Of a stretch of DNA of 64,000 nt, positions 1 through 64,000 are shown piece by piece (positions within the stretch are counted from its first letter, which is position 1; the number at the start of each line of letters is the position of its first letter). Under the pieces are notes generated by a model. The model saw nothing but the letters and a program-made list of their open reading frames with translations. It was not told the DNA's origin and made no database searches. The stretch comes from Brucella gallinifaecis (GTDB taxonomy: Bacteria; Pseudomonadota; Alphaproteobacteria; Rhizobiales; Rhizobiaceae). The DNA lies in NCBI RefSeq assembly GCF_006476605.1, contig NZ_ML636809.1:1-64000 (forward strand). Reading direction: 5' to 3'. A program made the translations under genes and the position numbers.

Positions 1-257
1 ATGGTGGCGGCATAATCGCGGCGGAAATCCACTTAACGAAACGCCCGAAACTGTTCAGACAAACCGAACCACCTCTTACGTCTGAAATTATCGCAGAGCA
101 TCTTTCTGAATGCGGAATTCCATTCATCTTCATGACTGGATATAGTGATCAGTCATCCATTCCTGAACGTTTCCGGCAAATCGAAGTTATCCGCAGACCT
201 ATCGATATTTCATCGCTCAATATAAAGTTTAATTCTATGATTAATGCACAGATTTGA
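1..257 (+). CDS. Response regulator receiver domain, C-terminal part (cut by window edge)
   Basis: The frame open from base 3 to the TGA at 255-257 gives about 84 residues. The segment CGIPFIFMTGYSDQ followed by a proline-containing loop and VIRRPID matches the end of a CheY-like receiver: the beta-4 strand, the conserved T/S position and the beta-5 R/K-P turn, where the usual lysine is replaced by arginine. The phosphoacceptor aspartate lies upstream of the window, so whether the protein has an output domain before it cannot be seen. Nothing follows the receiver, so this is its C-terminus. The receiver assignment is good; the partner kinase is unknown. Confidence 0.6.
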   Translation, partial: GGGIIAAEIHLTKRPKLFRQTEPPLTSEIIAEHLSECGIPFIFMTGYSDQSSIPERFRQIEVIRRPIDISSLNIKFNSMINAQI

Positions 258-325
258 TCCAAAGGGATGTACTCTGGATAATCGCTGATTTTAATCTTGA
301 TAGTTTTAAACTTGATGAATAGAGC

Positions 326-2254
326 CTACCCGTTCGGTTTACCGGGTAGCTTCCTTAAAATTGTCGGTCGCATATTTTCAAATACTTTTGGCTTGGCATC
401 GGAAAGACATTCGATTGTGGCTTCGAGGAGATTAAGTGCGAGAAAATCAGCTTGGCTTTCCTGTTGCAATTTTTTGCGATCAAATATGGTCTCGTTAGCG
501 GCTGTCTGCCATAACGCTAGTCCGATACGGGCCGCTGGATTGAGACGTCTCAAACGCCGTAGAGAAAACTTAGCGCGACGTGCGGAATCTAAGTCTAGCA
601 CGCAAAGAACAATCGCAGTAGCACCCGCAATGTCTTCCTTTCGCAATTGACTGGGTTGAGTTCGCTCCTGATCAATCACCTTGGTTTCCGCTGCCTGAAC
701 CGACAAAACCTGCGCCAACATTGCAGCCGTAACATCATCAAAAGGACCACGACCGCCTAAACAAATTATCGATTTTTTTTCACCTGCGGGGATTTGCAAC
801 ACTTTGCTATCTTCGTTGTCTGATAATGCACCAACAGAGACAGTTTCTTCATTATCTTCTTCTTCATCAGCTATTTGTTCGAGATTTGCGACCAGCATTC
901 TAGAACTCTGTGAAATCTGTTGTAGCTGTGTGTCACTGAGAACGCCGCGAATGCGATCCTGTTCTGCAATAAGCAGCGCTGGAATGGCTACGTTGCCGTA
1001 ATATTCTACTAAAAATTGTTCGGATAATAATTCAAGTGCGTTGTCGGTTGCCTCATTGGGATCACCAGCCAGAAGTCGTTGATAAAGCCTCTCTTCGGGA
1101 TTGAGTACCGGCTCCGAGCCAAACAGAATTTCAAGAAACCGAAACTGCGGAACATAGCGCCCCAGAACGACCAGACATACGGTCAGTGGTGTTGAGAGTA
1201 TCAATCCAATAGGACCCCACAACCACGTCCAGAAAATAGCAGAAACGATAATTGCTAAAGGTGACAAGCCGGTTCGCGATCCATAGAGCCACGGCTCAAT
1301 TATATTGTTGCTGATGAGTTCAATCAGAACGAAAAGTGCGATGGTCCATAAAAGAAGATCCCATCCGGGTGCAATGGCAAATGCCAAAAAGAGTGGCATT
1401 ATTGCTGCGATCACCGGCCCAATATATGGCGCAAATCGCAAGACAATTGCCAGCATTCCCCACAAAAGTGCGTTCGGAACTCCTAAAATCCAAAGCCCAA
1501 TGCCCAGCGGCACACCATAGCTAATATTCACGACGAGCTGTGTGAGTAGATAGCGCCCCACACGCGTGCCCGCCTCCTGCAAAGCTGACGTCGTGCGATG
1601 CAGATCGCCATGGCCCACCAGACGAATAAAGCGATCTCGTAATTCTTCTCTCTCGAGAAGCATGAAGACCACCACCACAATAACGAGTCCCAGAGTTGCT
1701 AGCGGCCCGATAAGCGGCCCTACGATTGTTTCAAGCGTTTGGACTGGATTCCGCTGTGAAAATATTTCCACCAGTATAGGCTTACGCTCTGGCTGTCCTG
1801 AGACGGCGGTATTGGTGCTTTTTTCCTCGTCCTGACTGATTTCCGCGCCAATGCGTTCCGCAAAGCTATTCAGGCGATTAAGGAGACCATTATCGGTGCC
1901 GGTTTCTTTGAGCGTACGAATTTTCTCGATGATATTATATTGATAGGTCGCAATGTTCTGACCAACTTCATTGACTTGAAATGCCAAAATTGCCCCAAAC
2001 AATCCAATAATCAGAAACCCGCCTGTAACGCTGGTGATAATGGCAGGCAAACGCGGCAAACCGATACGTCTGAGAAAGGAGACAATCGGTGCCAGCATGA
2101 AGGTTAAAAGCACAGCAATGGCTAGCGGTAAGAACACGTCCTGAGCAAAATAGAGGACAGCAACGACTGCGGCGACAGCTGCAAGCGCGGGCAATCGTGA
2201 TTGTTCGTGCGCTACAGCTAAAGAGTGGTTACCGCGTCCAAGCCCGCGCTGCAT
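326..2254 (-). CDS. AI-2E family transporter (PerM/YdiK-like) with a cytoplasmic C-terminal extension
   Basis: This 642-residue inner-membrane protein has paired hydrophobic segments near residues 22-90, a soluble stretch, then clustered transmembrane helices at about 175-345 ending in the family-typical ISTPLTVCLVVLGRY. That is the AI-2E/PerM exporter fold. The family is usually 340-380 residues long; here about 290 extra C-terminal residues form a mostly soluble domain with an acidic patch (ADEEEDNEE) and an alpha/beta-like segment from about residue 510. Some rhizobial members carry such a tail, but its function is not known to me. The substrate is unknown; the autoinducer role was shown only for a few relatives. 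It stands alone and I saw no stress-type promoter in front of it. Confidence 0.85.
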   Translation of the reverse strand: MQRGLGRGNHSLAVAHEQSRLPALAAVAAVVAVLYFAQDVFLPLAIAVLLTFMLAPIVSFLRRIGLPRLPAIITSVTGGFLIIGLFGAILAFQVNEVGQNIATYQYNIIEKIRTLKETGTDNGLLNRLNSFAERIGAEISQDEEKSTNTAVSGQPERKPILVEIFSQRNPVQTLETIVGPLIGPLATLGLVIVVVVFMLLEREELRDRFIRLVGHGDLHRTTSALQEAGTRVGRYLLTQLVVNISYGVPLGIGLWILGVPNALLWGMLAIVLRFAPYIGPVIAAIMPLFLAFAIAPGWDLLLWTIALFVLIELISNNIIEPWLYGSRTGLSPLAIIVSAIFWTWLWGPIGLILSTPLTVCLVVLGRYVPQFRFLEILFGSEPVLNPEERLYQRLLAGDPNEATDNALELLSEQFLVEYYGNVAIPALLIAEQDRIRGVLSDTQLQQISQSSRMLVANLEQIADEEEDNEETVSVGALSDNEDSKVLQIPAGEKKSIICLGGRGPFDDVTAAMLAQVLSVQAAETKVIDQERTQPSQLRKEDIAGATAIVLCVLDLDSARRAKFSLRRLRRLNPAARIGLALWQTAANETIFDRKKLQQESQADFLALNLLEATIECLSDAKPKVFENMRPTILRKLPGKPNG

Positions 2255-2478
2255 GATACCTCTTGCTACTTCAGATTCCTATTCTGCAAATTGATAAATA
2301 GAGCTGACATTTAAAATAGCAAAGTATCTGCAAAGAGTGCTTATGACGAAATTATTGACCGGGCTTTAATTGGTACAATAACGGCTCTCCGACAAAGCAA
2401 ATCAAATACAGGGTTCACCACGATACGCAAAAAGCTCACTGCTTAAAGCAATGAGCTCTTCACACAATGCTCAATCGG

Positions 2479-2670
2479 TTATGTTTTATCGATAACCTTC
2501 TTCACCGCATCCTTTGCCTTACCTTTGGCCTGCTGTGCATCACCCTTGGCTTCCTGAGCCAGACCTTTGGCTTGCATCTCTTTGTTATCAATGGCTTTAC
2601 CGATTGATTGCTTAGCTTTACCAGCGAGTTCGTTAGCCTTGCCGGATACCTTGTCTGAAGTACTACTCAT
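2479..2670 (-). CDS. CsbD family stress protein
   Basis: This 63-residue, lysine/alanine-rich hydrophilic protein is built of repeats such as GKANELAGKAKQSIGKA and AKGDAQQAKGKAKDA, the signature of CsbD. CsbD proteins are strongly induced by general stress sigma factors in many bacteria, but their molecular role is unknown. The start ATG is preceded by a GGGAG ribosome site and, 44 bases upstream, by a canonical EcfG promoter (2714-2738), so control by the general stress response is likely. Confidence 0.92.
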   Translation of the reverse strand: MSSTSDKVSGKANELAGKAKQSIGKAIDNKEMQAKGLAQEAKGDAQQAKGKAKDAVKKVIDKT

Positions 2671-2713
2671 AATAATTATCTCCCTGACATATTTTTTGAA
2701 ATTTCATTCTAAA

Positions 2714-2738
2714 AACGATAATCGCTAAAATTGGTTCC
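2714..2738 (-). promoter_or_regulatory. EcfG-type general stress promoter for the CsbD gene
   Basis: Read on the minus strand: GGAAC, 16-base spacer, CGTT. This is the textbook alphaproteobacterial EcfG consensus and the cleanest copy in the window. Confidence 0.8.
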
Positions 2739-2910
2739 AGGGGAGTTTTAATTTCAAGGTACGGCACTCTGAAATCAGCGTTGAGATCGGGAGGGCATTA
2801 TGAATAAAACCGAACCCGACCCGGCATCACGCTCTATCATACATTAGTAGACGAAGAAGCAGGAAGAAAACGATGATAAGAACCGAAAACCTTCGAAAAT
2901 CTATTCAACG

Positions 2911-3030
2911 ATGCCGTTCGGAAGTAAAGCAGGCGTCACCCTGCCCGACTGGTTGAAAAATCACATCCTTTGGGAAGCATCCGAGCCCTATCTTCATCTC
3001 CGAACAGATAATCAGGGACGTCGGAGGGGC
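2911..3030 (+). pseudogene. Fragment of an FAD-dependent oxidoreductase gene
   Basis: The segment reading PDWLKNHILWEASEPYLHLRTD closely resembles residues in the middle of the FAD oxidoreductase at 27454-28557 (PAWLRDYLVWEASDPYLSFRT). Only about 40 codons remain, without start, FAD-binding region or C-terminus. It is directly joined to a fragment of an unrelated gene (next entry), so it is a relic left by deletion. Confidence 0.6.
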
Positions 3031-3039
3031 ATCCATCCC

Positions 3040-3305
3040 ATCACAACCTTATTGCTGAAGGCGAAGAAATTATCGAGGAGTTCAAGTGTACGAAAGCTCT
3101 CGAAGCAGCCTTGATATCCTCCGCTCAGGCTACCGAATATTACTAGATTACATGATATGGAGCGCTTGAGCGCTGGGCCACTGAACTTTGACACAAGGAT
3201 GTTGCGACGGCTCTTGACGCAACGTTGCAGGAAGAGGGTCAACGGATCGCGATCTGACAAACTTGCAGAAACCAAAATCAACTTAAAGGCTGCACAATTT
3301 CTAAG
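3040..3305 (+). pseudogene. Decayed C-terminal half of a DUF892 (YciE/YciF-like) ferritin-like gene
   Basis: Reading across stops and one frameshift gives NLIAEGEEIIEEF, ALEAALISSAQATEYY, stop, YGALERWATEL, stop, HKDVATALDATLQEEGQ, then DRDLTNL and AETKINLKAA. This follows residues 70-165 of the intact paralogue at 39919-40422 almost position by position. At least three stops and one frame change make it non-functional, and the N-terminal half is replaced by the oxidoreductase fragment upstream. Confidence 0.75.
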
Positions 3306-3493
3306 CCTCGCCTCGACGAGGCTCTATCATTTTAGGCACGCTTAAATGGATAGGAAAAAAGCCCATGTCCGGTTCCAGATTTAGTTCGCGACGACCAGTC
3401 AGTGGATACTCATCCGATTTATCCAAAAGATCATAATGAAAAGCCTACACACTCACAATCAAATTTACCCGGCAATTCTAAAAAAGCAAGTAC

Positions 3494-4293
3494 CTAGGCC
3501 GTGTGGACGGATTTGATTAAGATGAAAGCAGAAGCGATTGCGACGATGGATCGGAAGTTTCTTGCTGTTTTCTCGCAGCGTAATGCGACACGTTTGAACC
3601 GTTTGAGCTTCCCCATCATTTGTTCGATACGTGCGCGACCTCGATAAAGCGCCGTGGCAAAATGCTTCGGAATATTACGCCTGTTTGATCTGTAAGGGAT
3701 CACAGGGATAGCGCCAGCCTTTCGCGCAATCTCTCGATTAACGTCGCTATCATAGCCTTTGTCAGCAATGATAGCGCGGTGCCTGACTTGAGGGCCCGTG
3801 TCCATGAGGCTTTCAAACTGTTTGCTATCGGAGGCTTCGCCTCCGGTCAGTTCAAAGCCAAGGGGCTGACCATTTCGGTCGGTTTTCAGATGGATTTTGG
3901 TTCCGAACCCTCCACGAGACCGGCCGAGCGCTTGACCTTCCTGCCCCCTTTAGCGCCTGCTGCAGATACATGGGCGCGAATGACGGTGCTGTCGAACATA
4001 GCGATAAGATGAGCGCTTTCATCAAGCCCAGCCAAAATGGAAAAATAGTCCTCGAAAACACCTGCTTTACCTAAACGGTCAAAACGCTTCCATACGCTGT
4101 TCCAGTTACCAAACCGCTCAGGCAAAGCCCGCCATGAGATGTTGTGAAGGGTGAAATAATGCAATGCCTCAAGGAATAGGCGGTCATTTTTAGCTTTCGC
4201 GCCAACGGCTGGCAGACAAGTCCGAAAAACCTCAAGTGCCAGTTCATAGTCATTTTCTGTCATCTTGGTGCACATTACTGACCTCCAAATCAC
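3494..4293 (-). CDS. IS5-family transposase, two frames joined by probable programmed -1 frameshift
   Basis: Frame A (from 4293 to a stop near 3886) encodes the N-terminal DUF4096-type region and the first catalytic aspartate (AMFDSTVIRAH). Frame B continues with LGRSRGGFGTKIHLKTD, then a second aspartate in IIADKGYD and the DDE glutamate region RARIEQMMGKLKRF, ending near 3494. The frames overlap around a run AAAGGGGGC (3943-3953, minus strand), a typical slippery site for this group; sliding back one base joins the conserved blocks exactly. The final TAG uses the TA of the target duplication plus one flanking base, so the element does not encode its own stop. Confidence 0.85.
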
Positions 4294-4371
4294 GTCAGCA
4301 ATATGTGAATCACGTCGAGAGAAAGTCTGGAACCGGAAAACTTATACCTGAGTCAATTCGTCCACACGGCG
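3497..4371 (-). mobile_element. IS5-family insertion sequence (IS427-like), about 875 bp
   Basis: The ends are inverted repeats: GCCGTGTGGACGGATTTGA at the left matches the reverse complement of the right end (GCCGTGTGGACGAATTGA) with few differences. Both ends are flanked by TA (3495-3496 and 4372-4373), consistent with a TA target duplication. Inside is a two-frame transposase gene on the minus strand. No damage beyond the expected frameshift is visible, so the element may be active. It separates the decayed gene patch from the membrane-protein unit at 4535. Confidence 0.85.
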
Positions 4372-4431
4372 TAAGCCACCCCACCCCGACCGTTCTAAGT
4401 ATTGATAAAATAAATAAATTTAGTGCTCACT

Positions 4432-4456
4432 GAAACCTTTTACTGGCTCACGAGTT
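4432..4456 (+). promoter_or_regulatory. EcfG-type promoter (variant) upstream of the 4535-5703 unit
   Basis: GAAAC, 16-base spacer, AGTT, ending 79 bases before the small membrane-peptide gene. The -35 box has one change from GGAAC. Confidence 0.5.
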
Positions 4457-4534
4457 TTCCCGAAGAGAGCGTAAGGCTGACAGCTTGTAAAATAGCTGCG
4501 TCGTCATTGTTACTATTTTTAGGAGATAACCAAC

Positions 4535-4609
4535 ATGAACTCTATCATCTATTTAGTAGGCCTAGTTGTCATCGTGTTGTTCATCCTCTCTTTTCTGGGA
4601 TTACGTTGA
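4535..4609 (+). CDS. 24-residue membrane peptide
   Basis: ATG at 4535 follows a strong AGGAG site (4521-4525, spacing about 9). The peptide MNSIIYLVGLVVIVLFILSF plus GLR is a single hydrophobic helix with a basic end. Its TGA overlaps the ATG of the next gene in the arrangement TGATG, so the two are translationally coupled. I recall near-identical tiny proteins in front of similar genes in rhizobia, which argues that it is real. The function is unknown; a membrane partner of the following protein is an inference. Confidence 0.7.
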   Translation: MNSIIYLVGLVVIVLFILSFLGLR

Positions 4610-5703
4610 TGATGGATCCAACAGTTGTAGAAAACGCTCCTGATCGTAGCTATGTCGATTGGGCTGCTATTTTTGCTGGCGCCACGGTCGCGTCAGGTGT
4701 GATGGTTGTCCTCACAACATTTGCTGGTGGACTTGGTTTAAGTTCGCTCTCAGTTGATGATGGAGGTGACATTAGTGCAGTCTGGCTCGTCATTACTGCC
4801 CTATTTATTATCGTATCAATGGTCGCTTCTTATATGCTCGGCGGGTATATCACCGGCAGAATGCGCCGACCATCAGGAACCGCAACCCGTGATGAAGCAA
4901 CCGTTCGAGACGGTCTGAATGGCCTCGTCGTTTGGGGACTTGGTACAATCGTCTCGGCTATTATGCTTGTCAGCGTTATTTCAGGTGGAGCGAAAGCTGT
5001 TGGAAGCGCTGCTGAAACAGCCGTTCAAACCGCAGGAACCGTTGTCGGCGGCACAGCTCAGGGAGCTGGTCAGTTAGCTGGAGGTGTCATTTCAGGCGCG
5101 GGGCAAGCAGTGTCGGGATTGGCTCAAAGTGCAGGACAAGCCGCTGCTCCATCGGTCGAACAGATGATGCCGCAAGGGTTGAAAACTAATCCATTCGACT
5201 ACCTCACTGACACTCTGTTACGCACGGATAGTCAAGGCAACTCTGTTGCTGGACAGGAAGCTCAAAACATCGCGGATTTCCAACGTCAAGTTAGCGGAAT
5301 TCTCGGAAACTTGCTTACTACCGGTCAAATCTCAGACGCCGATCGTACGTGGCTCACTAATCAGATCGCGGCTCGAACCGGCCTTAGCCAAACCGATGCT
5401 CAAACTCGTGTAAACCAGACAGTTGAACGCGTTCAGGCTCTGCGTACTGAAGCTCAAACGAAGGTTGACGAAGCTAAAAAGACCCTTGCTGATATACAGG
5501 CACAAGCTGAAAAAACTGCCGAAGAGGTAAAAGCAAAGGCAGCTGACGCAGCAGAAAAAGCTAGGATAACTGGCATTCTTACCGCCTTCCTGCTCGCGGC
5601 GTCTGCACTTGTCGCTGCCGTGGCCGCTTACATCGGAGCCGTGCACGGTGGTCGTCATCGCGACGAAGGTCGAATTTGGGGTGGTTTAGCTTACCGCAAA
5701 TAA
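4609..5703 (+). CDS. Membrane protein with alanine/lysine-rich coiled middle region (often labelled PhnA-like)
   Basis: Translation most likely begins at the ATG overlapping the preceding stop (MMDPTVVENAPDRSYVDWAA), giving 364 residues. Helices at about 15-45 and 60-85 form a hairpin, a third lies near 110-125, and another near 325-350 ends in GAVHGGRHRDEGRIWGG. Between them are glycine/alanine-rich repeats (AGQLAGGVISGAGQAVSG) and a long helical stretch rich in A, K, E and Q (QTKVDEAKKTLADIQAQAEK), reminiscent of LEA/apolipoprotein-type proteins. Similar rhizobial proteins are annotated 'PhnA-like' without evidence of phosphonate metabolism. A role in envelope stress is plausible from its promoter and neighbours. 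Confidence 0.75.
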   Translation: MMDPTVVENAPDRSYVDWAAIFAGATVASGVMVVLTTFAGGLGLSSLSVDDGGDISAVWLVITALFIIVSMVASYMLGGYITGRMRRPSGTATRDEATVRDGLNGLVVWGLGTIVSAIMLVSVISGGAKAVGSAAETAVQTAGTVVGGTAQGAGQLAGGVISGAGQAVSGLAQSAGQAAAPSVEQMMPQGLKTNPFDYLTDTLLRTDSQGNSVAGQEAQNIADFQRQVSGILGNLLTTGQISDADRTWLTNQIAARTGLSQTDAQTRVNQTVERVQALRTEAQTKVDEAKKTLADIQAQAEKTAEEVKAKAADAAEKARITGILTAFLLAASALVAAVAAYIGAVHGGRHRDEGRIWGGLAYRK

Positions 5704-5728
5704 TGATCCACAAATCATAATATTAAAT

Positions 5729-5754
5729 AGGGCTTTGTATAAATACGAAGCCCT
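5729..5754 (+). terminator. Rho-independent terminator
   Basis: AGGGCTT, 12-base loop, AAGCCCT followed by TTTTCTTTTC, 26 bases after the stop of the membrane-protein gene. Confidence 0.85.
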
Positions 5755-6093
5755 TTTCTTTTCGCGTACTGACTATGGCGATACTTTCGGTGGCACAAAA
5801 GGAAGAATTTGTTGGACCTGCCTCAATTTCAGTGTCTTCAATCTCTTTGCAACAAATATGAAATTGTCAGATCGCAAAATGTGCAAGCGGCACCGTTATT
5901 ACCGAAGACGTGGATAAATTAAATATATTGCAGAGCGCAACAAAATTACTTTGTTTTGATAAAGTCTGTCAAGTTAGGCTTCAGGGCTCAAATGCAGTGC
6001 CGTGTCCGACGCCTACATCAATATTCTATATTTAATCGATTATAAAAAAAGCGAAATGCATAAAATTACGGCCGCTTATTTTCCTTATCCGAC
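5755..6093. other. AT-rich stretch without a recognisable gene
   Basis: Short open frames here have neither ribosome sites nor family resemblance. The base composition is clearly more AT-rich than the catabolic locus. I see nothing functional in it. Confidence 0.5.
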
Positions 6094-6119
6094 GGAACAA
6101 TCAGCAGTATTCATTTGTT
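6094..6119 (+). promoter_or_regulatory. Possible EcfG-type promoter of the truncated transglutaminase gene
   Basis: GGAAC, 17-base spacer, TGTT, ending 28 bases before the ATG at 6148. The spacer is one base longer than in most copies. Confidence 0.45.
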
Positions 6120-6147
6120 GTATTGAGCGGGATTAAAGGAGATAAAG

Positions 6148-6492
6148 ATGCATATTCGGGTTGGCTATGAAATGGCTGTAGAAGTTACATCTCCTACCGC
6201 GATTTACACTTATTTAAATGTTCATCCACAACATTCATTGGATATGGTGTGGTCTTGTCCTGAGAGTTTTTTCGGTAGCAAGCATACCGATGTTCACGGT
6301 AATGAGTTCAATCGTCTCATTTTGCCTGCCGGCGAGACCGTTTTAAGTCATGATGCAATTTACGAAAACAATGGCCTTCCTGATGTCTTCGACGATAAGG
6401 CTGAGCAAGTCGATCCTGCTCACTTGCCTACGGAATATTTACCTTATCGTATGCGCCGTCTCTGTCCCATTGATTTGGCGTGTTTTTATTGA
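6148..6492 (+). pseudogene. Transglutaminase-like family protein, truncated by an IS remnant
   Basis: The first 95 residues match the N-terminal beta domain of bacterial transglutaminase-like proteins: a strand opening MHIRVGYEM, then the DVHGNEFNRLILPAGETVL region followed by HDAIYENNGLPD. Normal members have about 260-300 residues with a Cys-His-Asp catalytic domain. Here the frame runs into insertion-sequence DNA after about LPTEYLPYRM and stops at 114 residues, so no catalytic domain remains. A GGAG site precedes the ATG. Confidence 0.75.
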
Positions 6493-6499
6493 GTGACGT

Positions 6500-7046
6500 T
6501 TCTGCCAGAAGGTCTTTGGTCTTCCAAGTCGTCGGTCGGCAGGACTGTGATGATAGATGCGACCTATTTGAAAGCACACCGCACGGCTTCAAGCCTACGG
6601 ATAAAAAAGGGGGCGATGGACGCCTGATCGGTCGGACGAAGGGTGGCATGAATACCAAATTGCACGCCGTCACCGATGCACAGGGTCGCCCCATTAGGTT
6701 ACACATCACGGCGGGACAAATCAGCGACTATACCGGAGCAGCAGCCCTAATCGAGACGTTACCGAAGGTCGACTGGCTTCTTGCTGACAGAGGCTATGAT
6801 GCAGACTGGTTCAGAAAACGGTTAAAAGACAAAGAGATAAAGCCGTGCATCCCGGGGCGCAAAAACCGCAAGAAAGCCATCAAATATGACAAACGCCGAT
6901 ACAAGCGGCGCAATCGTATCGAAATCATGTTTGGCAGACTCAAAGACTGGCGAAGAATTGCCACCCGTTACGATCGCTGCCCGGTCGTGTTCCGAGCAGC
7001 TATAGAGCTCGCGGCTGCCGTGATCTTCTGGCTCAGAAAGGAATGA
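6500..7046 (+). pseudogene. IS5-family transposase, 5'-truncated insertion sequence remnant
   Basis: Frame A holds MIDATYLKAHRTASSLRIKK from 6550 (first catalytic Asp), then a run ATAAAAAAGGGGGCG allows a -1 shift into GRLIGRTKGGMNTKLHAVTD. Then follow the second Asp in LLADRGYDADW, the YKRRNRIEIMFGRLKDWRR block with the catalytic Glu, and the stop at 7046. The N-terminal 80-100 residues of the transposase and the left inverted repeat are missing. The element differs from the one at 3.5 kb. Its loss of the left end probably accompanied the deletion that cut the transglutaminase gene. Confidence 0.8.
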
Positions 7047-7095
7047 GTCCTGAGCCTAATCTCCCAATCGGAGCAGGAAAATTTCTGTATCGCGT

Positions 7096-7121
7096 CCGCC
7101 GCCCTTGGCGGCGGGTTCTTT
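7096..7121 (+). terminator. GC-rich hairpin terminator
   Basis: CCGCCGCC, loop CTT, GGCGGCGG, then GTTCTTTTC. It lies between the IS remnant (plus strand) and the 3' end of the FAD oxidoreductase gene (minus strand); the T-run favours plus-strand reading. Confidence 0.7.
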
Positions 7122-7144
7122 TCATAACTACTTTTTCAAGGAGT

Positions 7145-8275
7145 TTATCGTGAGGAGAACCGCTCCGGGCGGAACGTTTCCAGCAAGGGATGCTCGGCGC
7201 CAGTGGCGATCTCGTAGGCAAGCAGTTCGCCCACGATGAGGCCGAGCGTCGCACCACTGTGGCTAAAGGCTACATAATAGCCTGGAACGGCTTTCAAGGC
7301 GCCAATCACAGGCTCACCGTCTCCGGGGATCGGCTTTTCGCCGACGCCAATCGAAGCAAGCTCGAGCGCTGGATTGCCCTCCATTACCTTCGCCGCTTCG
7401 GCAAGAAGGGTTGAAGCGACGTTATTGTCGATTTCATAACTACCGTTGGGGAGCACCGTAACGCCTTCATCGGCCGCCCAATCTGCATCCAGCGAGAATA
7501 TTCCACCCGGCGCAGGGCGTACGGCGACACGCGGCGTGTTGAGGACAGCACGTAACGGATGAGCGAGCGGCTTTGTCTGGACGAGAAGGGCCAGGAGGGT
7601 ACTGTCACTCATCGTTTGTCCGGTTTCCGCTACCATTCGCGGGACGGCTGGCCCCGTCGCCAGCACAGCGGCATCTGCCGCGAAGCGGTTACCCACAGCG
7701 GTTTCAGCCCCCACTGCACGAGCACCTTCAATCACGATCCGGGCCTGCCCCTGGTTCGTTACTAGAACGCCCCCAAGCGCGGCAAACTCCTCAAGAAGCA
7801 GATTTATAAGTGAGGGCAGATCGACCCAGCCTTCGCCAGGATTGAAAATAGCGCCCTGTGGCGTTACCGCATTAGCTGCCACCCCCGGGGTGACACGCGC
7901 AACATCGGATGCCGAAAGTCGCTGCGCATCATAAACAAGCGAGACCTCGTGGCGATAAGCGGCATCGATCTCATTGCGCTCATCATCGGCATCCCAGGTC
8001 AAGCCGCCATTAAAGCGCAGCCACTTGGCATCCGGAAAGCGCGCCGAGAGTGTTCGATATCGGTCGATTCCGGCCATGCGCAGACGATGATAGGGCTCCG
8101 AACGCATGCGCGATGAGTTTAGCCAGGACAGTGAGCGGCCCGATGCCCCATTCGCCGGCGGACCGTCATTGATGATAGTCACGCGAATGCCGCGACGAGC
8201 AAGCTGTACCCCAGTAGAAACGCCGAAAATACCGGCGCCGATGATGACGGCCGAAGAGATGATGGTATCTGTCAT
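7145..8275 (-). CDS. FAD-dependent amine/amino-acid oxidoreductase (DAO family)
   Basis: ATG at 8275 follows AGAGGATAATGAA. The 376-residue product has an N-terminal Rossmann motif (AVIIGAGIFGVSTGVQLARR), the substrate-side beta-sheet domain, and a C-terminal GYYVAFSHSGATLGLIVGEL that closes the FAD site, as in sarcosine, glycine and D-amino acid oxidases. Amadoriases (fructosyl-amino acid oxidases) share this fold, which fits the FrlB/FrlC/FrlD-like neighbours. It is the last gene of the minus-strand unit whose operator is at 11465, after a 235-base gap. The true substrate is unknown; oxidation of a secondary amine derived from an Amadori compound is an inference. Confidence 0.8.
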   Translation of the reverse strand: MTDTIISSAVIIGAGIFGVSTGVQLARRGIRVTIINDGPPANGASGRSLSWLNSSRMRSEPYHRLRMAGIDRYRTLSARFPDAKWLRFNGGLTWDADDERNEIDAAYRHEVSLVYDAQRLSASDVARVTPGVAANAVTPQGAIFNPGEGWVDLPSLINLLLEEFAALGGVLVTNQGQARIVIEGARAVGAETAVGNRFAADAAVLATGPAVPRMVAETGQTMSDSTLLALLVQTKPLAHPLRAVLNTPRVAVRPAPGGIFSLDADWAADEGVTVLPNGSYEIDNNVASTLLAEAAKVMEGNPALELASIGVGEKPIPGDGEPVIGALKAVPGYYVAFSHSGATLGLIVGELLAYEIATGAEHPLLETFRPERFSSR

Positions 8276-8510
8276 TTCATTATCCTCTAATTGTACGATC
8301 AAGGTGGTCAGCAATCTTCCTAGCGACCGCTGACAGCGGAGCGGATAAGCGCGATAACGACCCGACACCGTTGTCCGCCTGTTTATCCGCTCGGCGACGC
8401 GGCAGATAGGTTGAACCGAAACATCGCAGAGGCCAGTTGCATTATCTTGAAGACGCAGATTCTACAGCGCGCCTCCGTCGCCGACGCATCCGCTTAGGTA
8501 TTAAGACACT

Positions 8511-10568
8511 TCAGTACTGTATCCCCAGCCGCAGAGCGTCTAGCATGGCTGCATGAACCGACCGGCTGCTGACAGCATCGCCGATCCTGTGCAGTTCAAA
8601 GCCGGTGGACGTTGGGGTGCGCAACGGAGCTGGCCCAACCAGGGTTTTGATGTCGGTGACACCATCATTTGTTGAAAGCGGGCGCAATGCATCGAAGAGG
8701 TCGTTCACGGGCAGCGTGCCATGCTCGACGATGACCTGCCCGTGGATCTCGCGGAATTCTCGGCCTGTCAGCGCATGACGGAGAACTACTTCGCGCTGCC
8801 CCGTCTGTCCGCCTACCGAGACCAGTTCATATTCCAGCAACACGCGTACCTCCTGTTCGGCGAGCGCCTTGCGATAGGTGATGCTCGAATGATGCTCCAT
8901 CTCTGCAGCAATAGAGGGGTCGCGGGCAACGAAAGTCACTTTCTTGTCTGCGGCTGCAATTTCTACGGCGACCGCGGGGGCAGGATGGCGACCGGTGGCA
9001 TCGTAGATCAGCACGTCGTCGGCGAGTAACGAGGGGTTTCCGAGCGCATCGAAGGCGCTGAGGCATAGATCGCTGCCGACAACCGAACCGAAATCCGGAA
9101 CACCACCGGTCGCGATGACGACGAGGTTCGGTTTCTCGGCAAGAACATCTGCAGCTTCCGCATAGATATTAAACCGCACATCAACGCCGAGACGGCTCAG
9201 CTCCGCGATGCGCCAATCGACAATGCCGGTCAAATCGCGACGAAGCCGCGCTTTCGCGGCCAGAACTAGCTGTCCGCCTAATCGATTGGCCGCCTCGAGT
9301 AACACAACCTTGTGTCCCCGCTCCGCTAGCACCCGCGCCGCCTCAAGTCCTGCCGGACCACCACCCACGACGACCGCCTTGCACCCCGCCTGCGGAGAGC
9401 GTTCGATCACCTGTGGTAACCAGGTCTCGCGGCCCGTTGCCGGATTATGAATGCAATGCACCGGACGGTAGAGACAGTGCGAAGCACCGACGCAGGGACG
9501 AACCTGCGCTTCACGCCCCTCCTGGAGCTTGTTGACAATCTGCGGGTCAGCCATATGCGCGCGCGTCATACCGACCATATCGACCAGTCCCGCTTCAACC
9601 GCGTGGCGTGCCGTTGCAACATCCGCGATCTTGGCTGCGTGGAAGACCGGTAGATCCGTATGCTTCTTAAACGCTCCAACTTGGTGCAGCCACGGCGCCG
9701 AGGCAGCTGTCATATCGGGGATGTTGTAGACGAGCAGATTAAGACGCGTGTCGAAACGGCCGAAAATACAGTTGAAAAAATCGACTAGCCCCTCGCGCTC
9801 GAGCATGTTGGCAACCGCAACCGCCTCGGTGAAGTTCAGGCCGTTCTCGTGATCTTCATCGATCGTGTAGCGGATACCGACCGGATAATCGCTGCCGACT
9901 TCGTGTCGGATTTCCTCATAGACCATGCGCAGGAAGCGCATCCGGTTTTCAAGCGAGCCGCCAAATTCATCCGTACGGCGATTGACCATCGGCGACAGAA
10001 ACTGTCCGATCAGATGGCCGCCGGTCATCGTCTCGATGCCGTCAAGTCCGCCCGCGCGCGCGCGCCGCGCCGCCTGACCAAAGTCGCGTACAATGCGTGC
10101 GATATCATGGCGGTCCATCTCATGAGCGAAGCTGCGGTTATAATCTTCGCGCGAATGGGAGGGGCCAAGCGCTGGGAGCCAGTCGCCAACAGTGGCGTTA
10201 GCCCGCCGGCCTACATGGGAGATTTGACACATGAGTGCCGCACCGTGGCTATGGATTCGTTCGGAAAAGGCGCGGAACACAGGGATGACGGCATCGCTTG
10301 ACACATCAAGCTGTGTGCCACCCCAACTTGAATCTGCCGAAACACGCGCTGAGCCACCGAACATTGTCAAGGCGAGCCCGCCCTTCGCCTTCTCCTCGTG
10401 ATAGCGCTGATAGGCATCAAGCGGATAACCACCTTCGTCGAGAGCGGTCTCGTGGCTGGTGCTCATAATCCGATTGCGTAGGGTCAACCGACCAAGCTGT
10501 AGCGGCATCAGCAACGGATCGGCCCTTTTTGTCGACGAAGCGACCAAGTTTTTCTCTTCCATCTCCAT
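8511..10568 (-). CDS. NADH:flavin oxidoreductase of the trimethylamine dehydrogenase / 2,4-dienoyl-CoA reductase type
   Basis: This 685-residue two-part enzyme starts with an FMN TIM barrel at residues 15-370 (RNRIMSTSHETALDEGG, QISHVGRRANA, GIETMTGGHLIGQFLSP). A cysteine cluster follows (CVGASHC, then C after six residues, with a further nearby Cys) for a 4Fe-4S centre. The C-terminal FAD/NAD domain starts at VVVGGGPAGLEAARVLAERG. The active-site pattern resembles N-dealkylating members (trimethylamine, dimethylglycine or N-methylproline demethylases) more than the enoyl reductase. It is 6 bases downstream of the epimerase-like gene and clearly cotranscribed with it. Oxidative removal of an N-substituent is a reasonable inference. 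Confidence 0.8.
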   Translation of the reverse strand: MEMEEKNLVASSTKRADPLLMPLQLGRLTLRNRIMSTSHETALDEGGYPLDAYQRYHEEKAKGGLALTMFGGSARVSADSSWGGTQLDVSSDAVIPVFRAFSERIHSHGAALMCQISHVGRRANATVGDWLPALGPSHSREDYNRSFAHEMDRHDIARIVRDFGQAARRARAGGLDGIETMTGGHLIGQFLSPMVNRRTDEFGGSLENRMRFLRMVYEEIRHEVGSDYPVGIRYTIDEDHENGLNFTEAVAVANMLEREGLVDFFNCIFGRFDTRLNLLVYNIPDMTAASAPWLHQVGAFKKHTDLPVFHAAKIADVATARHAVEAGLVDMVGMTRAHMADPQIVNKLQEGREAQVRPCVGASHCLYRPVHCIHNPATGRETWLPQVIERSPQAGCKAVVVGGGPAGLEAARVLAERGHKVVLLEAANRLGGQLVLAAKARLRRDLTGIVDWRIAELSRLGVDVRFNIYAEAADVLAEKPNLVVIATGGVPDFGSVVGSDLCLSAFDALGNPSLLADDVLIYDATGRHPAPAVAVEIAAADKKVTFVARDPSIAAEMEHHSSITYRKALAEQEVRVLLEYELVSVGGQTGQREVVLRHALTGREFREIHGQVIVEHGTLPVNDLFDALRPLSTNDGVTDIKTLVGPAPLRTPTSTGFELHRIGDAVSSRSVHAAMLDALRLGIQY

Positions 10569-10574
10569 ATCCGC

Positions 10575-11414
10575 CTATGCCAAACTGAGGGTTTTGCGCA
10601 TGGCCTCGACGCATTGTTTCAGCGGCGCAGTCGGATCGACGTTGTATTTCCAGTTCGTCAGTTCGATCGTCAACGAACCCTCGTAATTCTGGCTCCGCAG
10701 ATAGGTGACCAGCTGATCAAGATCGATGATGCCCTCGCCCCAAGCAAGATGGCTGCCGCCAGCATCGGAATCGGTGAAATGAACATGGGCGACACGGCCA
10801 GCAAGATGGGTAAAATAATCCTGTGGCGTCTCATGGGTCATCACTGCGCCGGCGACATCATACACCGCATGCAATGCTGGACTGCCGAGCTTGTCCATCA
10901 GCTGGCGGATTTCACGTGCCGATCGGATGATGTTGGCAAAGGCATCCGGCAGTGACTCCATCCACAGATCGACACCGAGCTTCTGAGCACGATCACAGAG
11001 GATGCCCATGGAATCTACGCAACGTGCCAATGCCTGTTCGGCCGGTTCGTCGCGGTAACCGCCACCAGCGGTCACCAGAAGAGCCGGGGCTCCACATTCG
11101 GTAGCAAATTCCATTGATTCCAGAAAATAGCGCAGCGAACGGTCGCGCAATTCGGGTTCCTTAGCCGAGATATTGATGGGATAGATGCATTGCTCCGGTG
11201 TGAAGGCCACAATCTCGAGCCCCATGCCGCGCACTTTTTGCCGCAAGGCCCGCGCGTCGGCGAGGGTCTTGTCGCCGATATAAAAATGGGGAGCCGCGGC
11301 CCAAAGCTCGATGCGCGAGACACCAGCATCGCAGACATCGGCCAGAAATCGGTCCATCGTATGTCGTATATAGTGAAAATTCATAACGCTGATATTGCGT
11401 TCATCCAGTGGCAT
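10575..11414 (-). CDS. Sugar (phosphate) isomerase/epimerase, FrlC/xylose-isomerase-like TIM barrel
   Basis: ATG at 11414 follows GGAGGAAT (spacing 7); the upstream open frame is not needed. The 279-residue product is an AP-endonuclease-2-type TIM barrel with metal-ligand positions in WMESLPD, AVYDVAGAVMTH, VAHVHFTDSD and the terminal SLTIELTNW. Fructoselysine 3-epimerase FrlC and L-ribulose-5-phosphate 3-epimerases belong to this family, and the SIS and PfkB neighbours favour an FrlC-like role, i.e. bringing a stereoisomeric sugar adduct to the form used by the kinase. It is the first gene of the minus-strand operon and has a LacI-type palindrome 51 bases before its start. Confidence 0.75.
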   Translation of the reverse strand: MPLDERNISVMNFHYIRHTMDRFLADVCDAGVSRIELWAAAPHFYIGDKTLADARALRQKVRGMGLEIVAFTPEQCIYPINISAKEPELRDRSLRYFLESMEFATECGAPALLVTAGGGYRDEPAEQALARCVDSMGILCDRAQKLGVDLWMESLPDAFANIIRSAREIRQLMDKLGSPALHAVYDVAGAVMTHETPQDYFTHLAGRVAHVHFTDSDAGGSHLAWGEGIIDLDQLVTYLRSQNYEGSLTIELTNWKYNVDPTAPLKQCVEAMRKTLSLA

Positions 11415-11464
11415 GATCGGTATTCCTCCATTAGCCGTCCGTGCGGCGATTCTTATCCATTTAT

Positions 11465-11476
11465 GAGAACGTTCTC
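11465..11476. promoter_or_regulatory. LacI-type operator, copy 1
   Basis: Perfect 12-base palindrome GAGAACGTTCTC with a central CG, as expected for a LacI-family site, 51 bases upstream of the epimerase-like gene (minus strand). Three near-identical copies occur elsewhere in this locus only. Confidence 0.75.
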
Positions 11477-11512
11477 TGTTCACGGCGCAAACAGTTTCAC
11501 TTTGTTGGGGGT

Positions 11513-12997
11513 TCAAGACGTCCGAAGAGCGAATTCTCTCACTGTCTCTTCGAAGAAAGCGGCAACCTGGACAGCCTCGTCTTCCTTTGTCCATCCGAGA
11601 TGTGGTGCGGCCAGTTTTGCCGCCCTTTCCGCGTGGCGCCGGCCGAGATCCGGCTCCCAGCCGACAGAAAGACGACGGCGCAGGATGTCCGACAGCGAAC
11701 GCGCCTGCTCGTTGAGGATGGCATAAGCGATGGAGGCTTCGGTGACGCGATTCATATCCGGAGACGGGGGCAATGGTGGATCGAGCGGATGTGACGAGCC
11801 GGATGGTTTCAGTCGACGACGAACAGCGCGCGTCAATCGCCGTCCGGCATCGCGGTGGGTCATCAGCAAACCGCCGGTGAAGGTAAAGACATTTGGCAGG
11901 CCATCATCTGTCAGGTCGTGCTCGCGGACAGAAGGCGTGGCGCTTCTGCCGTTCCCGGAAAGGCTGCGCGGCCGCACGCCGGCCCATGCATATACCACAT
12001 CCTCGCGCTTCAAGCCGAAGCTTGGAAACAGGCGGCCGAGTTGATCAAGAACGGCAGATATTTCCGCCTCCGTCGCGCGAAACCCTTCCGGCCGGTAATC
12101 CGAAACGGAATCCCAAGGGCCGACATAATGAAGCTCACCCCAAGGGATCAGATAGAAGGGTGCCCCCGCCTCGGTCACGGTCTCGAAGCCGAGACCGCGC
12201 AGTCTCTCGGGCAGTTGAACGACGATATTGGTGCCTTTTTCACCGATGTTCTTTCGGATATGTGGCACCCCAGCCAAAGCAGTGACCTTATCGATCCAGA
12301 CGCCGGCACAATTCACGACCGCCCGAACCAGAATATCGCGAGATCCATCAGCGGCCGCGAGCGTCACCCGCCAGAGATCGCCTTGTCGCGCCAGCGCCGT
12401 CACCGCCGTATGGTTCAGCGCCTCCATGCCGATTGCGCGTGCCTTATTGATCGTATCAACGACGATGCGCTCTGGCCAATGATATTGATATTCGGTGAAA
12501 CACATCGCCCCGCGAATATCTTCAAGCCCTGCCATGCCCTGAAGCGCTGGGTGCATCTGCGCGTCTTTAGCCGACAGGATGCGAAGGTTGAGCGGCACCT
12601 GGCCGCCGTCGCTGGCCGCCATCAGGCGAAAGGCCAGTTGCGCCTTCCAGCGTGGGATAGCGTTTTCCGGCGTCAGCGGAACGATGAAGGTAATGGGCTT
12701 CACCCGCTCGGGCGCAAGTCGCACGAATTCCGCTCGTCCCCGCATCGCGCGCCGCATGAGACCCAAGCAATCCAATGCACTACGTGGATGGGCGAGAAAC
12801 GCTGCGATCGAGCCACTAGCGGCGGAGAGATAACCAAGTCCACAATGCTGAAGACGCGAAGTCTTGCTGGAAGTGCCTGCACCGTAATCGCCTTGCTCGG
12901 CTAGCAACGTGCGATAGCCTGCGGCTGCTAGGTGTTGACCTGCAGCTGCGGCGATGATGCCTCCACCGACAACTACGGTGTCGTAAATATCTCTCAC
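11513..12997 (-). CDS. FAD-dependent oxidoreductase related to glycerol-3-phosphate dehydrogenase (GlpD-like)
   Basis: About 494 residues: Rossmann motif TVVVGGGIIAAAAGQHLA, then the GlpD-type signature TSSKTSRLQHCGLGYL, the long cap domain, AVVNCAGVWIDK, and a C-terminal helical region (from about 395) like the GlpD tail. There are two possible starts: TTG at 13003 touches the GGGAG site, while GTG at 12997 sits 6 bases after it, so I use GTG. It is transcribed away from the deglycase gene; a LacI-type operator lies between them. In this setting it could oxidise a phosphorylated sugar fragment or polyol; true glycerol 3-phosphate use is possible but not suggested by the neighbours. Confidence 0.75.
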   Translation of the reverse strand: MRDIYDTVVVGGGIIAAAAGQHLAAAGYRTLLAEQGDYGAGTSSKTSRLQHCGLGYLSAASGSIAAFLAHPRSALDCLGLMRRAMRGRAEFVRLAPERVKPITFIVPLTPENAIPRWKAQLAFRLMAASDGGQVPLNLRILSAKDAQMHPALQGMAGLEDIRGAMCFTEYQYHWPERIVVDTINKARAIGMEALNHTAVTALARQGDLWRVTLAAADGSRDILVRAVVNCAGVWIDKVTALAGVPHIRKNIGEKGTNIVVQLPERLRGLGFETVTEAGAPFYLIPWGELHYVGPWDSVSDYRPEGFRATEAEISAVLDQLGRLFPSFGLKREDVVYAWAGVRPRSLSGNGRSATPSVREHDLTDDGLPNVFTFTGGLLMTHRDAGRRLTRAVRRRLKPSGSSHPLDPPLPPSPDMNRVTEASIAYAILNEQARSLSDILRRRLSVGWEPDLGRRHAERAAKLAAPHLGWTKEDEAVQVAAFFEETVREFALRTS

Positions 12998-13037
12998 GCT
13001 CAACTCCCGTCAGTCGTAGCAACAGGCCTCAATATGT

Positions 13038-13049
13038 GAGAACGTTCGC
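13038..13049. promoter_or_regulatory. LacI-type operator, copy 2
   Basis: GAGAACGTTCGC, one base from the perfect palindrome, in the divergent region between the GlpD-like gene (minus) and the deglycase gene (plus). Confidence 0.65.
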
Positions 13050-13098
13050 AAAATTTCGACCGCGGTGTCAAGACCCGCTTGACGTCGCCACCATGTCT

Positions 13099-13112
13099 AT
13101 AATACGTATTAT
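13099..13112. promoter_or_regulatory. 14-base AT palindrome, possible GntR operator
   Basis: ATAATACGTATTAT is perfectly palindromic and ends 25 bases before the deglycase ATG. The GntR/UTRA regulator of this operon is encoded two genes on, so autoregulation through this site is an inference. It could also overlap the promoter -10 region. Confidence 0.4.
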
Positions 13113-13137
13113 AACGTCATATAGAAAGGTACATCCT

Positions 13138-14139
13138 ATGCCCCTCCCTTCCGCCTTTGATGCCGGCGTCGCCGCCACCTTGTCTGCGCTCGACGCAAAG
13201 TCGGTGAAGCATGTATTCTTCATCGCATGCGGTGGCTCCCTGTCGATCATGCATCCGGCAAAATTCCTCCTCGACCAACATTCAACCTTGCCTTCGGATG
13301 TCTATAATGCCGCCGAATTCCTCACCCGCGCGCCGCGCTCGCTCGACAAGAATTCGCTGGTGATTTTGTGTTCGATGACCGGCACCACGAAGGAAACCAC
13401 GGCCGCCGCTGAATTCGCCAGGTCTAAAGGCGCCACCACCATTGGACTGACTGTAGAGCCCTCTTCTCCGCTTGCCAAAGCCGTCAATCACGTCGTCGGC
13501 TTTGAAGCGCCTTATACGACCGGCGTAGCGATCGAGGCGAAGGACAGCAACTACGCGCGAATATACCAGCTCATCATGGGCCTTGTTGCCCTGACTGGCG
13601 GCGAGGATCTCACTGAAACGCTCATCAGCAGCCTTTCGGCCTTGCAGCCCGCGATTGACCGCGCTCAGGTAACGTTCGCACCAAAGTTCGAAGATTATGC
13701 CCCGCGCTTTGCCAAAGAAGACGTCATCTATACGGTGGCCAGTGGGGCGAGCTATGGTGCGGCCTATTCCTTTGCCATCTGTGTGCTGATGGAAATGCAA
13801 TGGATCAACAGCCAAGCTATTCACGCCAACGAGTTCTTCCATGGCCCCTTCGAAGTGCTGGACAAAAACCGCGCCTTCATCTTGATGAAGGGGCTCGATA
13901 GTACCCGGGCGCTTGAAGAACGTGCAGACGAATTTTTGCATCGGTTCGGCTCGCCTGAGAACATCCTGGTTCTCGACGCTGAGAAGCTTGATCTCTCCGG
14001 TATCGACCCACGTTTCCGGGGCAATGTCGTGCCGCTGATCTTCTTCGACACGCTCTGGCGTTTCGCATATAAGATTGCTGACCTACGCAAGCATGAAATG
14101 CTTGCGGCGCGACGCTACATGAAGAAGATCACCTACTGA
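13138..14139 (+). CDS. SIS-domain sugar-amine deglycase, FrlB-like
   Basis: The ATG at 13138 is preceded by GAAAGG; the longer upstream frame crosses the operator and is unlikely. The 333-residue protein has two SIS sugar-isomerase domains (FIACGGSLSIMHPAK with the phosphate-binding serines; LVILCSMTGTTKETTAAAEF; a second at ASGASYGAAYSFA) and ends in RRYMKKITY, the C-terminal style of FrlB. FrlB splits fructoselysine 6-phosphate into lysine and glucose 6-phosphate; the related SocD-type enzymes act on santhopine-type Amadori opines. The catalytic EFFHGPFE block is present. It is followed within 20 bases by the GntR gene. Amadori deglycase is well supported; the amino acid released is unknown. 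Confidence 0.82.
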   Translation: MPLPSAFDAGVAATLSALDAKSVKHVFFIACGGSLSIMHPAKFLLDQHSTLPSDVYNAAEFLTRAPRSLDKNSLVILCSMTGTTKETTAAAEFARSKGATTIGLTVEPSSPLAKAVNHVVGFEAPYTTGVAIEAKDSNYARIYQLIMGLVALTGGEDLTETLISSLSALQPAIDRAQVTFAPKFEDYAPRFAKEDVIYTVASGASYGAAYSFAICVLMEMQWINSQAIHANEFFHGPFEVLDKNRAFILMKGLDSTRALEERADEFLHRFGSPENILVLDAEKLDLSGIDPRFRGNVVPLIFFDTLWRFAYKIADLRKHEMLAARRYMKKITY

Positions 14140-14158
14140 TTGAGCCTGGAAGGGGCGG

Positions 14159-14869
14159 ATGGACGAACAATCGAAGCTTTTGCCGCTCTATGAACAGGTC
14201 CGGCGCGCGATCATGACCGGTATCGAAACCGGCCAGTTCCCGGTGGGCAGCTTCCTGCCCGCCGAACCCGAGCTGATGTCGCTTTACGGCGTCAGCAGGA
14301 TCACTCTTCGGCGAGCAATAGGCGATCTATGCGCCGAAGGGCTGCTGCAACGGCAGCAGGGGCGCGGTACTGTCATCATGCCGCGCAAGGTGCGTCAGAC
14401 GCTCATTTCCCTATCAGGCTTTTCCGAAACGATGGACGGGCTTGGCCGAAAGGCCAGTCATCGCATTCTGTCACGGACTGATAATCCCGATGCACCTGCC
14501 GTTCGCGAGCGTCTGCACGTACAGGTGCTGGTGCGTTTCGAAAGGCTGCTGGAGGATAACGATCGACCGATGACGCTCGAAACGCTCTGGTTCGATCCCA
14601 GCCGTTTTCCCGAGGTGATCGAGCCTGTTGCGGCTGGCGGTTCCTTTTTCTCCGCGTTGCGCGACAAGGCTGGCATTGTGCCTGCCCACGCGGAGCGGCA
14701 GATTGATGTCGGCCTTGCACTACCGGCTGAACGCGACATCCTTTCGGTCACCGCCACACAACCCGTCTACAGGATCGAGAAAATCGTCACCGATTCCGAA
14801 GGGCGCCCGCTCGCCCTGTCACAACTCGTCACTCCAAGCCATCTGGTCAGCTACACGATCAAGACCTGA
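14159..14869 (+). CDS. GntR-family regulator with UTRA domain (HutC/FrlR type)
   Basis: This 236-residue protein has an N-terminal winged helix (LYEQVRRAIMTGIETGQFPVG, then RITLRRAIGDLCAEG with the GRGT wing at 45-85) and a UTRA ligand-binding domain from about residue 90 (RIEKIVTDSEGRPLALSQ at the end). FrlR, the repressor of fructoselysine genes, has this architecture. The GGAAGGGGCGG ribosome site directly precedes the ATG. Operon position between the deglycase and the cyclodeaminase-like gene suggests it senses a phosphorylated sugar-amine intermediate. Confidence 0.85.
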   Translation: MDEQSKLLPLYEQVRRAIMTGIETGQFPVGSFLPAEPELMSLYGVSRITLRRAIGDLCAEGLLQRQQGRGTVIMPRKVRQTLISLSGFSETMDGLGRKASHRILSRTDNPDAPAVRERLHVQVLVRFERLLEDNDRPMTLETLWFDPSRFPEVIEPVAAGGSFFSALRDKAGIVPAHAERQIDVGLALPAERDILSVTATQPVYRIEKIVTDSEGRPLALSQLVTPSHLVSYTIKT

Positions 14870-14879
14870 AAGGTTCGAC

Positions 14880-15818
14880 ATGCATGTATTCGATGCCACT
14901 TCCGTTCACGCGGCGCTTCCGTGGACATTTTTGATCGAGGCTTTGCGCAAGGCTCATTGCGGGCCGGTGCCTGCTTGCGATGTCATCGTGCAGTCAGATC
15001 CCGCTGGCGGCAATGCCCAATTCGTCACCTTGCCCGGTTGGGCGCCCAATGGCCCTGTCGTCGTGAAGATGGTCGGCGTGTTTCCGCACAATGAAGGCCT
15101 TACACCTCCCCAGCCCGCAGTTCAGGGGTTGGTAGCGCTGTTCGACGGCACGACCGGCGGGCCGCTTCTCGTAGCGGACGGTGCGGCAATGACCGCGCGG
15201 AAAACCGCAGCCGATTCCGCCTTAGGTGCTACCATCCTCGCCCGCGCGAATGTCGAAAAACTTTTGGTCGTCGGGGCTGGCGCGCTCGCGCCGCATTTTG
15301 CCGAGGCGCATCTGACGGCGCGACCCTCCCTACGACAGGTCACGATCTGGAATCGCACTCCGGCACGTGCTGAGGCCGTTGCAGCCCGGTTGCGGGAAAA
15401 AGGCATCGACGCTGTCGTTAGCGATGATCTCGACCACGCCACCGCCTGTGCCGATGTCATATCCTGCGTCACCATGTCGGATAAGGCGTTGATCAAGGGT
15501 GCGTTCCTGCGGCCGGGCACCCACCTCGACCTCGTAGGTGCCTACCTTCCCCACCTTCGCGAGGCAGACGACATTGCCCTTGCACGCGGCACAATCTTCG
15601 TCGACAGCCGCAACAACATGCAGGGTGGTGGCGATCTTTCGCAAGCGGTCGCGTCGGGTACGATCAGCTGGGATGCGGTCAAAGCCGATCTTTTCGAGCT
15701 GATGCAAGGTAAAAAGGCAGGCCGAACCAGCGTAGATGAGATTACCGTGTTCAAGAACAATGGCGGTGCCCATCTCGACCTTTTCACAGCCTCCGCCTTA
15801 TCCCATACCTTGAGCTGA
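14880..15818 (+). CDS. Ornithine cyclodeaminase / mu-crystallin family protein
   Basis: 312 residues, starting 10 bases after the GntR stop. The NAD-binding motif is VVGAGALAPHFAEAH (about 120-135), preceded by the substrate arginine/lysine region (AMTARKTAADSA) and followed by DVISCVTMSDKAL and GTHLDLVGAY. The family includes ornithine cyclodeaminase, alanine dehydrogenase-like and ketimine reductases, and opine-catabolic members. In Agrobacterium such genes sit in opine regions. A job here could be processing the amino acid released by deglycation or reducing a cyclic imine made by the oxidases; neither is proven. Confidence 0.8.
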   Translation: MHVFDATSVHAALPWTFLIEALRKAHCGPVPACDVIVQSDPAGGNAQFVTLPGWAPNGPVVVKMVGVFPHNEGLTPPQPAVQGLVALFDGTTGGPLLVADGAAMTARKTAADSALGATILARANVEKLLVVGAGALAPHFAEAHLTARPSLRQVTIWNRTPARAEAVAARLREKGIDAVVSDDLDHATACADVISCVTMSDKALIKGAFLRPGTHLDLVGAYLPHLREADDIALARGTIFVDSRNNMQGGGDLSQAVASGTISWDAVKADLFELMQGKKAGRTSVDEITVFKNNGGAHLDLFTASALSHTLS

Positions 15819-15825
15819 CAATTAA

Positions 15826-15855
15826 GCGTTTCCGCGGTACCATCGGCGGAAACGC
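15826..15855. terminator. 10-bp perfect hairpin between convergent units
   Basis: GCGTTTCCGC, 10-base loop, GCGGAAACGC, placed between the cyclodeaminase-like gene (plus) and the ABC ATPase gene (minus). It lacks a strong T-run, so it may serve both directions weakly. Confidence 0.55.
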
Positions 15856-15916
15856 ATCTACCATTTTCAACCCTCTTCTGGTCATGCAGACGCTTCACAT
15901 AGGTTCCGAAAATGCG

Positions 15917-16705
15917 TTACGCATCAGCCAGAACCCGTGCCAGGAATGCTCTCGTACGTTCATGTTGCGGACGCGTCAACACGATCGCCGGCTTTCCCTG
16001 TTCCACAATGACTCCTCCATCCATGAAGATCAGGTGATCGGCGACATCGCGAGCAAATCCCATTTCGTGCGTGACGACGACCATAGTCATACCATCATCA
16101 GCGAGCTGACGCATCACGGCAAGAACCTCGCCTACAAGTTCCGGGTCGAGCGCTGAAGTCGGCTCGTCGAAAAGCATCACGTCGGGCTTCATTGCCAGAG
16201 AACGGGCGATTGCCGCTCGCTGCTGTTGGCCTCCTGAAAGCTGAACGGGATAATAGTTTGCTCGCTCCTTCATGCCGACACGCTCCAGAAGAACCATCGC
16301 TTCTTGAATGGCGGTAGCACGCGGCACTCGCTTCACGAGAATCGGCGCTTCTATAACGTTTTCGAGTACGGTCTTGTGTGGAAAGAGATGGAACCCCTGA
16401 AACACCATCCCCATACGCTGGCGCTGACGGGCGAGTTCATTGAAGCTCATTTCATAAAGCTTCGCGCCTTTCCAGCGCACGCCTACTGGTTCGCCGTTGA
16501 GGAAAATAGCGCCAGATGTAGGCTTTTCGAGATAATTCAAACAACGGAGGAGCGTGCTCTTGCCCGAGCCGGACGGTCCAACGATGCAGGTCACATCTCC
16601 GCGGTTTACCGCAACATCAATGCCTCGCAGCACCTCATGTGCGCTGAAGCTTTTTCGTAGCTTTTCCACCTTCAGAAGTGGCTGAGCATTGGTCTGGTTA
16701 TTCAT
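15917..16705 (-). CDS. Polar amino-acid ABC transporter ATP-binding protein (GlnQ/HisP type)
   Basis: 262 residues with Walker [13 protein letters not shown], signature LSGGQQQR, Walker [13 protein letters not shown] and the switch histidine in [10 protein letters not shown]. The insertion with [13 protein letters not shown] and the Q-loop [12 protein letters not shown] are typical of polar amino-acid importers. Its ATG overlaps the stop of the permease gene, so the three transporter genes form one minus-strand operon led by the binding protein. The related SocA/SocB system imports Amadori opines, which fits the locus. Confidence 0.92.
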
Positions 16706-17619
16706 GATAAGGTCTCCTGCTGCCGCGCGAAGAAACGGAAGAGACCGCCGGAATTCGCTCCAGCACGATGTTCGGATTTCAGCCGGCGCTCGACCGCATG
16801 TTCGATGGCGGTCAATATGGTGGTAAGCACGAGGTACCAGATGGTTGCTACAAGCAACAGCGGCACCGTCTGATAGGTGCGGGCATAAACCATCTGGGCC
16901 GAATAAAGCAGGTCTGGCAAGGCGAGTACCGAGACGAGCGAAGTGAATTTCAGCATCGAGATCGTATCGTTGCCAATCGGTGGAATGACAATACGCAATG
17001 CCTGCGGCAGCACGATGCGGCGAAGCGTCTGACCGCGCGTCATACCGAGCGTCGCGGCTGCCTCAGTCTGGCCGATGTTGATGGCCTGAATGCCCGCGCG
17101 GATCATTTCAGCGGCATAGGCACTTTCAGTAAAGGCAAGCCCCATGATGGCAGCGCTGAAAGGAGTAATGAGCTGGTTGGTGTTCCAGGAGAGGAGCTTC
17201 GGCCCGCCGAACGGGATGCCAATTGAGAGTTCTGGCAGGAGCAGAGCAAGGTTATACCAAAAAATCATCTGGACCAACGGAGGCACACCGCGGAAGAACC
17301 AGATCCAGCCCCAGCTGACCGACCGAAAAATGGGACTGGTTGAAAGGCGCATGATAGCCAGCACCACGCCGAGGGCAAGGCCAAGTACCATGGCGAGCAC
17401 GGTGAGTAGCAATGTCATACCCAGACCCGAGAGGATGGCGGAGCTGAACATATATTCAGCAACCACACTCCACTGCATGTTCCTGTTGGTAAACAATAGT
17501 TGCAAGAAGACGACTGCAAGAATGGCAAGCGCCACGCCACCGATCCAATGACCGATCCTTGGCACCGCGATAGGCTTTGTCTCGTGGATTGAGGGCGGTG
17601 GCAGTGGTTTTTCAGACAT
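16702..17619 (-). CDS. Amino-acid ABC transporter permease (HisM/GlnP type)
   Basis: I place the start at 17619 ([15 protein letters not shown]), six bases after an AAGGAATTAGG region; an upstream ATG at 17682 has no ribosome site. About 305 residues with an N-terminal anchor helix near 25-45, the [20 protein letters not shown] segment, and the EAA loop ([21 protein letters not shown]). One permease gene only, so it would act as a homodimer, as in GlnP systems. Its 4-base overlap with the ATPase gene shows coupling. Confidence 0.9.
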
Positions 17620-17710
17620 CCTAATTCCTTGCTGCTCTTCTTCAACCTTGCGGAGCCGGCCCACGGTTCCGCGGGCCGCCATTTGGCTTTTGTTCCGGAA
17701 GCCGGACGCC

Positions 17711-18556
17711 TTAGAGATCGGCGGGGTTCTCTTCAGTAATCAACAATGCCTTACTTAGCATCCCGTTGTCGTTCAGGCCCCACTTGGCCATGATCTTCTC
17801 ATAGGTGCCGTCGTCGATCATCGACTGGATCGTGTTCGTCAGCACTTGGCCGAGCGGATCTCCTTTGCGCACGCCGATGCAACTGTTCACCGGCGACAAA
17901 ACCAGTTCGGACACCCTCATGTCGCTGGTCTGTTTTGCCATATAGGTCAGCTTGACTGAACCACCTACCGTGGCTTGGGCGCGATCAGAGCGCACGGCAA
18001 GTTCGGCCTGCGCCTGTGTGCCATGCGTCTGCATGAGCACCGGCTTGTCCTTGCATTCATTCGCATTCAGCTTTTCCAAGAGACCTATGTCCCACGAACC
18101 GTTGAGAACAGCTACCGTCAGACCGCAGACATCGGCTGCGGATTTGATATCAAGCGAGCTTTGCGCGGGATAGGCAAACGAAGTTCCTATTCTCCGTTGC
18201 GACACGAAATCAAGCGCTTTCAAGCGGTCAGCCGTGGTACCGAAAGAAGCGAAACCTGCGTCAAAGCGTTTGGATTGAAGCCCAGGGATAATGGCATCGA
18301 AACTCGTGCCCTCGAAGGTGAACGGCACGCCAAGGCGTGTTTGCATCTCCTTGGCTATGTCGACGCTCCAGCCTTTGAGTTGGCCATCAGCATCCTGATA
18401 TTCGTCCGGCGCCCAGTCATTGAAAACTGCAGCCTTGATACCGTTGTCCTTGTATTCCTGCGTTAGCGCATCGTGCAACGCAGGAATGGCGTCGGCCATG
18501 GCTGGCATTGCCAATGCCGTGCTCAGGACACATCCGGCGAGAATGGATTTAAACAT
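17711..18556 (-). CDS. Periplasmic substrate-binding protein of the amino-acid ABC importer
   Basis: The ATG at 18556 follows AAGGAGG. A signal peptide (MFKSILAGCVLSTALAMPAMA) precedes a two-lobe SBP family 3 domain with the characteristic GWSVDIAKEMQTRLGVPFTFE and FDAIIPGLQSKRFDAGFASF. The acidic ligand-anchoring residues near the cleft appear kept. As first gene of the transport operon it lies directly behind a LacI-type palindrome at 18628. Substrate inferred from context: a fructosyl-amino acid or other sugar-amine. Confidence 0.9.
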   Translation of the reverse strand: MFKSILAGCVLSTALAMPAMADAIPALHDALTQEYKDNGIKAAVFNDWAPDEYQDADGQLKGWSVDIAKEMQTRLGVPFTFEGTSFDAIIPGLQSKRFDAGFASFGTTADRLKALDFVSQRRIGTSFAYPAQSSLDIKSAADVCGLTVAVLNGSWDIGLLEKLNANECKDKPVLMQTHGTQAQAELAVRSDRAQATVGGSVKLTYMAKQTSDMRVSELVLSPVNSCIGVRKGDPLGQVLTNTIQSMIDDGTYEKIMAKWGLNDNGMLSKALLITEENPADL

Positions 18557-18627
18557 GACGTCCTCCTTGTTGTGGCTAACCCGATGGGTTCGCATCTGCG
18601 TCCTCTGGTTCCCCTTGAAAAAGTTTA

Positions 18628-18639
18628 GAGAACGTTCTC
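18628..18639. promoter_or_regulatory. LacI-type operator, copy 3
   Basis: GAGAACGTTCTC, perfect, 72 bases upstream of the binding-protein ATG and about 180 bases upstream of the divergent LacI gene, so it may control both. Confidence 0.75.
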
Positions 18640-18816
18640 ATATAAGAGACACGGACATAACCCGTCCGTCAAGCACCGTTTTATCAAAGCATTGCGCTTA
18701 TGGCCATTGAAAACCGGTGATGATCTGCTAACACCTAAGCAGATATGTCGTTTTCCAACGCCACGTATGATACTATTCTCAGATCGGCGAGTGATAAATG
18801 TGAGAGGAATTGCCAA

Positions 18817-19905
18817 TTGGCTCCGAAAAGCAAAGCGACGATTGCCGATGTTGCGCGTGCAGCAGGGGTTTCCACGGCGACCGCGGGACGTGTGCTCGGC
18901 GGCTATGGTTATACCAGCGAAGACAAGAAGGAACAGGTCCTCAAGGCAGCTCAGCGCCTGGGCTATCAGCCCAACGCACTGGCGCGTAGTCTCATTACCG
19001 GCAAGACCCGCACACTTGGTGTCGTGGCCGGTGACATTCAGAACCCCTTCTACGCTTCAGTCCTGCGTGGCATCTCCAACGTCGCGGAAGCCAATGGCTT
19101 TGGTCTGTTGATTACCAATAGCGATGAAGCCCAGCCCAAGGAAGTTAATTCGGTCGAGCTACTTGCTCGAAAGCAGGTAGACGGGCTGATCGTCACTCCC
19201 AGCGATACGCGCAAAGCGCGACATCTGCATAATCTGCGAGCTATGGGCGTCCCTCTCGTCCTCATCGACCGTGCAGTCGCCGGCTTGGTGGTGGACCGAG
19301 TTGCAACCGACAACGTCACAGCCGCTGAAATTGCTGTACGCCGATTGATCGCTGCCGGACACCGTCGGATCGGCATCGTCGCTGAACTTGTCGATGAAGA
19401 AGGTGGTGGTTTGGAAACCTTCCTCGCTCGGGCGATCTCGGGTGATCCGATCGAAAGCGAAACACTCTATCCCAGCTGGCAACGCCTGCTCGGTTATATT
19501 CGCGCCCATCGGATCGAAGGTCTGCCTGTCGACCCACGCCTGACGCTCCGAGCCGGAAGCTATTCAGCGCTCGCTGCACAGGCTGTTGTGCTCGGTTTAA
19601 TGGCGACTTCCGGAGCACCGACGGCGCTCTTCACAACAGACGGCACCATGTCGGAAGGCACGATGCGTGCGCTCGCGGAAATGAAGCTTTCGATCCCCGA
19701 GAGCATTTCGCTTATCTGCTTCGACGATCTTGACTGGATGAGTTTTCATCGCCCCGGCATCACCACCGTTGCGCAGCCGCGCCTTGCCATGGGGGAAGCC
19801 GCTGCACGGATGCTCCTTGAGCGCATTCGCGGCGAGGATTATCCGCCACGCACCGTTCTTATGCCGGCGGAACTGATCGAGCGCGGTTCTGTCGCACAAC
19901 GCTGA
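18817..19905 (+). CDS. LacI-family transcriptional regulator, probable controller of the sugar-amine locus
   Basis: The helix-turn-helix ATIADVARAAGVSTATAGR begins six residues after a TTG codon at 18817 that is preceded by GAGAGGAA at the right distance; the ATG at 18745 has no ribosome site and would add an unusual tail. 362 residues; hinge helix PNALARSLITGKT, then a periplasmic-binding-like effector domain (TLGVVAGDIQNPFYASVLRG to ICFDDLDWMSFHRPGITTV). The insertion EDKKEQVLKAAQRLGY is normal for the family. Four palindromes of LacI type in this locus make it the natural regulator. The effector is probably the imported compound. Confidence 0.88.
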   Translation: MAPKSKATIADVARAAGVSTATAGRVLGGYGYTSEDKKEQVLKAAQRLGYQPNALARSLITGKTRTLGVVAGDIQNPFYASVLRGISNVAEANGFGLLITNSDEAQPKEVNSVELLARKQVDGLIVTPSDTRKARHLHNLRAMGVPLVLIDRAVAGLVVDRVATDNVTAAEIAVRRLIAAGHRRIGIVAELVDEEGGGLETFLARAISGDPIESETLYPSWQRLLGYIRAHRIEGLPVDPRLTLRAGSYSALAAQAVVLGLMATSGAPTALFTTDGTMSEGTMRALAEMKLSIPESISLICFDDLDWMSFHRPGITTVAQPRLAMGEAAARMLLERIRGEDYPPRTVLMPAELIERGSVAQR

Positions 19906-20103
19906 TTCCGCAAAATCGAGCAAGAAGACCTTCATCGCATGCTGATGCATGACGGCAGTCGCCCAGTTATCTATTAGTGTTCCGCATGCGGACGTGCCTG
20001 TTTTAACGGACGCCAGCACGTCCGCTTATCTCCTCGCAGTTTCTCGGCTCTTCATCGCCCGGTGAAGGAAACCATTTGCCTTTTTCGCTACAGCCCTATA
20101 AAT

Positions 20104-20115
20104 GAGAACGCTCTC
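20104..20115. promoter_or_regulatory. LacI-type operator, copy 4
   Basis: GAGAACGCTCTC, one base from the perfect palindrome and extended to TGAGAACGCTCTCA, 26 bases before the kinase ATG, where a repressor would cover the promoter or early transcript. Confidence 0.7.
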
Positions 20116-20141
20116 AGTTTCTTCTCAGGAGAGCTCGTCTA

Positions 20142-21029
20142 ATGCCCCGTCCCGTCAAAATCCTCGCCTTTGGCGATAATGTCGTTGACTGCTACCGTGA
20201 TCGAAACCTGATGTTTCCAGGCGGAAACTGCGTCAATCATGCCGTTTTTGCGCGCCGTACCGGGGCCGAAACTGCCTATGTGGGTGCCGTATGCGATGAT
20301 GACGCCGGGCGGTTGATCCGGCGCGCATTGATCGAAGAAGGGGTGGACGTCTCCTCGCTACGCGTGGTGTCTGGGCAAACGGCTTATTGCGTGATTGAGA
20401 CGCAAGATGGCGATCGCGTATTCGTCGGCGCCAATCTTGGTGTCTCGATTATCGCACCGTCGAGGGCCGATATTGCTCGACTTTCGGATTTCGACGCCAT
20501 TCACACCGGCCGTTCAAGCCATGTCGACGCCTGGCTGCCCCATTTTGCCGAGATCACGAAAGTGTCCTACGATCTTGCCACCGTACAAGACCCTGCCCGC
20601 ATCGCCCAAATAGCACCGCACTGTTTTCTGATGGCCTGCTCCGCCGGTGGAGGTTCGCGTGAGGAGGCACTTGCGTTAGCTATGAGTGTCCGCACCGCTG
20701 GCGCTCGCTGGAGTCTAGTCACTCGCGGCATCGAAGGGGCTATCCTCGCCGGTGACACCGGTGTTTTCGAGGTTCCGGCCAAACCCGTCGACGCCCTCGA
20801 TACGCTCGGAGCCGGTGACACCTATATCGCCAATGTCCTTGTCGGCTTATTGAGCGACCTGAAGCCCGAAACTATCCTTAGGCAAGCAGCAGAAGCTGCT
20901 GCTCATACGTGCCAGATGCACGGCGCTTTTGGACATCAGAGTTCCATGAGCGTGGACCTCACGAACATGATGAGCCTAGAAGAAATTTATCGCGTCACTC
21001 GTCCTGTGAAAGCAGCGGAGGAGGCCTAG
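20142..21029 (+). CDS. PfkB-family sugar kinase, FrlD-like (fructosamine 6-kinase)
   Basis: 295 residues. PfkB motif 1 (PGGNCVNHAVFARRTGAETA) and motif 2 (DTLGAGDTYIANVLVGLL, with the catalytic Asp and anion hole) are intact. The early FGDNVVDCYRD and the late HTCQMHGAFGH closely echo fructoselysine 6-kinase FrlD (GDNCVDIY and a terminal QYHGAW). It would phosphorylate the C6 hydroxyl of an Amadori compound to make the substrate of the FrlB-like deglycase 7 kb away. It is monocistronic and has its own operator. Confidence 0.8.
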   Translation: MPRPVKILAFGDNVVDCYRDRNLMFPGGNCVNHAVFARRTGAETAYVGAVCDDDAGRLIRRALIEEGVDVSSLRVVSGQTAYCVIETQDGDRVFVGANLGVSIIAPSRADIARLSDFDAIHTGRSSHVDAWLPHFAEITKVSYDLATVQDPARIAQIAPHCFLMACSAGGGSREEALALAMSVRTAGARWSLVTRGIEGAILAGDTGVFEVPAKPVDALDTLGAGDTYIANVLVGLLSDLKPETILRQAAEAAAHTCQMHGAFGHQSSMSVDLTNMMSLEEIYRVTRPVKAAEEA

Positions 21030-21354
21030 CGTTATTTGAGCGATCAACCTCAAATGCGAATCCGATTATAGCGCTCTTCGGACATAACTATATTTGCACA
21101 GTTGATGCCGTGTGCATGTTATTCTAGCTATGTCCGGCAGTGTGAAAGGTATTTGCCTCTCCGAGAATCTGAAAAGCGCGTGACGCATTGATTGCCAGTC
21201 AAGATTCTCCCCTCGCTTAACGCGAACATCCGAGCTAAAATTGATACTTATATGGCTTTTTTGGGCGGTCCTGCTCGTAATAAGCATTCGGCCTATCTCA
21301 TGAAAAATGCTGTATCATAATGCTGATGTCACGCCCGATTATGGATCGTTCATC
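21030..21354. other. Intergenic boundary between catabolic locus and stress island
   Basis: No frame with a ribosome site or family resemblance was found. AT content rises relative to the kinase gene. Confidence 0.5.
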
Positions 21355-21380
21355 GGAACCATTTGGACAGGTTTCTCGTT
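21355..21380 (+). promoter_or_regulatory. EcfG-type promoter
   Basis: GGAAC, 17-base spacer, CGTT, 77 bases before the Pcm relic and the small genes behind it. Confidence 0.7.
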
Positions 21381-21456
21381 ATTTCTGTTTCTCTGGCCTT
21401 AGCGCTAATATCTACCGAGAATGGTTTGGGTCCCATATGAACCCGAGAGAGCGACA

Positions 21457-21665
21457 ATGAGAAATTTTGAGAAAACTCGTGACCAAATGGTGGAACAGCG
21501 GGTCCATCGCGGTGTTCACGACGTGGGCAAGCCGGAAGCAATGGGCACCGCGCATGCGGAAAATTCATTGATGAAGGCTCTATCGAATTTGCATATGAAG
21601 ACTCACTCCATCAATTCAAATGGCCAGGCGATTTCACAGCAGGAATCTGGACCGCGAAGAAGGGG
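21457..21665 (+). pseudogene. Protein-L-isoaspartate O-methyltransferase (pcm) relic
   Basis: The frame starts FEKTRDQMVEQRVHRGVHDVGKPEAM, the standard Pcm N-terminus. Reading on in other frames gives IDEGSIEFAYEDS and then NGQAISQ, matching the Pcm stretch EFAYEDSPLPI..GQTISQ. At least two frameshifts are present, and everything after the first 60-70 residues, including the SAM-binding motif, is gone. The promoter is still good, so it may now serve the next gene. Confidence 0.7.
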
Positions 21666-21673
21666 AGAAAGTC

Positions 21674-21874
21674 ATGATAGAAAATGGTTACAAACTTCAG
21701 AGAAGAGGCGACGGCACCTGGTCCGTGATCGATGCCTTCAAGGGCAATCCGGTCACGTTCGAAGGGCGGTTGCAGATCGCATTGAACGAGGACGAGGCGC
21801 AGCGGGTCCTCGACTGCCTCAACCGCCAGAATCTCGAACGTCATCCCGAAGACGGCAGCGGTCGCCTGCCGTGA
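21674..21874 (+). CDS. 66-residue hypothetical protein
   Basis: ATG at 21674 after GGGGAGAAAGTC. The peptide opens MIENGYKLQRRGDGTWSVID and has a short beta-rich start and a helical, acidic C-terminus (LNEDEAQRVLDCLNRQ). Similar small proteins occur in rhizobia, but I do not recognise a named family. Its start lies just after the Pcm relic, and it probably uses the EcfG promoter at 21355. Confidence 0.65.
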   Translation: MIENGYKLQRRGDGTWSVIDAFKGNPVTFEGRLQIALNEDEAQRVLDCLNRQNLERHPEDGSGRLP

Positions 21875-21964
21875 TCCAGAGCATTATCGAAACATGAAGT
21901 GATCAAACGTGCCTATCTTAAATAATCAGGAAGCGTATTGCTGAGTTTTCGAAAGGAGTATTCC

Positions 21965-22252
21965 ATGCCGCTCTTTAACGAAGCGAGCCGTATCTACAAG
22001 CCGGAAGAAGTGACCTTCATGCGCAACTGCTTTTCCCATGCCGCGATCATTCTTGAGGAGAGCGACCGGGAGTATGCTGCAGCCGATCTTTCGTCCGCGA
22101 TCATCATGCTTTACCAGAACGGCCTGAGAGATCTGAACTACATTGCTGAACTGGCATCGCGGCTTGCCCACAAACGCTATCAAGACCGCCACGCAGAAGC
22201 GCCCATTGCCGCGAACCTGAACATTCTGCCGGATTCGGACGGTCCTTCCTGA
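21965..22252 (+). CDS. Small conserved protein of the MPLFNEASRIY family (paralogue 1)
   Basis: 95 residues from an ATG after GAAAGGAG. It shares the opening MPLFNEASRIY, then FMRNC and GLRD blocks with the protein at 45246-45521, so the two are paralogues in the same island. All-helical, no membrane segment or metal motif. It has no named family that I recognise; the duplication within a stress island suggests a stress role. Confidence 0.65.
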   Translation: MPLFNEASRIYKPEEVTFMRNCFSHAAIILEESDREYAAADLSSAIIMLYQNGLRDLNYIAELASRLAHKRYQDRHAEAPIAANLNILPDSDGPS

Positions 22253-22283
22253 TGCGTCAGCCCTCGCCCAACGACACGCTCCC

Positions 22284-22538
22284 TTAGGCATTCTTGTCCG
22301 CATCAACAAACTTGTTGAAGCGGCTGTCGCCCGCGTCTTCATAGAGGAAAGCCAGATTACGATCATCGAAGATGGCGAAGAAATCATCCCAGTTGATCTC
22401 TTCCAGATTCTCGTCTTTCTCCGCGAAGTCGATGCGCAATATACCGACGTCATTACCCGTATCCACCACTGCCGGACGTCCGTTGCGGTCTTCCGCCCAC
22501 CGGCGGATTTTGTCGTGGTCCCGTGTGATCTGAGCCAT
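22284..22538 (-). CDS. Conserved small acidic hypothetical protein
   Basis: 84 residues opening MAQITRDHDKIRRWAEDRNG, then GILRIDFAEKDENLEEINWD and FFAIFDDRNLAFLYED. This is a widespread small family sometimes wrongly labelled as a glucan branching enzyme; no enzyme motif is present. It starts 3 bases after the stop of the next upstream minus-strand gene, so it is in the operon driven from 23367. Confidence 0.65.
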   Translation of the reverse strand: MAQITRDHDKIRRWAEDRNGRPAVVDTGNDVGILRIDFAEKDENLEEINWDDFFAIFDDRNLAFLYEDAGDSRFNKFVDADKNA

Positions 22539-22541
22539 GTC

Positions 22542-22706
22542 TTATCCTTCCGCTTTGAATTTCTTCGCTTTTTCCAGCAGTTTTTGCCGGTCTCTGCCGA
22601 AACACTCAATCAACTGGCGGGCCTGAAGCGGCGAAATATCGGAGTTCTCGGCGAGAAACTTTACTTCTTCATCGTCCGTCAGCGGGGTGGTGGTTTTCTC
22701 GTTCAT
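22542..22706 (-). CDS. 54-residue DUF3606-like helical protein (paralogue 1)
   Basis: Too short for usual ORF cut-offs: ATG at 22706, stop at 22542-22544. The sequence PLTDDEEVKFLAENSDISPL then RQLIECFGRDRQKLLEKAKKF is about 70 percent identical to the gene at 28780-28944, which argues strongly that both are real. The helix-turn-helix-like arrangement resembles DUF3606 proteins. It is 8 bases downstream of the membrane protein gene at 22715. Confidence 0.75.
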   Translation of the reverse strand: MNEKTTTPLTDDEEVKFLAENSDISPLQARQLIECFGRDRQKLLEKAKKFKAEG

Positions 22707-22714
22707 GGTCAACC

Positions 22715-23002
22715 TCATTTCTGATCTTCTGGCGGGTTGCTCGGCTGGTCCCCGCCGGTACCGGTTTGTGGCCGTTCGTTTTCACCCGGCTGCTGGATTG
22801 CGGGCTGATCGACCGAACCCGTCGCGGGCAGTGTCTGTATGCCCTGTTTTTCCGATACGGACCCACCGCCAGTCAGGCTCCACCCAAGGAAGAGAAGCAG
22901 CAGAACCGCCAGCGTGGCCAAAGCGAAGCGCGAAAAATATCCGAGTGTTCGCGACGAAGACTGGTCCCGTCTGTCCCGCTCAGGTTTCGATTGCATATTC
23001 AT
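22715..23002 (-). CDS. Single-pass membrane protein with proline-rich periplasmic tail
   Basis: The start ATG at 23002 overlaps the TGA of the preceding gene (TGATG). 95 residues: a basic cytoplasmic start (MNMQSKPERDRRDQSS), one transmembrane helix (FALATLAVLLLLFLGWSL), then a low-complexity tail rich in P, G, Q and E. No named family. Coupled translation with the neighbouring membrane protein suggests that they work together. Confidence 0.65.
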   Translation of the reverse strand: MNMQSKPERDRRDQSSSRTLGYFSRFALATLAVLLLLFLGWSLTGGGSVSEKQGIQTLPATGSVDQPAIQQPGENERPQTGTGGDQPSNPPEDQK

Positions 23003-23349
23003 CACCATACCCATGAAATTGCGAAATAACCAATGACGACCATTGCGATGATGAACCACCAGACGAGATAGGCCGGGCCTTCCCGCATCTTTGCTTTTCC
23101 TCTGGCGGGTGGCGCCTTTTTCTCGGATGCCCACGCACGCAAGCCGGAAGCATGGCTGGAAGCGTTGCTGTCCTCAGTCGCCACAGTGTTGACACGGGCA
23201 GGCTGGGAATTGCCACCTGCCTCCGCATCCGTCTCCATCGGCGCTGCCGCAGGATCAAAACCGGGAACCTTGTCGCCGGTCTCACCCCGTTGGATCGCGC
23301 CCCTTGCACGAGCGCCAATGCTTTTATCCGGTGAAACTGCTTTCATCAT
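23002..23349 (-). CDS. C-terminally anchored small membrane protein
   Basis: The double ATG at 23349 follows GGGAGG. 115 residues: a soluble, disordered first two thirds (KSIGARARGAIQRGETGDKV, then alanine/serine-rich) and one helix at the very end (YLVWWFIIAMVVIGYFAISW). Tail-anchored topology is evident; function unknown. It leads the minus-strand operon 23349 to 22284, with an EcfG promoter at 23367. Confidence 0.65.
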   Translation of the reverse strand: MMKAVSPDKSIGARARGAIQRGETGDKVPGFDPAAAPMETDAEAGGNSQPARVNTVATEDSNASSHASGLRAWASEKKAPPARGKAKMREGPAYLVWWFIIAMVVIGYFAISWVW

Positions 23350-23366
23350 TTTAGCCTCCCTATTCC

Positions 23367-23391
23367 AACCACAAGGCAGACCAATTGTTCC
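23367..23391 (-). promoter_or_regulatory. EcfG-type promoter
   Basis: Minus strand GGAAC, 16-base spacer, GGTT, 18 bases before the ATG at 23349. Confidence 0.6.
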
Positions 23392-23508
23392 GCAAAACCT
23401 TGTTGCGGCAATCTGGTTGGTTTTTTCGGTCGCCCTTCCCGTTTCGTCCAACGAAACAATCCACGGTTTGAAAAGTTGGGCCACCAGTTCCAACGAATTG
23501 AGGCTCTC

Positions 23509-23721
23509 ATGAAACACGACCCGAAAGTCGGCACCACGGACCAGAAACCGAAATGGGAAGGCCCGCCTGAAAACAGGCCTCACGGCTATGAACCTGCCGT
23601 TGATAACCCGGCAAAAAAGCGCGACGCTGCTGGGCACAGGCTGTCCGATCCCGACCGCAAGAACCTTTCCGATGCGCAGAGTGAGCCTCAGCATGCGGAA
23701 CGAAAGGGCGACGACGGATGA
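23509..23721 (+). CDS. 70-residue hydrophilic hypothetical protein
   Basis: ATG at 23509 after GAGGCTCTC. Highly polar, rich in D, K, P and N (MKHDPKVGTTDQKPKWEG), likely disordered, hydrophilin-like. No family recognised; the compositional style matches other small stress proteins nearby. I found no clear EcfG box on this strand. Confidence 0.5.
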   Translation: MKHDPKVGTTDQKPKWEGPPENRPHGYEPAVDNPAKKRDAAGHRLSDPDRKNLSDAQSEPQHAERKGDDG

Positions 23722-23746
23722 CGTGCCCAACTGAACGGCCGTTCCT

Positions 23747-24010
23747 TCACCCCACTGCTTGCTGCATTGTCGGATGGTCCGGACTTGCCGGGCCGGGCGA
23801 AGGATGTTCGGGTATGGGAAGCGGCGGTATCTGTTCCGGTTCGTCGGGGCTGAATGGCCCCTTGTCCGGTTGCGGAATGGTTTCAGGCGGCCGGACGGAA
23901 ATACCTTCCGGCTCCTTTTCGGGTATTTCCGGTGGATCGGAGGGCAGCTCGGAGTCTGCGAACAGGACGAACGGCAACGCCGCTCCCCATTCTTCGATAT
24001 GGATTTTCAT
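23747..24010 (-). CDS. Proline-rich acidic protein
   Basis: 87 residues from an ATG after AAGGGAG. It opens MKIHIEEWGAALPFVLFADS and then runs almost entirely in P, E, D and S (PEIPEKEPEGISVRPPETIP). The same PEIP/PDSLPEP style is seen in the larger repeat protein at 47136-47498. Probably extended and disordered. It follows the DUF3175 gene by 23 bases. Confidence 0.55.
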   Translation of the reverse strand: MKIHIEEWGAALPFVLFADSELPSDPPEIPEKEPEGISVRPPETIPQPDKGPFSPDEPEQIPPLPIPEHPSPGPASPDHPTMQQAVG

Positions 24011-24033
24011 TCGATTTCTCCCTTCAACGGGTG

Positions 24034-24321
24034 TCAAGCGTGATCCGGCCTGCCATAAGCCTTGCGCAGTTCATCCTTGGCTGCTTCCAATACCTGCTTG
24101 CGCTTCTCCGGCAAATTCTTGCCGGCGCGGTTGATATAGAAGGTCAGCATGGACATGGCCGAACGGAACGGCTCTGCCTTGCGTTTGTGGCTCTTGTCGG
24201 CTGAGCGTTTCAGGGAAGCGGCAATTTTCTTCGGATCGTCCTGCTCGAACACTTGCGGCTCGAGGTCCAGCGCATCGCTTTGCTCGGTCACTTCGGCTGA
24301 CCACTTCTTTGTCGGGGCCAT
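24034..24321 (-). CDS. DUF3175 domain protein
   Basis: 95 residues starting MAPTKKWSAEVTEQSDALDL after a GAGAGG site. Conserved DUF3175 blocks are visible: KKIAASLKRSADKSHKRK, then SAMSMLTFYINRAGKNLP and KRKQVLEAAKDELRKAYGR. The family is small, basic and of unknown function, common in alphaproteobacterial stress clusters. It heads a two-gene minus-strand unit with an EcfG promoter at 24351. Confidence 0.85.
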   Translation of the reverse strand: MAPTKKWSAEVTEQSDALDLEPQVFEQDDPKKIAASLKRSADKSHKRKAEPFRSAMSMLTFYINRAGKNLPEKRKQVLEAAKDELRKAYGRPDHA

Positions 24322-24350
24322 ATCAAAATTCCTCTCTTGCGAGCTTCGAT

Positions 24351-24375
24351 AACTGCCGAAGGCTGCCCATGTTCC
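24351..24375 (-). promoter_or_regulatory. EcfG-type promoter of the DUF3175 unit
   Basis: Minus strand GGAAC, 16-base spacer, AGTT, 30 bases before the ATG at 24321. Confidence 0.55.
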
Positions 24376-24417
24376 TTTTACCCTGTCCGCGACATCGGCT
24401 GGTTTCGTTGCCTTGAG

Positions 24418-24442
24418 GGAACAAACCGCTCGCAAGCCGGTT
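24418..24442 (+). promoter_or_regulatory. EcfG-type promoter
   Basis: GGAAC, 16-base spacer, GGTT, 47 bases before the ATG at 24489; divergent to the promoter at 24351. Confidence 0.55.
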
Positions 24443-24488
24443 CGGAAGCACGTTTCAGCCGTCATGGCACCCAACTGGAGGAATCATC

Positions 24489-24758
24489 ATGTTCTACGAT
24501 GCCGCAAGGATCAAACTGCCCTTTTTCGACAGGGATCGCGTCGGGGCGGGCGAACCATCCCAGCACGAACCGCGCGATCATCAGGCACGGCCGACGCATG
24601 AGCAGCCGAACGCGCCGGGCAACCCGCGCCCGCCACAGCCGGACAACCCGCAACAGGACTTCGATTTCGACAGCCCCAACAGCAAGCGCCCGAATGATCT
24701 GGCCAACCCCAGCGCGCGTGAACTGCGGCGGGAAAGCCGTGGTACCGAACAGAACTGA
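24489..24758 (+). CDS. 89-residue disordered hypothetical protein
   Basis: ATG at 24489 after ACTGGAGGAATCATC, a strong ribosome site. It begins MFYDAARIKLPFFDRDRVG and continues as a P/N/Q/D-rich polar tail. No family recognised. It is the first gene of a plus-strand run that includes DUF3008 and a small membrane peptide, 18 bases apart. Confidence 0.55.
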   Translation: MFYDAARIKLPFFDRDRVGAGEPSQHEPRDHQARPTHEQPNAPGNPRPPQPDNPQQDFDFDSPNSKRPNDLANPSARELRRESRGTEQN

Positions 24759-24776
24759 CCATCCCAGGAGGTGAAG

Positions 24777-24965
24777 ATGCCTGCAAAATCCAAAGCACAG
24801 CAACAGGCTGCCGGCGCGGCTTTGGCCGCGAAGCGCGGAGACAAATCGAAAAGCGAACTGCGTGGGGCGTCCAAGGAAATGGCCAAATCCATGAGCGAAA
24901 AGGAACTCGAGAAGATGGCCTCCACCAAGCAGAAGGGCAAGCCCGAGCACAAGTCGAAATCCTGA
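24777..24965 (+). CDS. DUF3008 family protein (paralogue 1)
   Basis: ATG at 24777 after AGGAGGTGAAG. 62 residues, MPAKSKAQQQAAGAALAAKR then ELRGASKEMAKSMSEKELEK, nearly the same as the paralogue at 59839. DUF3008 proteins are short, basic and of unknown function, typical of stress-induced sets in Rhizobiales. Confidence 0.9.
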   Translation: MPAKSKAQQQAAGAALAAKRGDKSKSELRGASKEMAKSMSEKELEKMASTKQKGKPEHKSKS

Positions 24966-24977
24966 CGGGACGTAACG

Positions 24978-25118
24978 ATGACCACTTTGAAATGGCTTGC
25001 CGTCGTGATGTTCGCCGTGGCGCTGCAGGGGTTGGGCAGCCTGTTCATCACTTCCGACAAGGGGGACGTTTCGCCGGAGAGCCCCACCCAACCGGCCGGC
25101 TCTCCCACGCAGCCCTGA
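24978..25118 (+). CDS. 46-residue membrane peptide
   Basis: ATG at 24978, 12 bases after the DUF3008 stop, behind GACGGGACG. The peptide has one hydrophobic segment (LKWLAVVMFAVALQGLGSLF) and a short polar proline-rich tail. No homologue recognised. Its position in the operon with good spacing supports it moderately. Confidence 0.5.
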   Translation: MTTLKWLAVVMFAVALQGLGSLFITSDKGDVSPESPTQPAGSPTQP

Positions 25119-25141
25119 CGTTTTGATTTTGCCCAATGGGC

Positions 25142-25166
25142 GAAACAAAACGGTCGCTGGCGGGTT
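25142..25166 (+). promoter_or_regulatory. EcfG-type promoter (variant)
   Basis: GAAAC, 16-base spacer, GGTT, 68 bases before the truncated DUF892 gene. Confidence 0.45.
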
Positions 25167-25233
25167 AGGTGTTCCGTCGTCGGGATTTTCAGCCGAACGA
25201 CATTGACAGTTTCGGAACTATAGGAGGCCTGCA

Positions 25234-25419
25234 ATGGCCAGCACCAAACAACGCAATCTCGAGGACATTTATTATGCGGAGCGCAAAATCCTGAAAACTC
25301 TTCCCAAGATGTCCCGCGCGGCCAATGATGAGAAGCTGAAGGGCGCGTTCGAAAAACACCGGGAACAGACCCAAGGACATGTGGAACGTCTGCAGCAAGG
25401 TCGGCCGGCAGAGTCATAA
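25234..25419 (+). pseudogene. Truncated DUF892 (YciE/YciF-like) ferritin-like gene
   Basis: 61 residues. NLEDIYYAERKILKTLPKMS and HREQTQGHVERLQQ match residues 8-58 of the 167-residue paralogue at 39919; then the frame ends in an unrelated GRPAES. The first helix is also shortened (the paralogue has a DLFYDTLKD insertion here), so only one helix pair of the four-helix bundle remains. The promoter, ribosome site (AGGAGG) and start are still good. Confidence 0.75.
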
Positions 25420-25432
25420 GAACTCCTGAATG

Positions 25433-25461
25433 AAAGGGGCAGTCGTGTGCTGCCCTTTCTT
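25433..25461 (+). terminator. Hairpin terminator
   Basis: AAAGGGGCAG, 7-base loop, CTGCCCTTT with one bulged base and a T-rich end (TTCTT), 14 bases after the truncated DUF892 gene. Confidence 0.6.
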
Positions 25462-25523
25462 AACTCAGTTGCGGATTGAAAAGGCTAAGACGATGTTATC
25501 CAAGCCAATACCCGAGTAGGCAA

Positions 25524-26313
25524 TGTAACTTTAACCTATGCGCGAACACAGCTGTATCTATGATACTGATATCATGGGGATTTCAAGCATGCTATTTCAC
25601 GCCAGGTCTGCATGGCAGACTGGCGGAGAAAGCGGTGGTTGGAGCGGGGAAAGTGATGAAGATTGTAAATTGGATCGTGTATGGACGCAAACTTTTGCAA
25701 ATGGCGCGCTGATTTGAACCGCTTCATCATCCGCTCGCGTCGCCGTATAGGCTGGTGGGAATTCTCTGCCCGATTGTTCAAACTCTTATGCTGACGGTGA
25801 TCACATTGAGTGAGACCAATCTCCCGCTTGGCGGCACCATAAGAGCCAAGCTTGTCTGTGACCATGACACGGGGAGAAACACCCTGACTGCTTAGTAATT
25901 TACGCATGAAACGCTTGGCAGCCTGGGTATCACGGCGTTTCTGTACCAAAATATCAAGGACAAAGCCGTCCTGATCGACAGCCCGCCACAAAATATGCCG
26001 CTCACCTTTGATGGTAATGAAACCTCATCAAGGTGCCATTTACCGCCAAGGCGCGGCGTGCGGCAACGGATCTGATTGGCATAGTCCCGACCAAACTTCT
26101 CCGCCTATTCCCGCACCGTCTTATGGGTAACAATAATGCCGCGGTAAGCTAGCATGTCTTCAACCATGCGAAAGCTCAGTGGAAAACGGAAATACAGCCA
26201 AACCGCTTCAGCAATAATCTCGGCCGGAAAACGATGGCGGTGATAAAGCGAGGCGCGGCTGTCGGTCATAACCAATTCTATAATCGCACAAACTTACGGA
26301 AACTTAAGGTTAC
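25524..26313 (-). mobile_element. IS6-like insertion sequence, decayed, inside a transporter gene
   Basis: About 790 bp, bounded by TGTAACTTTAACC on the left and GGTTAC on the right (inverted GTAAC(C/T)TTAA). It carries a broken IS6-family transposase gene and cuts off the 5' part of the binding-protein pseudogene that follows. The left 93 bases (25524-25616) recur with one difference at 61182-61274. No matching target duplication is visible at the two edges, consistent with later rearrangement. Confidence 0.7.
25572..26269 (-). pseudogene. IS6-family transposase with one stop and one frameshift
   Basis: From ATG 26269 the frame reads SLYHRHRFPAEIIAEAVWLY, then SFRMVEDMLAYRGIIVTHKT and a TAG where the family has tryptophan (VREWAEKFG), then RLGGKWHLDEV. 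A frameshift near 26020 joins HILWRAVDQDGFVLDILVQK and VTDKLGSYGAAKREIG, with DDE residues near D of WHLDEV, D of VTDKL and E of NRAENSHQP. Without suppression it cannot make a working transposase. Confidence 0.8.
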
Positions 26314-27155
26314 GATGCCGCGCTCGGTCACCGTCAATGATTTTGGCGGCGGTGCAAAATCACTGCAGGCTTTGGTCGGCTCGGTCGACGTGGTCAGCGG
26401 GGCCTATGAACACACCATCCGCATGCAAAATCGCGGTCAGGATATCAAGGCGATCTGCGAACTTGGTCAGTTTCCCGGGATCTGCATCGCGGTGCGCAAG
26501 GACCTCGCAGGCGAGATCAAAACCATTGCCGACCTCAAAGGCCAGAATGTCGGGGTGACGGCACCGGGGTCGTCAACCTCGCTGTTCCTGCAATATGCAT
26601 TGATCAAGAACGGCCTCTGAGCGGATGATGCATCCATTATCGGTGTTGGCGGCGGCGCCAGCGCTGTAGCAGCCGTCAAAAAGGGTGAAATCGCTGCCCT
26701 TGTGCACCTCGATCCAGTCATTACCCGTCTGGAGGTCGACGGTGATATCACCATCCTTCTCGATACCCGCACGGAAGCGGGAACCCGCGCCTTGTTCGGT
26801 GGCACCCCCCCCCGCCGCCATCACCTATGTCCAGCAAAGCTTCATCGACGCCAACCCCATCACCACCCAGCGCGTGGTCAATGCCTTTGTCAAATCGCTG
26901 AACTGGATCCACCAGGCATCCGCTGATGATGTGGCCGACGCCGTGCCGGAGGAATACCTGCTGGGTGACCGCGCCCTCTATAAGACCGGATTTGAGAAAT
27001 CGCGCGCCATGTATTCCGAAAAAGGCATCATCGCAGCCGATGGTTTTGACAGCATGATGAACATGCTCAAGGCGCTTGATCCCGAACTCGCCGATTCAAA
27101 GATCAGCTTCGAGCAGACCTTTGACCCGCGATTTGCGCAAGCGGCCAAGACGTAA
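26314..27155 (+). pseudogene. NitT/TauT-type ABC transporter substrate-binding protein, disrupted
   Basis: The conserved core is readable: a GSVDVVSGAYEHTIRMQNRG segment, AVRKDLAGEIKTIADLKGQN, VTAPGSSTSLFLQYAL. Then there is a TGA near 26620, then IIGVGGGASAVAAVKKGEIA, a frameshift at a run of nine to ten C bases (about 26807), and the C-terminal LNWIHQASADDVADAVPEEY to FDPRFAQAAKT. The signal peptide and N-terminus were lost at the IS6-like element. Three independent lesions make it dead. The relatives bind nitrate, taurine or pyrimidine-type ligands. Confidence 0.8.
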
Positions 27156-27453
27156 CAGGGTTAAACCAGCATCATCTGTTCCGGCAAGCCTGTGCTGCCG
27201 GAACAGCCCGCAGCACCTTTGATCGAGCTTTGATCGCGAAAGCGACAATTCCGACACGACGGGTCAGCCGATCGAACCAATTGCTCCGACGCGCGTTTAA
27301 AAACCGAGAATTTCGCGCGAAGGAACATCAACTTGACGCAACAGGCAGTAACGCAGAAGCGACAATTGCGGCAGTCCCGGCCCTAGGGAAACAACCCCGA
27401 AAATCACCCTGACCACCCGACAAAAGCCCGCGCACCGGCATTACGATGTCATC

Positions 27454-28557
27454 GTGGTGGGTGCCGGCATCAGTGGCGCGCTGATCGCCCAGGCGCTGAT
27501 GGACGGCAAACGGAAAATCGCGATCCTCGATCGTCGGCGACCGGTGTTTGGCAGCACAATGGCCAGCACCGCGATGCTGCAGCATGAGATCGATGTTCCA
27601 CTGTTCAAGCTCAAGAAGCTTTTGACAGCGAAAGCCGCCGAGCGCATCTGGCAACGCTCGGCCGACAGTGTCGATGCCTTGATCAAGCTGACAGGAGAGC
27701 TTGATATAAATTGTAGCATGCAGCGCAAAAAGACCCTCTATCTGGCCAGTGACGAGTATGGCGCACGCGCGCTCAAGGAAGAAGTCGAAGCGCGGCAGGC
27801 GATTGGCCTTCGTGCGGAACTTCTCGACGCCCACACATTGAAGCAACGCTTTGCGATCGAGCGGACGGCTGCGATTGAAAGCGATATGTCGGCCTCCGCC
27901 AATCCCGCCCAATTGACCGCAGGTTTGTTGCGGCACTGCGTGAAAGGCGGTATCGAAATCATTCGCGACACGGAAATCACCGATTTTCTCAGTCTCAACG
28001 ATCAGATCGCTCTCGCCACCGCGCAAGGCGCGGTGATAAGCGCCGGCGCTGTCGTGTTCTGCACCGGCTATCAATTCCTCAAAGCGCTGGCGCATAAGAA
28101 TCATCAGATCATCTCGACCTGGGCGATCGCAGGTACCAAGCAACAGCCCACACCCGCCTGGCTGCGTGATTATCTGGTCTGGGAGGCGTCCGATCCCTAT
28201 CTTTCTTTTCGCACGGCCAGCGATGGCAGACTGATCGCCGGTGGCGAGGATGAAGCCTCTGAGGACGCGTTTGAGGACCCACAAAAAGCCGCGGGGAAAA
28301 GCCAGACAATTGCCGGCAAAATTAGCGCATTGATCGGCTGTGACATACGCAAGCCCGCTTATCAATGGTCGGCGGCCTTCGGCTCGACGCCCACGGGTAC
28401 GCCGATGATCGGGGCCATCGATGGCCATCCAAATGTCTATGCTGCGATGGGCTATGGTGGCAACGGCATCACCTTCAGCAAGATCGCTGCGGAAATTCTC
28501 GCCAAGGCGATCGGTGGCGGGGAAGATCGCGACGCAGCACTGTTCGCCTTTCTCTAG
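27454..28557 (+). CDS. FAD-dependent oxidoreductase (DAO family), start doubtful
   Basis: The frame from GTG 27454 gives 367 residues with GAGISGALIAQALMDGKRK, a long substrate domain, GAVVFCTGYQFLKAL and the C-terminal YAAMGYGGNGITFSKIAAEI. The first beta strand (HYDVIV) lies upstream of GTG 27454 and is needed for FAD binding, but no normal start codon or ribosome site precedes it. A second upstream frame (QQAVTQKRQLRQSRP) runs into it only after a frame change at CCCTAGGG near 27382. So the gene has probably lost its proper N-terminus, although the rest is intact. A fragment of a paralogue is at 2911. Confidence 0.6.
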   Translation: MVGAGISGALIAQALMDGKRKIAILDRRRPVFGSTMASTAMLQHEIDVPLFKLKKLLTAKAAERIWQRSADSVDALIKLTGELDINCSMQRKKTLYLASDEYGARALKEEVEARQAIGLRAELLDAHTLKQRFAIERTAAIESDMSASANPAQLTAGLLRHCVKGGIEIIRDTEITDFLSLNDQIALATAQGAVISAGAVVFCTGYQFLKALAHKNHQIISTWAIAGTKQQPTPAWLRDYLVWEASDPYLSFRTASDGRLIAGGEDEASEDAFEDPQKAAGKSQTIAGKISALIGCDIRKPAYQWSAAFGSTPTGTPMIGAIDGHPNVYAAMGYGGNGITFSKIAAEILAKAIGGGEDRDAALFAFL

Positions 28558-28624
28558 CCGCAGCACGTCGGCACCGGCAAACTGCGTGCAAGCCGCAGTC
28601 CGCAGGCGTGCCCGAAAGCCTGAC

Positions 28625-28648
28625 GGAACAATCCGCAACGCGCGCGTT
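28625..28648 (+). promoter_or_regulatory. Possible EcfG-type promoter
   Basis: GGAAC, 15-base spacer, CGTT, about 130 bases before the gene at 28780. The spacer is one base short. Confidence 0.35.
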
Positions 28649-28779
28649 TATCCTTCTACGAGCCTTTGCAGCCGCTTGGTTTACCCTATCAAGGGTTGCG
28701 AAAGAATCAAGCTCCAGGCACGATCGCCTTGACAGTCGTGGCCTGGCGTAACGATCTTATAACCGGAGCAGGAAAACGC

Positions 28780-28944
28780 ATGACGTCCCACCACACCGAT
28801 CCCCTCACCCAGGATGAAGATATCAAGTTTCTGGCGAAAAACTCCGATCTGTCACCGCTTCAGGCCAAAGCGCTGATCGAAAAATTTGGCCGTGACCGCG
28901 AAAAATTGCTCGAGGAGGCCAAGCGGTTCAAAGCGGAAAGCTGA
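28780..28944 (+). CDS. 54-residue DUF3606-like helical protein (paralogue 2)
   Basis: ATG at 28780 behind GGAGCAGGAAAACGC. DPLTQDEDIKFLAKNSDLSP then LIEKFGRDREKLLEEAKRF repeats the pattern of the gene at 22542-22706. Small, charged, helical; function unknown. The strong protein-level conservation between the two short genes supports both. Confidence 0.75.
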   Translation: MTSHHTDPLTQDEDIKFLAKNSDLSPLQAKALIEKFGRDREKLLEEAKRFKAES

Positions 28945-29093
28945 TCCTCGCCGGGCTGAGCACCATTTCGCCTCTCACGCTGGAAGGAGGGGATGGCGTC
29001 CTGCGCAAACCATAAAGCATCGGCTGAATGAAGCGGGGCAGCGGTGCAACGCCCCGCGCGCCCGGTGTCTTATTTTTTGACGAAGACGGCGCC

Positions 29094-30173
29094 TCAACAG
29101 TCATTGGCTCGGGTTGTTGTGCCCACATGGCGCAGCCATTTCAAGGCGATCCGCTCATCCTGATCAAGCAGTGGTGCGACAACACGCAGGCGGGAGGCCG
29201 CTTGCACCATTGCTGTCAGTTGATCCTGCTCCCATTGCTCAAAAACCAACGGATGAATATAGGAGCGTCTGCAGACGACGCGTGTGTTGCAAAGCCGTTG
29301 CGCGATTCTGTCGATTTCCGCGTTCAACACCCGTTTCGACGCTGCCGCACCTTCGGGACGCGGCAAGGCTGACAATCCCTTCACAGCCGAGGCCGTCGCT
29401 GCCCAGGTCCGGAAATGCTTTGACGTGAAATCAGCCTTCGTCACATCCCGCAGATAGTCATTGATATCCTGCGAGGTGATCGCATGGCGTTTCCCTTCAT
29501 CACAGACATACTGGAACAGGTGCTGACCTGGGAGTTCCTGCAACGAGCGAATGATTGTGGCGATCCGTCTGTCGGAAATCTTCAGGTTCCAGTCCTTTCC
29601 GGATTTTCCCTTGAAGATCAGCCGCAAGTTGTTGCCATCATTTTTTAGATGACGGTTGCGCAGGGTCGTCACGCCAAAGCTCTTGTTGGAGCGCGCATAG
29701 TCGGGGCTGCCGACGCGCACAAGCAACCGGTCCATCAGCCAGACAATCGTCGCAGTCACTTTTTCACGACACAATGAGCGCCGCCGCATATCGGCCTCGA
29801 CCTGCCGGCGCAAGCTGCTCAACACGGTTGCGAAATCACCCAGACTGGAGAACTTCGTCTCGCCCTGCATTGCTGACCATTCGGAATGATAGCGATATTG
29901 TTTGCGCCCACGCAGATCCCTGCCCGTTGCCTGAATATGGCCGTTGGGATGCGCGCAGATCCAGACATCCTGCCAGGCGGGCGGAATGGCCAGCGCCTTG
30001 ATGCGCTCAATGTCGCCGGCAGAGACGCGGCCTGCGCCAACGCCCTTATAACGGAAACCCGCACCGCAGCGCAGGCGTTGAATGCCGGGCTCACTGTCGC
30101 TGACATAGTGCAGGTCGCGCTCAAGCACCGGTGCGGGCTTTTCTGCAGCAGAAGCGTTCAATCGGTCAAGCAA
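29094..30173 (-). CDS. DNA topoisomerase IB (poxvirus/eukaryote-like)
   Basis: The fold is clear: N-terminal beta domain RDLHYVSDSEPGIQRLRCG, then IPPAWQDVWICAHPNGHIQA and a catalytic domain with YARSNKSFGVTTLRNRH (Arg/Lys), SKHFRTWAATASA (Arg/His) and the nucleophile Tyr in RRSYIHPLV near the C-terminus. It relaxes supercoils through a 3'-phosphotyrosine. I choose TTG 30173 after AGAGGTG: the ATG at 30215 lies only two bases below the -10 box of the EcfG promoter at 30217 and would be in or before the transcription start. This gives 359 residues. It is divergent to a Ku gene with facing stress promoters. Confidence 0.88.
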   Translation of the reverse strand: MLDRLNASAAEKPAPVLERDLHYVSDSEPGIQRLRCGAGFRYKGVGAGRVSAGDIERIKALAIPPAWQDVWICAHPNGHIQATGRDLRGRKQYRYHSEWSAMQGETKFSSLGDFATVLSSLRRQVEADMRRRSLCREKVTATIVWLMDRLLVRVGSPDYARSNKSFGVTTLRNRHLKNDGNNLRLIFKGKSGKDWNLKISDRRIATIIRSLQELPGQHLFQYVCDEGKRHAITSQDINDYLRDVTKADFTSKHFRTWAATASAVKGLSALPRPEGAAASKRVLNAEIDRIAQRLCNTRVVCRRSYIHPLVFEQWEQDQLTAMVQAASRLRVVAPLLDQDERIALKWLRHVGTTTRANDC

Positions 30174-30216
30174 GTGGCACCTCTTAGCGTTAGCGCAGCG
30201 AAAGCCTGCAGCCATC

Positions 30217-30241
30217 AACGCAGAGCGCCCGGCCGGGTTCC
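30217..30241 (-). promoter_or_regulatory. EcfG-type promoter of topoisomerase IB
   Basis: Minus strand GGAAC, 16-base spacer, CGTT: full consensus. Confidence 0.7.
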
Positions 30242-30258
30242 CGGTTATGCGACGCTGC

Positions 30259-30283
30259 GGAACCAAGCCACGATTGGCGAGTT
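30259..30283 (+). promoter_or_regulatory. EcfG-type promoter of the first Ku gene
   Basis: GGAAC, 16-base spacer, AGTT, 53 bases before the Ku start codon. Confidence 0.6.
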
Positions 30284-30288
30284 CAATC

Positions 30289-30322
30289 CTGCAATCGGGC
30301 CTGCAATCGGGCCTGCAATCGA
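30289..30322. repeat. Tandem 12-base repeat in the Ku leader
   Basis: The unit CTGCAATCGGGC occurs nearly three times in a row (ending CTGCAATCGAAA) between the stress promoter and the Ku start. It falls in the untranslated leader; copy number may vary. Confidence 0.6.
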
Positions 30323-30335
30323 AAGGGATAAAACG

Positions 30336-31133
30336 GTGCCCAGTGCGTTTTGGAAAGGCTATCTCAAACTCTCGCTCGTCACCTGTGCAGTTGAACTGCG
30401 ACCGGCCACCAGTGACAGCGAACGCGTGCGCTTTCACACGCTCAACGAGAAGACCGGAAATCGGGTGATCAGTCGTTACGTCGATCAGCAGAGCCAGAAA
30501 CCGGTGCGCGATCAGGACCAGGCGAAAGGTTTCGAGAAAGCGGAAGGTGGCTATATCATCCTGGAGGACGACGAGCTTGAAGCCGTCGCGCTGGACAGCA
30601 CGCGAACCATCGATATCGACAGATTTGTCCCACGCGACACCATTGGCTGGATCTGGTATGACAAGCCACATTTTCTGACCCCCGCCGATAAGGTTGGCGC
30701 GGAAGCTTTTGCAGTTATTCGCGAGGCCATGGACAGCGCCGGCGTCTCCGGTCTGGCGCGTCTTGTGATGTATCGCCGCGAGCGTGCCGTTCTGCTCGAG
30801 CCACGCGACAAGGGCATTGTGCTCTGGACACTGCGCTACGGCGACGAAGTGCGTGATGAGAAAGACTATTTCAGTGCGATCGAGGCGAACAAGCCCGAAA
30901 AGAAAATGCTGACCATGGTGCGCAGCCTCATCAAGAACAAGACGGAAGACTGGAACGAGCAACTGCTGACAGATCCCGTGCAGAAAAACCTCAAGCGGAT
31001 GATCGCCGCCAAGAAAAAGAAAACGAAACCGCATGCCGCAAGCAAGCGCCAGGCCAATCCGTCAGGCGGGGGCAATGTCATTGATATCATGGAAGCGCTG
31101 CGCAGGAGTCTGGAAAAAGACCGCAAGAAATAG
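30336..31133 (+). CDS. ku: Ku protein, non-homologous end joining (copy 1)
   Basis: GTG start at 30336 after AAAGGGA. 265 residues with the bacterial Ku core: VPSAFWKGYLKLSLVTCAVE, HTLNEKTGNRVISRYVDQQS, then VIREAMDSAGVSGLARLVMY and the C-terminal VIDIMEALRRSLEKDRKK. Ku forms a ring on DNA ends and recruits LigD; the LigD gene lies at 62.3 kb in this window. It is divergent from topoisomerase IB with an EcfG promoter, so it is probably made in stationary phase or stress. The longer upstream frame starting at 29886 is only the antisense of the topoisomerase gene. Confidence 0.93.
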   Translation: MPSAFWKGYLKLSLVTCAVELRPATSDSERVRFHTLNEKTGNRVISRYVDQQSQKPVRDQDQAKGFEKAEGGYIILEDDELEAVALDSTRTIDIDRFVPRDTIGWIWYDKPHFLTPADKVGAEAFAVIREAMDSAGVSGLARLVMYRRERAVLLEPRDKGIVLWTLRYGDEVRDEKDYFSAIEANKPEKKMLTMVRSLIKNKTEDWNEQLLTDPVQKNLKRMIAAKKKKTKPHAASKRQANPSGGGNVIDIMEALRRSLEKDRKK

Positions 31134-31812
31134 CTTTGGGCGCAGCCCTGTCGCAAGACGCGCAAACCCGATTGGCCATCCGTTGAAAAATGCATCGCTT
31201 TAACGCGATATGCACTCAGGAGATTGCCCGCTTTCGTCACCTGCCGCAATCCTCCCAACATGCCAGCTATCAGCTGGCGCTTGCGTGGTTAAAGCCGAAG
31301 AGCCCGTGACAATTGCCGGTTTCATGTCCATTTCCATCGCCATCAGCGACCGGATTGCCCTGCCGTGATTGCTGGTTCCGGGCACAGTGAAACCCGTCGC
31401 CTTGCTTATCCGGACACATGGCTTGGGGCCAATCAGCCGCATCCTAGACATGCCCGACCCCTGCCTGCACAGTTGGGCCCTGCACTGTTGAGCCCTGCAA
31501 TTGACGGCGTATTTTCAAGCGGCGGCAGCTGCCGGCTGCAATTCTTTTGGTCACCATACTTAAGCGATTTAAATATTATTATTCCCTTTATTATATAGTC
31601 TTGAATTTAAAGCATGCAAACCTGCAATAACTTGCCATTTTCGAACGCCACTTCGAAAGATATAAGCGCGTTAATTGGTTCTTTAACAAAATCTTAACCA
31701 TCCTCTATAATAATAGGCATTATAACCACTCTTTCTATGCGCTAATATTTATATTTCTACTGTCTAATATTGCATTGTCTATTTTCGTATCAGAGTCGGT
31801 CCGAGAACTTAT
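31134..31812. other. Low-information intergenic stretch
   Basis: About 680 bases with falling GC toward 31.6-31.8 kb. Small frames lack ribosome sites. I see no gene, terminator or repeat that I can support; it ends at the IS5 relic. Confidence 0.5.
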
Positions 31813-32607
31813 TCATGTTGAACAAAGTCTTCGTAGCATGAGGTGAATTGATGCCAATTCGAGAAAGGCGAGTGCATTTCTCGACAGGTTCTCAAGATCC
31901 TTTGCCAGTCTTCGACATCTCCCCAGCCACGCAAATGTGGGCTCAACGACCTAGCGCCGTGGCAATATCTCGAAGCCCTTGGCAGTATCGGACCGTTTCA
32001 CGATCTCGATGGTCAGGCCGGGCATGGCCTTCTTCTGACCCTTGGCAAAGACCGCCCCCCTGATAACCGCCATCAGCAAACAGCTGCTTCAAAAAAGGAT
32101 AACCCCAAACAGCGTCTTCAGGACCAGCACGCCGCCGTCGCGCTCCTGGATGTCGGCCGGATGGACTAACGCATGCAGCAAAAGCCCTACCGTATCAACG
32201 AGGATATGACGCTTCTTGTCTTTGATCTTTTTCTCAGCATCATACCCGAACGGGTCGACACAACGCCCCCTTTTTCCGCGCCTTTGACGCTTTGGCTGTC
32301 GATGACCGCTGCAGTTGGACTGGCTTCGCGGCCCATGGCTTCCCCTACATTTCAGGTAGAGTTCCTCGTGAATGCGAGCAAGCGTGCCATCCCAATTCCA
32401 GAGATCGAAATAGCCAAACAACGTGCTACGGGGCGGCAGATCTTTCGGTACGGCGCGCCATTGGCAACCTGTCGACAGGATGTACATCAGGCCGTTGACA
32501 ACCTCCCGCAACACAACCGTCCGTTTTCCCCCACCCCGCTTTCCCGCCGGGATCAACGGCTCGACAAGGGTCCATTCCTCATCCGTCAGGTCACTCGGAC
32601 AACGCAT
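31813..32607 (-). pseudogene. IS5-family transposase relic (different subgroup from the 3.5-kb element)
   Basis: From ATG 32607: PSDLTDEEWTLVEPLIPAG, then NGLMYILSTGCQWRAVPKDL, a frameshifted catalytic region (GHRQPKRQRRGKRGR replaces the expected IDSQSVKSAEKGG), then GYDAEKKIKDKKRHILVDT. After a stop at 32089 the rest is readable in shifted frames: KQLFADGGYQG, TIEIVKRSDTAKGFEILPRR, CRRLAKDLENLSRNALAFLE, ending at a TGA at 31813. At least three frame lesions, so inactive. Confidence 0.8.
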
Positions 32608-32742
32608 TTGCTGCGATCATAGCGTCCGCGGCTCTCTGTCGTCCGCATTGAGCCTTCCTCACATGAAAAGATGCATTAAGGAATCACAACTCAGAGACAA
32701 CTGCAAACCCTGTTGCAGCTAATTAATTCTGAATACAAATAA

Positions 32743-32760
32743 AGTGTCCGGACGGACACT
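32743..32760. promoter_or_regulatory. 18-base inverted repeat upstream of the autotransporter gene
   Basis: AGTGTCCG, two bases, CGGACACT: perfect arms, 104 bases before the autotransporter ATG. A dimeric regulator site is the likely reading; no regulator gene can be assigned. Confidence 0.45.
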
Positions 32761-32863
32761 CAGACCTGCGCGTAACAGTGCGTAGTGAAAAGTGGATTTC
32801 TCAGACATGCGACTGCGGTCAACCGGAACAATGCCCGCTGAGGCGATCATCTTAGAGGCTTGA

Positions 32864-35696
32864 ATGTCAGCTCCCCTCCCGCGTCGCCGCACGCAGCTTT
32901 TGTGTTCTGCAGCCGTTGGTCTTGCAAGCCCGGTCGTGGCAAACCTGCCCGCGATGGCGCAGCCACAAATCACCTATACCGGCTCGGTGACACCCACACC
33001 ACCGCCCGGGGCGACCGATTGGGACTTCTCTTCCAGTCAGACCCTCGTCGTTGGATTTCAGACTGCGGGCTCACTGAGCATCACAGGCGGTGCCAAAGGC
33101 ACAGGTGATACGGTCCATGTGGGCGATCAGGGCTTCTTTGGCTCCGCTGATCTCTTGGTGGATGGAGCCGGCTCCAGCCTGCAGATCGCCGACCTCCGCA
33201 TTGGCAACGAGAATAACAGCACTGGCACGGTGACGATCAGCAATGGTGGTGGGATCACCCTCAATTCAGTCGATCCGTTTTCTGTTACTGTTGGTAACTA
33301 TTCAAACACCACTGCCGATCTGATTGTTTCCGGCGCTGGATCTTCGCTCACCGCCAATCAACGCATCATCATTGACGGCGACGGCACCGGCCATGTCACA
33401 ATCTCCGGCCAGGGCTCAGCCTGGAATGGGCAGCATGGCATCTGGGTTGGACAATTCGGTAACGGCAGCGTGGACCTTTATGATGGCGGCACCATCAACG
33501 ATAACACACTGGAAATAGCGTACAAAGCCGGAACCACGGGTATCGTCAAATTCGGCGGCGCCGCTGGGGCGCCAGCCAGGGCCGGCGGAGTCCTCAATGT
33601 CGCGACCATTGAATTCAATCGCGATGGCGGCGGCAGCAACGGAGTCCTAAACTTCAACACAACCGATACTGTTGCCGTCCACGCGGACATCAAGGGCGCA
33701 GGGACGATCAACCAGATCGCCGGAACGACGGTCTTCACTGGCAACGGCGATGATTTTACCGGCGTCACCAATATCACCGGGGGCGTGCTGCAGCTTGGCG
33801 ATGGCGGCAACAGTGGCACCCTCGCTGGCAATATCAATACCGGAACCGATGCCGCCCATGCCGGCATGCTGGCTTTTAATCGTGCCGATAATGTCGAATT
33901 TTCAAACCCTGTCTCTGGCGCAGGTGCGGTCCGGCAGATGGGCACAGGCACGACCACGCTCGTGCAGGACAATAATTATGCCGGAGGCACCTGGATCATC
34001 GCAGGGACCTTGTCGGTGGCCTCCGACGCCAAGCGCGACCTTGCAACCGGCGCAGTCACATTGGATGGCGGCACGCTGCACGTGACCGGCAGTGCCGTTG
34101 GCAGCGCCGCGCGCAGTCTCACGCTCGGGAATCACGGCGGTGGCTTTGATATTGCTGAGACTTCCAACACAGTCACAGTGGCGCAAAGCCTGTCGGGAGC
34201 GGGTCAGCTGTGGAAACACGGTCAGGGCACTCTGATGCTTTCGGGCGATAACAGCTTCTCCGGAGGCTTGCATTTTGAATGCCGGTACCGCAAAGGCCGG
34301 CATGACCGATCATGCCTTTGGTTCGGGCATTTTGAATGTCGAGGCTGGGGCAACCGCTGATCTTGATCAATTCAACACTTCAACCGGCGGCCTTGCAGGC
34401 GCGGGCAGCGTGGCGCTCAATGCCGCAACGCTGACGCTTGCGCAAGACAGCAACACCCTGTTCTCCGGCACCATCAATGGCAGCGGTGGCCTTGTCAAGG
34501 ATGGCGAGCAGGCGGTTGTCGGCGGCGCCTTCGCCTATACATTGCAGCAAGGTGGCGCCCAGGACGGCTCACAGGGCGCCAATGACGGCAACTGGTATCT
34601 GGTCTGCCATGCGCCGGATCCGGATACACCGCCTGTCGATCCGACCTGTCAGGACACCAACAGCTGTCCACCACCACCCAGCACACGCTACAGTAACGGT
34701 GCACCGGTGTATGAAGGCTATGGGCAGAACATGATGGCGCTCAACAAGCTGCCAACATTGCAGCAGCGGGTTGGCAATCGCTATTTTGCAGGGACCATCG
34801 CTTCTGATGCCGCTGCGACTTCCGGTGTCGGCGCTGGTGCTGGTGCAGGCGCGGAGCAGCCGGGCATCTGGGCACGCGTTGAAGGCGCGCATAACCGACT
34901 TGAACCCTCCACCTCGACCGCGCGCATGAAACAGGACATCAACACGCTTGAGATGCAGGCCGGTGTCGACGGACAGTTCTATGAGAATGACCAGGGCCGT
35001 CTGCTTGTCGGCATCACCGGCCAATATGGTCATGCCAAAGGCGATGTCTCCTCCATGCATGGCGATGGAACCATCACCACCGATGCATGGAGCTTCGGTG
35101 CCACCGCCACCTGATACGGCAATGACGGGTTCTATCTCGATGGTCAGGGCCAGGTGACATGGTTTGACAATGACCTTGTTTTCTCAACCGCCACTCAGTC
35201 GCTGGCCAATGGCCGCAAGGCGACCGGCCATGCGGTGAGCCTTGAAAGATGCAAGCAGATCCCTCTTGCAGGCAACTGGTCGCTGACCCCGCAGGCGCAG
35301 CTCTCCTGGTCGTCAATCAGTACCAACAGCTTCCGTGATGCGTGGAATGCCCGGATTGGTGTCGATGATGGTGACAGCCTTGTCGGTCGCCTGGGACTTG
35401 CCGCCCAATATGCCACCGCCTGGAAAGATGATCAGGGCCGTGCAAGCCAGGCTTCGCTCTATGGCATTCCCAATCTCTATCAGGAGTTCTTAGGCGGAAC
35501 CACGGACGATCCGTCGGGTGTTGATTTTAACACCGACAATGACCGGACCTGTGGTGGCATTGGTCTGGACGGTACCTATGCCTGGGCCGACAGCAAATAT
35601 GCGCTTTATGGCGAAGGCTCGGTCAATACAGGCCTCACCCACTTTGCCGACAGCTACAGCCCCAGGGCCAATGTTGGCTTCAAGGTGAACTGGTAA
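32864..35696 (+). pseudogene. Autotransporter with beta-strand-repeat passenger, two lesions
   Basis: The start gives a basic leader and signal peptide (PRRRTQLLCSAAVGLASPVV, cleavage after AMA). A passenger of autotransporter-associated beta-strand repeats follows (DLLVDGAGSSLQIADLRIGN, GGVLQLGDGGNSGTLAGNI, FSGGL). A single extra T in CATTTTGAAT (34271-34275) shifts the frame; beyond it NAGTAKAGMTDHAFGSGILN continues. The barrel has a TGA at 35112-35114 where a Trp is expected (ATAT-stop-YGNDGFYLDG) and then runs to the canonical outer-membrane end VGFKVNW. Repairing both bases would give about 940 residues. Recent decay, phase variation or sequencing error are all possible. Brucellaceae autotransporters of this class act in adhesion. 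Confidence 0.8.
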
Positions 35697-35971
35697 CGTC
35701 GCACCTCAATGAAGAAAAAGAGCGGTTACGAACGCCCTTTTTCCATGAGCTGCGGATTTCTCCACAGTGTCAGCTCTGCGCTATTGGCACACTCATGAAC
35801 GCGAAGCCGCCGCAACTGTCGTTTTGTTGTGGTTACCGGTCGTCATCATCCGCTCTCACTCTGATCAGCTTCTGATCAGCTCAAGCAAAGCTTAAGTTTC
35901 ACCGCGAAATCACACGATTGGCGAAAGAAGAAGAAAGCAGCTGATCGTTGCAGCAAGCGGGTTTCAATTCT

Positions 35972-36826
35972 TTAGCTCGCCTTTTTGGCCCCACCCTGCT
36001 TCGCGGGCGTTTTCTTGGCAGCCGGTTTTCGGCCAACCGATTTCTTGTTCCCACCTGCTCCTTCAGCGCTCTTACGCAGCGCTTCCTTGAGATCAATGAC
36101 CTGCGCGGATTTCGCTGGCGCCGGTTTCTTGAACGGTTTGCCTGCAATTTTAGCCTTAATCAGATCGGCCAGCGCCGTATCATAATGGTCATCAAAACCG
36201 GCCGGATCAAAACTGCCCATCTTGGTATCGATAATATGCCTGGCGAGATCGAGCATTTCCTTGTCGAACTTGAAACTGCCAATGTCTGAAAACGCTTCCT
36301 TGGTCGAGCGCACCTCGTAGTCGAAATTCAGCGTGGTCGCGAGAAGCCCCTCACCATATGCGCGGATCAGCAGTTTGCGAGCGCGCCGAAACAACACCGC
36401 CTCGGCAATCGCCCCAACTTTTTGCAGTTGCATCGCCTCGCGTAGCAAGTTGTAGGCTTGCTGATTGTCGTCATTCGGCGCCAGGTAATAAGGCCGGTCA
36501 AGATAAACATCATCAATCGCGTCGCAGGCAATAAAGCACAGCACATTAAGCGTCTTGTCGGTTTCAGGCACAGCCGCAGCGATTTCGTCGTCGTTAAAAC
36601 TGACATAGGTCCCCGAGGCGATCTCATATCCCTTGACCTGATCCTCGCGGTCGACCGGTTTGCCGGTGTCGCTGTCGACAAATTCGCGACTGAGCCGATT
36701 GCCCGTCTTCCGATTGATCAGATGGAAGGAAATCCGGTCCGATGTTGACGCCGCCGTGTAAAGCGCGACCGGACACAGCAGTTCGTCGACCTTGATCTGC
36801 CCCTTCCAGTTTGCGCGCGGTGCCAT
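35972..36826 (-). CDS. ku: Ku protein, non-homologous end joining (copy 2)
   Basis: 284 residues starting MAPRANWKGQIKVDELLCPV. The Ku core has HLINRKTGNRLSREFVDSD and the pattern GYEIASGTYVSFNDDEI; the C-terminal tail is lysine/alanine-rich (SVGRKPAAKKTPAKQGGAK) and may bind DNA. It differs from copy 1 over most of its length (only about a third of positions look alike by eye). Rhizobia often keep several Ku genes with different regulation. It starts 2 bases after the stop of a 40-residue membrane-peptide gene and shares its EcfG promoter. Confidence 0.93.
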   Translation of the reverse strand: MAPRANWKGQIKVDELLCPVALYTAASTSDRISFHLINRKTGNRLSREFVDSDTGKPVDREDQVKGYEIASGTYVSFNDDEIAAAVPETDKTLNVLCFIACDAIDDVYLDRPYYLAPNDDNQQAYNLLREAMQLQKVGAIAEAVLFRRARKLLIRAYGEGLLATTLNFDYEVRSTKEAFSDIGSFKFDKEMLDLARHIIDTKMGSFDPAGFDDHYDTALADLIKAKIAGKPFKKPAPAKSAQVIDLKEALRKSAEGAGGNKKSVGRKPAAKKTPAKQGGAKKAS

Positions 36827-36828
36827 TG

Positions 36829-36951
36829 TTACGCTCCATCCTCGTGCGAACTCGCCCTGCCGATCCTTTTCAAAATTTTCTCAAAGGCAAATCCAAAGCC
36901 CAGCAACAAGGGGAGACCCACCAACACGATCCAGAAAAATAACCATCCCAT
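36829..36951 (-). CDS. 40-residue membrane peptide coupled to Ku copy 2
   Basis: ATG at 36951 after a very strong GGAGGGAGG site. The peptide is a single transmembrane helix (MGWLFFWIVLVGLPLLLGFG) followed by a basic helix (EKILKRIGRASS) and a short acidic end. The stop lies 2 bases before the Ku ATG, so the two are surely cotranscribed and probably coupled. I know of no described membrane peptide in end joining. Possible roles are membrane signalling or simply an unrelated stress peptide. Confidence 0.7.
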   Translation of the reverse strand: MGWLFFWIVLVGLPLLLGFGFAFEKILKRIGRASSHEDGA

Positions 36952-37028
36952 CGATTTTCCTCCCTCCTGCTGTAACCATTTCGATCAGGCAACAGCATTG
37001 ATATGCTGCGCCCGTTTCCATGCTGAAC

Positions 37029-37053
37029 AACCCATCCTGTTGAAAATGGTTCC
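37029..37053 (-). promoter_or_regulatory. EcfG-type promoter of the membrane peptide-Ku unit
   Basis: Minus strand GGAAC, 16-base spacer, GGTT, 78 bases before the peptide ATG. Confidence 0.6.
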
Positions 37054-37339
37054 CTGTCGCTGCAAACCATTCAACGCCCCTCTATTGCGGATATCGACTG
37101 CGGATCAAGATGCCCACCGACAGTCGACATCTCTCTGCCGCAGACACCATTGAACCCGGTGTCGCGGAAACCATGTCTTTTTAGAGAGTTCCCCTATTGC
37201 AGTTGGCGCCACCCTGCGCGCTTTTCACATTCTGCATCAACCCAATCTCGGGATGTCTCCATCGTAGTCGATCGTTCTTCTCAACAAGCCTGCGAGCGGC
37301 GTCAAGCATTTCACCTATCTCCGCGCGAAACAATGCAAG

Positions 37340-37364
37340 GGAACCAAGGCGTTCGCTGTTCGTT
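37340..37364 (+). promoter_or_regulatory. EcfG-type promoter of the 37396 gene and HWE kinase
   Basis: GGAAC, 16-base spacer, CGTT: full consensus, 32 bases before the ATG. Confidence 0.75.
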
Positions 37365-37395
37365 ATGAGAAAATTCGCGGTGCATGGAGGCTTTG

Positions 37396-37659
37396 ATGAG
37401 AAACGTCGACAGGAAAGATCGTTTGATCCTGGCACTCGCAGCGCTGCTGCGGGCTGAGCGCGAAACCCGTGGCGCCCTGGAATCAGCCCTTCAAAACGAA
37501 ACTGTGAGCATCGAGTCACTGCGCGCCATCCTCTCCGATCCGGTCCCGGTGATCACGGAAGACGACATCTCATTTGCCGAGGATTTCGCCCGCTCAAGAC
37601 ATCTTCCACCGTTTCACCTTACGAACAACCCTCTCAGCGCAGCGAAGCGAACGTCCTGA
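37396..37659 (+). CDS. 87-residue hypothetical protein
   Basis: ATG at 37396 after GGAGGCTTTG. The N-terminal half is a charged helix (RNVDRKDRLILALAALLRAE then RETRGALESAL) and the rest is acidic. No family recognised. It lies between an EcfG promoter and the HWE kinase gene (124-base gap), so it could be a small partner of the kinase. Confidence 0.6.
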   Translation: MRNVDRKDRLILALAALLRAERETRGALESALQNETVSIESLRAILSDPVPVITEDDISFAEDFARSRHLPPFHLTNNPLSAAKRTS

Positions 37660-37783
37660 CGGTCAAGCCTATCCCTCTTTGCTTTCCAACGGGCGGAAAC
37701 ACTGTTGTCGTTTTCTGAAAAAACGCTAATCTTCCGTCATCTCCTGTTTGAGATTGTTTTGGAATTTCTCGCCGGAGCGGACT

Positions 37784-39655
37784 GTGAGCGATAACAAATT
37801 TATGCAGGATCGAGTTGCACCATTGATCTCCACCACGCATGCGGCAAGCGCAACTGCTCCCAACGCATTGGCGGACATCCCTGACTGTCGTCGCCTGCTT
37901 GGGACAATGGACTGGCCCACAAGTCCCCTTGGCCCGATGGATAGCTGGCCGCCTGCCCTGCGTTGCGCATTGGATCTCGCCCTTCCCTCCGACGCGCAGA
38001 TTGTCATTTTCTGGGGTCCCCAGTTTATCGCGCTTTATAATGATGCCTATCGTCCAACCATCGGTCACAAACATCCCGCAGCCTTCGGTCGACCGGCCCA
38101 GGAGAACTGGTCGGAATTGTGGGATGATCTGAAACCATTGCTTGAAACCGTGCTTGAAACAGGTCAGACCGTTTCCGCGCAGAACCGCCCTTTTCGCATC
38201 GAGCGCTTCGGCTATCCCGAAACCGTTTATTTCGATATTTCCTATTCTCCGATCAGCGTTTCTGACAATGGTGCCTTGGGCGTGCTTTGCATCGTCAATG
38301 AAACCACATCGCGCGTCATCGCGCAGCGCAAGCTCACCGAAAACCAGCAGCGACTGGAGCTCCTCTTCTCTCAAACGGATGCCGGAATAGCCCTGAGCGA
38401 GCGCACGGGCAGGCTGATTAAGGTCAATCCTCGGCTCTGCGCGCTTTCCAGCCATCGTGAGGAAATCCTGCTGGCTGGCGGGCTGGATGCCGTGCTTGAA
38501 CCCGCTGATCGGGAAGCTTACCGGACTTCACTCAAAGCGCTGTTCACCAACGGAGAAAGCTTTCTTCATCGATTCAGCCTGCTCGGCGCCAATGGTCGCC
38601 ACACGCCTGTCAGTTGTGCGGCAAGCCCGGTGCGCAACGACACCGGCCTTATAACCCATGCTGTCTGGACGATTATCGACATCACGGAACAATTGCGCGC
38701 GCAGGAACTGGAAAGTCAGCTGGCGGCAATCGTTTCTTCTTCCCATGACGCAATTCTGAGCACTGATCTCGAAATGCGCATTCTGAGCTGGAATCACGGC
38801 GCGGAACGTCTTTATGGCTACAGCACTGACGAGGCTATCGGGCGCAAAGTCACTATGCTGCTCCCATCCGACAGGATGACCGAAGAGGTAGAGATCATTG
38901 AAAAAATCTCGCGCGGTCTCGCCGTCGCACCCCATGAAACAGTGCGGCTGCACAAGAACGGCGCGCGACTGGATGTTCAGTTGACGGTATCGCCGGTCCG
39001 GGATGGCAATGGACGCATCATTGGTGCGTCCAAAAGCGCCCATGATATCAGCGACCGAAAAAAGTCCGAACAGTTGCAGCAGGCAATTCTGGGCGAGATG
39101 AAGCATCGTATCAAGAATGTCCTGGCCACCGTCCAGGCTTTGGCACGCCAGACCTTTCGCAATCCCAGTCATAAAAGCGCCTATCAAACCTTTGAAGCCC
39201 GACTAGGCGCCATGGCCCGAACCCACGATCTTCTCACCGCCGATGTCTGGCAGGCGGCAGAACTCGACAAACTGGTGGAGGAGGCGCTGTTACCATTCGG
39301 TCTTTCCAATTTTGCGATCAATGGTCCGAAGATCGACGTTTCTTCACGCGCTGCCATGGCCTTTTCTCTCGGCCTGCATGAATTGGCGACCAATGCGTCG
39401 AAATATGGTGCGCTTTCAGTGCCGGGTGGCTCTGTCGACGTCACCTGGGCCTGCGATCCAGCATCGCAGCAACTCAATTTTGTCTGGAGAGAAAAAGACG
39501 GTCCCAGCGTCTCCGCTCCCAAAAGCAGAGGCTTTGGCAGCAAACTCATCGAGGGCGTCCTCGCAGGAGAAATCAGTGGTAACGTTGAGCTGAATTTTCA
39601 CCCCGACGGCTTGCACTGTCAGCTGAGCACCAAGATCGCTCATCTCACGCAATAA
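37784..39655 (+). CDS. HWE-family sensor histidine kinase with PAS/GAF-type input domains
   Basis: GTG start at 37784 after GGAGCGGACT, 623 residues. Input: an N-terminal PAS-like region (WPPALRCALDLALPSDAQIV), then two PAS domains at about 195-305 and 330-440 (ILSTDLEMRILSWNHGAERL). The kinase core has the phosphoacceptor in GEMKHRIKNVLATVQALARQ, the N-box HELATNASKYGALS, the W-x-E motif VWREKDGP and a late glycine box GFGSKLIEG. HWE kinases feed the PhyR/NepR/EcfG general stress switch in alphaproteobacteria. No cognate receiver is adjacent. No membrane helices, so cytoplasmic. Confidence 0.9.
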   Translation: MSDNKFMQDRVAPLISTTHAASATAPNALADIPDCRRLLGTMDWPTSPLGPMDSWPPALRCALDLALPSDAQIVIFWGPQFIALYNDAYRPTIGHKHPAAFGRPAQENWSELWDDLKPLLETVLETGQTVSAQNRPFRIERFGYPETVYFDISYSPISVSDNGALGVLCIVNETTSRVIAQRKLTENQQRLELLFSQTDAGIALSERTGRLIKVNPRLCALSSHREEILLAGGLDAVLEPADREAYRTSLKALFTNGESFLHRFSLLGANGRHTPVSCAASPVRNDTGLITHAVWTIIDITEQLRAQELESQLAAIVSSSHDAILSTDLEMRILSWNHGAERLYGYSTDEAIGRKVTMLLPSDRMTEEVEIIEKISRGLAVAPHETVRLHKNGARLDVQLTVSPVRDGNGRIIGASKSAHDISDRKKSEQLQQAILGEMKHRIKNVLATVQALARQTFRNPSHKSAYQTFEARLGAMARTHDLLTADVWQAAELDKLVEEALLPFGLSNFAINGPKIDVSSRAAMAFSLGLHELATNASKYGALSVPGGSVDVTWACDPASQQLNFVWREKDGPSVSAPKSRGFGSKLIEGVLAGEISGNVELNFHPDGLHCQLSTKIAHLTQ

Positions 39656-39829
39656 ACCTAAACGCCCAATTTGGAATCTTCGGCCGCGCGTTCAGCTGCT
39701 TATCTGCCGATAGCCGCATCTCGCCTCGACCGCCAAAGCGTTAGGCGCGCTGACGACGACCGCACCGCATCATCCGCAAGGCCCACCTCCGGGCCTCCGA
39801 TATTTCTTCAGAAATTTAACCCGAGGCAT

Positions 39830-39854
39830 GAAACAAAGCTGCCTCCTGGAGGTT
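39830..39854 (+). promoter_or_regulatory. EcfG-type promoter (variant) of the intact DUF892 gene
   Basis: GAAAC, 16-base spacer, GGTT, 65 bases before the ATG at 39919. Confidence 0.5.
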
Positions 39855-39918
39855 CGGTCAATATGCGCATGCAACAGGCATCGCTTAACCACGCGCAATT
39901 TAATGGAGGAGCCGGAAA

Positions 39919-40422
39919 ATGGCCAAAGCAAAGCAACGTAATCTTGATGATCTGTTTTATGACACTTTGAAAGATATCTACTATGCCGAACGCAAGATCC
40001 TCAAAGCGCTTCCAAAAATGGCGCGCGCCGCAAATGATGACAAGCTGAAAGCGGCGTTCGAAACCCACCGGGAACAAACTGAAACCCATGTCGAGCGCCT
40101 GCAGCAATGTTTCGAACTGCTCGGCAAGCGCGCGCAGGGCAAAACCTGTGACGCCATCGAAGGCATCATCGCGGAAGGCGAAGAAATCATGGAGGAGTTT
40201 TCCGACAGCCCAGCGCTTGACGCGGGTTTGATCTCGGCTGCCCAGGCGGTCGAGCATTACGAGATCACCCGTTATGGCACACTCAAACGCTGGGCTGAAA
40301 CCCTGGGCCATAAGGATGTCGCCAAGCTTCTCGATGCAACCTTGCAGGAAGAAGGTCAGACGGACAAGGATCTGTCCTCGCTCGCCGAAACTTCGGCAAA
40401 CGTCACCGCTCAGGCCGCCTGA
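39919..40422 (+). CDS. DUF892 (YciE/YciF-like) ferritin-like protein
   Basis: 167 residues after a GGAGGAG site. Four-helix bundle with carboxylate/histidine metal-ligand positions (YYAERKILKALPKMA, HREQTETHVERLQQ, EGEEIMEEF, AVEHYEITRYGTLKRWAET). YciE/YciF relatives are stress-induced and bind iron in the ferritin fold. This is the only full-length copy of this subtype here; two decayed relatives are at 3040 and 25234, and a divergent member is at 59186. Confidence 0.9.
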   Translation: MAKAKQRNLDDLFYDTLKDIYYAERKILKALPKMARAANDDKLKAAFETHREQTETHVERLQQCFELLGKRAQGKTCDAIEGIIAEGEEIMEEFSDSPALDAGLISAAQAVEHYEITRYGTLKRWAETLGHKDVAKLLDATLQEEGQTDKDLSSLAETSANVTAQAA

Positions 40423-40448
40423 CCTCATCAGGCTGATTCTAAATGCTT

Positions 40449-40472
40449 GCCCGGGCGCGAGAGCGTCCGGGC
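40449..40472 (+). terminator. Strong hairpin after the DUF892 gene
   Basis: GCCCGGGCGC, loop GAGA, GCGTCCGGGC: ten pairs with one G-T. No T-run follows, so it may be a processing or weak termination hairpin. Confidence 0.5.
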
Positions 40473-40597
40473 CGACCAAGATCACCCGATCAGCGCGTTG
40501 CTAATCCCGGAAATTGCTCGCGCTCCTCGCACGCAAACGGACCAGGAAAGCAGACCAAAAGAGATTGACCGACGCATATTTTTCAAAGGAAGGCGCA

Positions 40598-41209
40598 ATG
40601 GCTTGTGTGAGTGGACTTTTTGACAGCTTTGATGAAGCCTATGATGCGATGTCAGCCTTACGGGAAGCCGGAATAGAAGCAGAGCATGTGAGCCTAATCA
40701 CCAACAATGTGGTCTTGCAGGGAGTCCAGCAAGCCAGGATTTGCGGGGCCCCGCAATCGGTTGAATGCCTGAACGATGCCGCAGCGCAACCGTCCCCGCA
40801 CGACAGTCACACCCTTGACGCCTTGGGGATCATCTCGCTGCCGGGAATCGGTGAGGTGGCTGTGATTGGTTGGGTCACCGCCTCTCTTGTTGGCGTGGCG
40901 GGATCCGCGCGCAATGCTTCCGAACTCACAAGCATCGTTAACACCCTGCCACAACATGACATTTCCGAACGCATGGCTGATACATACAGCGAAGCACTGC
41001 GTCGCGGCAGTACGCTGTTGCTCACGCGTTGTGATGAAGCGGAGGTCAATAAGGTGGAAGCACTGCTCGATGAATGGGGCAGTGTGAAGATCGACGAGCG
41101 CCGCGATCTCTATGTGGCGGAGGGTTGGATAGCATTTGATCGTACAATGCCGCCTTTGACCTTTGAAGAGATCGAAAGGGATCGCCGTGCCAGAGGGCTC
41201 GAACGATGA
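40598..41209 (+). CDS. General stress protein 17M-like (YflT type), paralogue 1
   Basis: ATG at 40598 after AAGGAAGG; 203 residues. The N-terminal ferredoxin-like domain reads CVSGLFDSFDEAYDAMSALR EAGIE. A glycine-poor middle hydrophobic hairpin follows (GIISLPGIGEVAVIGWVTAS), then a second domain (DTYSEALRRGSTLLLTRCDE) and the tail TFEEIERDRRARGLER. The protein at 51071 has the same plan but a long glycine-rich central hairpin. Function unknown; family members respond to stress. It overlaps the next gene by 4 bases. Confidence 0.75.
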   Translation: MACVSGLFDSFDEAYDAMSALREAGIEAEHVSLITNNVVLQGVQQARICGAPQSVECLNDAAAQPSPHDSHTLDALGIISLPGIGEVAVIGWVTASLVGVAGSARNASELTSIVNTLPQHDISERMADTYSEALRRGSTLLLTRCDEAEVNKVEALLDEWGSVKIDERRDLYVAEGWIAFDRTMPPLTFEEIERDRRARGLER

Positions 41210-41421
41210 AAAAGATTGACCCGATCAAGGCACGTCAAGGGTCTAAAGGCCGTCCGGTGCTGCTCGTTCTTGTGATGAGCCTTGTTCTCGCTCTCCTTGT
41301 CTGGGCTGCGTTCGAATTCTACGGGCAGATGCGTCCCGGACGTGGCTTTATGGACGATGACGCCAAGCTGCCGGCTTCCTCTCCTTCGCAAACGCCGCCC
41401 TCGGCCACCGGCCGTCAATAA
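41206..41421 (+). CDS. 71-residue single-pass membrane protein
   Basis: The start ATGA overlaps the stop of the 17M-like gene. A basic start (MKKIDPIKARQGSKGRP), one helix (VLLVLVMSLVLALLVWAAFE) and a polar proline/serine tail. Coupled translation suggests a partner role with the upstream protein, whose hydrophobic middle may touch the membrane. No family recognised. Confidence 0.65.
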   Translation: MKKIDPIKARQGSKGRPVLLVLVMSLVLALLVWAAFEFYGQMRPGRGFMDDDAKLPASSPSQTPPSATGRQ

Positions 41422-41791
41422 GCCCGCTATTCTGTGATGCCTGTCCTTGTTTGCCAAGGTTTCCCGTCGCCTTAGCGACGCAGATCCTCATTCCGCCTAT
41501 GCTCCCGCGATGTCCCGTCAATATTGACGCGGCGGCTGATGTCGGCCGCGCCGAACCGGACCAGCCAGATGCTCCAACGGCTTGCCTTCTTTGCACGGCA
41601 CGCTTGGAGGCTAGCCGTCTTGCCAGCATGTCAGACACATCGATCACCGGCTGCTGTCCAAACTCGCGGAAAGCCAATCGTGAACGATGTTACAACGGCA
41701 ATTTCGGAACATCCAGTGTTTCGCAGGGTTAGACCCTCGTCACGCGCGACAAAACATCATCCTACAACATGAAATTGGGAAGGAAAAAACA
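41422..41791. other. Intergenic stretch with an EcfG promoter
   Basis: Apart from the promoter at 41706-41730, the frames here show no ribosome site and no family likeness. Confidence 0.45.
41706..41730 (+). promoter_or_regulatory. EcfG-type promoter of the repeat stress protein
   Basis: GGAAC, 16-base spacer, GGTT, 62 bases before the ATG at 41792. Confidence 0.6.
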
Positions 41792-41977
41792 ATGGCACAG
41801 AATCATAGCCAGGGCGGCAGCCACGAACAGCACGTCAAGGCCGGCCAGCAGAGCCACAAAAACACCGGCAAGCAGGCCAGCAACCGTGACGATAATAAAG
41901 AGAACCCATCGTCCTCGCGTGGCGGCACACATGAGCAGCATGTGAAGGCCGGGCAACAAAGCCATAAAAATTCATAG
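41792..41977 (+). CDS. GsiB/KGG-like hydrophilic repeat stress protein
   Basis: 61 residues after AAGGAAAAAAC. Two copies of the repeat GG(S/T)HEQHVKAGQQSHKN flank a charged linker. Short His/Gln/Lys-rich glycine repeats are typical of GsiB/KGG-type general stress proteins, small hydrophilins thought to protect under desiccation. The leader of the next gene holds a perfect hairpin (41986-42003). Confidence 0.75.
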   Translation: MAQNHSQGGSHEQHVKAGQQSHKNTGKQASNRDDNKENPSSSRGGTHEQHVKAGQQSHKNS

Positions 41978-41985
41978 ACTCGAAA

Positions 41986-42003
41986 GGGCAGCTTCGGCTG
42001 CCC
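41986..42003 (+). terminator. Hairpin with TTCG tetraloop
   Basis: GGGCAGC, TTCG, GCTGCCC between the repeat protein and the ECF sigma gene. No T-run; it may attenuate readthrough into the sigma gene. Confidence 0.5.
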
Positions 42004-42034
42004 GCACCGGGCTGTGCCCGGAAAGGCTGGAGCA

Positions 42035-42553
42035 ATGTCTTGCAGAACCCCCGAAAAGAGCACAACCGACTGTGTGCTTGAACCCGACCAACTCGTTGCC
42101 ATGATCCCCGCATTGAGGGCATTCGCGCGCAAATTCTACAATCAAAGAGAAGACGTCGACGATCTCGTTCAGGAAACGCTCGTCAAGGCGATCGCCAACC
42201 GCGCGAAATACGTACCCTATGCGCCGCTCAAATCATGGTTGTTTACCATCATGCGCAATACATTCTGTACCCGTATTCGGATCCAAACCCGCGAAGCGCC
42301 CGGGATCCTGGATTGTGTTTCCCAGGATATGGTGGTCAAAGCGTCCCAGGAATACGCGCTCGAAGCGCATGAGGTTCAACTGGCGCTTGAAACCTTGCCG
42401 GTTAAATATAAACGGGTGCTTGCCCTGGTGGTCTTTGAAGGCAAGTCCTATCAACGGGCAGCCGAACTCTGTGACTGCTCGGTCGGTACCGTGAAAAGCC
42501 GCCTGCATCGTGCCCGCTACAAACTTCACACGATCGTCGACGGTCACCGCTAA
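42035..42553 (+). CDS. ECF sigma factor (EcfG/ECF15-like), copy 1
   Basis: I take ATG 42035 after CTGGAGCA (172 residues). Region 2: AFARKFYNQREDVDDLVQET and LKSWLFTIMRNTFCTRIR; region 4: RVLALVVFEGKSYQRAAELC then SVGTVKSRLHRARYKL. The style matches general stress sigma paralogues of Rhizobiales. No anti-sigma NepR gene is adjacent, so regulation would come from elsewhere. It may have promoter specificity for the EcfG sites in this island, which is an inference. Confidence 0.88.
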   Translation: MSCRTPEKSTTDCVLEPDQLVAMIPALRAFARKFYNQREDVDDLVQETLVKAIANRAKYVPYAPLKSWLFTIMRNTFCTRIRIQTREAPGILDCVSQDMVVKASQEYALEAHEVQLALETLPVKYKRVLALVVFEGKSYQRAAELCDCSVGTVKSRLHRARYKLHTIVDGHR

Positions 42554-42627
42554 AAAACATCCACCGAGTAAAATCTGTTCACGCGCATGACTTGTAATTT
42601 TCATCCAATCATGGCGAACTCGCTGTA

Positions 42628-43020
42628 ATGGTTCATTCAAAGCTTGGCACGCCGCATTTGTTTCGCGGCAAGAAAATACTAATTTTTGAGGATGGCTTCC
42701 TCCTGACCGAGGACGCGAAAACCAAGCTTGTGGGGCTTGGAGCCTCAATTCTCGGACCCGTCAGCACCCCGGAAACCAGCCTCACTGTGCTGGCAAGCGA
42801 AACAGTCGATGCGGTCATACTGGATGTTGCAATCGAACCCGAAGCAGTTCTGCCGGTTATAGCGGCGCTGGAAACCTATTGCATTCCCTTCATCTTCGCG
42901 CTCGCTGCCCATCCAGGCCTTGATGGGCAGCGCTTCGCAGGTTTTGTGCTCAGTGCCACGGATGACGATCTTGCGACCATCGCCACCGCATTGTTCGGTC
43001 AATCCGACCTGGTCCACTGA
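42628..43020 (+). CDS. Receiver-like protein lacking the conserved lysine
   Basis: 130 residues. The acidic pair in ILIFEDGFLL, the phosphoacceptor region DAVILDVAIEPEA and the beta-4 strand IPFIFALAAHPG are present, so the receiver fold is likely. The beta-5 lysine is replaced (GFVLSATDDD where K-P is expected), so classical phosphorylation switching is doubtful. GTT/TGG context gives only a weak ribosome site. It sits between the sigma factor and a Crp/Fnr gene. Confidence 0.65.
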   Translation: MVHSKLGTPHLFRGKKILIFEDGFLLTEDAKTKLVGLGASILGPVSTPETSLTVLASETVDAVILDVAIEPEAVLPVIAALETYCIPFIFALAAHPGLDGQRFAGFVLSATDDDLATIATALFGQSDLVH

Positions 43021-43262
43021 CCAATGCGATCAGCAGGGTGCAACCATGCATTGCTACATGGCCTCTGTGAATCTGCGGCTTGCTCGAGCGCTTGTCTTTA
43101 ATTTCTAAAAACATCACCACGATGCTACGGCGCAGGGACCAGTTTGTCTGCTATCGTACAGAAAAACCACGCCGGATCAGGGTGTTATAGATTGTTCCCC
43201 GTCAAACAGAATCGAGGGGGCAATGCGGTGCGGAGCGCGTTCCATGCCCAAAAGTAGGATAC

Positions 43263-43973
43263 ATGGACGGCGTCAGACAATTGCAGAACCGAATACTCAA
43301 CAGCCTGCCCCCCGATATATTTTGCGAGATTTTTACGTCCCTTGAGCCAGTGACCCTGGAGCGCGGCCAGGTCATCGTCGCAGCAGACCAACCGATCGAT
43401 TATCTCTATTTTCTTTGTAGTGGCATTGGTTCTGTCATTATAGTGCCCGCAAGCGGAAAACTTGCTGAAGCCGGCATGCTCGGTCGCGAAGGGTTTGGCC
43501 CAACCTCGCTTGCAGTCGGGACTCAGAAAAGCATCCATCAGATTGTGATGCAGGTCGGAGGACACGGCCACCGGATCGATGCGCGCGCCGCTCGCAGCCA
43601 CATTAAACGCCATAGCCTGTTTGCCAATCTGCTGGCGCGTTACCTTCAGAGTTTTTCCTCGCAGGTCTCCTACACCGTCTGGGCCAATGTCAATTTAAAT
43701 ATTCATGAGCGCCTTGCCCGCTGGCTTCTGATGACCCACGACCGCACTGACGGTGACGAGATTATCCTCACCCATGATTTTATCGCCTTGATGCTCGGCG
43801 TCAGGCGACCCAGCATCACTACCAGCCTGCATATGCTTGAGGGAAAGAAACTGGTTCGCTCCGAGCGAGGACGGATCACCATTCGTGACAGAAAAGGATT
43901 GGAGGAATTTGCCGGTGAAGCCTATGGCAAGCCGGAGCAGGAATATCATGAACTCTTCGGCACAAAGCTCTGA
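43263..43973 (+). CDS. Crp/Fnr-family regulator, copy 1
   Basis: 236 residues. The cyclic-nucleotide-binding beta roll (LERGQVIVAADQPIDYLYFL, EAGMLGREGFGPTSLA) lacks the four-cysteine cluster of Fnr. The C-terminal winged helix reads LTHDFIALMLGVRRPSITTS then GRITIRDRKGLEEFAGEAYG. Effector unknown. The gene at 44313 is a paralogue facing it, about 340 bases away, so the pair probably arose by duplication. Confidence 0.9.
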   Translation: MDGVRQLQNRILNSLPPDIFCEIFTSLEPVTLERGQVIVAADQPIDYLYFLCSGIGSVIIVPASGKLAEAGMLGREGFGPTSLAVGTQKSIHQIVMQVGGHGHRIDARAARSHIKRHSLFANLLARYLQSFSSQVSYTVWANVNLNIHERLARWLLMTHDRTDGDEIILTHDFIALMLGVRRPSITTSLHMLEGKKLVRSERGRITIRDRKGLEEFAGEAYGKPEQEYHELFGTKL

Positions 43974-44312
43974 CATCCCAAACAAAGCTTTTCCATTTCG
44001 GGGCGCACGAACAAATGGAACCGGAAACACATTCCGCTTGTGCAAGCCTTCGTTGCTCCAAAAGAGAAGTGACATCGTTTCCCCAGGGCTCCGCCAAACC
44101 TACGGCGTTGCCTGAGGAACGCGGTTTGTCTTCGCCCAGGCCAGCCTGACGGCTGAAAAAACGCACAGCCCTTCATCGGCGTCATTTCCATCCACGCAGA
44201 GCTGAGGCCGAGAAATCTTAAGCCGGGCAATGATTGGCGTGCTTTCCATCTCCATGCCTTATCGGCCGTCGCCTGCGAAGAATAACCGATCCCGCGTGGA
44301 TCCGCAGCGTGC
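43974..44312. other. Spacer between convergent Crp/Fnr genes
   Basis: No supported gene. Frames on both strands are shadows without ribosome sites. Confidence 0.45.
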
Positions 44313-45053
44313 TTATGCGGGTTGGACGCTGGCTTTCGTATTCAGATCCTGCATCAGCCGGCGATATTCCTGTTCCGCCCAACCATAGGCTCCGCCGGCA
44401 TAGGCCTCGAGCGCTTTGCGGTCCCAGATCACGATATTGTTGCGCAAGGAGCGGATCAATCCCAGTCCCTCAAGCACATGAAGCGAAGTCGTGACGCTTG
44501 GCCGGCGCACGGCAAGCATGATGGAGAGAAACTCATGGGTCAACGCGATTTCCGAGCCTGAAATGCGGTCATCACACATCAACAACCAGCGCGCCAGGCG
44601 CTGATTGATCTCGTGGACGGCGTTGGTCACCGCTGTCGAAGCGAGTTGCACCGAAAAGGCTTCAATCGCCCGGATCATCACCCGAGAAAAGCTGCGGCTC
44701 GTCTCCATGCGTTCACGAAACCGATCATAGGCCACCGCATAGCCCTGTCCCGCTACCTGCATGATGACATCATAGGAGCTGGTCTCAACACCGGCCACCG
44801 CTGAGGTCGGCACATATCCATCAAATCCAAACAGCCCGGCTTCCGCCCGGTGCCCTTCGCGCGTGGTGACGATCACCGAGCCAATTCCAGCCGTTAAAAA
44901 ATAAACAGCCTCTATCTCCTTGCCGGCCTGCGCCAATATGTGCCCGCGCGGAAGTTCAAGAAAGCGCGCATGACCGGCAATCGCGTCGTAATCAGCTTGC
45001 GAAAGGAGCGAAAGAAGCTGGTTTTCCATATTCTGCAGCTGCGGGAATGTCAT
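44313..45053 (-). CDS. Crp/Fnr-family regulator, copy 2
   Basis: From ATG 45053 (MTFPQLQNMENQLLSLLSQ), which lies 35 bases below the probable EcfG promoter; 246 residues. Beta roll LELPRGHILAQAGKEIEAVY and EAGLFGFDGYVPTSAVAG; helix-turn-helix ALTHEFLSIMLAVRRPSVTT. Layout and key segments match copy 1. Such regulators occur in the general stress circuits of Rhizobiales. No Fnr-type cysteines. Confidence 0.9.
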   Translation of the reverse strand: MTFPQLQNMENQLLSLLSQADYDAIAGHARFLELPRGHILAQAGKEIEAVYFLTAGIGSVIVTTREGHRAEAGLFGFDGYVPTSAVAGVETSSYDVIMQVAGQGYAVAYDRFRERMETSRSFSRVMIRAIEAFSVQLASTAVTNAVHEINQRLARWLLMCDDRISGSEIALTHEFLSIMLAVRRPSVTTSLHVLEGLGLIRSLRNNIVIWDRKALEAYAGGAYGWAEQEYRRLMQDLNTKASVQPA

Positions 45054-45087
45054 TTCAACTTGCCTTGTTTTGCCGCCCTCAACCCAA

Positions 45088-45112
45088 AACAAGCCAGGCA
45101 GGCTTTTGTTCC
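45088..45112 (-). promoter_or_regulatory. EcfG-type promoter of Crp/Fnr copy 2
   Basis: Minus strand GGAAC, 16-base spacer, TGTT, 35 bases before the ATG at 45053. Confidence 0.5.
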
Positions 45113-45245
45113 GCCTGGCAACCTCATCGCTTAGAGCGGTAAGCAAGGCCTTTGTACGCTATCGGACAAAAAAAACGGGGTGCTTTATCCGCTATACTGG
45201 ATTTCTGCCCACCAACGGGTGGCTGATAACAGCGAGGAATTTGCC

Positions 45246-45521
45246 GTGCCCCTTTTTAACGAAGCGAGCAGAATCTACGCGCCCGATGAAATCGACTTCA
45301 TGCGAAACTGCGTTGCACTTGCTTCCCTCAAACTATCCGGTCCGCAACTCGACGAAGCCGTTCTGGCCGAGCAGGTGTTGCGGCTTTACGAAAGTGGCCT
45401 GCGGGATTCATCAGCAGTCTGCGATCTGGCGATCCGCTTGATCAGTCCAGCGCAACAGTCTCAAGACGTTTTCGCCGCCAATGGCAATGCTGCGCAGGAA
45501 CCAGACATGCTTCCCGAATAA
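45246..45521 (+). CDS. Small conserved protein of the MPLFNEASRIY family (paralogue 2)
   Basis: The matching start is GTG at 45246 after GAGGAA (VPLFNEASRIYAPDEI), not the ATG-like upstream frame. 91 residues sharing the opening, FMRNC, GLRD and RLI blocks with the protein at 21965. Helical, no known domain. The alternative GTG codon may lower expression. Confidence 0.65.
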   Translation: MPLFNEASRIYAPDEIDFMRNCVALASLKLSGPQLDEAVLAEQVLRLYESGLRDSSAVCDLAIRLISPAQQSQDVFAANGNAAQEPDMLPE

Positions 45522-45528
45522 ACACCCG

Positions 45529-46014
45529 TTACGACGTTGAATTCAGATCCAACTCCAATTGCATGCGGGCGCGACACAGCCTGCTTTTTATCGTGCCAAT
45601 AGTACAGCCGCTCTGGGTGGCGGCATGTTGATAGCTCAGACCATTGAAGACAACCATGTCGATGACGTTGCGGTGGCTCTCCGAGAGTTTGGTGTAAGCG
45701 CGCCCAACGTCCTGGAGTTCAATCGCCATTTCCTGCGGCGCGTTGATGACCGGCCCCCCTTCATCGCCCAAAGCTGTTTCCCGACGCGCGCGCTTGAACC
45801 GGCTGCAAAAGCTATTTTTCATGATCGTGAACAACCAGGATTTCAGCGAGCCATAGGGCTGGTATTTTTCCCGGTTTTTCAGGGCCTTGACCAAAGTCTC
45901 CTGAACAAGATCTTCTGCATCGGCAGATTGGCGGCATAAGGACCGCGCGAACTGCGTCAGTGCCGGTAGCAGCTGCATCAACTCATCTTCGAAATTTGGC
46001 TGCGATAACATCAT
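45529..46014 (-). CDS. ECF sigma factor (EcfG/ECF15-like), copy 2
   Basis: Double ATG at 46014 follows GGAGAGAG, giving 161 residues; the upstream frame is not needed. Region 2: LTQFARSLCRQSADAEDLVQ and LKSWLFTIMKNSFCSRFKRA; region 4: NVIDMVVFNGLSYQHAATQS then TIGTIKSRLCRARMQL. It resembles copy 1 closely. No anti-sigma gene is adjacent. Two such sigmas within 4 kb of two Crp/Fnr genes and an HWE kinase form a regulatory hub. Confidence 0.88.
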   Translation of the reverse strand: MMLSQPNFEDELMQLLPALTQFARSLCRQSADAEDLVQETLVKALKNREKYQPYGSLKSWLFTIMKNSFCSRFKRARRETALGDEGGPVINAPQEMAIELQDVGRAYTKLSESHRNVIDMVVFNGLSYQHAATQSGCTIGTIKSRLCRARMQLELDLNSTS

Positions 46015-46168
46015 CTCTCTCCTGTCCGCCATTGATTTAAGGCCCGACCGGGGCTTTGGTTCCGAGAGACGGTCCAACCGTACGATATCGTACAGGGAAG
46101 ATCTCAGCTGCGGTTGCTCTGTGGCTGTTGGGTTCACGACCGGGAACGGCTGCTGGCCGTAAAAAGCG

Positions 46169-46193
46169 GGAACGAAAACAGAATGGCGGAGTT
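46169..46193 (+). promoter_or_regulatory. EcfG-type promoter of the cysteine hydrolase gene
   Basis: GGAAC, 16-base spacer, AGTT, 88 bases before the ATG at 46281. Confidence 0.45.
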
Positions 46194-46280
46194 TGGTGGG
46201 TAAACCGGCAACCAACTCCGCGCGAAAATGGCGGATGATTGGAGCCGGCCGCACAATTGAAAAGAAAGCGCGAGATCAAA

Positions 46281-46889
46281 ATGCTGCCTGAAACCGGGAT
46301 CACCAAAGGGAACCTCCGTGCTGGGAGCATGCATCTTTGCGTCGACATGCAAAAATTGTTCGGCCCCGGAGCGCCGTGGCATGTGCCCTGGGCGGAGGCG
46401 GTTCTTCCCAACATTGTCAGTCTTTGCGGGATCTGCGCCGAGCGGACCGTCTTCACGCGCTTTATTCCGCCACACTCTCCAGACGACGCCGTCGGCGCCT
46501 GGAAACGCTATTACCGCAAATGGCAGAGCGTGACGCTCGAATTTCTGGACCGTGATCTGCTCAATCTTGTTGATCCCTTACAACGCTTTGTCCCGCCGGC
46601 CACTCTTCTGGACAAGGGCGTCTACTCTCCCTGGACGCAAGGTCTGCTCCAGAAATTCCTCTATAAAAAACGTGTCCACACCTTGATCGTCAGTGGTGCG
46701 GAAACCGATCTCTGCGTACTTGCGACCCTTCTTGGAGCCGTGGATCGCGGCTATCGCGTCATTCTGGTGACGGATGCGGTCTGCAGTAGCTCCGATGCAA
46801 GTCACGACGCAATCCTCGCACTCTGCCATCATAGGCTGGCGGAACAATTGGAGCTTGCGACAACGCAGGAGCTGGCCGATGCATGGTAA
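46281..46889 (+). CDS. Cysteine hydrolase, isochorismatase-like family
   Basis: 202 residues from ATG 46281. Motifs: LCVDMQKLFGPGAPWHVPWA with the catalytic Asp, a Lys after the cleft strand (LLDKGVYSPW), and the nucleophile Cys in VSGAETDLCVLATLLGAVDR. The family includes nicotinamidases, isochorismatases and N-carbamoyl hydrolases; the substrate cannot be told. Isolated gene, likely stress controlled. Confidence 0.85.
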   Translation: MLPETGITKGNLRAGSMHLCVDMQKLFGPGAPWHVPWAEAVLPNIVSLCGICAERTVFTRFIPPHSPDDAVGAWKRYYRKWQSVTLEFLDRDLLNLVDPLQRFVPPATLLDKGVYSPWTQGLLQKFLYKKRVHTLIVSGAETDLCVLATLLGAVDRGYRVILVTDAVCSSSDASHDAILALCHHRLAEQLELATTQELADAW

Positions 46890-47135
46890 CAACCCCAAGA
46901 AAAGGATCACGGCCCCTGCAATGGTGTCCGTGTCTGTCATCAGCCGGGGCGCCCACAAGCTTTTGCTCACCTCCTGTGAAGAAGTGGAGCTGGCGCCGGC
47001 CCGCGTTGGTCAAAGCTCTTCCCCGATATGGCTATCGCTTATCGTAACCGCTCATGCATGAAACGGCACCGCGGCTCCAGCCGGCGCAGCGCGACGTTCA
47101 CGAGAGCCGCGATAAAAGCGATTTCGCATGTGCGA

Positions 47136-47498
47136 CTACAGCGCAAGTTTTTCTGGATTGAAAGGGGGCGGGGGTACCTCCTCTGGCATCGGAACCTCGG
47201 GTGCTGGATCGGGACGATCAGGAATATCAGGTCCCAGCGGTTCGGGTAGACTGTCTGGCTGCTGCTCGGGCACGGTAGCCGGAGGGATATCCGGGATTTC
47301 CGGCGAATGCTCCGGCACCGGAACATCAAGCGTGGGCTCGGGCCGGTCAGGAATGTCAGGTCCCAGCGGTTCGGGAAGACTATCTGGCTGCTGCTCGGGC
47401 ACGGTAGCCGGAGGAATGTCCGGGATTTCTGGCGACTGTCCGGGCTGCGGTAAATTGGACGGATTGCTATTGTCCTGCGGAAGCGGTTGTGTCGTCAT
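47136..47498 (-). CDS. Proline-rich tandem repeat protein
   Basis: ATG at 47498 after GAGGAG. 120 residues containing two almost identical copies of about 38 residues: PEIPDIPPATVPEQQPDSLP then EPLGPDIPDRP. At DNA level the two copies (about 47200-47316 and 47317-47435) are nearly the same, so the duplication is recent. Very acidic, no signal peptide or membrane segment, probably an extended rod. Related in style to the protein at 23747. Function unknown. Confidence 0.65.
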   Translation of the reverse strand: MTTQPLPQDNSNPSNLPQPGQSPEIPDIPPATVPEQQPDSLPEPLGPDIPDRPEPTLDVPVPEHSPEIPDIPPATVPEQQPDSLPEPLGPDIPDRPDPAPEVPMPEEVPPPPFNPEKLAL

Positions 47499-47527
47499 GG
47501 TTTTCTCCTCAAAGCTCTCAAAACACC

Positions 47528-47552
47528 AACCCTTTGCCGGTTGCTTTGTTCC
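47528..47552 (-). promoter_or_regulatory. EcfG-type promoter of the proline-rich repeat protein
   Basis: Minus strand GGAAC, 16-base spacer, GGTT, 30 bases before the ATG. Confidence 0.6.
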
Positions 47553-47593
47553 AAAGCGAAATTTCCACAGCGTCACCCATTCTGGCGGTTCGA

Positions 47594-48427
47594 TCAATCA
47601 CCGGTTTGGTGATTGCTGGCCTGCACTGGCTTGGATTCGGGCGAACCCTTCTGACGCAAATAAATCGATAAGAGAACCAGCGCGGCCGTCGACATAAATT
47701 CAGACTGCCAGTTTTGGAAAGATTCAAACCATAGGCCCGAATCCAGCAAGTAAGGCCAGAATGCCGCCAGAGCTGCGCCATGCTGTACCGCTTCTTCACG
47801 CGCTGCGCGAAAACTGGCTATTACGTGGAAAACAAAACTGCTAGCAAACAATGCAAAGAGAGCAATGCCCAGCGAATGGGCATAGAGAAACTCTATAGCA
47901 GGGTGGAATCGGCTGGCTGCGGGCGATGGTCTTTGCGATGAGGGCGCCCGATCCTGATCGGGATCTCTTGACTCCGCTGAACCACGCTGAAACAGCATCG
48001 CGGTCAGGACGACATAGACCCCCATCTGCAGGAATTCACTCTCCCAGTTTTCAAACAGAGCCGAAAGAAATTCCCCGCTCTTAAGGTACTCGAACAGCCC
48101 AAGCGGTGCCCGGTGATGACGCACGAGCGTTTCGTTTACATTGGAAAGTCCCGCAACAACCATACCCACCAGCGACAGAAGAAACAGCGCGATAAGAGCG
48201 ATCGTTAGCCCATTATCTTTGAGAAAGCGGCGCATCGGCTGCGGCCGCTTACTGTCGTTGCGGCTCTTCAGACATTGAGCCTGCGCCAGATTTTCTTCTG
48301 TCGGGATTTGGTCTCCGCCATCTGCTCGAACGGCGCCTGGCTCTATCTGGTCCCTCGCCTCAGCGAGACCGTCAGCAATGGATGACGGCAAGTTCGATCT
48401 TGTTTTCCTGGTCATTTTTGCAATCAT
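47594..48427 (-). CDS. DUF6766 membrane protein with internal duplication
   Basis: Starts at 48427 after GGAGGAAG; 277 residues. After a 63-residue polar lead come four transmembrane helices in two similar halves: NGLTIALIALFLLSLVGMVV with ENWESEFLQMGVYVVLTAML, and SLGIALFALFASSFVFHVIA with QNWQSEFMSTAALVLLSIYL. The W-E/Q-SEF motif appears in both. DUF6766 members are of unknown function and frequent in Rhizobiales stress clusters. The long soluble N-terminus is unusual but is supported by the ribosome site. Confidence 0.8.
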   Translation of the reverse strand: MIAKMTRKTRSNLPSSIADGLAEARDQIEPGAVRADGGDQIPTEENLAQAQCLKSRNDSKRPQPMRRFLKDNGLTIALIALFLLSLVGMVVAGLSNVNETLVRHHRAPLGLFEYLKSGEFLSALFENWESEFLQMGVYVVLTAMLFQRGSAESRDPDQDRAPSSQRPSPAASRFHPAIEFLYAHSLGIALFALFASSFVFHVIASFRAAREEAVQHGAALAAFWPYLLDSGLWFESFQNWQSEFMSTAALVLLSIYLRQKGSPESKPVQASNHQTGD

Positions 48428-48449
48428 CGGTCACTTCCTCCGCATTCCG

Positions 48450-48474
48450 AACTCGCCGGGTCGAAGCTTGTTCC
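48450..48474 (-). promoter_or_regulatory. EcfG-type promoter of the DUF6766 gene
   Basis: Minus strand GGAAC, 16-base spacer, AGTT, 23 bases before the ATG. Confidence 0.5.
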
Positions 48475-48554
48475 AGATGTTTCGCTGATTGCCTTCCGCT
48501 CCCCTTCTTTGCCCCTCGGCCAATCTATCGAGAGGTGGCTTCATCAACAGCGAC

Positions 48555-49067
48555 CTAATGGGTGACGGGGGAAAGGCCAGTGAGTTGCACGAAGGGACCC
48601 TTGAGATAGGCCTGCAAAGTTGTAAGTTGGCTCGCAGATCTGCCTGAATCCCTTAGAAAGTGCTGGATGAGCGCGTCTGATCCTTTCTCGAACCGACCTG
48701 GTGCGATTTCTGCAGTGGGGAAGCTCAGGGCAAAAAAATGCCGGGAGAGTTCTGTCCGGATGTGTCTCTCTTCCTGCGTGTCGGCGTCGAATTCCTGAAA
48801 CGCAACGCGGTCCATCAACCCGGCTTCGAGCAATGCAAGACGCAGCTTAAAGCAATAGGGACAGCCCGCTTTCAGATAGATGACCGGCTTGAATCCGCAA
48901 GTTCCCGGGTGCGGAACATCACTCTGCCCGGACGAATCCTGAAGCGAAGGCGGCGGCTGTTGCACTGCCAAAGCCCCAGTGGCACCGCCGGTTTCTTCGT
49001 CGGCTGTAGGCAGTGTCGCTGCCCTGTCGGATGTCCTGTTACTATTCTGGCTTGCTGGGTTCTTCAT
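48555..49067 (-). CDS. Glutaredoxin-like protein with disordered N-terminus
   Basis: 170 residues from ATG 49067 (AGGAGTATGAGG). The first 55 residues are polar and disordered; then VIYLKAGCPYCFKLRLALLE carries the dithiol CPYC motif of glutaredoxins, followed by EFDADTQEERHIRTEL and SFPTAEIAPGRF (the TxP-like cis-Pro region is altered to FPTAE). The C-terminal 40 residues are helical. A redox role in stress is likely; the partner is unknown. Confidence 0.8.
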   Translation of the reverse strand: MKNPASQNSNRTSDRAATLPTADEETGGATGALAVQQPPPSLQDSSGQSDVPHPGTCGFKPVIYLKAGCPYCFKLRLALLEAGLMDRVAFQEFDADTQEERHIRTELSRHFFALSFPTAEIAPGRFEKGSDALIQHFLRDSGRSASQLTTLQAYLKGPFVQLTGLSPVTH

Positions 49068-49098
49068 CCTCTCATACTCCTGTCATTGGAAACACCCC

Positions 49099-49123
49099 AA
49101 CAAGAAGGCGAAGACACTGTTCC
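49099..49123 (-). promoter_or_regulatory. EcfG-type promoter of the glutaredoxin gene
   Basis: Minus strand GGAAC, 16-base spacer, TGTT, 32 bases before the ATG. Confidence 0.5.
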
Positions 49124-49240
49124 CTCAATTTTGAGAACCACCGAATTTTTGAATCCTTCTTGCATGGCGACCCGCCAACCCCATGGAGGAGAGCGGACAG
49201 TCACTCAGCAAAGCCTCGCTGCGACGAAACCCTCAACAAT

Positions 49241-49657
49241 TCAAGGTTCAATATAGCTTACCACGCGCAGCTTCGGCGCGCGATTGCGCGGATCGTTCAA
49301 GAAAAACAGTGCGCCCGAGGACCGAGCTTGTGATGCCACATAATCGAAGATTGCGATCGCCTGTTCCGCGCCCCCTTGCGGTTCGTCAATGGTTCCTACA
49401 ACACGAACCTGGGCGGCGCTTGATCGCGACGAGTTGAAAACTGCAAAAGCGACCCGATACCCATTTTCGACCGCAGTATAGCCGGTCACTTCGACACGGA
49501 AATCGGCTTTGTCTGGCTGATATTGATAACTATGATACCCCAACCAGCAAAGCAGCGAGGCGATAAGCAAAGCGGATAGGCCACCCGCGAGCCACTCGCT
49601 CCAATGGACTTCAACGGTCGCTGCTTCATTGTTCTGCCTGTTAATTTGCTTGTTCAT
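49241..49657 (-). CDS. TIGR02588 family membrane-anchored protein
   Basis: 138 residues: cytoplasmic start MNKQINRQNNEAATVEVHWS, one helix (LSALLIASLLCWLGYHSYQY), and an exported beta-rich domain (RVEVTGYTAVENGYRVAFAV, VGTIDEPQGG). The TIGR02587/TIGR02588 pair is known to occur together with unknown function. It starts 9 bases after the stop of the TIGR02587 gene, so one operon. Confidence 0.85.
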   Translation of the reverse strand: MNKQINRQNNEAATVEVHWSEWLAGGLSALLIASLLCWLGYHSYQYQPDKADFRVEVTGYTAVENGYRVAFAVFNSSRSSAAQVRVVGTIDEPQGGAEQAIAIFDYVASQARSSGALFFLNDPRNRAPKLRVVSYIEP

Positions 49658-49666
49658 GTCGCTGCC

Positions 49667-50521
49667 TCACAAAACCAGGCGGGCGGATGCCGCCCCAATC
49701 GCTGTGGGAAACGACAGCACAATAATCGTTGTCACCATCTGGGCGAATGAGGTGTCATCCAGCCGTTCAAATGTCCATAATGTGTATGCACTGGTGGCAA
49801 ATGCCAGCACATAGCCCGGCAGCGTGAACCGGACCAAAGAGCTCCACCACGGCGCGCCTTCCTGCACGCGATGCTCGCCTTTGAAATGAACGCTATAGAC
49901 AAAGCCATGCATGATGATGATCGACACAAGCAGGATCAGCACGGCCTGGCCAGGCACAATCTTGTAGGCAATCAGGATCATTTCCTCGGTGGGGGCCACA
50001 TTCAACCCCAGAAAAAGCGCTCCAACGATCATCATAAACAACTCATTGAAATAGCCGCTCTCTCCATCATATTCTCCATCCTCTTCGTCATCCTCTTCCG
50101 ACCGCATGCCGAGTTGGCTGCGTCCCAGCAAGGCGCCGATACTGGCTGGAACGGCTTGCAGGGCAATCATCGCTATCATGTGGTGCAGCGGCAATTCACG
50201 GCTCAACAGGCCAAACAGCCAAAGGATCATTCCGCTCAACACAATACCAAGAGCGAAGGCGATAGCCGCGTCACGCAGCGTTTGTGACCAGGTCGACATG
50301 CGCTCAAACCCGATACGGTAAGCAAGCCCGATCAGCAACGGAATGTTCAACAGGCAAAGCAGCAGCAACCGCATCGGATTGGCGTAAAGACCAAGCTCCC
50401 ACATTTCCATCGTCATCAGCATCGGCAGCGCAAATAACAGAGCACCCCCTAGGCCACGCGCAATGCCTGTAAAAAAGTCAGGGTGGATATTGGCAGAAGG
50501 AATGGTTGACGTGGAACGCAC
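49667..50521 (-). CDS. TIGR02587 family integral membrane protein
   Basis: I take GTG 50521, eight bases after GATGAGG, giving 284 residues; the frame could open at 50566, but the -10 box of the EcfG promoter at 50558 overlaps that start. About six to seven helices (GALLFALPMLMTMEMWELGL, LLLLCLLNIPLLIGLAYRIG, FPTAIGAASARLVL) with one acidic insertion (SEEDDEEDGEYDGE) between helices. Paired with TIGR02588. No transport motif recognised. Confidence 0.85.
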   Translation of the reverse strand: MRSTSTIPSANIHPDFFTGIARGLGGALLFALPMLMTMEMWELGLYANPMRLLLLCLLNIPLLIGLAYRIGFERMSTWSQTLRDAAIAFALGIVLSGMILWLFGLLSRELPLHHMIAMIALQAVPASIGALLGRSQLGMRSEEDDEEDGEYDGESGYFNELFMMIVGALFLGLNVAPTEEMILIAYKIVPGQAVLILLVSIIIMHGFVYSVHFKGEHRVQEGAPWWSSLVRFTLPGYVLAFATSAYTLWTFERLDDTSFAQMVTTIIVLSFPTAIGAASARLVL

Positions 50522-50557
50522 AATTAATACCTCATCATCGCGACCAGACAGATCTGA

Positions 50558-50582
50558 AACTTCCACGCCTGCAACATGTTCC
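50558..50582 (-). promoter_or_regulatory. EcfG-type promoter of the TIGR02587/TIGR02588 operon
   Basis: Minus strand GGAAC, 16-base spacer, AGTT. It overlaps the upstream part of the open frame, which moves the likely start to 50521. Confidence 0.5.
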
Positions 50583-50640
50583 CAGTTGTTCCCTTCATAT
50601 GCCGCCCATCAGGAATTCTTGGGCTCTGTGGAAGTTTTTT

Positions 50641-50665
50641 GGAACTTAACCTCCGGGCGTGAGTT
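50641..50665 (+). promoter_or_regulatory. EcfG-type promoter of the PepSY-like gene
   Basis: GGAAC, 16-base spacer, AGTT, 37 bases before the ATG at 50702; divergent to the promoter at 50558. Confidence 0.55.
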
Positions 50666-50701
50666 CGGTAGGTGTAGACATTACATCAGTGGAGAAAAAC
50701 C

Positions 50702-51022
50702 ATGAAAATCAGCGTTTTAGCGCTTGCTGGCGCGTTCCTTGTCGCGCCGTCTTTTGCCTTTGCACAGGATAGTGGTGCCACTTCACCGGAAACCCCGGCA
50801 GTCTCGACCCCGGACAGCAAAAATCCAGATGCACCGGTGAAGGGCGCCAATAGCTTCACCGAAGATCAGGCCAAGAGCCGCATTGAAGAAGCAGGGTACA
50901 AGGATGTCACCGCTTTGAAACTGCGGGACGATGGTATCTGGGAAGCCTCGGCAATGAAGGGCACTGAAAAGATGGAAGTGCAGCTTGATTACCAGGGTAA
51001 CGTCACCAAGAAGGCGATGTAA
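50702..51022 (+). CDS. Periplasmic PepSY-like protein
   Basis: 106 residues. Signal peptide MKISVLALAGAFLVAPSFAF, cleavage near AQD; a disordered linker; then a PepSY-type alpha/beta unit (FTEDQAKSRIEEAGYKDVTA, LRDDGIWEASAMKG, VQLDYQGNV). Such small periplasmic PepSY proteins may inhibit proteases or sense envelope state; no partner is known here. It is 48 bases upstream of the 17M-like gene and probably cotranscribed with it. Confidence 0.8.
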   Translation: MKISVLALAGAFLVAPSFAFAQDSGATSPETPAVSTPDSKNPDAPVKGANSFTEDQAKSRIEEAGYKDVTALKLRDDGIWEASAMKGTEKMEVQLDYQGNVTKKAM

Positions 51023-51070
51023 TCCCCACCCCCCGTCGTAATAACACCTTCATGAACCAGGGAGAAGAAT

Positions 51071-51649
51071 ATGCGAACTGTTACTGGACTTTTTGATAGC
51101 TATTCCGCAGCTCAGGACGCGGTTGCACGCCTGGAAAGCGCGGGCTTCCCTTCAGACGATATCTCGATTGTCTCCCACCACGATGACAGAGAAAGCAATG
51201 CCGGCTCCGGAGCGGGTGTGGGTGCTGGCATCGGTGCCGCTGTGGGCGGTGCGGGCGGGCTTCTCGCTGGCTTAGGCATCATGGCTATTCCTGGCGTCGG
51301 GCCCGTGGTTGCTGCCGGTTGGCTCGCAGCTACCCTGACCGGTGCCGTTGGCGGCGCCGTGGTTGGCGGTGTGGCGGGTGGACTAATTGGTGCCCTCACC
51401 GAAAGCGGCGTGTCGGAAGAGGATGCGCATGTTTATGCTGAAAGTGTGCGTCGTGGTGGCTCGCTTGTGACTGCGCGTGTCGCCGACGAGCGCTATGCGG
51501 AAGCTGACGCCATCCTGGCCGGGACCAACAGAGTGGATGTCGCGACGCGTCGCAAGCTTTATACCGAGGAAGGCTGGCAGTGTTTTGACGCCGATGCTGA
51601 TCCTTACACGCCCGAGGAAGTCGAGCGCGAACGCCGTCGTTACCTGTAA
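51071..51649 (+). CDS. General stress protein 17M-like, paralogue 2, with glycine zipper
   Basis: 192 residues. N-terminal domain TVTGLFDSYSAAQDAVARLE, then a long glycine/alanine hairpin (GAGVGAGIGAAVGGAGGLLA ... VGGAVVGGVAGGLIGAL) that could insert into membranes, then EEDAHVYAESVRRGGSLVTA and the tail EEVERERRRYL. Same plan as the protein at 40598, whose middle segment is shorter. Function unknown; likely stress-induced. Confidence 0.8.
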   Translation: MRTVTGLFDSYSAAQDAVARLESAGFPSDDISIVSHHDDRESNAGSGAGVGAGIGAAVGGAGGLLAGLGIMAIPGVGPVVAAGWLAATLTGAVGGAVVGGVAGGLIGALTESGVSEEDAHVYAESVRRGGSLVTARVADERYAEADAILAGTNRVDVATRRKLYTEEGWQCFDADADPYTPEEVERERRRYL

Positions 51650-51655
51650 ATGAGA

Positions 51656-51680
51656 AAGCGGGCGAAAGCCCGCTTTTTTG
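51656..51680 (+). terminator. Rho-independent terminator
   Basis: AGCGGGC, GAAA, GCCCGCT, then six T bases, directly after the 17M-like gene. Confidence 0.9.
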
Positions 51681-51738
51681 CTATTTGGAAGAAACGAATT
51701 GAATTTCCATTTCTTCCTCATTCGCAAAGGAAGAGAAA

Positions 51739-52632
51739 ATGTCTGATAATCCGACACTCCAGGATCCACGTAGCCTTTATCCGGCCCCACCGTTTCCCCA
51801 GCAACGCCAGGCAAGACCCGGCATTGCTGAAAAGATGTTGCCCGAACCCGATCACGGTGAACAATCCTATCAGGGTCACAATCGATTGGAGGGGCGGCGC
51901 GCACTGATCACCGGCGGCGATTCCGGCATCGGGCGAGCTGCAGCGATCGCTTTTGCCCGCGAAGGAGCCGATGTGGCAATTTCCTACTTGCCGGAGGAAG
52001 AAGAGGATGCGCAGTCGGTCATCGCTTTGATCCGCGCTGAAGGCCGCAAAGCGGTTGCCCTGCCCGGTGACATCAGTGACGAAGTCTGGTGCCGCGAAAT
52101 GGTCGCACAGGCGGCGCATCAACTCGACGGGCTCGACATACTGGTTATCAACGCCGGCCGGCAGCAGTTCCGTGAAGAGATTTTCGAGCTCACCAGCGCG
52201 GATTTCGACAGAACCATGAAGACCAATCTTTACGCGCTGCATTGGATCGCTCAAACGGCAGAACCATTGCTGCCGGCCGGTGCAGCGGTGATCACAACCG
52301 CCTCCATACAGGCATACCAGCCTTCGGAAATCCTGCTGGATTATGCCACGACCAAGGCCGGTATCGTTGCTTATACCAAAGCCCTGGCCAAACAATTCAT
52401 CAAAAAGGGCATTCGTGTGAATGCGGTGGCTCCCGGACCCGTCTGGACGGTGCTGCAGCCTTCTGGCGGGCAACCCGATGAGAAGGTCGTTCATTTTGGT
52501 GAGAACAGCGATTTCGGTCGACCGGGTCAACCCGTCGAACTGGCCCCCATCTATGTATTGCTTGCTTCCAATGAAGCAAGCTTCATCAATGGAGAAGTCT
52601 ATGGCGCCACGGGCGGCAAGGGCATCGGCTAA
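51739..52632 (+). CDS. SDR-family oxidoreductase (YghA/GspA39-like general stress dehydrogenase)
   Basis: 297 residues. After a proline-rich lead (LYPAPPFPQQRQARPGIAEK), a Rossmann fold with TGGDSGIGRAAAIAFAREGA, NAG in VINAGRQQF, the catalytic Ser in TTASIQAYQPS and YxxxK in YATTKAG, ending NGEVYGATGGKGIG. Members with this N-terminal tail (general stress protein 39, YghA) are NAD(P)-dependent aldehyde/alcohol dehydrogenases induced by stress. The terminator at 52676 closes the unit. I saw no EcfG box of its own. Confidence 0.88.
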   Translation: MSDNPTLQDPRSLYPAPPFPQQRQARPGIAEKMLPEPDHGEQSYQGHNRLEGRRALITGGDSGIGRAAAIAFAREGADVAISYLPEEEEDAQSVIALIRAEGRKAVALPGDISDEVWCREMVAQAAHQLDGLDILVINAGRQQFREEIFELTSADFDRTMKTNLYALHWIAQTAEPLLPAGAAVITTASIQAYQPSEILLDYATTKAGIVAYTKALAKQFIKKGIRVNAVAPGPVWTVLQPSGGQPDEKVVHFGENSDFGRPGQPVELAPIYVLLASNEASFINGEVYGATGGKGIG

Positions 52633-52994
52633 ATTCTGCCTCCCGGGTTTTCAGATGACTATCCACTATCACAACAAGGGTGCCGGTCGGCACCCTTTTT
52701 CCCGGTATGTCCAACCAGTCAACGGCATGGCGGGAACCAATAGTTATATCCGCCGTTGCCATCCGTCATGACTTTGCAGGCAGGCAAGTTCTGCAAAGCA
52801 GAAATGGCGCCCTCTTCTACCTGGCGACAGCGGATAGCGAACAACAGTCGATGCACAACCCACTCTCTGGCTCATTCGCTGGCCCGATCGCGCTGGCCCC
52901 GATTGGCGTTGTCTCCGAAGGCTGTGGGCTCACCGCAAGCATCATGCAAAGCGCTGATCACCGCTCCATTGCGGGCCTTGTTCGCCGTCAACCC
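52633..52994. other. Intergenic stretch behind the SDR gene
   Basis: Contains the SDR terminator; the frames that cross it are unsupported shadows. Confidence 0.45.
52676..52701 (+). terminator. Rho-independent terminator of the SDR gene
   Basis: AGGGTGCCG, GT, CGGCACCCT followed by TTTTTC. Confidence 0.9.
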
Positions 52995-54158
52995 TCAGCC
53001 ATTGGGTCTCATCACAACCTTGATGCAGCCATCCTGTTTGTCGCGAAACCTTTTATAGGCCTCAGGACCGTCTTCAAGGCCCAGGCGGTCGGTGATCAAA
53101 AAGGATGGGTCGATCTTCCCCTCTATGATCAATTGCAACAATGGCTCAAGATAGCGCTGCACATGGGTTTGTCCGGTCTTCAAGGTAAGACCCTTGCCCA
53201 CCACTGCCCCCAGCGCCGTCGGAACTGCAGACCCCACGAATACGCCGGGGATCGACACAACGCCACCCGGACGACAAGCGAGAATTGCCTGGTTAAGGGC
53301 ATAGGGCCGTTCACTGGCAGTAAGGCTTGATTGCAGGGCTTCGATCACCCCGCCCGCTCCATGACTTTCCATGCCCACTGCTTCGATCACCGCATCCGGT
53401 CCCTGACCGTTGGTCAGATCGATAATCTGCTGCTGAAGCTCCTCATCTGTGTAATCCAACACGTCTGCTCCTGCCTGCCGAGCCAAAGCGAGACGTTCTG
53501 GAATGGTATCAATCGCTATGACTTTCTCCGCACCCAATAAAAAGGCCGACTTGATTGCAAAGAGGCCGACTGGACCACAACCAAAAACCACCACGCTCTG
53601 TCCGGGCCGAATGTCGCAATTCTCCGCCGCCATATATCCGGTTGGAAAAATATCTGACAAAAAGAGGACCTGGTCATCGCTGAGCCCGTCCGGTATCACG
53701 ACCGAGCCGACATCGGCGAAAGGCACCCTGAGATACTGCGCCTGCCCACCTGGGAAACGTCCGTAAAGCTCGGAATAACCAAAGAGACCCGCCGTTGGAT
53801 AACCGATCTGCTCAGCCTGCAAGGCAGCTTTTGGATTCGAGCGCTCACAGAGCGAAAAAAGACCACGGCTGCACATTCGGCACCCACCGCACGAAATCGT
53901 AAAAGGCACAACAATGCGGTCGCCCACCTTCAACTTGCGGCTTCCTTTGCCGACCTCCACCACCTCGCCCATGGTCTCATGGCCCATAATATCGCCGGCA
54001 TGCATCCCTGGCACAAAGCCACCATAAAGATGCAGATCAGAGCCGCAGATGGCACAGCTTGTCACCTTGATGATCGCATCGCGCTCATCCTGGATGATTG
54101 GATCGTCGACTTCCTCACAACGTATGTCGCCAGTACCGTGCCACGTTAACGCCTTCAT
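52995..54158 (-). CDS. Zinc-dependent alcohol/formaldehyde dehydrogenase-like protein
   Basis: 387 residues from ATG 54158 (MKALTWHGTGDIRCEEVDDP) after GGGAGAAGAC. Catalytic zinc ligands in CAICGSDLHLYGG and GHETMGEV; structural zinc cysteines in CGGCRMCSRGLFSLC; coenzyme motif VVVFGCGPVGLFAIKSAFLL. The long middle insertion and GVIEALQSSLT segment match glutathione-independent formaldehyde dehydrogenase-type proteins, common in stress clusters. The substrate is unproven. Confidence 0.88.
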   Translation of the reverse strand: MKALTWHGTGDIRCEEVDDPIIQDERDAIIKVTSCAICGSDLHLYGGFVPGMHAGDIMGHETMGEVVEVGKGSRKLKVGDRIVVPFTISCGGCRMCSRGLFSLCERSNPKAALQAEQIGYPTAGLFGYSELYGRFPGGQAQYLRVPFADVGSVVIPDGLSDDQVLFLSDIFPTGYMAAENCDIRPGQSVVVFGCGPVGLFAIKSAFLLGAEKVIAIDTIPERLALARQAGADVLDYTDEELQQQIIDLTNGQGPDAVIEAVGMESHGAGGVIEALQSSLTASERPYALNQAILACRPGGVVSIPGVFVGSAVPTALGAVVGKGLTLKTGQTHVQRYLEPLLQLIIEGKIDPSFLITDRLGLEDGPEAYKRFRDKQDGCIKVVMRPNG

Positions 54159-54264
54159 TGTCTTCTCCCTGTTTGCAACTGCGAGCATGCCCGCCAACGA
54201 GATGGCTGACTGGACGCCGGGTTTCCGTTCCCATTGTTGTCATTGTTCTCATTTTCATCCCCCG

Positions 54265-54289
54265 AACTCGTCCGCGCGGGAACTGTTCC
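54265..54289 (-). promoter_or_regulatory. EcfG-type promoter of the zinc dehydrogenase gene
   Basis: Minus strand GGAAC, 16-base spacer, AGTT, 107 bases before the ATG at 54158. Confidence 0.45.
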
Positions 54290-54330
54290 ATTTGCACAGG
54301 TTTTTCGTTGGGTGGTTTCGCAAAGCAAAG

Positions 54331-54355
54331 GGAACAAGTGCTTGCCAGCCGGGTT
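54331..54355 (+). promoter_or_regulatory. EcfG-type promoter of the 54392 gene
   Basis: GGAAC, 16-base spacer, GGTT, 37 bases before the ATG. Confidence 0.6.
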
Positions 54356-54391
54356 CGGCCATCAAGGCATCACGCCAAAAAGGAGTGTCCC

Positions 54392-54784
54392 ATGCGATAT
54401 CGAGATATCAACCCACCCAATGAGTGGGGCGAAGCACCAGATCAAGGCATTGCCGTCACACCCTTGACCGAAATGTACCTATTTGCCCTGCTTCCCCAGC
54501 AAGGAGCCGAAGCACAGGATCGAGCCCCGATTTCAGGCGGGCGGCTGGTCGCGGCTGCCTCTGCCGCCGATGCTAGACTGGTCGCCGCCGCAACAGAGTT
54601 CATGCAGGAAACAGATCAGCAGCCAATGCCCAGCTTAAGCCATAGTTCAGCGTTTCGCGACGAAAAGCTCTACCGTGTCGAGCAAATCGACCAACGCCCC
54701 GTCGAAGCGGCTCGCGGTCTGATCGCAACCGAGTTTGATGAGCAATGCCAGTCATTTCTCTCGCTGCCCAACCCGCGTCGTTAG
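54392..54784 (+). CDS. 130-residue hypothetical stress-island protein
   Basis: ATG at 54392 after AAAAAGGAG. Opens MRYRDINPPNEWGEAPDQGI and contains a helical A/D-rich centre (RLVAAASAADARLVAAATEF). No signal peptide or membrane helix, no family recognised. The EcfG promoter and ribosome site are both good, so the gene is likely real. Confidence 0.6.
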   Translation: MRYRDINPPNEWGEAPDQGIAVTPLTEMYLFALLPQQGAEAQDRAPISGGRLVAAASAADARLVAAATEFMQETDQQPMPSLSHSSAFRDEKLYRVEQIDQRPVEAARGLIATEFDEQCQSFLSLPNPRR

Positions 54785-55057
54785 CTGCGAAAAAACCTAC
54801 ACGCGGTTGCGATTATTCACGCTGCCGCGGATTTAAGGAGCGCGGACCTATCATTGCTTCGCAATGTGTTTGGTGGCTTTGACGACCAAGCCAGCCCTAT
54901 AAGTGCGCACCCATCCTTCAACTCATATAGTCATCGTTGCGCAATGCATAAACCGCTCCCTCCTTAAGGAGGGTTCAATATAGGAGCTGCGTGGTGACGG
55001 CACCAAAATTTGTGCCTCCCGCCATCGTCAACGCGCGGGCGGAAGGCGCTCTGCTTA

Positions 55058-57163
55058 TCACAGTTTGACCGGAGTTTCCCGCGCCCAGACGCGCAATTTT
55101 GCGCAGGTCGCGTAGAAATTCTGGATCGCCTTCTCGTCTTCAAGCAAAATCAGCCCTTCATCCATATCTGGATCAATTCCGGCACGTTGCAGCAGCGGCA
55201 GGGCACCTTGCGTGAAAGCGATGTATTTGCAATGCGCAAAGGCATCCGACACGAAATCCCGCGCTGTCGCTTCACCGCATAAGCGCTCTGCAGCCTGTTC
55301 CGATAGCACGAGTGCGACTGCGTCAAACAGAACCGATGGACCGCCATCGACCATATAATCCGCAGCAATCAAGCTGCCATCCTCTGCCTCGACACCACCC
55401 ACCTGCGGGGCGACGACCTCGACCATGGCATCGCCGCCTGCAAACCGATCTCTAAGCGTGTTGAAGATTCCGGCATCACAGCCTGCGCCCACCAGAACGC
55501 CGAGTTTCCGTCCCGCGAAGCTCTCGGGGCCGTTTTTGATAATACTGAGCGCTGGCGAGGGCTCCAGATCCTGTCGCGGCCTAAGCGCGGTATCCGCAGC
55601 AGCGGGCAGCGCCTGAATACCAAGCTTATCAGCGACGTTGGTTGCCAGACCCTCATCAATGTTAAGCAGGTGTGAAACCATTCTTTCCCGGATCTTCACA
55701 TTCTCGCATCGACTTAATTCAAACGTCAGCGCGGCGGCGATATGATGCTGTTCCACTTCTGTCTGACTGATAAAAAACTGTCGTGCCTGACTGTAGTGAT
55801 CCGCGAAGCTTTCGGGACGCAGCCGAAGCTTTTCACCACGTTCCCCGGCCGGATAGGTCGTGAAACCTCCCTGCGGGTCTTCACGCGGCTCCTCCTGCCA
55901 TGAATTGGGCTGATAATTCACCCGCCCCACGGGATTTCGCATCGCCATGTGCCCATCCTGCTGAAAATGATGAAACGGACATTTGGGAGCGTTGATCGGC
56001 AGATGTGTGAAATTGGTGCTGCCAAGTCGTTTAAGTTGCGTGTCGAGATAGGAGAAGTTGCGCCCCTGAAGCAGGGGATCGTCTGAAAAATCGATACCCG
56101 AGGGCACGTTTTGCGTCATGAAGGCAACCTGTTCCGTCTCGGCAAAGAAGTTATCCGGCATGCGATCCAGAACCAATCGGCCGACCGGTATCGGGGCGAG
56201 AACCTCTTCAGGAATAATCTTGGTGGGATCCAGCACATCAAAATCAAAACTGTCGGCAAATTCCTGGTCGAAGACCTGCAGATTGAGTTCCCATTCCGGG
56301 AAATCTCCGGCTTGAATGGCGTTCCACAGATCGCGGCGATGAAAGTCCGGATCCGCCCCATTGATCTTGACGGCCTCGTTCCACAGCACCGATTGCAATC
56401 CGAGCATTGGCTTCCAGATGAATTTCACGAATTTGGGTTCGCCACTGGCATTGACCAGACGGAACGTGTGGACCCCAAATCCTTCCATGAACCGGAAAGA
56501 GCGCGGTAAGGCGCGGTCAGACATCACCCACATGATCATATGCATGGATTCCGGCGTGAGGCTGATGAAATCCCAAAAATTGTCATGCGCGGATTGCGCT
56601 TGCGGGAAACCGCGATCCGGCTCCGGCTTCACCGCGTGAATGATGTCCGGGAATTTGATCGCGTCCTGAATGAAGAAGACCGGTATATTGTTGCCGACAA
56701 GATCCCAGTTTCCTTCCTGGGTGTAGAATTTGACGGCGAAACCGCGCACGTCCCGCGCCAGATCAAACGATCCTTTTGAGCCCGCCACCGTGGAAAAGCG
56801 GACAAAAACCGGCGTTTTCTCGCCAGCACGCTGAAAAAGATCTGCCCGTGTATAGGCGGCCAGCGACGCATAATTCTCGAAATAGCCATGCGCGCCATAT
56901 CCCCGTGCATGAACCACGCGTTCGGGAATGCGCTCATGATCGAAATGAAAAATTTTCTCCCGAAAATGAAAATCCTCCATGAGAGCCGGGCCGCGCGACC
57001 CGATCTTGAGACTGTTCTGATCGTCGGCTATCGGTACGCCCTGGGCGGTGGTCAGCCGCGTCTTGCCCTCCTCGACAGTCTGATGAAGCTCTCCTCCCGC
57101 CCCTCTTTCAAGCTTCTGGTCGTGAATCGTGGCGGTTGCAGGCTGGCTTTTCTTGGCTGGCAT
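55058..57163 (-). CDS. katE: Large-subunit monofunctional catalase (HPII/KatE type)
   Basis: 701 residues after GGGAGAGAG. A disordered start, then the heme catalase core: catalytic His in [15 protein letters not shown], Asn in [20 protein letters not shown], and the proximal Tyr in [14 protein letters not shown]-terminal flavodoxin/DJ-1-like domain ([20 protein letters not shown]) marks the large-subunit clade. It detoxifies hydrogen peroxide, usually in stationary phase. An EcfG promoter lies 31 bases before the start. Confidence 0.95.
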
Positions 57164-57193
57164 TCGCTCTCTCCCTTCAAGAACTGCGCTCCT

Positions 57194-57218
57194 AACCCGC
57201 CGATTGGTTCAAGGTTCC
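57194..57218 (-). promoter_or_regulatory. EcfG-type promoter of the catalase gene
   Basis: Minus strand GGAAC, 16-base spacer, GGTT, 31 bases before the ATG. Confidence 0.65.
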
Positions 57219-57322
57219 CTAACCTTCAAGCCAAAGCTGCTTTTCGTTGTCATATCCTACCTAGCCAGGAGGTTCAGCGGACATCTCATCCCAAATTGCG
57301 ACCAATGCAGTGGAGGGAGCGC

Positions 57323-57347
57323 GAAACATTTTGCAGTTGCTGTGGTT
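57323..57347 (+). promoter_or_regulatory. EcfG-type promoter (variant) of the flavodoxin-like gene
   Basis: GAAAC, 16-base spacer, GGTT, 118 bases before the ATG at 57465. Confidence 0.4.
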
Positions 57348-57464
57348 AGGTCAACCGCGACAATGCCGATCCATAACCGGTCAATAGCGGCGGTATGGCC
57401 GCCCCCCGACACCAAGAAACAGTCCGGTGCGCCCGGTGCTGGTGTAGACAATAAAGGAATAATC

Positions 57465-58091
57465 ATGAGCAGCCGATCACAGAAGCCGTTGAAAGCTCTC
57501 GCTCTCAACGCGACATTGAAAACGTCTGACAAGCAGTCCTCGACAAAAAAGCTGTTATCCTATGTCGAAACTGAGCTTCATCCGTTTGGTGTGGAAACCG
57601 AGCATGTGCTTCTGACAGATTTTACCATTGCGTCTGGCGTCAGCTCGGATGAAGGTGGGGATGATCAATGGCCCGAGCTGCGACAGAAAATCGTCGAAGC
57701 CGATATTATTCTGATCGGCACGCCGATCTGGCTCGGCCAACCATCCAGCGTCTGCAAACGCGCTTTGGAACGTATGGACGCGTTTTTATCGGAAGCCGAT
57801 GACAGAAACCGCATGCCCTCCTACGGACGCGTCGCGGCTGTCGTTGTGGTAGGAAACGAGGACGGAGCGCATCATGTTTCGGCCGAGCTTTTTCAGGCGC
57901 TCAATGATGTTGGCTTCACATTGCCTGCCAACGCCGTCACCTACTGGGTGGGCGAGGCCATGCAGTCCACCAACTTTATCGATCTCGACGAGATCCCCGA
58001 AGCCGTTGTGACCGCCACTAGGCTGCTGGCAGCCAATTGTGTTCACCTGGCTGCATGTTTGCGAGACGAGCCCTACCCGGGCTTCACGTGA
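57465..58091 (+). CDS. Flavodoxin-like / NADPH-dependent FMN reductase family protein
   Basis: 208 residues from ATG 57465 after AAAGGAATAATC. PLKALALNATLKTSDKQSST is the FMN-phosphate loop, followed by ADIILIGTPIWLGQPSSVCK (second FMN-contacting loop) and GRVAAVVVVGNEDGAHHVSA. The quinone or azo reductase-type role is plausible in oxidative stress next to catalase; the electron donor is unknown. Confidence 0.82.
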   Translation: MSSRSQKPLKALALNATLKTSDKQSSTKKLLSYVETELHPFGVETEHVLLTDFTIASGVSSDEGGDDQWPELRQKIVEADIILIGTPIWLGQPSSVCKRALERMDAFLSEADDRNRMPSYGRVAAVVVVGNEDGAHHVSAELFQALNDVGFTLPANAVTYWVGEAMQSTNFIDLDEIPEAVVTATRLLAANCVHLAACLRDEPYPGFT

Positions 58092-58156
58092 TACAGGGGC
58101 GAAACTCCGATAGCCGCTTTCTTAGCCGGAACGCGATGTTGGGATGGCCGTAACCA

Positions 58157-58726
58157 TCACGTCAGTCTGCGGGCAGGCGGGCGGCTGACATAAGGACTTC
58201 CTGAAAGCCAAAACCGCCAGGCAACGTCCTGCGCGCGGCTGATCCCGATGCGAGGGCCTGTTTCAATGCGTGGATCCGCCTGTGAAGCGATCAGTTCGAA
58301 CGGCTGATCAAAAAGTGGCGCGCCGTCAAGCTCAGCGGTAACCCCCATCGCCTGGGCAAGTTTCGCAGGTCCTGAGCCCAAAGCCAACTCATTGCTGGTC
58401 CCTCTTCTTTGTTGCATGAAAGCAAGACCCTTGGCGGGTGCTAGCGCTCGCAACAAGACAGCAGAACCATCCAGGCAGACAAAGTTCAAACACCAATGCA
58501 GACCGTATATTCGGTAGACATAAGCATGGCCAGGAGGTCCGAACATCGAACGATTTCTTCGGGATGGGCCTTTGAAGCTGTGGGAGGCGGGATCCATCCG
58601 GTTATAGGCTTCGGTCTCCACAATCATGCCCCCAACTCCCTCAAGCGTTAGCCCCCAGCCGATGAGCTGCGGTGCCACTACACTCGCATCGCGGGCAAAG
58701 AAAGATTGAAGATCATTATTTTTCAA
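58157..58726 (-). CDS. DNA-3-methyladenine glycosylase (Mpg/AAG family)
   Basis: 189 residues. Family blocks: MIVETEAYNRMDPASHSFKG (active-site Glu), RNRSMFGPPGHAYVYRIYG, LHWCLNFVC and GSGPAKLAQAMGV. It removes alkylated or deaminated purines to start base excision repair. The likely EcfG promoter upstream fits a DNA-protection role together with Ku and LigD. Confidence 0.92.
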   Translation of the reverse strand: MKNNDLQSFFARDASVVAPQLIGWGLTLEGVGGMIVETEAYNRMDPASHSFKGPSRRNRSMFGPPGHAYVYRIYGLHWCLNFVCLDGSAVLLRALAPAKGLAFMQQRRGTSNELALGSGPAKLAQAMGVTAELDGAPLFDQPFELIASQADPRIETGPRIGISRAQDVAWRFWLSGSPYVSRPPARRLT

Positions 58727-58804
58727 TTGGGAACATCTCCCTAAAGCCGGCGGCGTTCCGTCTTAAGTTGGCGCGACGGGATTGCACGTTCCCGGCAAAA
58801 CATC

Positions 58805-58829
58805 AACTGTTCCGACGCTTCCTTGTTCC
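58805..58829 (-). promoter_or_regulatory. EcfG-type promoter of the glycosylase gene
   Basis: Minus strand GGAAC, 16-base spacer, AGTT, about 80 bases before the ATG. Confidence 0.45.
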
Positions 58830-59129
58830 CTGGCTGCTGACCCTATCGCCCCCTCTGCCGAACCGCAATGGCGCACATTTTCTCATCGGTCGAGAAATTT
58901 GCCTGTCAATTGGAGCGGTAGTCAAACGGGCTTGCGCGCCAATTCGCTGCAGGAAAGTTTTTGAACGCCAAAGCGGAAGCGCGGCAATTGTGAATATGCG
59001 CAATGAAAACTCTCCCAAAAGCCAAGGGTTTATCTTCGCGCTTCCGCAGCCCGCGCACGATCCAGATCGTAAGCCACGCGACCAAGGTCGCTCATTGCCG
59101 ATGTCATGCGCATCGCGGGTTCATGTCGG

Positions 59130-59154
59130 GGAACAAAGCTGTTTCGCAGTGGTT
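59130..59154 (+). promoter_or_regulatory. EcfG-type promoter of the divergent DUF892 gene
   Basis: GGAAC, 16-base spacer, GGTT, 32 bases before the ATG at 59186. Confidence 0.65.
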
Positions 59155-59185
59155 GGGGGCATGTTCCACAAGAGGAGATTTAGAC

Positions 59186-59695
59186 ATGACAGAAGCAAAA
59201 GAATGGCTCGTGCAGTGGCTGCGTGACGCCCATGCCATGGAGGAACAGGCGGAGACAATGATGAATGGCCTCTTGTCCCGGATTGAGAACTATCCGGTGC
59301 TGGCCGAACGCATTCAACAGCATGTCGAGGAGACCAAAAGACAAGCTTCGCGTCTTGATCAATGCCTTAAGATTCTCGGCGAGGATTCCTCGGCGCTTAA
59401 GGATGCGGGTGGTAAGATGATGGCGATGGCACAATCGCTGAGCGGGGTATTTGCAGGCGACGAAATATTGAAAGGTTCTCTTGCCAGCTATTCGTTCGAG
59501 AACATGGAGATCGCCTCCTACCGTATTCTGATTTCGGCAGCCACCTTTCTCGGTGAATCCGACATCGCGCGGCTTTGTGAGGAAAGCCTTCGAGAAGAAC
59601 AGCAAATGGCGAAATGGCTTGAAGATCATCTCGATGAGACGACGCAGATGTTCCTCAACCGCAGCCTACACGAAGGCGTTTCCGAAAAGCGATGA
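59186..59695 (+). CDS. Ferritin-like DUF892-related protein, divergent member
   Basis: 169 residues after AGAGGAGATT. Four helices: WLRDAHAMEEQAETMMNGLL, HVEETKRQASRLDQCLKILG, SLASYSFENMEIASYRILIS, CEESLREEQQMAKWLEDHL. Carboxylates and histidines occupy ferritin-type positions, but the protein shares little sequence with the one at 39919. Probably binds iron or protects DNA; unproven. Followed by DUF3008 with the same direction. Confidence 0.8.
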   Translation: MTEAKEWLVQWLRDAHAMEEQAETMMNGLLSRIENYPVLAERIQQHVEETKRQASRLDQCLKILGEDSSALKDAGGKMMAMAQSLSGVFAGDEILKGSLASYSFENMEIASYRILISAATFLGESDIARLCEESLREEQQMAKWLEDHLDETTQMFLNRSLHEGVSEKR

Positions 59696-59838
59696 CCCCT
59701 GGCTCTGCGAAAGTGCGGTTGCAGGTCGTGCAACCGCATCGCGTCCAACAAGCCTGCGCAACACGCGGCACAGCCTGCATGAGATTTTAAACGCGATCTT
59801 TATTGGCAAATGATGAAAACATAATGGGAGTCTCAAAC

Positions 59839-60030
59839 ATGCCTGCCAAGTCAAAAGCGCAACAACAAGCAGCGGGTGCGGACCTTGCCGCAAAACGCGG
59901 AGACAAACCCAAAGCAGAGCTTCGGGGAGCCTCGAAACAAATGGAAAACACGATGAGTAAAAAAGAGCTCGAGGAACTCGCTTCAACCAAACACAAGGGC
60001 AAGCCTTCGCATAAGAAAAAGCAATCCTGA
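59839..60030 (+). CDS. DUF3008 family protein (paralogue 2)
   Basis: 63 residues, MPAKSKAQQQAAGADLAAKR then GASKQMENTMSKKELEELAS, nearly identical in plan to the gene at 24777. GGGAG ribosome site. Function unknown; probably in one transcript with the ferritin-like gene before it. Confidence 0.9.
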   Translation: MPAKSKAQQQAAGADLAAKRGDKPKAELRGASKQMENTMSKKELEELASTKHKGKPSHKKKQS

Positions 60031-60225
60031 TCGGGAACAGTCTGAAGGCATCCAGTTCAAATTATGCCCTAGGGATCAATTATCGATCAGTGTGTCTCGC
60101 GCTCCTACGCATTCGTTGAAGTTCGCCACGCTTAAATTGCCATAGGCCGTCGCCCGCCTTTCGTTGTAGGACGCATGGCGTGTGATTTATCGAAATGCTA
60201 ATCTATGTCCTGCTGTAAAGCGGGT

Positions 60226-60525
60226 TCATTTCTTGCTGTGTTTCACATTATATTCACGACATGCTTTGGCATCCTGTCCCGGCGCGCATATCCTTAGCTT
60301 TTCTGCCTTGCGTTGCGCATCTTCCTGTTGCTCCTGCGGAGATTTCGGCGCCGATTTGCTGTTGGGTGGAACAGGTTTAGCGCCCGTAGTGGAATTGTTG
60401 CCAGGGACCTCGGGTTCTTGTCCACTTGATTGATTGGGAAGGCCGGATTCTTCAGCCGATACGGCACTCGGCAGATGACACAGTGCCATGGTGAAGAGGA
60501 CCGCAGCAATGGTGGCAGGTTTCAT
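60226..60525 (-). CDS. Small secreted protein
   Basis: 99 residues: signal peptide MKPATIAAVLFTMALCHLPS with cleavage near VSA, then a proline/serine/glutamine-rich segment and a C-terminal stretch with two cysteines (LRICAPGQDAKACREYN) that may form a disulphide. GGAGTGAACC precedes the ATG. No family recognised; EcfG promoter upstream. Confidence 0.6.
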   Translation of the reverse strand: MKPATIAAVLFTMALCHLPSAVSAEESGLPNQSSGQEPEVPGNNSTTGAKPVPPNSKSAPKSPQEQQEDAQRKAEKLRICAPGQDAKACREYNVKHSKK

Positions 60526-60574
60526 GGTTCACTCCTTAGGCTGGGCTAGCCTTGACTGCGCTTGCTCCCCATCT

Positions 60575-60599
60575 AACATCCCAGCGGTTAGAATGTTCC
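60575..60599 (-). promoter_or_regulatory. EcfG-type promoter of the small secreted protein
   Basis: Minus strand GGAAC, 16-base spacer, TGTT, 50 bases before the ATG. Confidence 0.5.
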
Positions 60600-60673
60600 G
60601 CGCCGCTTCTGGCAACGATAATCATTTTGGGTATAGCCCAAGACCTCCAGCGTCGATGGATTGATCGTTCTCC

Positions 60674-61094
60674 TTATCGACAACGCGTGGGTTGAAGCCT
60701 TCTGCGGACAATGGTTGCGACAAAAAAATCATTGGCAGAGAACAGAGCCTCATGATGTTTTTCGCTTTGCCTTCCTCCGCTCACCTCAACATTTAACCAA
60801 ACGAGAAGGATGACTGCGACCCCGAGCACTGCAGACAGCACTATGGAAGCTGCATGAAGGCCGCTATCAAGCCGCGTGGAAAGCTTTGGCTTGCCAAATC
60901 TGTCTCGGCTCTGGATCATTTTAACACATTGAAACATCACCAGATAAGCAACCATTGCCAGAAGACCCGAGGTCCATGCAAAATCCTGCCCAAGCGTTGG
61001 ATTGCCCGGTACGCCCAGAATCTACGGCAACAGCAGCAAACCGCATAGACAAGCGGCGAAACTGGCAAAGTAGCGTCTGAAGAAGCGAGGAACC
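60674..61094 (-). pseudogene. Membrane protein gene with one in-frame stop
   Basis: Reading from ATG 61094: VPRFFRRYFASFAACLCGLL (signal/anchor helix), LLP, TAG, then ILGVPGNPTLGQDFAWTSGL and, in the same frame, LLAMVAYLVMFQCVKMIQSR, a second helix SIVLSAVLGVAVILLVWLNV and a polar end. A single stop splits an otherwise continuous frame of about 139 codons. The part from 60955 down could be translated alone from an internal ATG. No family recognised. Confidence 0.55.
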
Positions 61095-61451
61095 ATCTGA
61101 AATCCGGATGCGTTATTTTGCAATCAGTTGCTTATAGCAACAATGGTGCGATGGATGGAAACGACATCGTGACGGGGGCAGTGTAACTTTAACCTATGCG
61201 CGAACACAGCTGTATCTATGATACTGATATCATGCGGATTTCAAGCATGCTATTTCACGCCAGGTCTGCATGGCTGGAGTTTCATGTGGCTTAGGTCCTT
61301 TAAAAATCCTGTTGGATGAAACCGGGAAAACAATCTGGCTTAGATTGGGGATGTTTCTGGTCACTCCCACTATGTTTCTACTCTGGAGATGGATTAAGAA
61401 GTGCTTTCTTCCATTTAATTAGCTGGAAAAGTCATAATTACATCAATCTCC
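61095..61451. other. Intergenic stretch with IS6-like fragment
   Basis: Contains the 93-base repeat at 61182-61274; the remainder shows no gene. Confidence 0.5.
61182..61274. repeat. Solo end of the IS6-like element (copy of 25524-25616)
   Basis: 93 bases from TGTAACTTTAACC to GCATGGC match the left end of the element at 25524 with one base difference. No transposase remains beyond it. It marks a second insertion or a recombination junction. Confidence 0.8.
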
Positions 61452-61691
61452 GTGCCCCTTGATCGGCCGGTCGAGACGACGTTGATTGGCACCAATGGCG
61501 CCAGTTCCGGTGTTTGCTATTGTCAGATGGCGGGCAAGGCCGGTCAACGCATGGCGCAGGATATCGAAGGGGTTGTGCCCAAGGGTCCCCTTGTCAAACT
61601 GGAAGCCGGAAGTCTGATCGGCGTGTTGTTTCTTGAGAGCGTGCTGCAACCCTCGTCTGGCCTAGCATCACGGAACGAAGCAATGCCATGA
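61452..61691 (+). pseudogene. Possible C-terminal fragment of a DotG/VirB10-like conjugation protein
   Basis: 80 residues without a proper start. The end of the segment (GPLVKLEAGSLIGVLFLESV) resembles the closing strand of DotG/VirB10-type proteins, and AGKAGQRMAQDIEGVVPKGP fits the preceding helix. The link to an IcmT-like frame directly downstream supports a conjugation remnant. The assignment is tentative. Confidence 0.3.
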
Positions 61692-62290
61692 ATAGGGACG
61701 AGGATCTTTTCGGCCGGACCATCATGTGGCGGGAAACCATGCGCACTCCCTCGTTTTTCCTGCTCGACGCGCATTGCATTTTTGTCCTGCCGCTGTTCCT
61801 CTTCCATAAAAGGTGGTGGACATTCGCAGTGCTGCTCGTCACAGTTCTGTCTTTCGCTGCCATGCGATTGTTTCAGTATCGCCCGTCAAGTGCTGTGCGC
61901 GCATTCAGATCGGTGCTTGCCGGTCCTCTGCGCCAGCCCTTTGGCGACAGCAGACTGCGTCCTGGCGTGGATTACGGTTTTGAATATCGCATTGAAGGCA
62001 AAAAAAAAGCGCTTCAGACATTAAGGCGCATTCGCTGTTTGTTGCGGATGTCCCCCGTGCAAAGCTCCACGCTTTTGCAGGGTTTTTTGAGTGCGCAGAG
62101 CACGGCAGGAACAAAAACCATCTTTCGCGGTTGTTGTCTCAGTGATCAGGTGCCGAGGAGACCGCGGGGCCAGCGACGGTCAAGTTCTTCCTTCTCTCGT
62201 CTCGCGGCAGCAAGACGCTGCGGGTCAGAATTGAGCAGTCTGGCATCACCGCTTTATAGTGGACGTCTCGATGTGGCACTGACAGCTTGA
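61688..62290 (+). pseudogene. IcmT/TraK-like protein with unrelated C-terminal readthrough
   Basis: Residues 13-100 match the small IcmT/TraK proteins of I-type (Dot/Icm-like) conjugation systems: WRETMRTPSFFLLDAHCIF, LFLFHKRWWTFAVLLV, AVRAFRSVLAGPLRQPF and DYGFEY. Normal members end near 90-100 residues. Here the frame continues another 100 low-complexity residues through an A9 run and over the putative LigD promoter, so the natural stop was probably lost. It starts 4 bases before the end of the previous frame. Confidence 0.5.
62108..62132 (+). promoter_or_regulatory. EcfG-type promoter of ligD
   Basis: GGAAC, 16-base spacer, GGTT, about 170 bases before the LigD start. No better promoter is seen closer. 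Confidence 0.5.
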
Positions 62291-62301
62291 TGAGGACAGT
62301 C

Positions 62302-64000
62302 ATGGCCCGCGATAAACTCGCAACCTACAAAAAAAAGCGCGACTTTGAAAAGACGCAGGAGCCAAAAGGCGCGAACCGGCCAAAGGCCTCGAAGAAGCTG
62401 CGCTTCGTTATTCAGAAACATGCTGCGACGCGACTGCATTACGATCTGCGTCTCGAACTTGACGGTGTTTTCAAATCCTGGGCCGTAACCAGAGGACCCT
62501 CTCTTGATCCCGGCGACAAGCGCCTGGCGGTCGAGGTCGAAGACCATCCGCTTGATTACGGGGATTTCGAGGGAACGATCCCCAAAGGTCAATATGGCGG
62601 CGGCACTGTGATGCTCTGGGACCGTGGTTACTGGACACTAGAAGGAGAACTGACCGCCGGCGAGGCGCTTGCCAAAGGCGATCTGAAATTCACGCTGGAA
62701 GGTAAGCGACTGCATGGCAGCTTTGTGCTGGTGCGCATGAAAGCGGATCACAACGGCTCCAAGCGCACCAACTGGTTGCTGATCAAGCATCAAGACGCGT
62801 TTTCCGTGTCCGGCGACGGTGCTGCCGTTTTGGACGACAATGACACCTCTGTCGCATCCGCTCGTTCCATGCAGATGATAGCAACCGGCAAAGGCAGAAA
62901 GCCGCGCCCCTTCATGGTTGAAACTGACGCTATCGCGGCAGACGCCGTTTGGGAAAGCGGTCATGGCCTTGCTGCTAAAAAGCGCGAAAAGAACAAAAGG
63001 ATGTCGGAGACCGCCAAGTCAAAGCCCGCCACCATGCCGGACTTCATCCCACCCCAATTATGCGAAACCCGCGAGAGGCCGCCGGCTTCGAAAAACTGGA
63101 TTCACGAAATCAAATTCGACGGCTACCGCATCCAGATGCACGTCAATTCTGGCATAGTCACCTTGAGAACCCGAAAGGGTCTCGACTGGACAGAAAGATT
63201 TCCAGCCATTGTAAAAAGCGCGGCAGCACTCCCCGACGGCATCATCGATGGGGAAATCTGCGCCCTGGACGAAAGTGGAGCACCTGATTTTGCAGCGTTG
63301 CAGGCAGCTTTGTCCGAGGGCAAAACCGATGCCCTGGTTTATTTCGCGTTTGATCTGCTTTTTGACGGCAGCGAGGACCTGCGGCAACTTCCGCTCACCC
63401 ACCGCAAGCAACGACTCGATCAGATGGTAGAAAGCGTCAGTGAGGATCCGCTGATCCGCTATGTGACACATTTTGAAACAGGCGGGGAAGCGGTTCTGCG
63501 TTCCGCCTGTCGTCTTTCGCTGGAAGGCATCGTTTCCAAACAGGCGGACGCCCGCTATGTTTCAAGTCGTTCCGACAGCTGGGTCAAGTCCAAATGCCGT
63601 TCAGGCCATGAAGTGGTGATTGGCGGCTATGCCGCGACCAAGGGCAAATTCCGTTCTTTGCTCGTCGGCGTCAATCGCGGCAGACATTTCGTATATGTTG
63701 GTCGTGTCGGCACCGGCTATGGCGCAAAAACCGTTGCGGGCATTCTACCGAAACTTCGTGCGCTTGAGGCCAAGAAATCGCCTTTTACCGGTATCGGTGC
63801 GCCCAAGGGAGGCACCGATATCAAATGGATGAAACCGCAATTGGTCGCAGAGATACAATTCGCCGGGTGGACGGCAGACGGCCTCGTTCGCCAAGCGGCG
63901 TTCAAAGGGTTGCGCGAGGACAAGCCAGCGAAAGAGGTGGTTGCCGAAAAGCCGGCAGCGCCGAGCGACGTCGATGTCCCTGAAAACGACACCGCAAAGC
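62302..64000 (+). CDS. ligD: DNA ligase D (LigD), N-terminal part, runs past the window end
   Basis: ATG 62302 after GAGGACAGTC. The open frame runs 566 codons without a stop. Order: a 3'-phosphoesterase domain ([39 protein letters not shown]), then the ATP-dependent ligase domain with the adenylated Lys in [11 protein letters not shown], motif III-like [22 protein letters not shown] and the OB-fold [10 protein letters not shown]. The polymerase domain would follow outside the window. LigD works with Ku to trim, fill and seal double-strand breaks; two Ku genes lie at 30.3 and 36.0 kb. Confidence 0.95.

What the first reader, a model, noticed from the sequence alone, without database searches (positions are those of the whole stretch)
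7145..21029. Putative Amadori-compound (fructosyl-amino acid) catabolic locus with an added flavin-oxidase branch
The sequence shows FrlB-like, FrlC-like and FrlD-like proteins, a UTRA-type GntR, a polar amino-acid ABC importer and a LacI regulator in one 14-kb block. Kinase plus deglycase is the known fructoselysine/santhopine route. Unusual extras are a trimethylamine-dehydrogenase-type enzyme, a DAO-family oxidase, a GlpD-like oxidase and an ornithine-cyclodeaminase-like protein, none of which belong to the known frl or soc operons. They suggest a second, oxidative way to open N-substituted or branched Amadori compounds, or use of advanced glycation products.
Basis: partly seen in the sequence, partly recalled or inferred. 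Interest (0 to 1): 0.85.

Follow-up and report, generated by a model that had tools for sequence, protein, structure and literature searches.

The report
Sugar-coated lysine breakdown gene island
This stretch of DNA is a mobile set of genes that most likely lets soil bacteria take up amino acids stuck to sugar (probably lysine), split the sugar off and feed both halves into metabolism; it is a wider and more elaborate version of a known bacterial pathway.

Summary
Three corrections and additions. (1) The DAO oxidase is the known SocD amadoriase (82-83% identical to pAtC58 and F2 copies), left by deletion of socR-A-B-C; it is not foreign to soc. (2) A palindrome, TGAGAACGTTCTCA, sits before GlpD-like/SIS, FrlC-TMADH-like, importer/LacI and kinase. 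These are the only four copies (at most 1 mismatch) in the held 3.7-Mb genome, and the pattern recurs in related loci, so the odd GlpD-like and, through FrlC, TMADH-like genes belong to the same pathway. (3) In 17 of 82 proteobacterial loci the block lies near genes of lysine breakdown via pipecolate (HglS, piperidine-6-carboxylate dehydrogenase, AmaA-like oxidase); the window's genome encodes these elsewhere. The OCD protein, present in 72 of 82, is closest to a pyrroline/piperideine-2-carboxylate reductase model. I infer glycated lysine as main substrate, with OCD feeding pipecolate. The reactions of the GlpD-like and TMADH-like enzymes remain inferred. The 14.7-kb island is 99.94% identical in Ochrobactrum chromiisoli, so it moved recently. 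New variant of a known kind.

The parts
6519..21207 (.). mobile island, 14,689 bp, 99.94% identical in Ochrobactrum chromiisoli YY2X
6480..7046 (+). IS transposase frame (its first bases lie outside the shared stretch) at the left end of the island
   Evidence: an 82% partial match elsewhere in own genome
7145..8272 (-). SocD: fructosyl-amino-acid oxidase (amadoriase), FAD
   Evidence: 82% to the pAtC58 copy (NC_003064), 83% to the A. tumefaciens F2 gene annotated fructosyl amino acid oxidase
8309..8353 (-). remnant of the 3' end of socC; socR-A-B-C missing
   Evidence: alignment to L022 453-1672 and L041
8511..10568 (-). OYE/TMADH-superfamily flavoenzyme with a three-cysteine motif CVGASHC...C
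10575..11414 (-). FrlC-like 3-epimerase (TIM barrel)
11464..11477 (.). LacI-type operator before frlC-TMADH-like
11513..13003 (-). GlpD-like flavoprotein dehydrogenase of a distinct subfamily
13037..13050 (.). LacI-type operator shared by GlpD-like and SIS promoters
13098..13113 (.). perfect 16-bp palindrome TATAATACGTATTATA, candidate GntR operator
13138..14139 (+). SIS fructosamine-6-phosphate deglycase (FrlB type)
14159..14869 (+). GntR/UTRA regulator (FrlR type)
14880..15818 (+). OCD-family reductase, nearest to pyrroline/piperideine-2-carboxylate reductase model
15917..16705 (-). amino-acid ABC importer ATPase
   Evidence: named in homologues
16702..17682 (-). amino-acid ABC importer permease
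   Evidence: named in homologues
17711..18595 (-). family-3 solute-binding protein
18627..18640 (.). LacI-type operator between binding protein and LacI
18745..19905 (+). LacI-family regulator
20103..20116 (.). LacI-type operator before the kinase
20142..21029 (+). PfkB fructosamine 6-kinase (FrlD type)

Best explanation
A horizontally moved catabolic regulon for fructosyl-amino acids, most likely glycated lysine. Likely course: the family-3 binding protein and ABC importer bring in the Amadori compound; the FrlC-like epimerase converts the C3 epimer; the PfkB kinase phosphorylates C6; the SIS deglycase releases glucose 6-phosphate and the free amino acid. SocD oxidises part of the substrate directly to glucosone and amino acid. 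The freed lysine goes to L-pipecolate, the OCD protein supplying the reductase step (piperideine-2-carboxylate to L-pipecolate), and then to aminoadipate, oxoadipate and 2-hydroxyglutarate through an AmaA-like oxidase, piperidine-6-carboxylate dehydrogenase and HglS, which this genome encodes elsewhere. A LacI repressor at TGAGAACGTTCTCA controls kinase, deglycase, importer, FrlC-TMADH-like and GlpD-like together; a GntR regulator at TATAATACGTATTATA adds control of the SIS-GntR-OCD operon. The GlpD-like and TMADH-like flavoenzymes are pathway members, most likely amine/amino-acid-side dehydrogenases (for example lysine to piperideine-2-carboxylate). Shown by sequence: gene families, SocD orthology, operator-like sites and their conservation, lysine-gene neighbourhood, mobility. 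Inferred: every reaction, substrate, effector, direction, and which regulator binds which site.
For: SIS: best PDB relative 3eua, putative fructose-aminoacid-6-phosphate deglycase, 281 bits. Kinase and epimerase best NCBIfam hits FrlD and FrlC. SocD identity. Operators: 4 sites with at most 1 mismatch in the window, shuffle mean 0.01. Promoters with a site (at most 2 mismatches, 250 bp): GlpD-like 24 of 25, SIS 75 of 85, FrlC 23 of 30, binding protein 49 of 50, LacI 53 of 72, kinase 74 of 79, shuffles near 0 (divergent pairs share one site). Scan of 14 genomes and 6 plasmid records: 61 sites, 60 inside the locus by coordinates, 1 outside (G039); backward control 1 in all. Lysine link: HglS 702.8 bits (cut-off 550) and piperidine-6-carboxylate DH 803.9 (730) near SIS in Sulfitobacter, AmaA best hit 443 of 600; 17 of 82 loci carry at least one such gene, in several arrangements. 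Own genome: HglS 751.4, P6CDH 817, AmaA-like 493.1 of 600. OCD in 72 of 82, best NCBIfam pyrroline/piperideine-2-carboxylate reductase 302.9 of 322.
Against: No FrlB/C/D or OCD curated cut-off is met. 65 of 82 loci have no lysine gene in the stretch held, and HglS is absent from 11 of the 26 proteobacterial genomes with the SIS locus that were searched. B. subtilis FrlB/FrlD favour alpha-glycated amino acids in general (PMC12632257, passages). No enzyme for lysine to piperideine-2-carboxylate is proven, and no aminoadipate aminotransferase was looked for in the own genome. In the scan none of the lysine genes has the LacI site at its start. FrlC lacks a site in 7 of 30 and LacI in 19 of 72. 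SocD (0 of 16), TMADH-like (0 of 19) and OCD (0 of 71) have no site of their own; the last two mostly follow FrlC and SIS-GntR, but where TMADH-like stands apart (L027) it has none.
Confidence: 0.6

Rival explanations
1. A general alpha-fructosyl-amino-acid pathway as in B. subtilis; the lysine genes are neighbours by chance or serve an unrelated need.
For: SIS lies next to Bacillales rows in the tree; PMC12632257 passages say B. subtilis FrlB/FrlD favour alpha-glycated amino acids; 65 of 82 loci lack lysine genes in the stretch held.
Against: HglS near SIS in 7 of 82 loci, in six named genera and one unnamed Rhizobiales genome, against 46 genomes with HglS of 151 in the window's family: by my rough estimate about 0.1 expected in the 1.58 Mb held. 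OCD of the piperideine/pyrroline reductase type in 72 of 82.
Confidence: 0.25
2. The GlpD-like enzyme oxidises the C2 hydroxyl of N-(1-deoxyhexityl)-amino acids (mannopine-like opines) to the ketose, making the locus an opine-type funnel into Amadori compounds.
For: GlpD chemistry (secondary alcohol next to CH2 to ketone; recalled). E. coli GlpD Lys354 kept in 4 of 4 GlpD-type rows and replaced in 16 of 16 GlpD-like rows, Arg54 replaced in 11 of 16, so a non-phosphorylated substrate is likely (roles of these residues recalled). Operator control; two GlpD-like genes of only 36-40% identity in other SIS loci also have a site upstream (L090, L076; sites, gene coordinates).
Against: The same subfamily stands with TMADH-like genes, and in three of four stretches with amino-acid importers, where no SIS or kinase gene is annotated; no mannopine context seen.
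Confidence: 0.15
3. One reading: TMADH-like and GlpD-like enzymes are a second oxidative way to open N-substituted Amadori compounds or use AGEs.
For: The TMADH superfamily includes enzymes that oxidise C-N bonds (recalled); ETF-like genes lie beside the Microvirga locus; regulon membership.
Against: SocD already provides that chemistry; no Cys at the covalent-FMN position and a changed Fe-S motif (meaning recalled); best solved relatives are an enoate and a dienoyl-CoA reductase.
Confidence: 0.12
4. The SIS/kinase pair acts on an unrelated amino sugar, not on Amadori compounds.
For: All three Frl-like proteins score below the curated Frl cut-offs; long reference branches leave tree placement unsure.
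Against: Three separate best hits to FrlB, FrlC and FrlD, the 3eua match, adjacent SocD, and repeated placement near the soc operon.
Confidence: 0.04

Closest known systems
Bacillus subtilis frlBONMD operon (alpha-fructosamine kinase-deglycase)
   Same: SIS (46% identical over two pieces of an interrupted frame on L032), PfkB kinase, GntR regulator, ABC import; a DAO frame precedes the SIS frame on L032 (25% to SocD)
   Different: importer of the amino-acid type, extra LacI control, OCD, FrlC-like, GlpD-like and TMADH-like genes
E. coli frlABCDR (fructoselysine)
   Same: deglycase, 3-epimerase, kinase and GntR kinds all present (25-34% identity)
   Different: ABC importer in place of FrlA; LacI control; oxidases; OCD; far below the FrlB/C/D cut-offs
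Agrobacterium socR-ABCD (santhopine, pAtC58)
   Same: SocD amadoriase 82% identical; in A. tumefaciens F2 the two loci adjoin
   Different: the window keeps only socD and a socC tail; the core here is kinase-deglycase
Ti-plasmid mannopine region with SIS and kinase (MocD/MocE; names recalled)
   Same: SIS and kinase pair side by side
   Different: 33% and 38% identity; other importer and enzymes
Pipecolate branch of lysine catabolism (AmaA, P6CDH, HglS)
   Same: genes lie near 17 of 82 related loci and occur in the own genome
   Different: not inside the window block

Membership tests
Frl kinase-deglycase (FrlB/FrlD) | curated NCBIfam cut-offs for E. coli-type FrlB, FrlD, FrlC | tested here: not met
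   101.9/430, 150/247, 128.1/305; best hits nonetheless
Frl kinase-deglycase (FrlB/FrlD) | SIS and PfkB proteins group with Frl-type rows in trees | tested here: inconclusive
   searches are compatible and join the window copies to proteobacterial and Bacillales rows; the Frl/Fra/Moc reference branches are long and the tool warns of long-branch joins
Frl kinase-deglycase (FrlB/FrlD) | active-site Glu and His (FraB E214/H230, recalled) | tested here: met
   E219 and H235 invariant in 9 aligned SIS proteins; mapping; the roles are recalled and were not confirmed in papers
Frl kinase-deglycase (FrlB/FrlD) | growth on fructosyl-amino acids | not testable with these tools
   needs bench work
SocD amadoriase | full-length orthologue of pAtC58 SocD | tested here: met
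   about 82% over at least 95% of the protein
SocD amadoriase | within socABCD operon | tested here: not met
   only socD and a socC tail remain; best SocC match elsewhere in the genome 42%
GlpD glycerol-3-phosphate dehydrogenase | curated cut-off and Lys354 | tested here: not met
   112.5/352; Lys replaced in 16 of 16
Trimethylamine dehydrogenase | Cys for covalent FMN; four-Cys 4Fe-4S motif (recalled) | tested here: not met
   Glu in 15 of 15 locus-associated copies; canonical second Cys is Ala in 24 of 24 rows
Ornithine/lysine cyclodeaminase | catalytic Asp of the GGD-type motif (recalled) | tested here: inconclusive
   motif reads GAY in at least 95% of 72 rows; no cyclodeaminase sequence was aligned
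Pyrroline/piperideine-2-carboxylate reductase (NF004793) | curated cut-off 322 | tested here: not met
   302.9, best hit by far (next 151.2)
Lysine-pipecolate pathway in own genome | HglS and P6CDH above cut-off | tested here: met
   751.4/550 and 817/730; AmaA-like 493.1/600 is below

The most novel reading that the evidence does not exclude
A dedicated glycated-lysine regulon widespread in Alphaproteobacteria that couples Amadori deglycation to the pipecolate route, in which a GlpD-like flavoprotein (a subfamily that has lost the phosphate-site lysine) acts as a lysine or glycated-amine dehydrogenase, an OCD protein makes pipecolate, and an OYE/TMADH-type enzyme with a three-cysteine cluster handles the cyclic amine.
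Probability: 0.3. Interest if true: 0.72.

Novelty: new variant of a known kind. Interest (0 to 1): 0.56.

Why it matters
It gives a testable function and a likely control site to a gene block seen here in 82 proteobacterial loci (some from the same species). If right, fructosyl-lysine from decaying plant or protein matter is a regular bacterial food outside the gut, and two uncharacterised flavoenzyme subfamilies (GlpD-like, OYE/TMADH-like) gain a pathway. Enzymes that act on glycated lysine are of practical use for measuring or removing glycation.

Tried and rejected
DAO as an unknown extra: rejected, it is SocD. Fructosyl-proline as substrate (suggested by the OCD model name and one N-methylproline-demethylase label): set aside once HglS/P6CDH/AmaA neighbours appeared; papers with fructosyl-proline, bacteria, catabolism and Amadori: none. 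EryB/EryC-like reading of GlpD-like plus TIM barrel: dropped, the three GlpD-type proteins of the own genome keep Lys354 and the GlpD-like does not. GlpD-like as replacement for AmaA: both in 1 of 82 loci, p = 0.053, rows not independent, left open. Structure prediction of the GlpD-like protein was tried five times and never accepted, so no fold search was done. Inverted repeats of 14 bp or more at the IS end: none.

Literature searches of the held open-access library: none of the listings shows an alphaproteobacterial Amadori-pipecolate locus. Most subscription papers are not held (the key soc paper PMC145320 is not).

Rows dropped before counts: L042 (near copy of the window), L054 (same record as L025) and Firmicutes L113, L114, L118-L121; the 82 include the window and nine plasmid stretches. 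One search used 85 loci (window, L022-L030, L043-L117, so L054 and two Firmicutes too) and, for each gene, only matches of 45% identity or more. Rows with stops were left out of trees and alignments. One search covered 29 of 30 handles (L119 not held). and 97 used E-value limits of 1e-10 and 1e-15, of 1e-100.
Full report
What is there. The block consists of a minus-strand set GlpD-like (11513-13003), FrlC-like (10575-11414), OYE/TMADH-like (8511-10568) and SocD (7145-8272); a divergent plus-strand set SIS, GntR, OCD (13138-15818); an amino-acid ABC importer on the minus strand (15917-18595); a LacI gene (18745-19905) and a PfkB kinase (20142-21029). The window is part of a 3.74-Mb, 36-contig genome.

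Amadori core. The SIS protein's best solved relative is 3eua, named putative fructose-aminoacid-6-phosphate deglycase (281 bits). It is 46% identical to two pieces of an interrupted SIS frame on a B. subtilis record, which I take to be frlB from recalled gene order. NCBIfam ranks FrlB, FrlD and FrlC first for SIS, kinase and TIM barrel, all below cut-off. In the tree of 45 SIS rows the window copy lies in a proteobacterial clade next to Bacillales copies; reference sequences (E. coli FrlB, Klebsiella FraB, Ti-plasmid SIS) have long branches and their places are unsure. The kinase tree of 30 rows (quick method) has the same weakness.

SocD. The DAO protein is about 82% identical to the pAtC58 gene that follows a Gfo/Idh/MocA gene, an ABC gene, a binding protein and a divergent LacI gene, matching the socR and socABCD set beside repABC described in PMC4231840 (passages seen). 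It is 83% identical to the gene annotated fructosyl amino acid oxidase in A. tumefaciens F2, where the soc operon adjoins this same block. The alignment runs on for about 45 bp into the end of socC, and a 20-bp match near 8468-8487 would fit the end of the F2 LacI gene, though it is not significant by itself (E 0.15). The window copy is therefore probably a deletion remnant of the F2 arrangement. SocD (60% identity or more) was found in 16 of 82 loci; flanks of 10 kb or less limit this count.

One regulon. Four promoters carry TGAGAACGTTCTCA with one mismatch: 11464, 13037, 18627, 20103; the shuffled window has 0.01 on average. With three mismatches allowed the pattern is not unusual (6 against 2.69; 7 of 100 shuffles reach 6), so the claim rests on the close matches and on conservation. 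In 85 loci, sites with at most two mismatches lie within 250 bp upstream of GlpD-like 24 of 25, SIS 75 of 85, FrlC 23 of 30, binding protein 49 of 50, LacI 53 of 72 and kinase 74 of 79 starts, and of none of 16 SocD, 19 TMADH-like, 47 GntR, 71 OCD, 69 ATPase and 51 permease starts, most of which are downstream genes; divergent genes share one site, so these counts are not independent. A scan of 14 genomes and 6 plasmid records gave 61 sites, 60 inside the locus by coordinates and one elsewhere (G039); all four in the window's genome are in the block; the backward control gave 1. Two GlpD-like proteins of only 36-40% identity in other SIS loci (L076, L090) have a site about 120 and 30 bp upstream (sites, gene coordinates). 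A second palindrome, TATAATACGTATTATA at 13098, recurs before SIS (within 260 bp, up to 4 mismatches) in 37 of 52 loci that have a GntR gene at 40% identity or more, 23 of them with at most 2 mismatches, and in 1 of 31 that do not; that one (L092) is a contig that ends inside SIS, before any GntR gene. Fifteen GntR loci lack it. That LacI and GntR bind these sites is inferred.

The amino acid. Of 82 proteobacterial loci, OCD (50% identity or more) is in 72, kinase in 78, LacI in 69, and the ABC or TRAP importer in 72. Neighbouring genes in Sulfitobacter are HglS (702.8 bits, cut-off 550), L-piperidine-6-carboxylate dehydrogenase (803.9, cut-off 730), an aminotransferase and an oxidase closest to AmaA L-pipecolate oxidase (443, cut-off 600, so not formally AmaA). 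Across the 82 loci an AmaA-like gene is near 13, P6CDH near 8, HglS near 7, any of them near 17. The seven HglS loci are in six named genera and one unnamed Rhizobiales genome, and gene order varies. HglS was found in 46 of 151 genomes sampled from the window's family. Taking about 4.8 Mb a genome (my estimate), that is one gene per some 15 Mb, so about 0.1 would be expected in the 1.58 Mb held; this is rough and shared descent is not removed. HglS is present in 15 of 26 proteobacterial genomes holding the SIS locus and 0 of 3 Firmicutes ones. The window's genome has HglS, P6CDH and an AmaA-like gene together on another contig. These are known steps from L-pipecolate to 2-hydroxyglutarate (recalled). 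I infer that the freed amino acid is lysine and that the OCD protein, closest to the pyrroline/piperideine-2-carboxylate reductase model (302.9, cut-off 322), makes pipecolate. Its subfamily carries Lys in the KTAADS stretch in at least 95% of 72 rows, where solved relatives shown have Arg; the role of that Arg is recalled.

The two odd flavoenzymes. The GlpD-like subfamily has lost the Lys354 position of E. coli GlpD in 16 of 16 rows, while 4 of 4 GlpD-type rows (E. coli and three of the own genome) keep it; Arg54 is replaced in 11 of 16. That these bind the phosphate is recalled; if so, the substrate is not phosphorylated. The OYE/TMADH-like protein's best solved relatives are NCR (207.5 bits, an enoate reductase by recall) and 2,4-dienoyl-CoA reductase (199.7); TMADH scores 161. 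It has Glu where TMADH has the flavin-binding Cys (recalled), in 15 of 15 locus-associated copies, and three conserved Cys with Ala at the canonical second Cys in 24 of 24 rows. Outside SIS loci both subfamilies stand within some 8 kb of each other in the four plasmid stretches viewed for this (L036, L037, L038, L040), three of them with an amino-acid importer (not L036), two with an AmaA-like or similar oxidase (L038, L040), one with a pyrroline-reductase-like gene (L037); L039 has TMADH-like with an OCD gene and no GlpD-like. This suggests work on the amino-acid side; it does not prove a reaction.

Mobility. Window 6519-21207 equals an O. chromiisoli contig at 99.94% (9 mismatches in 14,689 bp) while the flanks differ. 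The right flank from about 21189 is 99% identical in two other genomes of the genus, whose best SIS matches are only about 1e-10. In the genus the 100% SIS copy is in 2 of 35 genomes, the window's own included; eleven others have a relative of 54-62% over its main piece (two of them broken), and the rest only about 28-32% identical SIS proteins or weaker matches. GC is 57.1% in the island, 46.7% left, 55.4% right.

Papers. Seen as passages: PMC12632257, PMC8262997, PMC4231840, PMC9609667 (nothing useful), PMC4052901 (LacI regulons; no occurrence of Amadori, fructosyl or opine). Others were seen only as search listings. None of these describes this locus.

Noticed in passing
L045 4184; L023 7128; window 20103: Three Amadori-type LacI regulons found near each other share the half-site TGAGA and differ in the middle four bases: ACGT (this locus), CCGG (soc), TCGA (a second frl-like operon).
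   Followed up: partly
L031 7980-14938; L033 9995-15876: SIS and PfkB genes with hydantoinase/oxoprolinase A and B genes in Priestia and Allorhizobium ampelinum S4: perhaps fructosyl-pyroglutamate use.
   Followed up: no
window 21189-21207: The same right flank is joined to three different left sequences in the window, G016 and G011 at CCAGTCAAGATTC: a possible insertion hot spot.
   Followed up: partly
L025 19102-20798: ETF-like genes (one annotated FAD-binding protein, one ETF beta subunit) lie beside the block in Microvirga sp. VF16, a possible electron acceptor for the TMADH-like enzyme.
   Followed up: no
L023 1-8238, L024 1-6994: A second frl-like operon (SIS, kinase, epimerase, sugar ABC, LacI; an FAD oxidoreductase too in L023) adjoins the block in Rhizobium daejeonense and Shinella.
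   Followed up: no
L026 6442-10857; L025 12784-13402; L013; L014: Broken GlpD-like and TMADH-like frames in S. meliloti ABS7, a broken OCD in Microvirga VF16 and broken SIS genes in two genomes of the genus: parts of the block decay.
   Followed up: no
L039 7443-13525: Aminotransferase, TMADH-like, OCD and aldehyde dehydrogenase genes in a row without an annotated SIS gene in Rhizobium sp. ACO-34A.
   Followed up: partly
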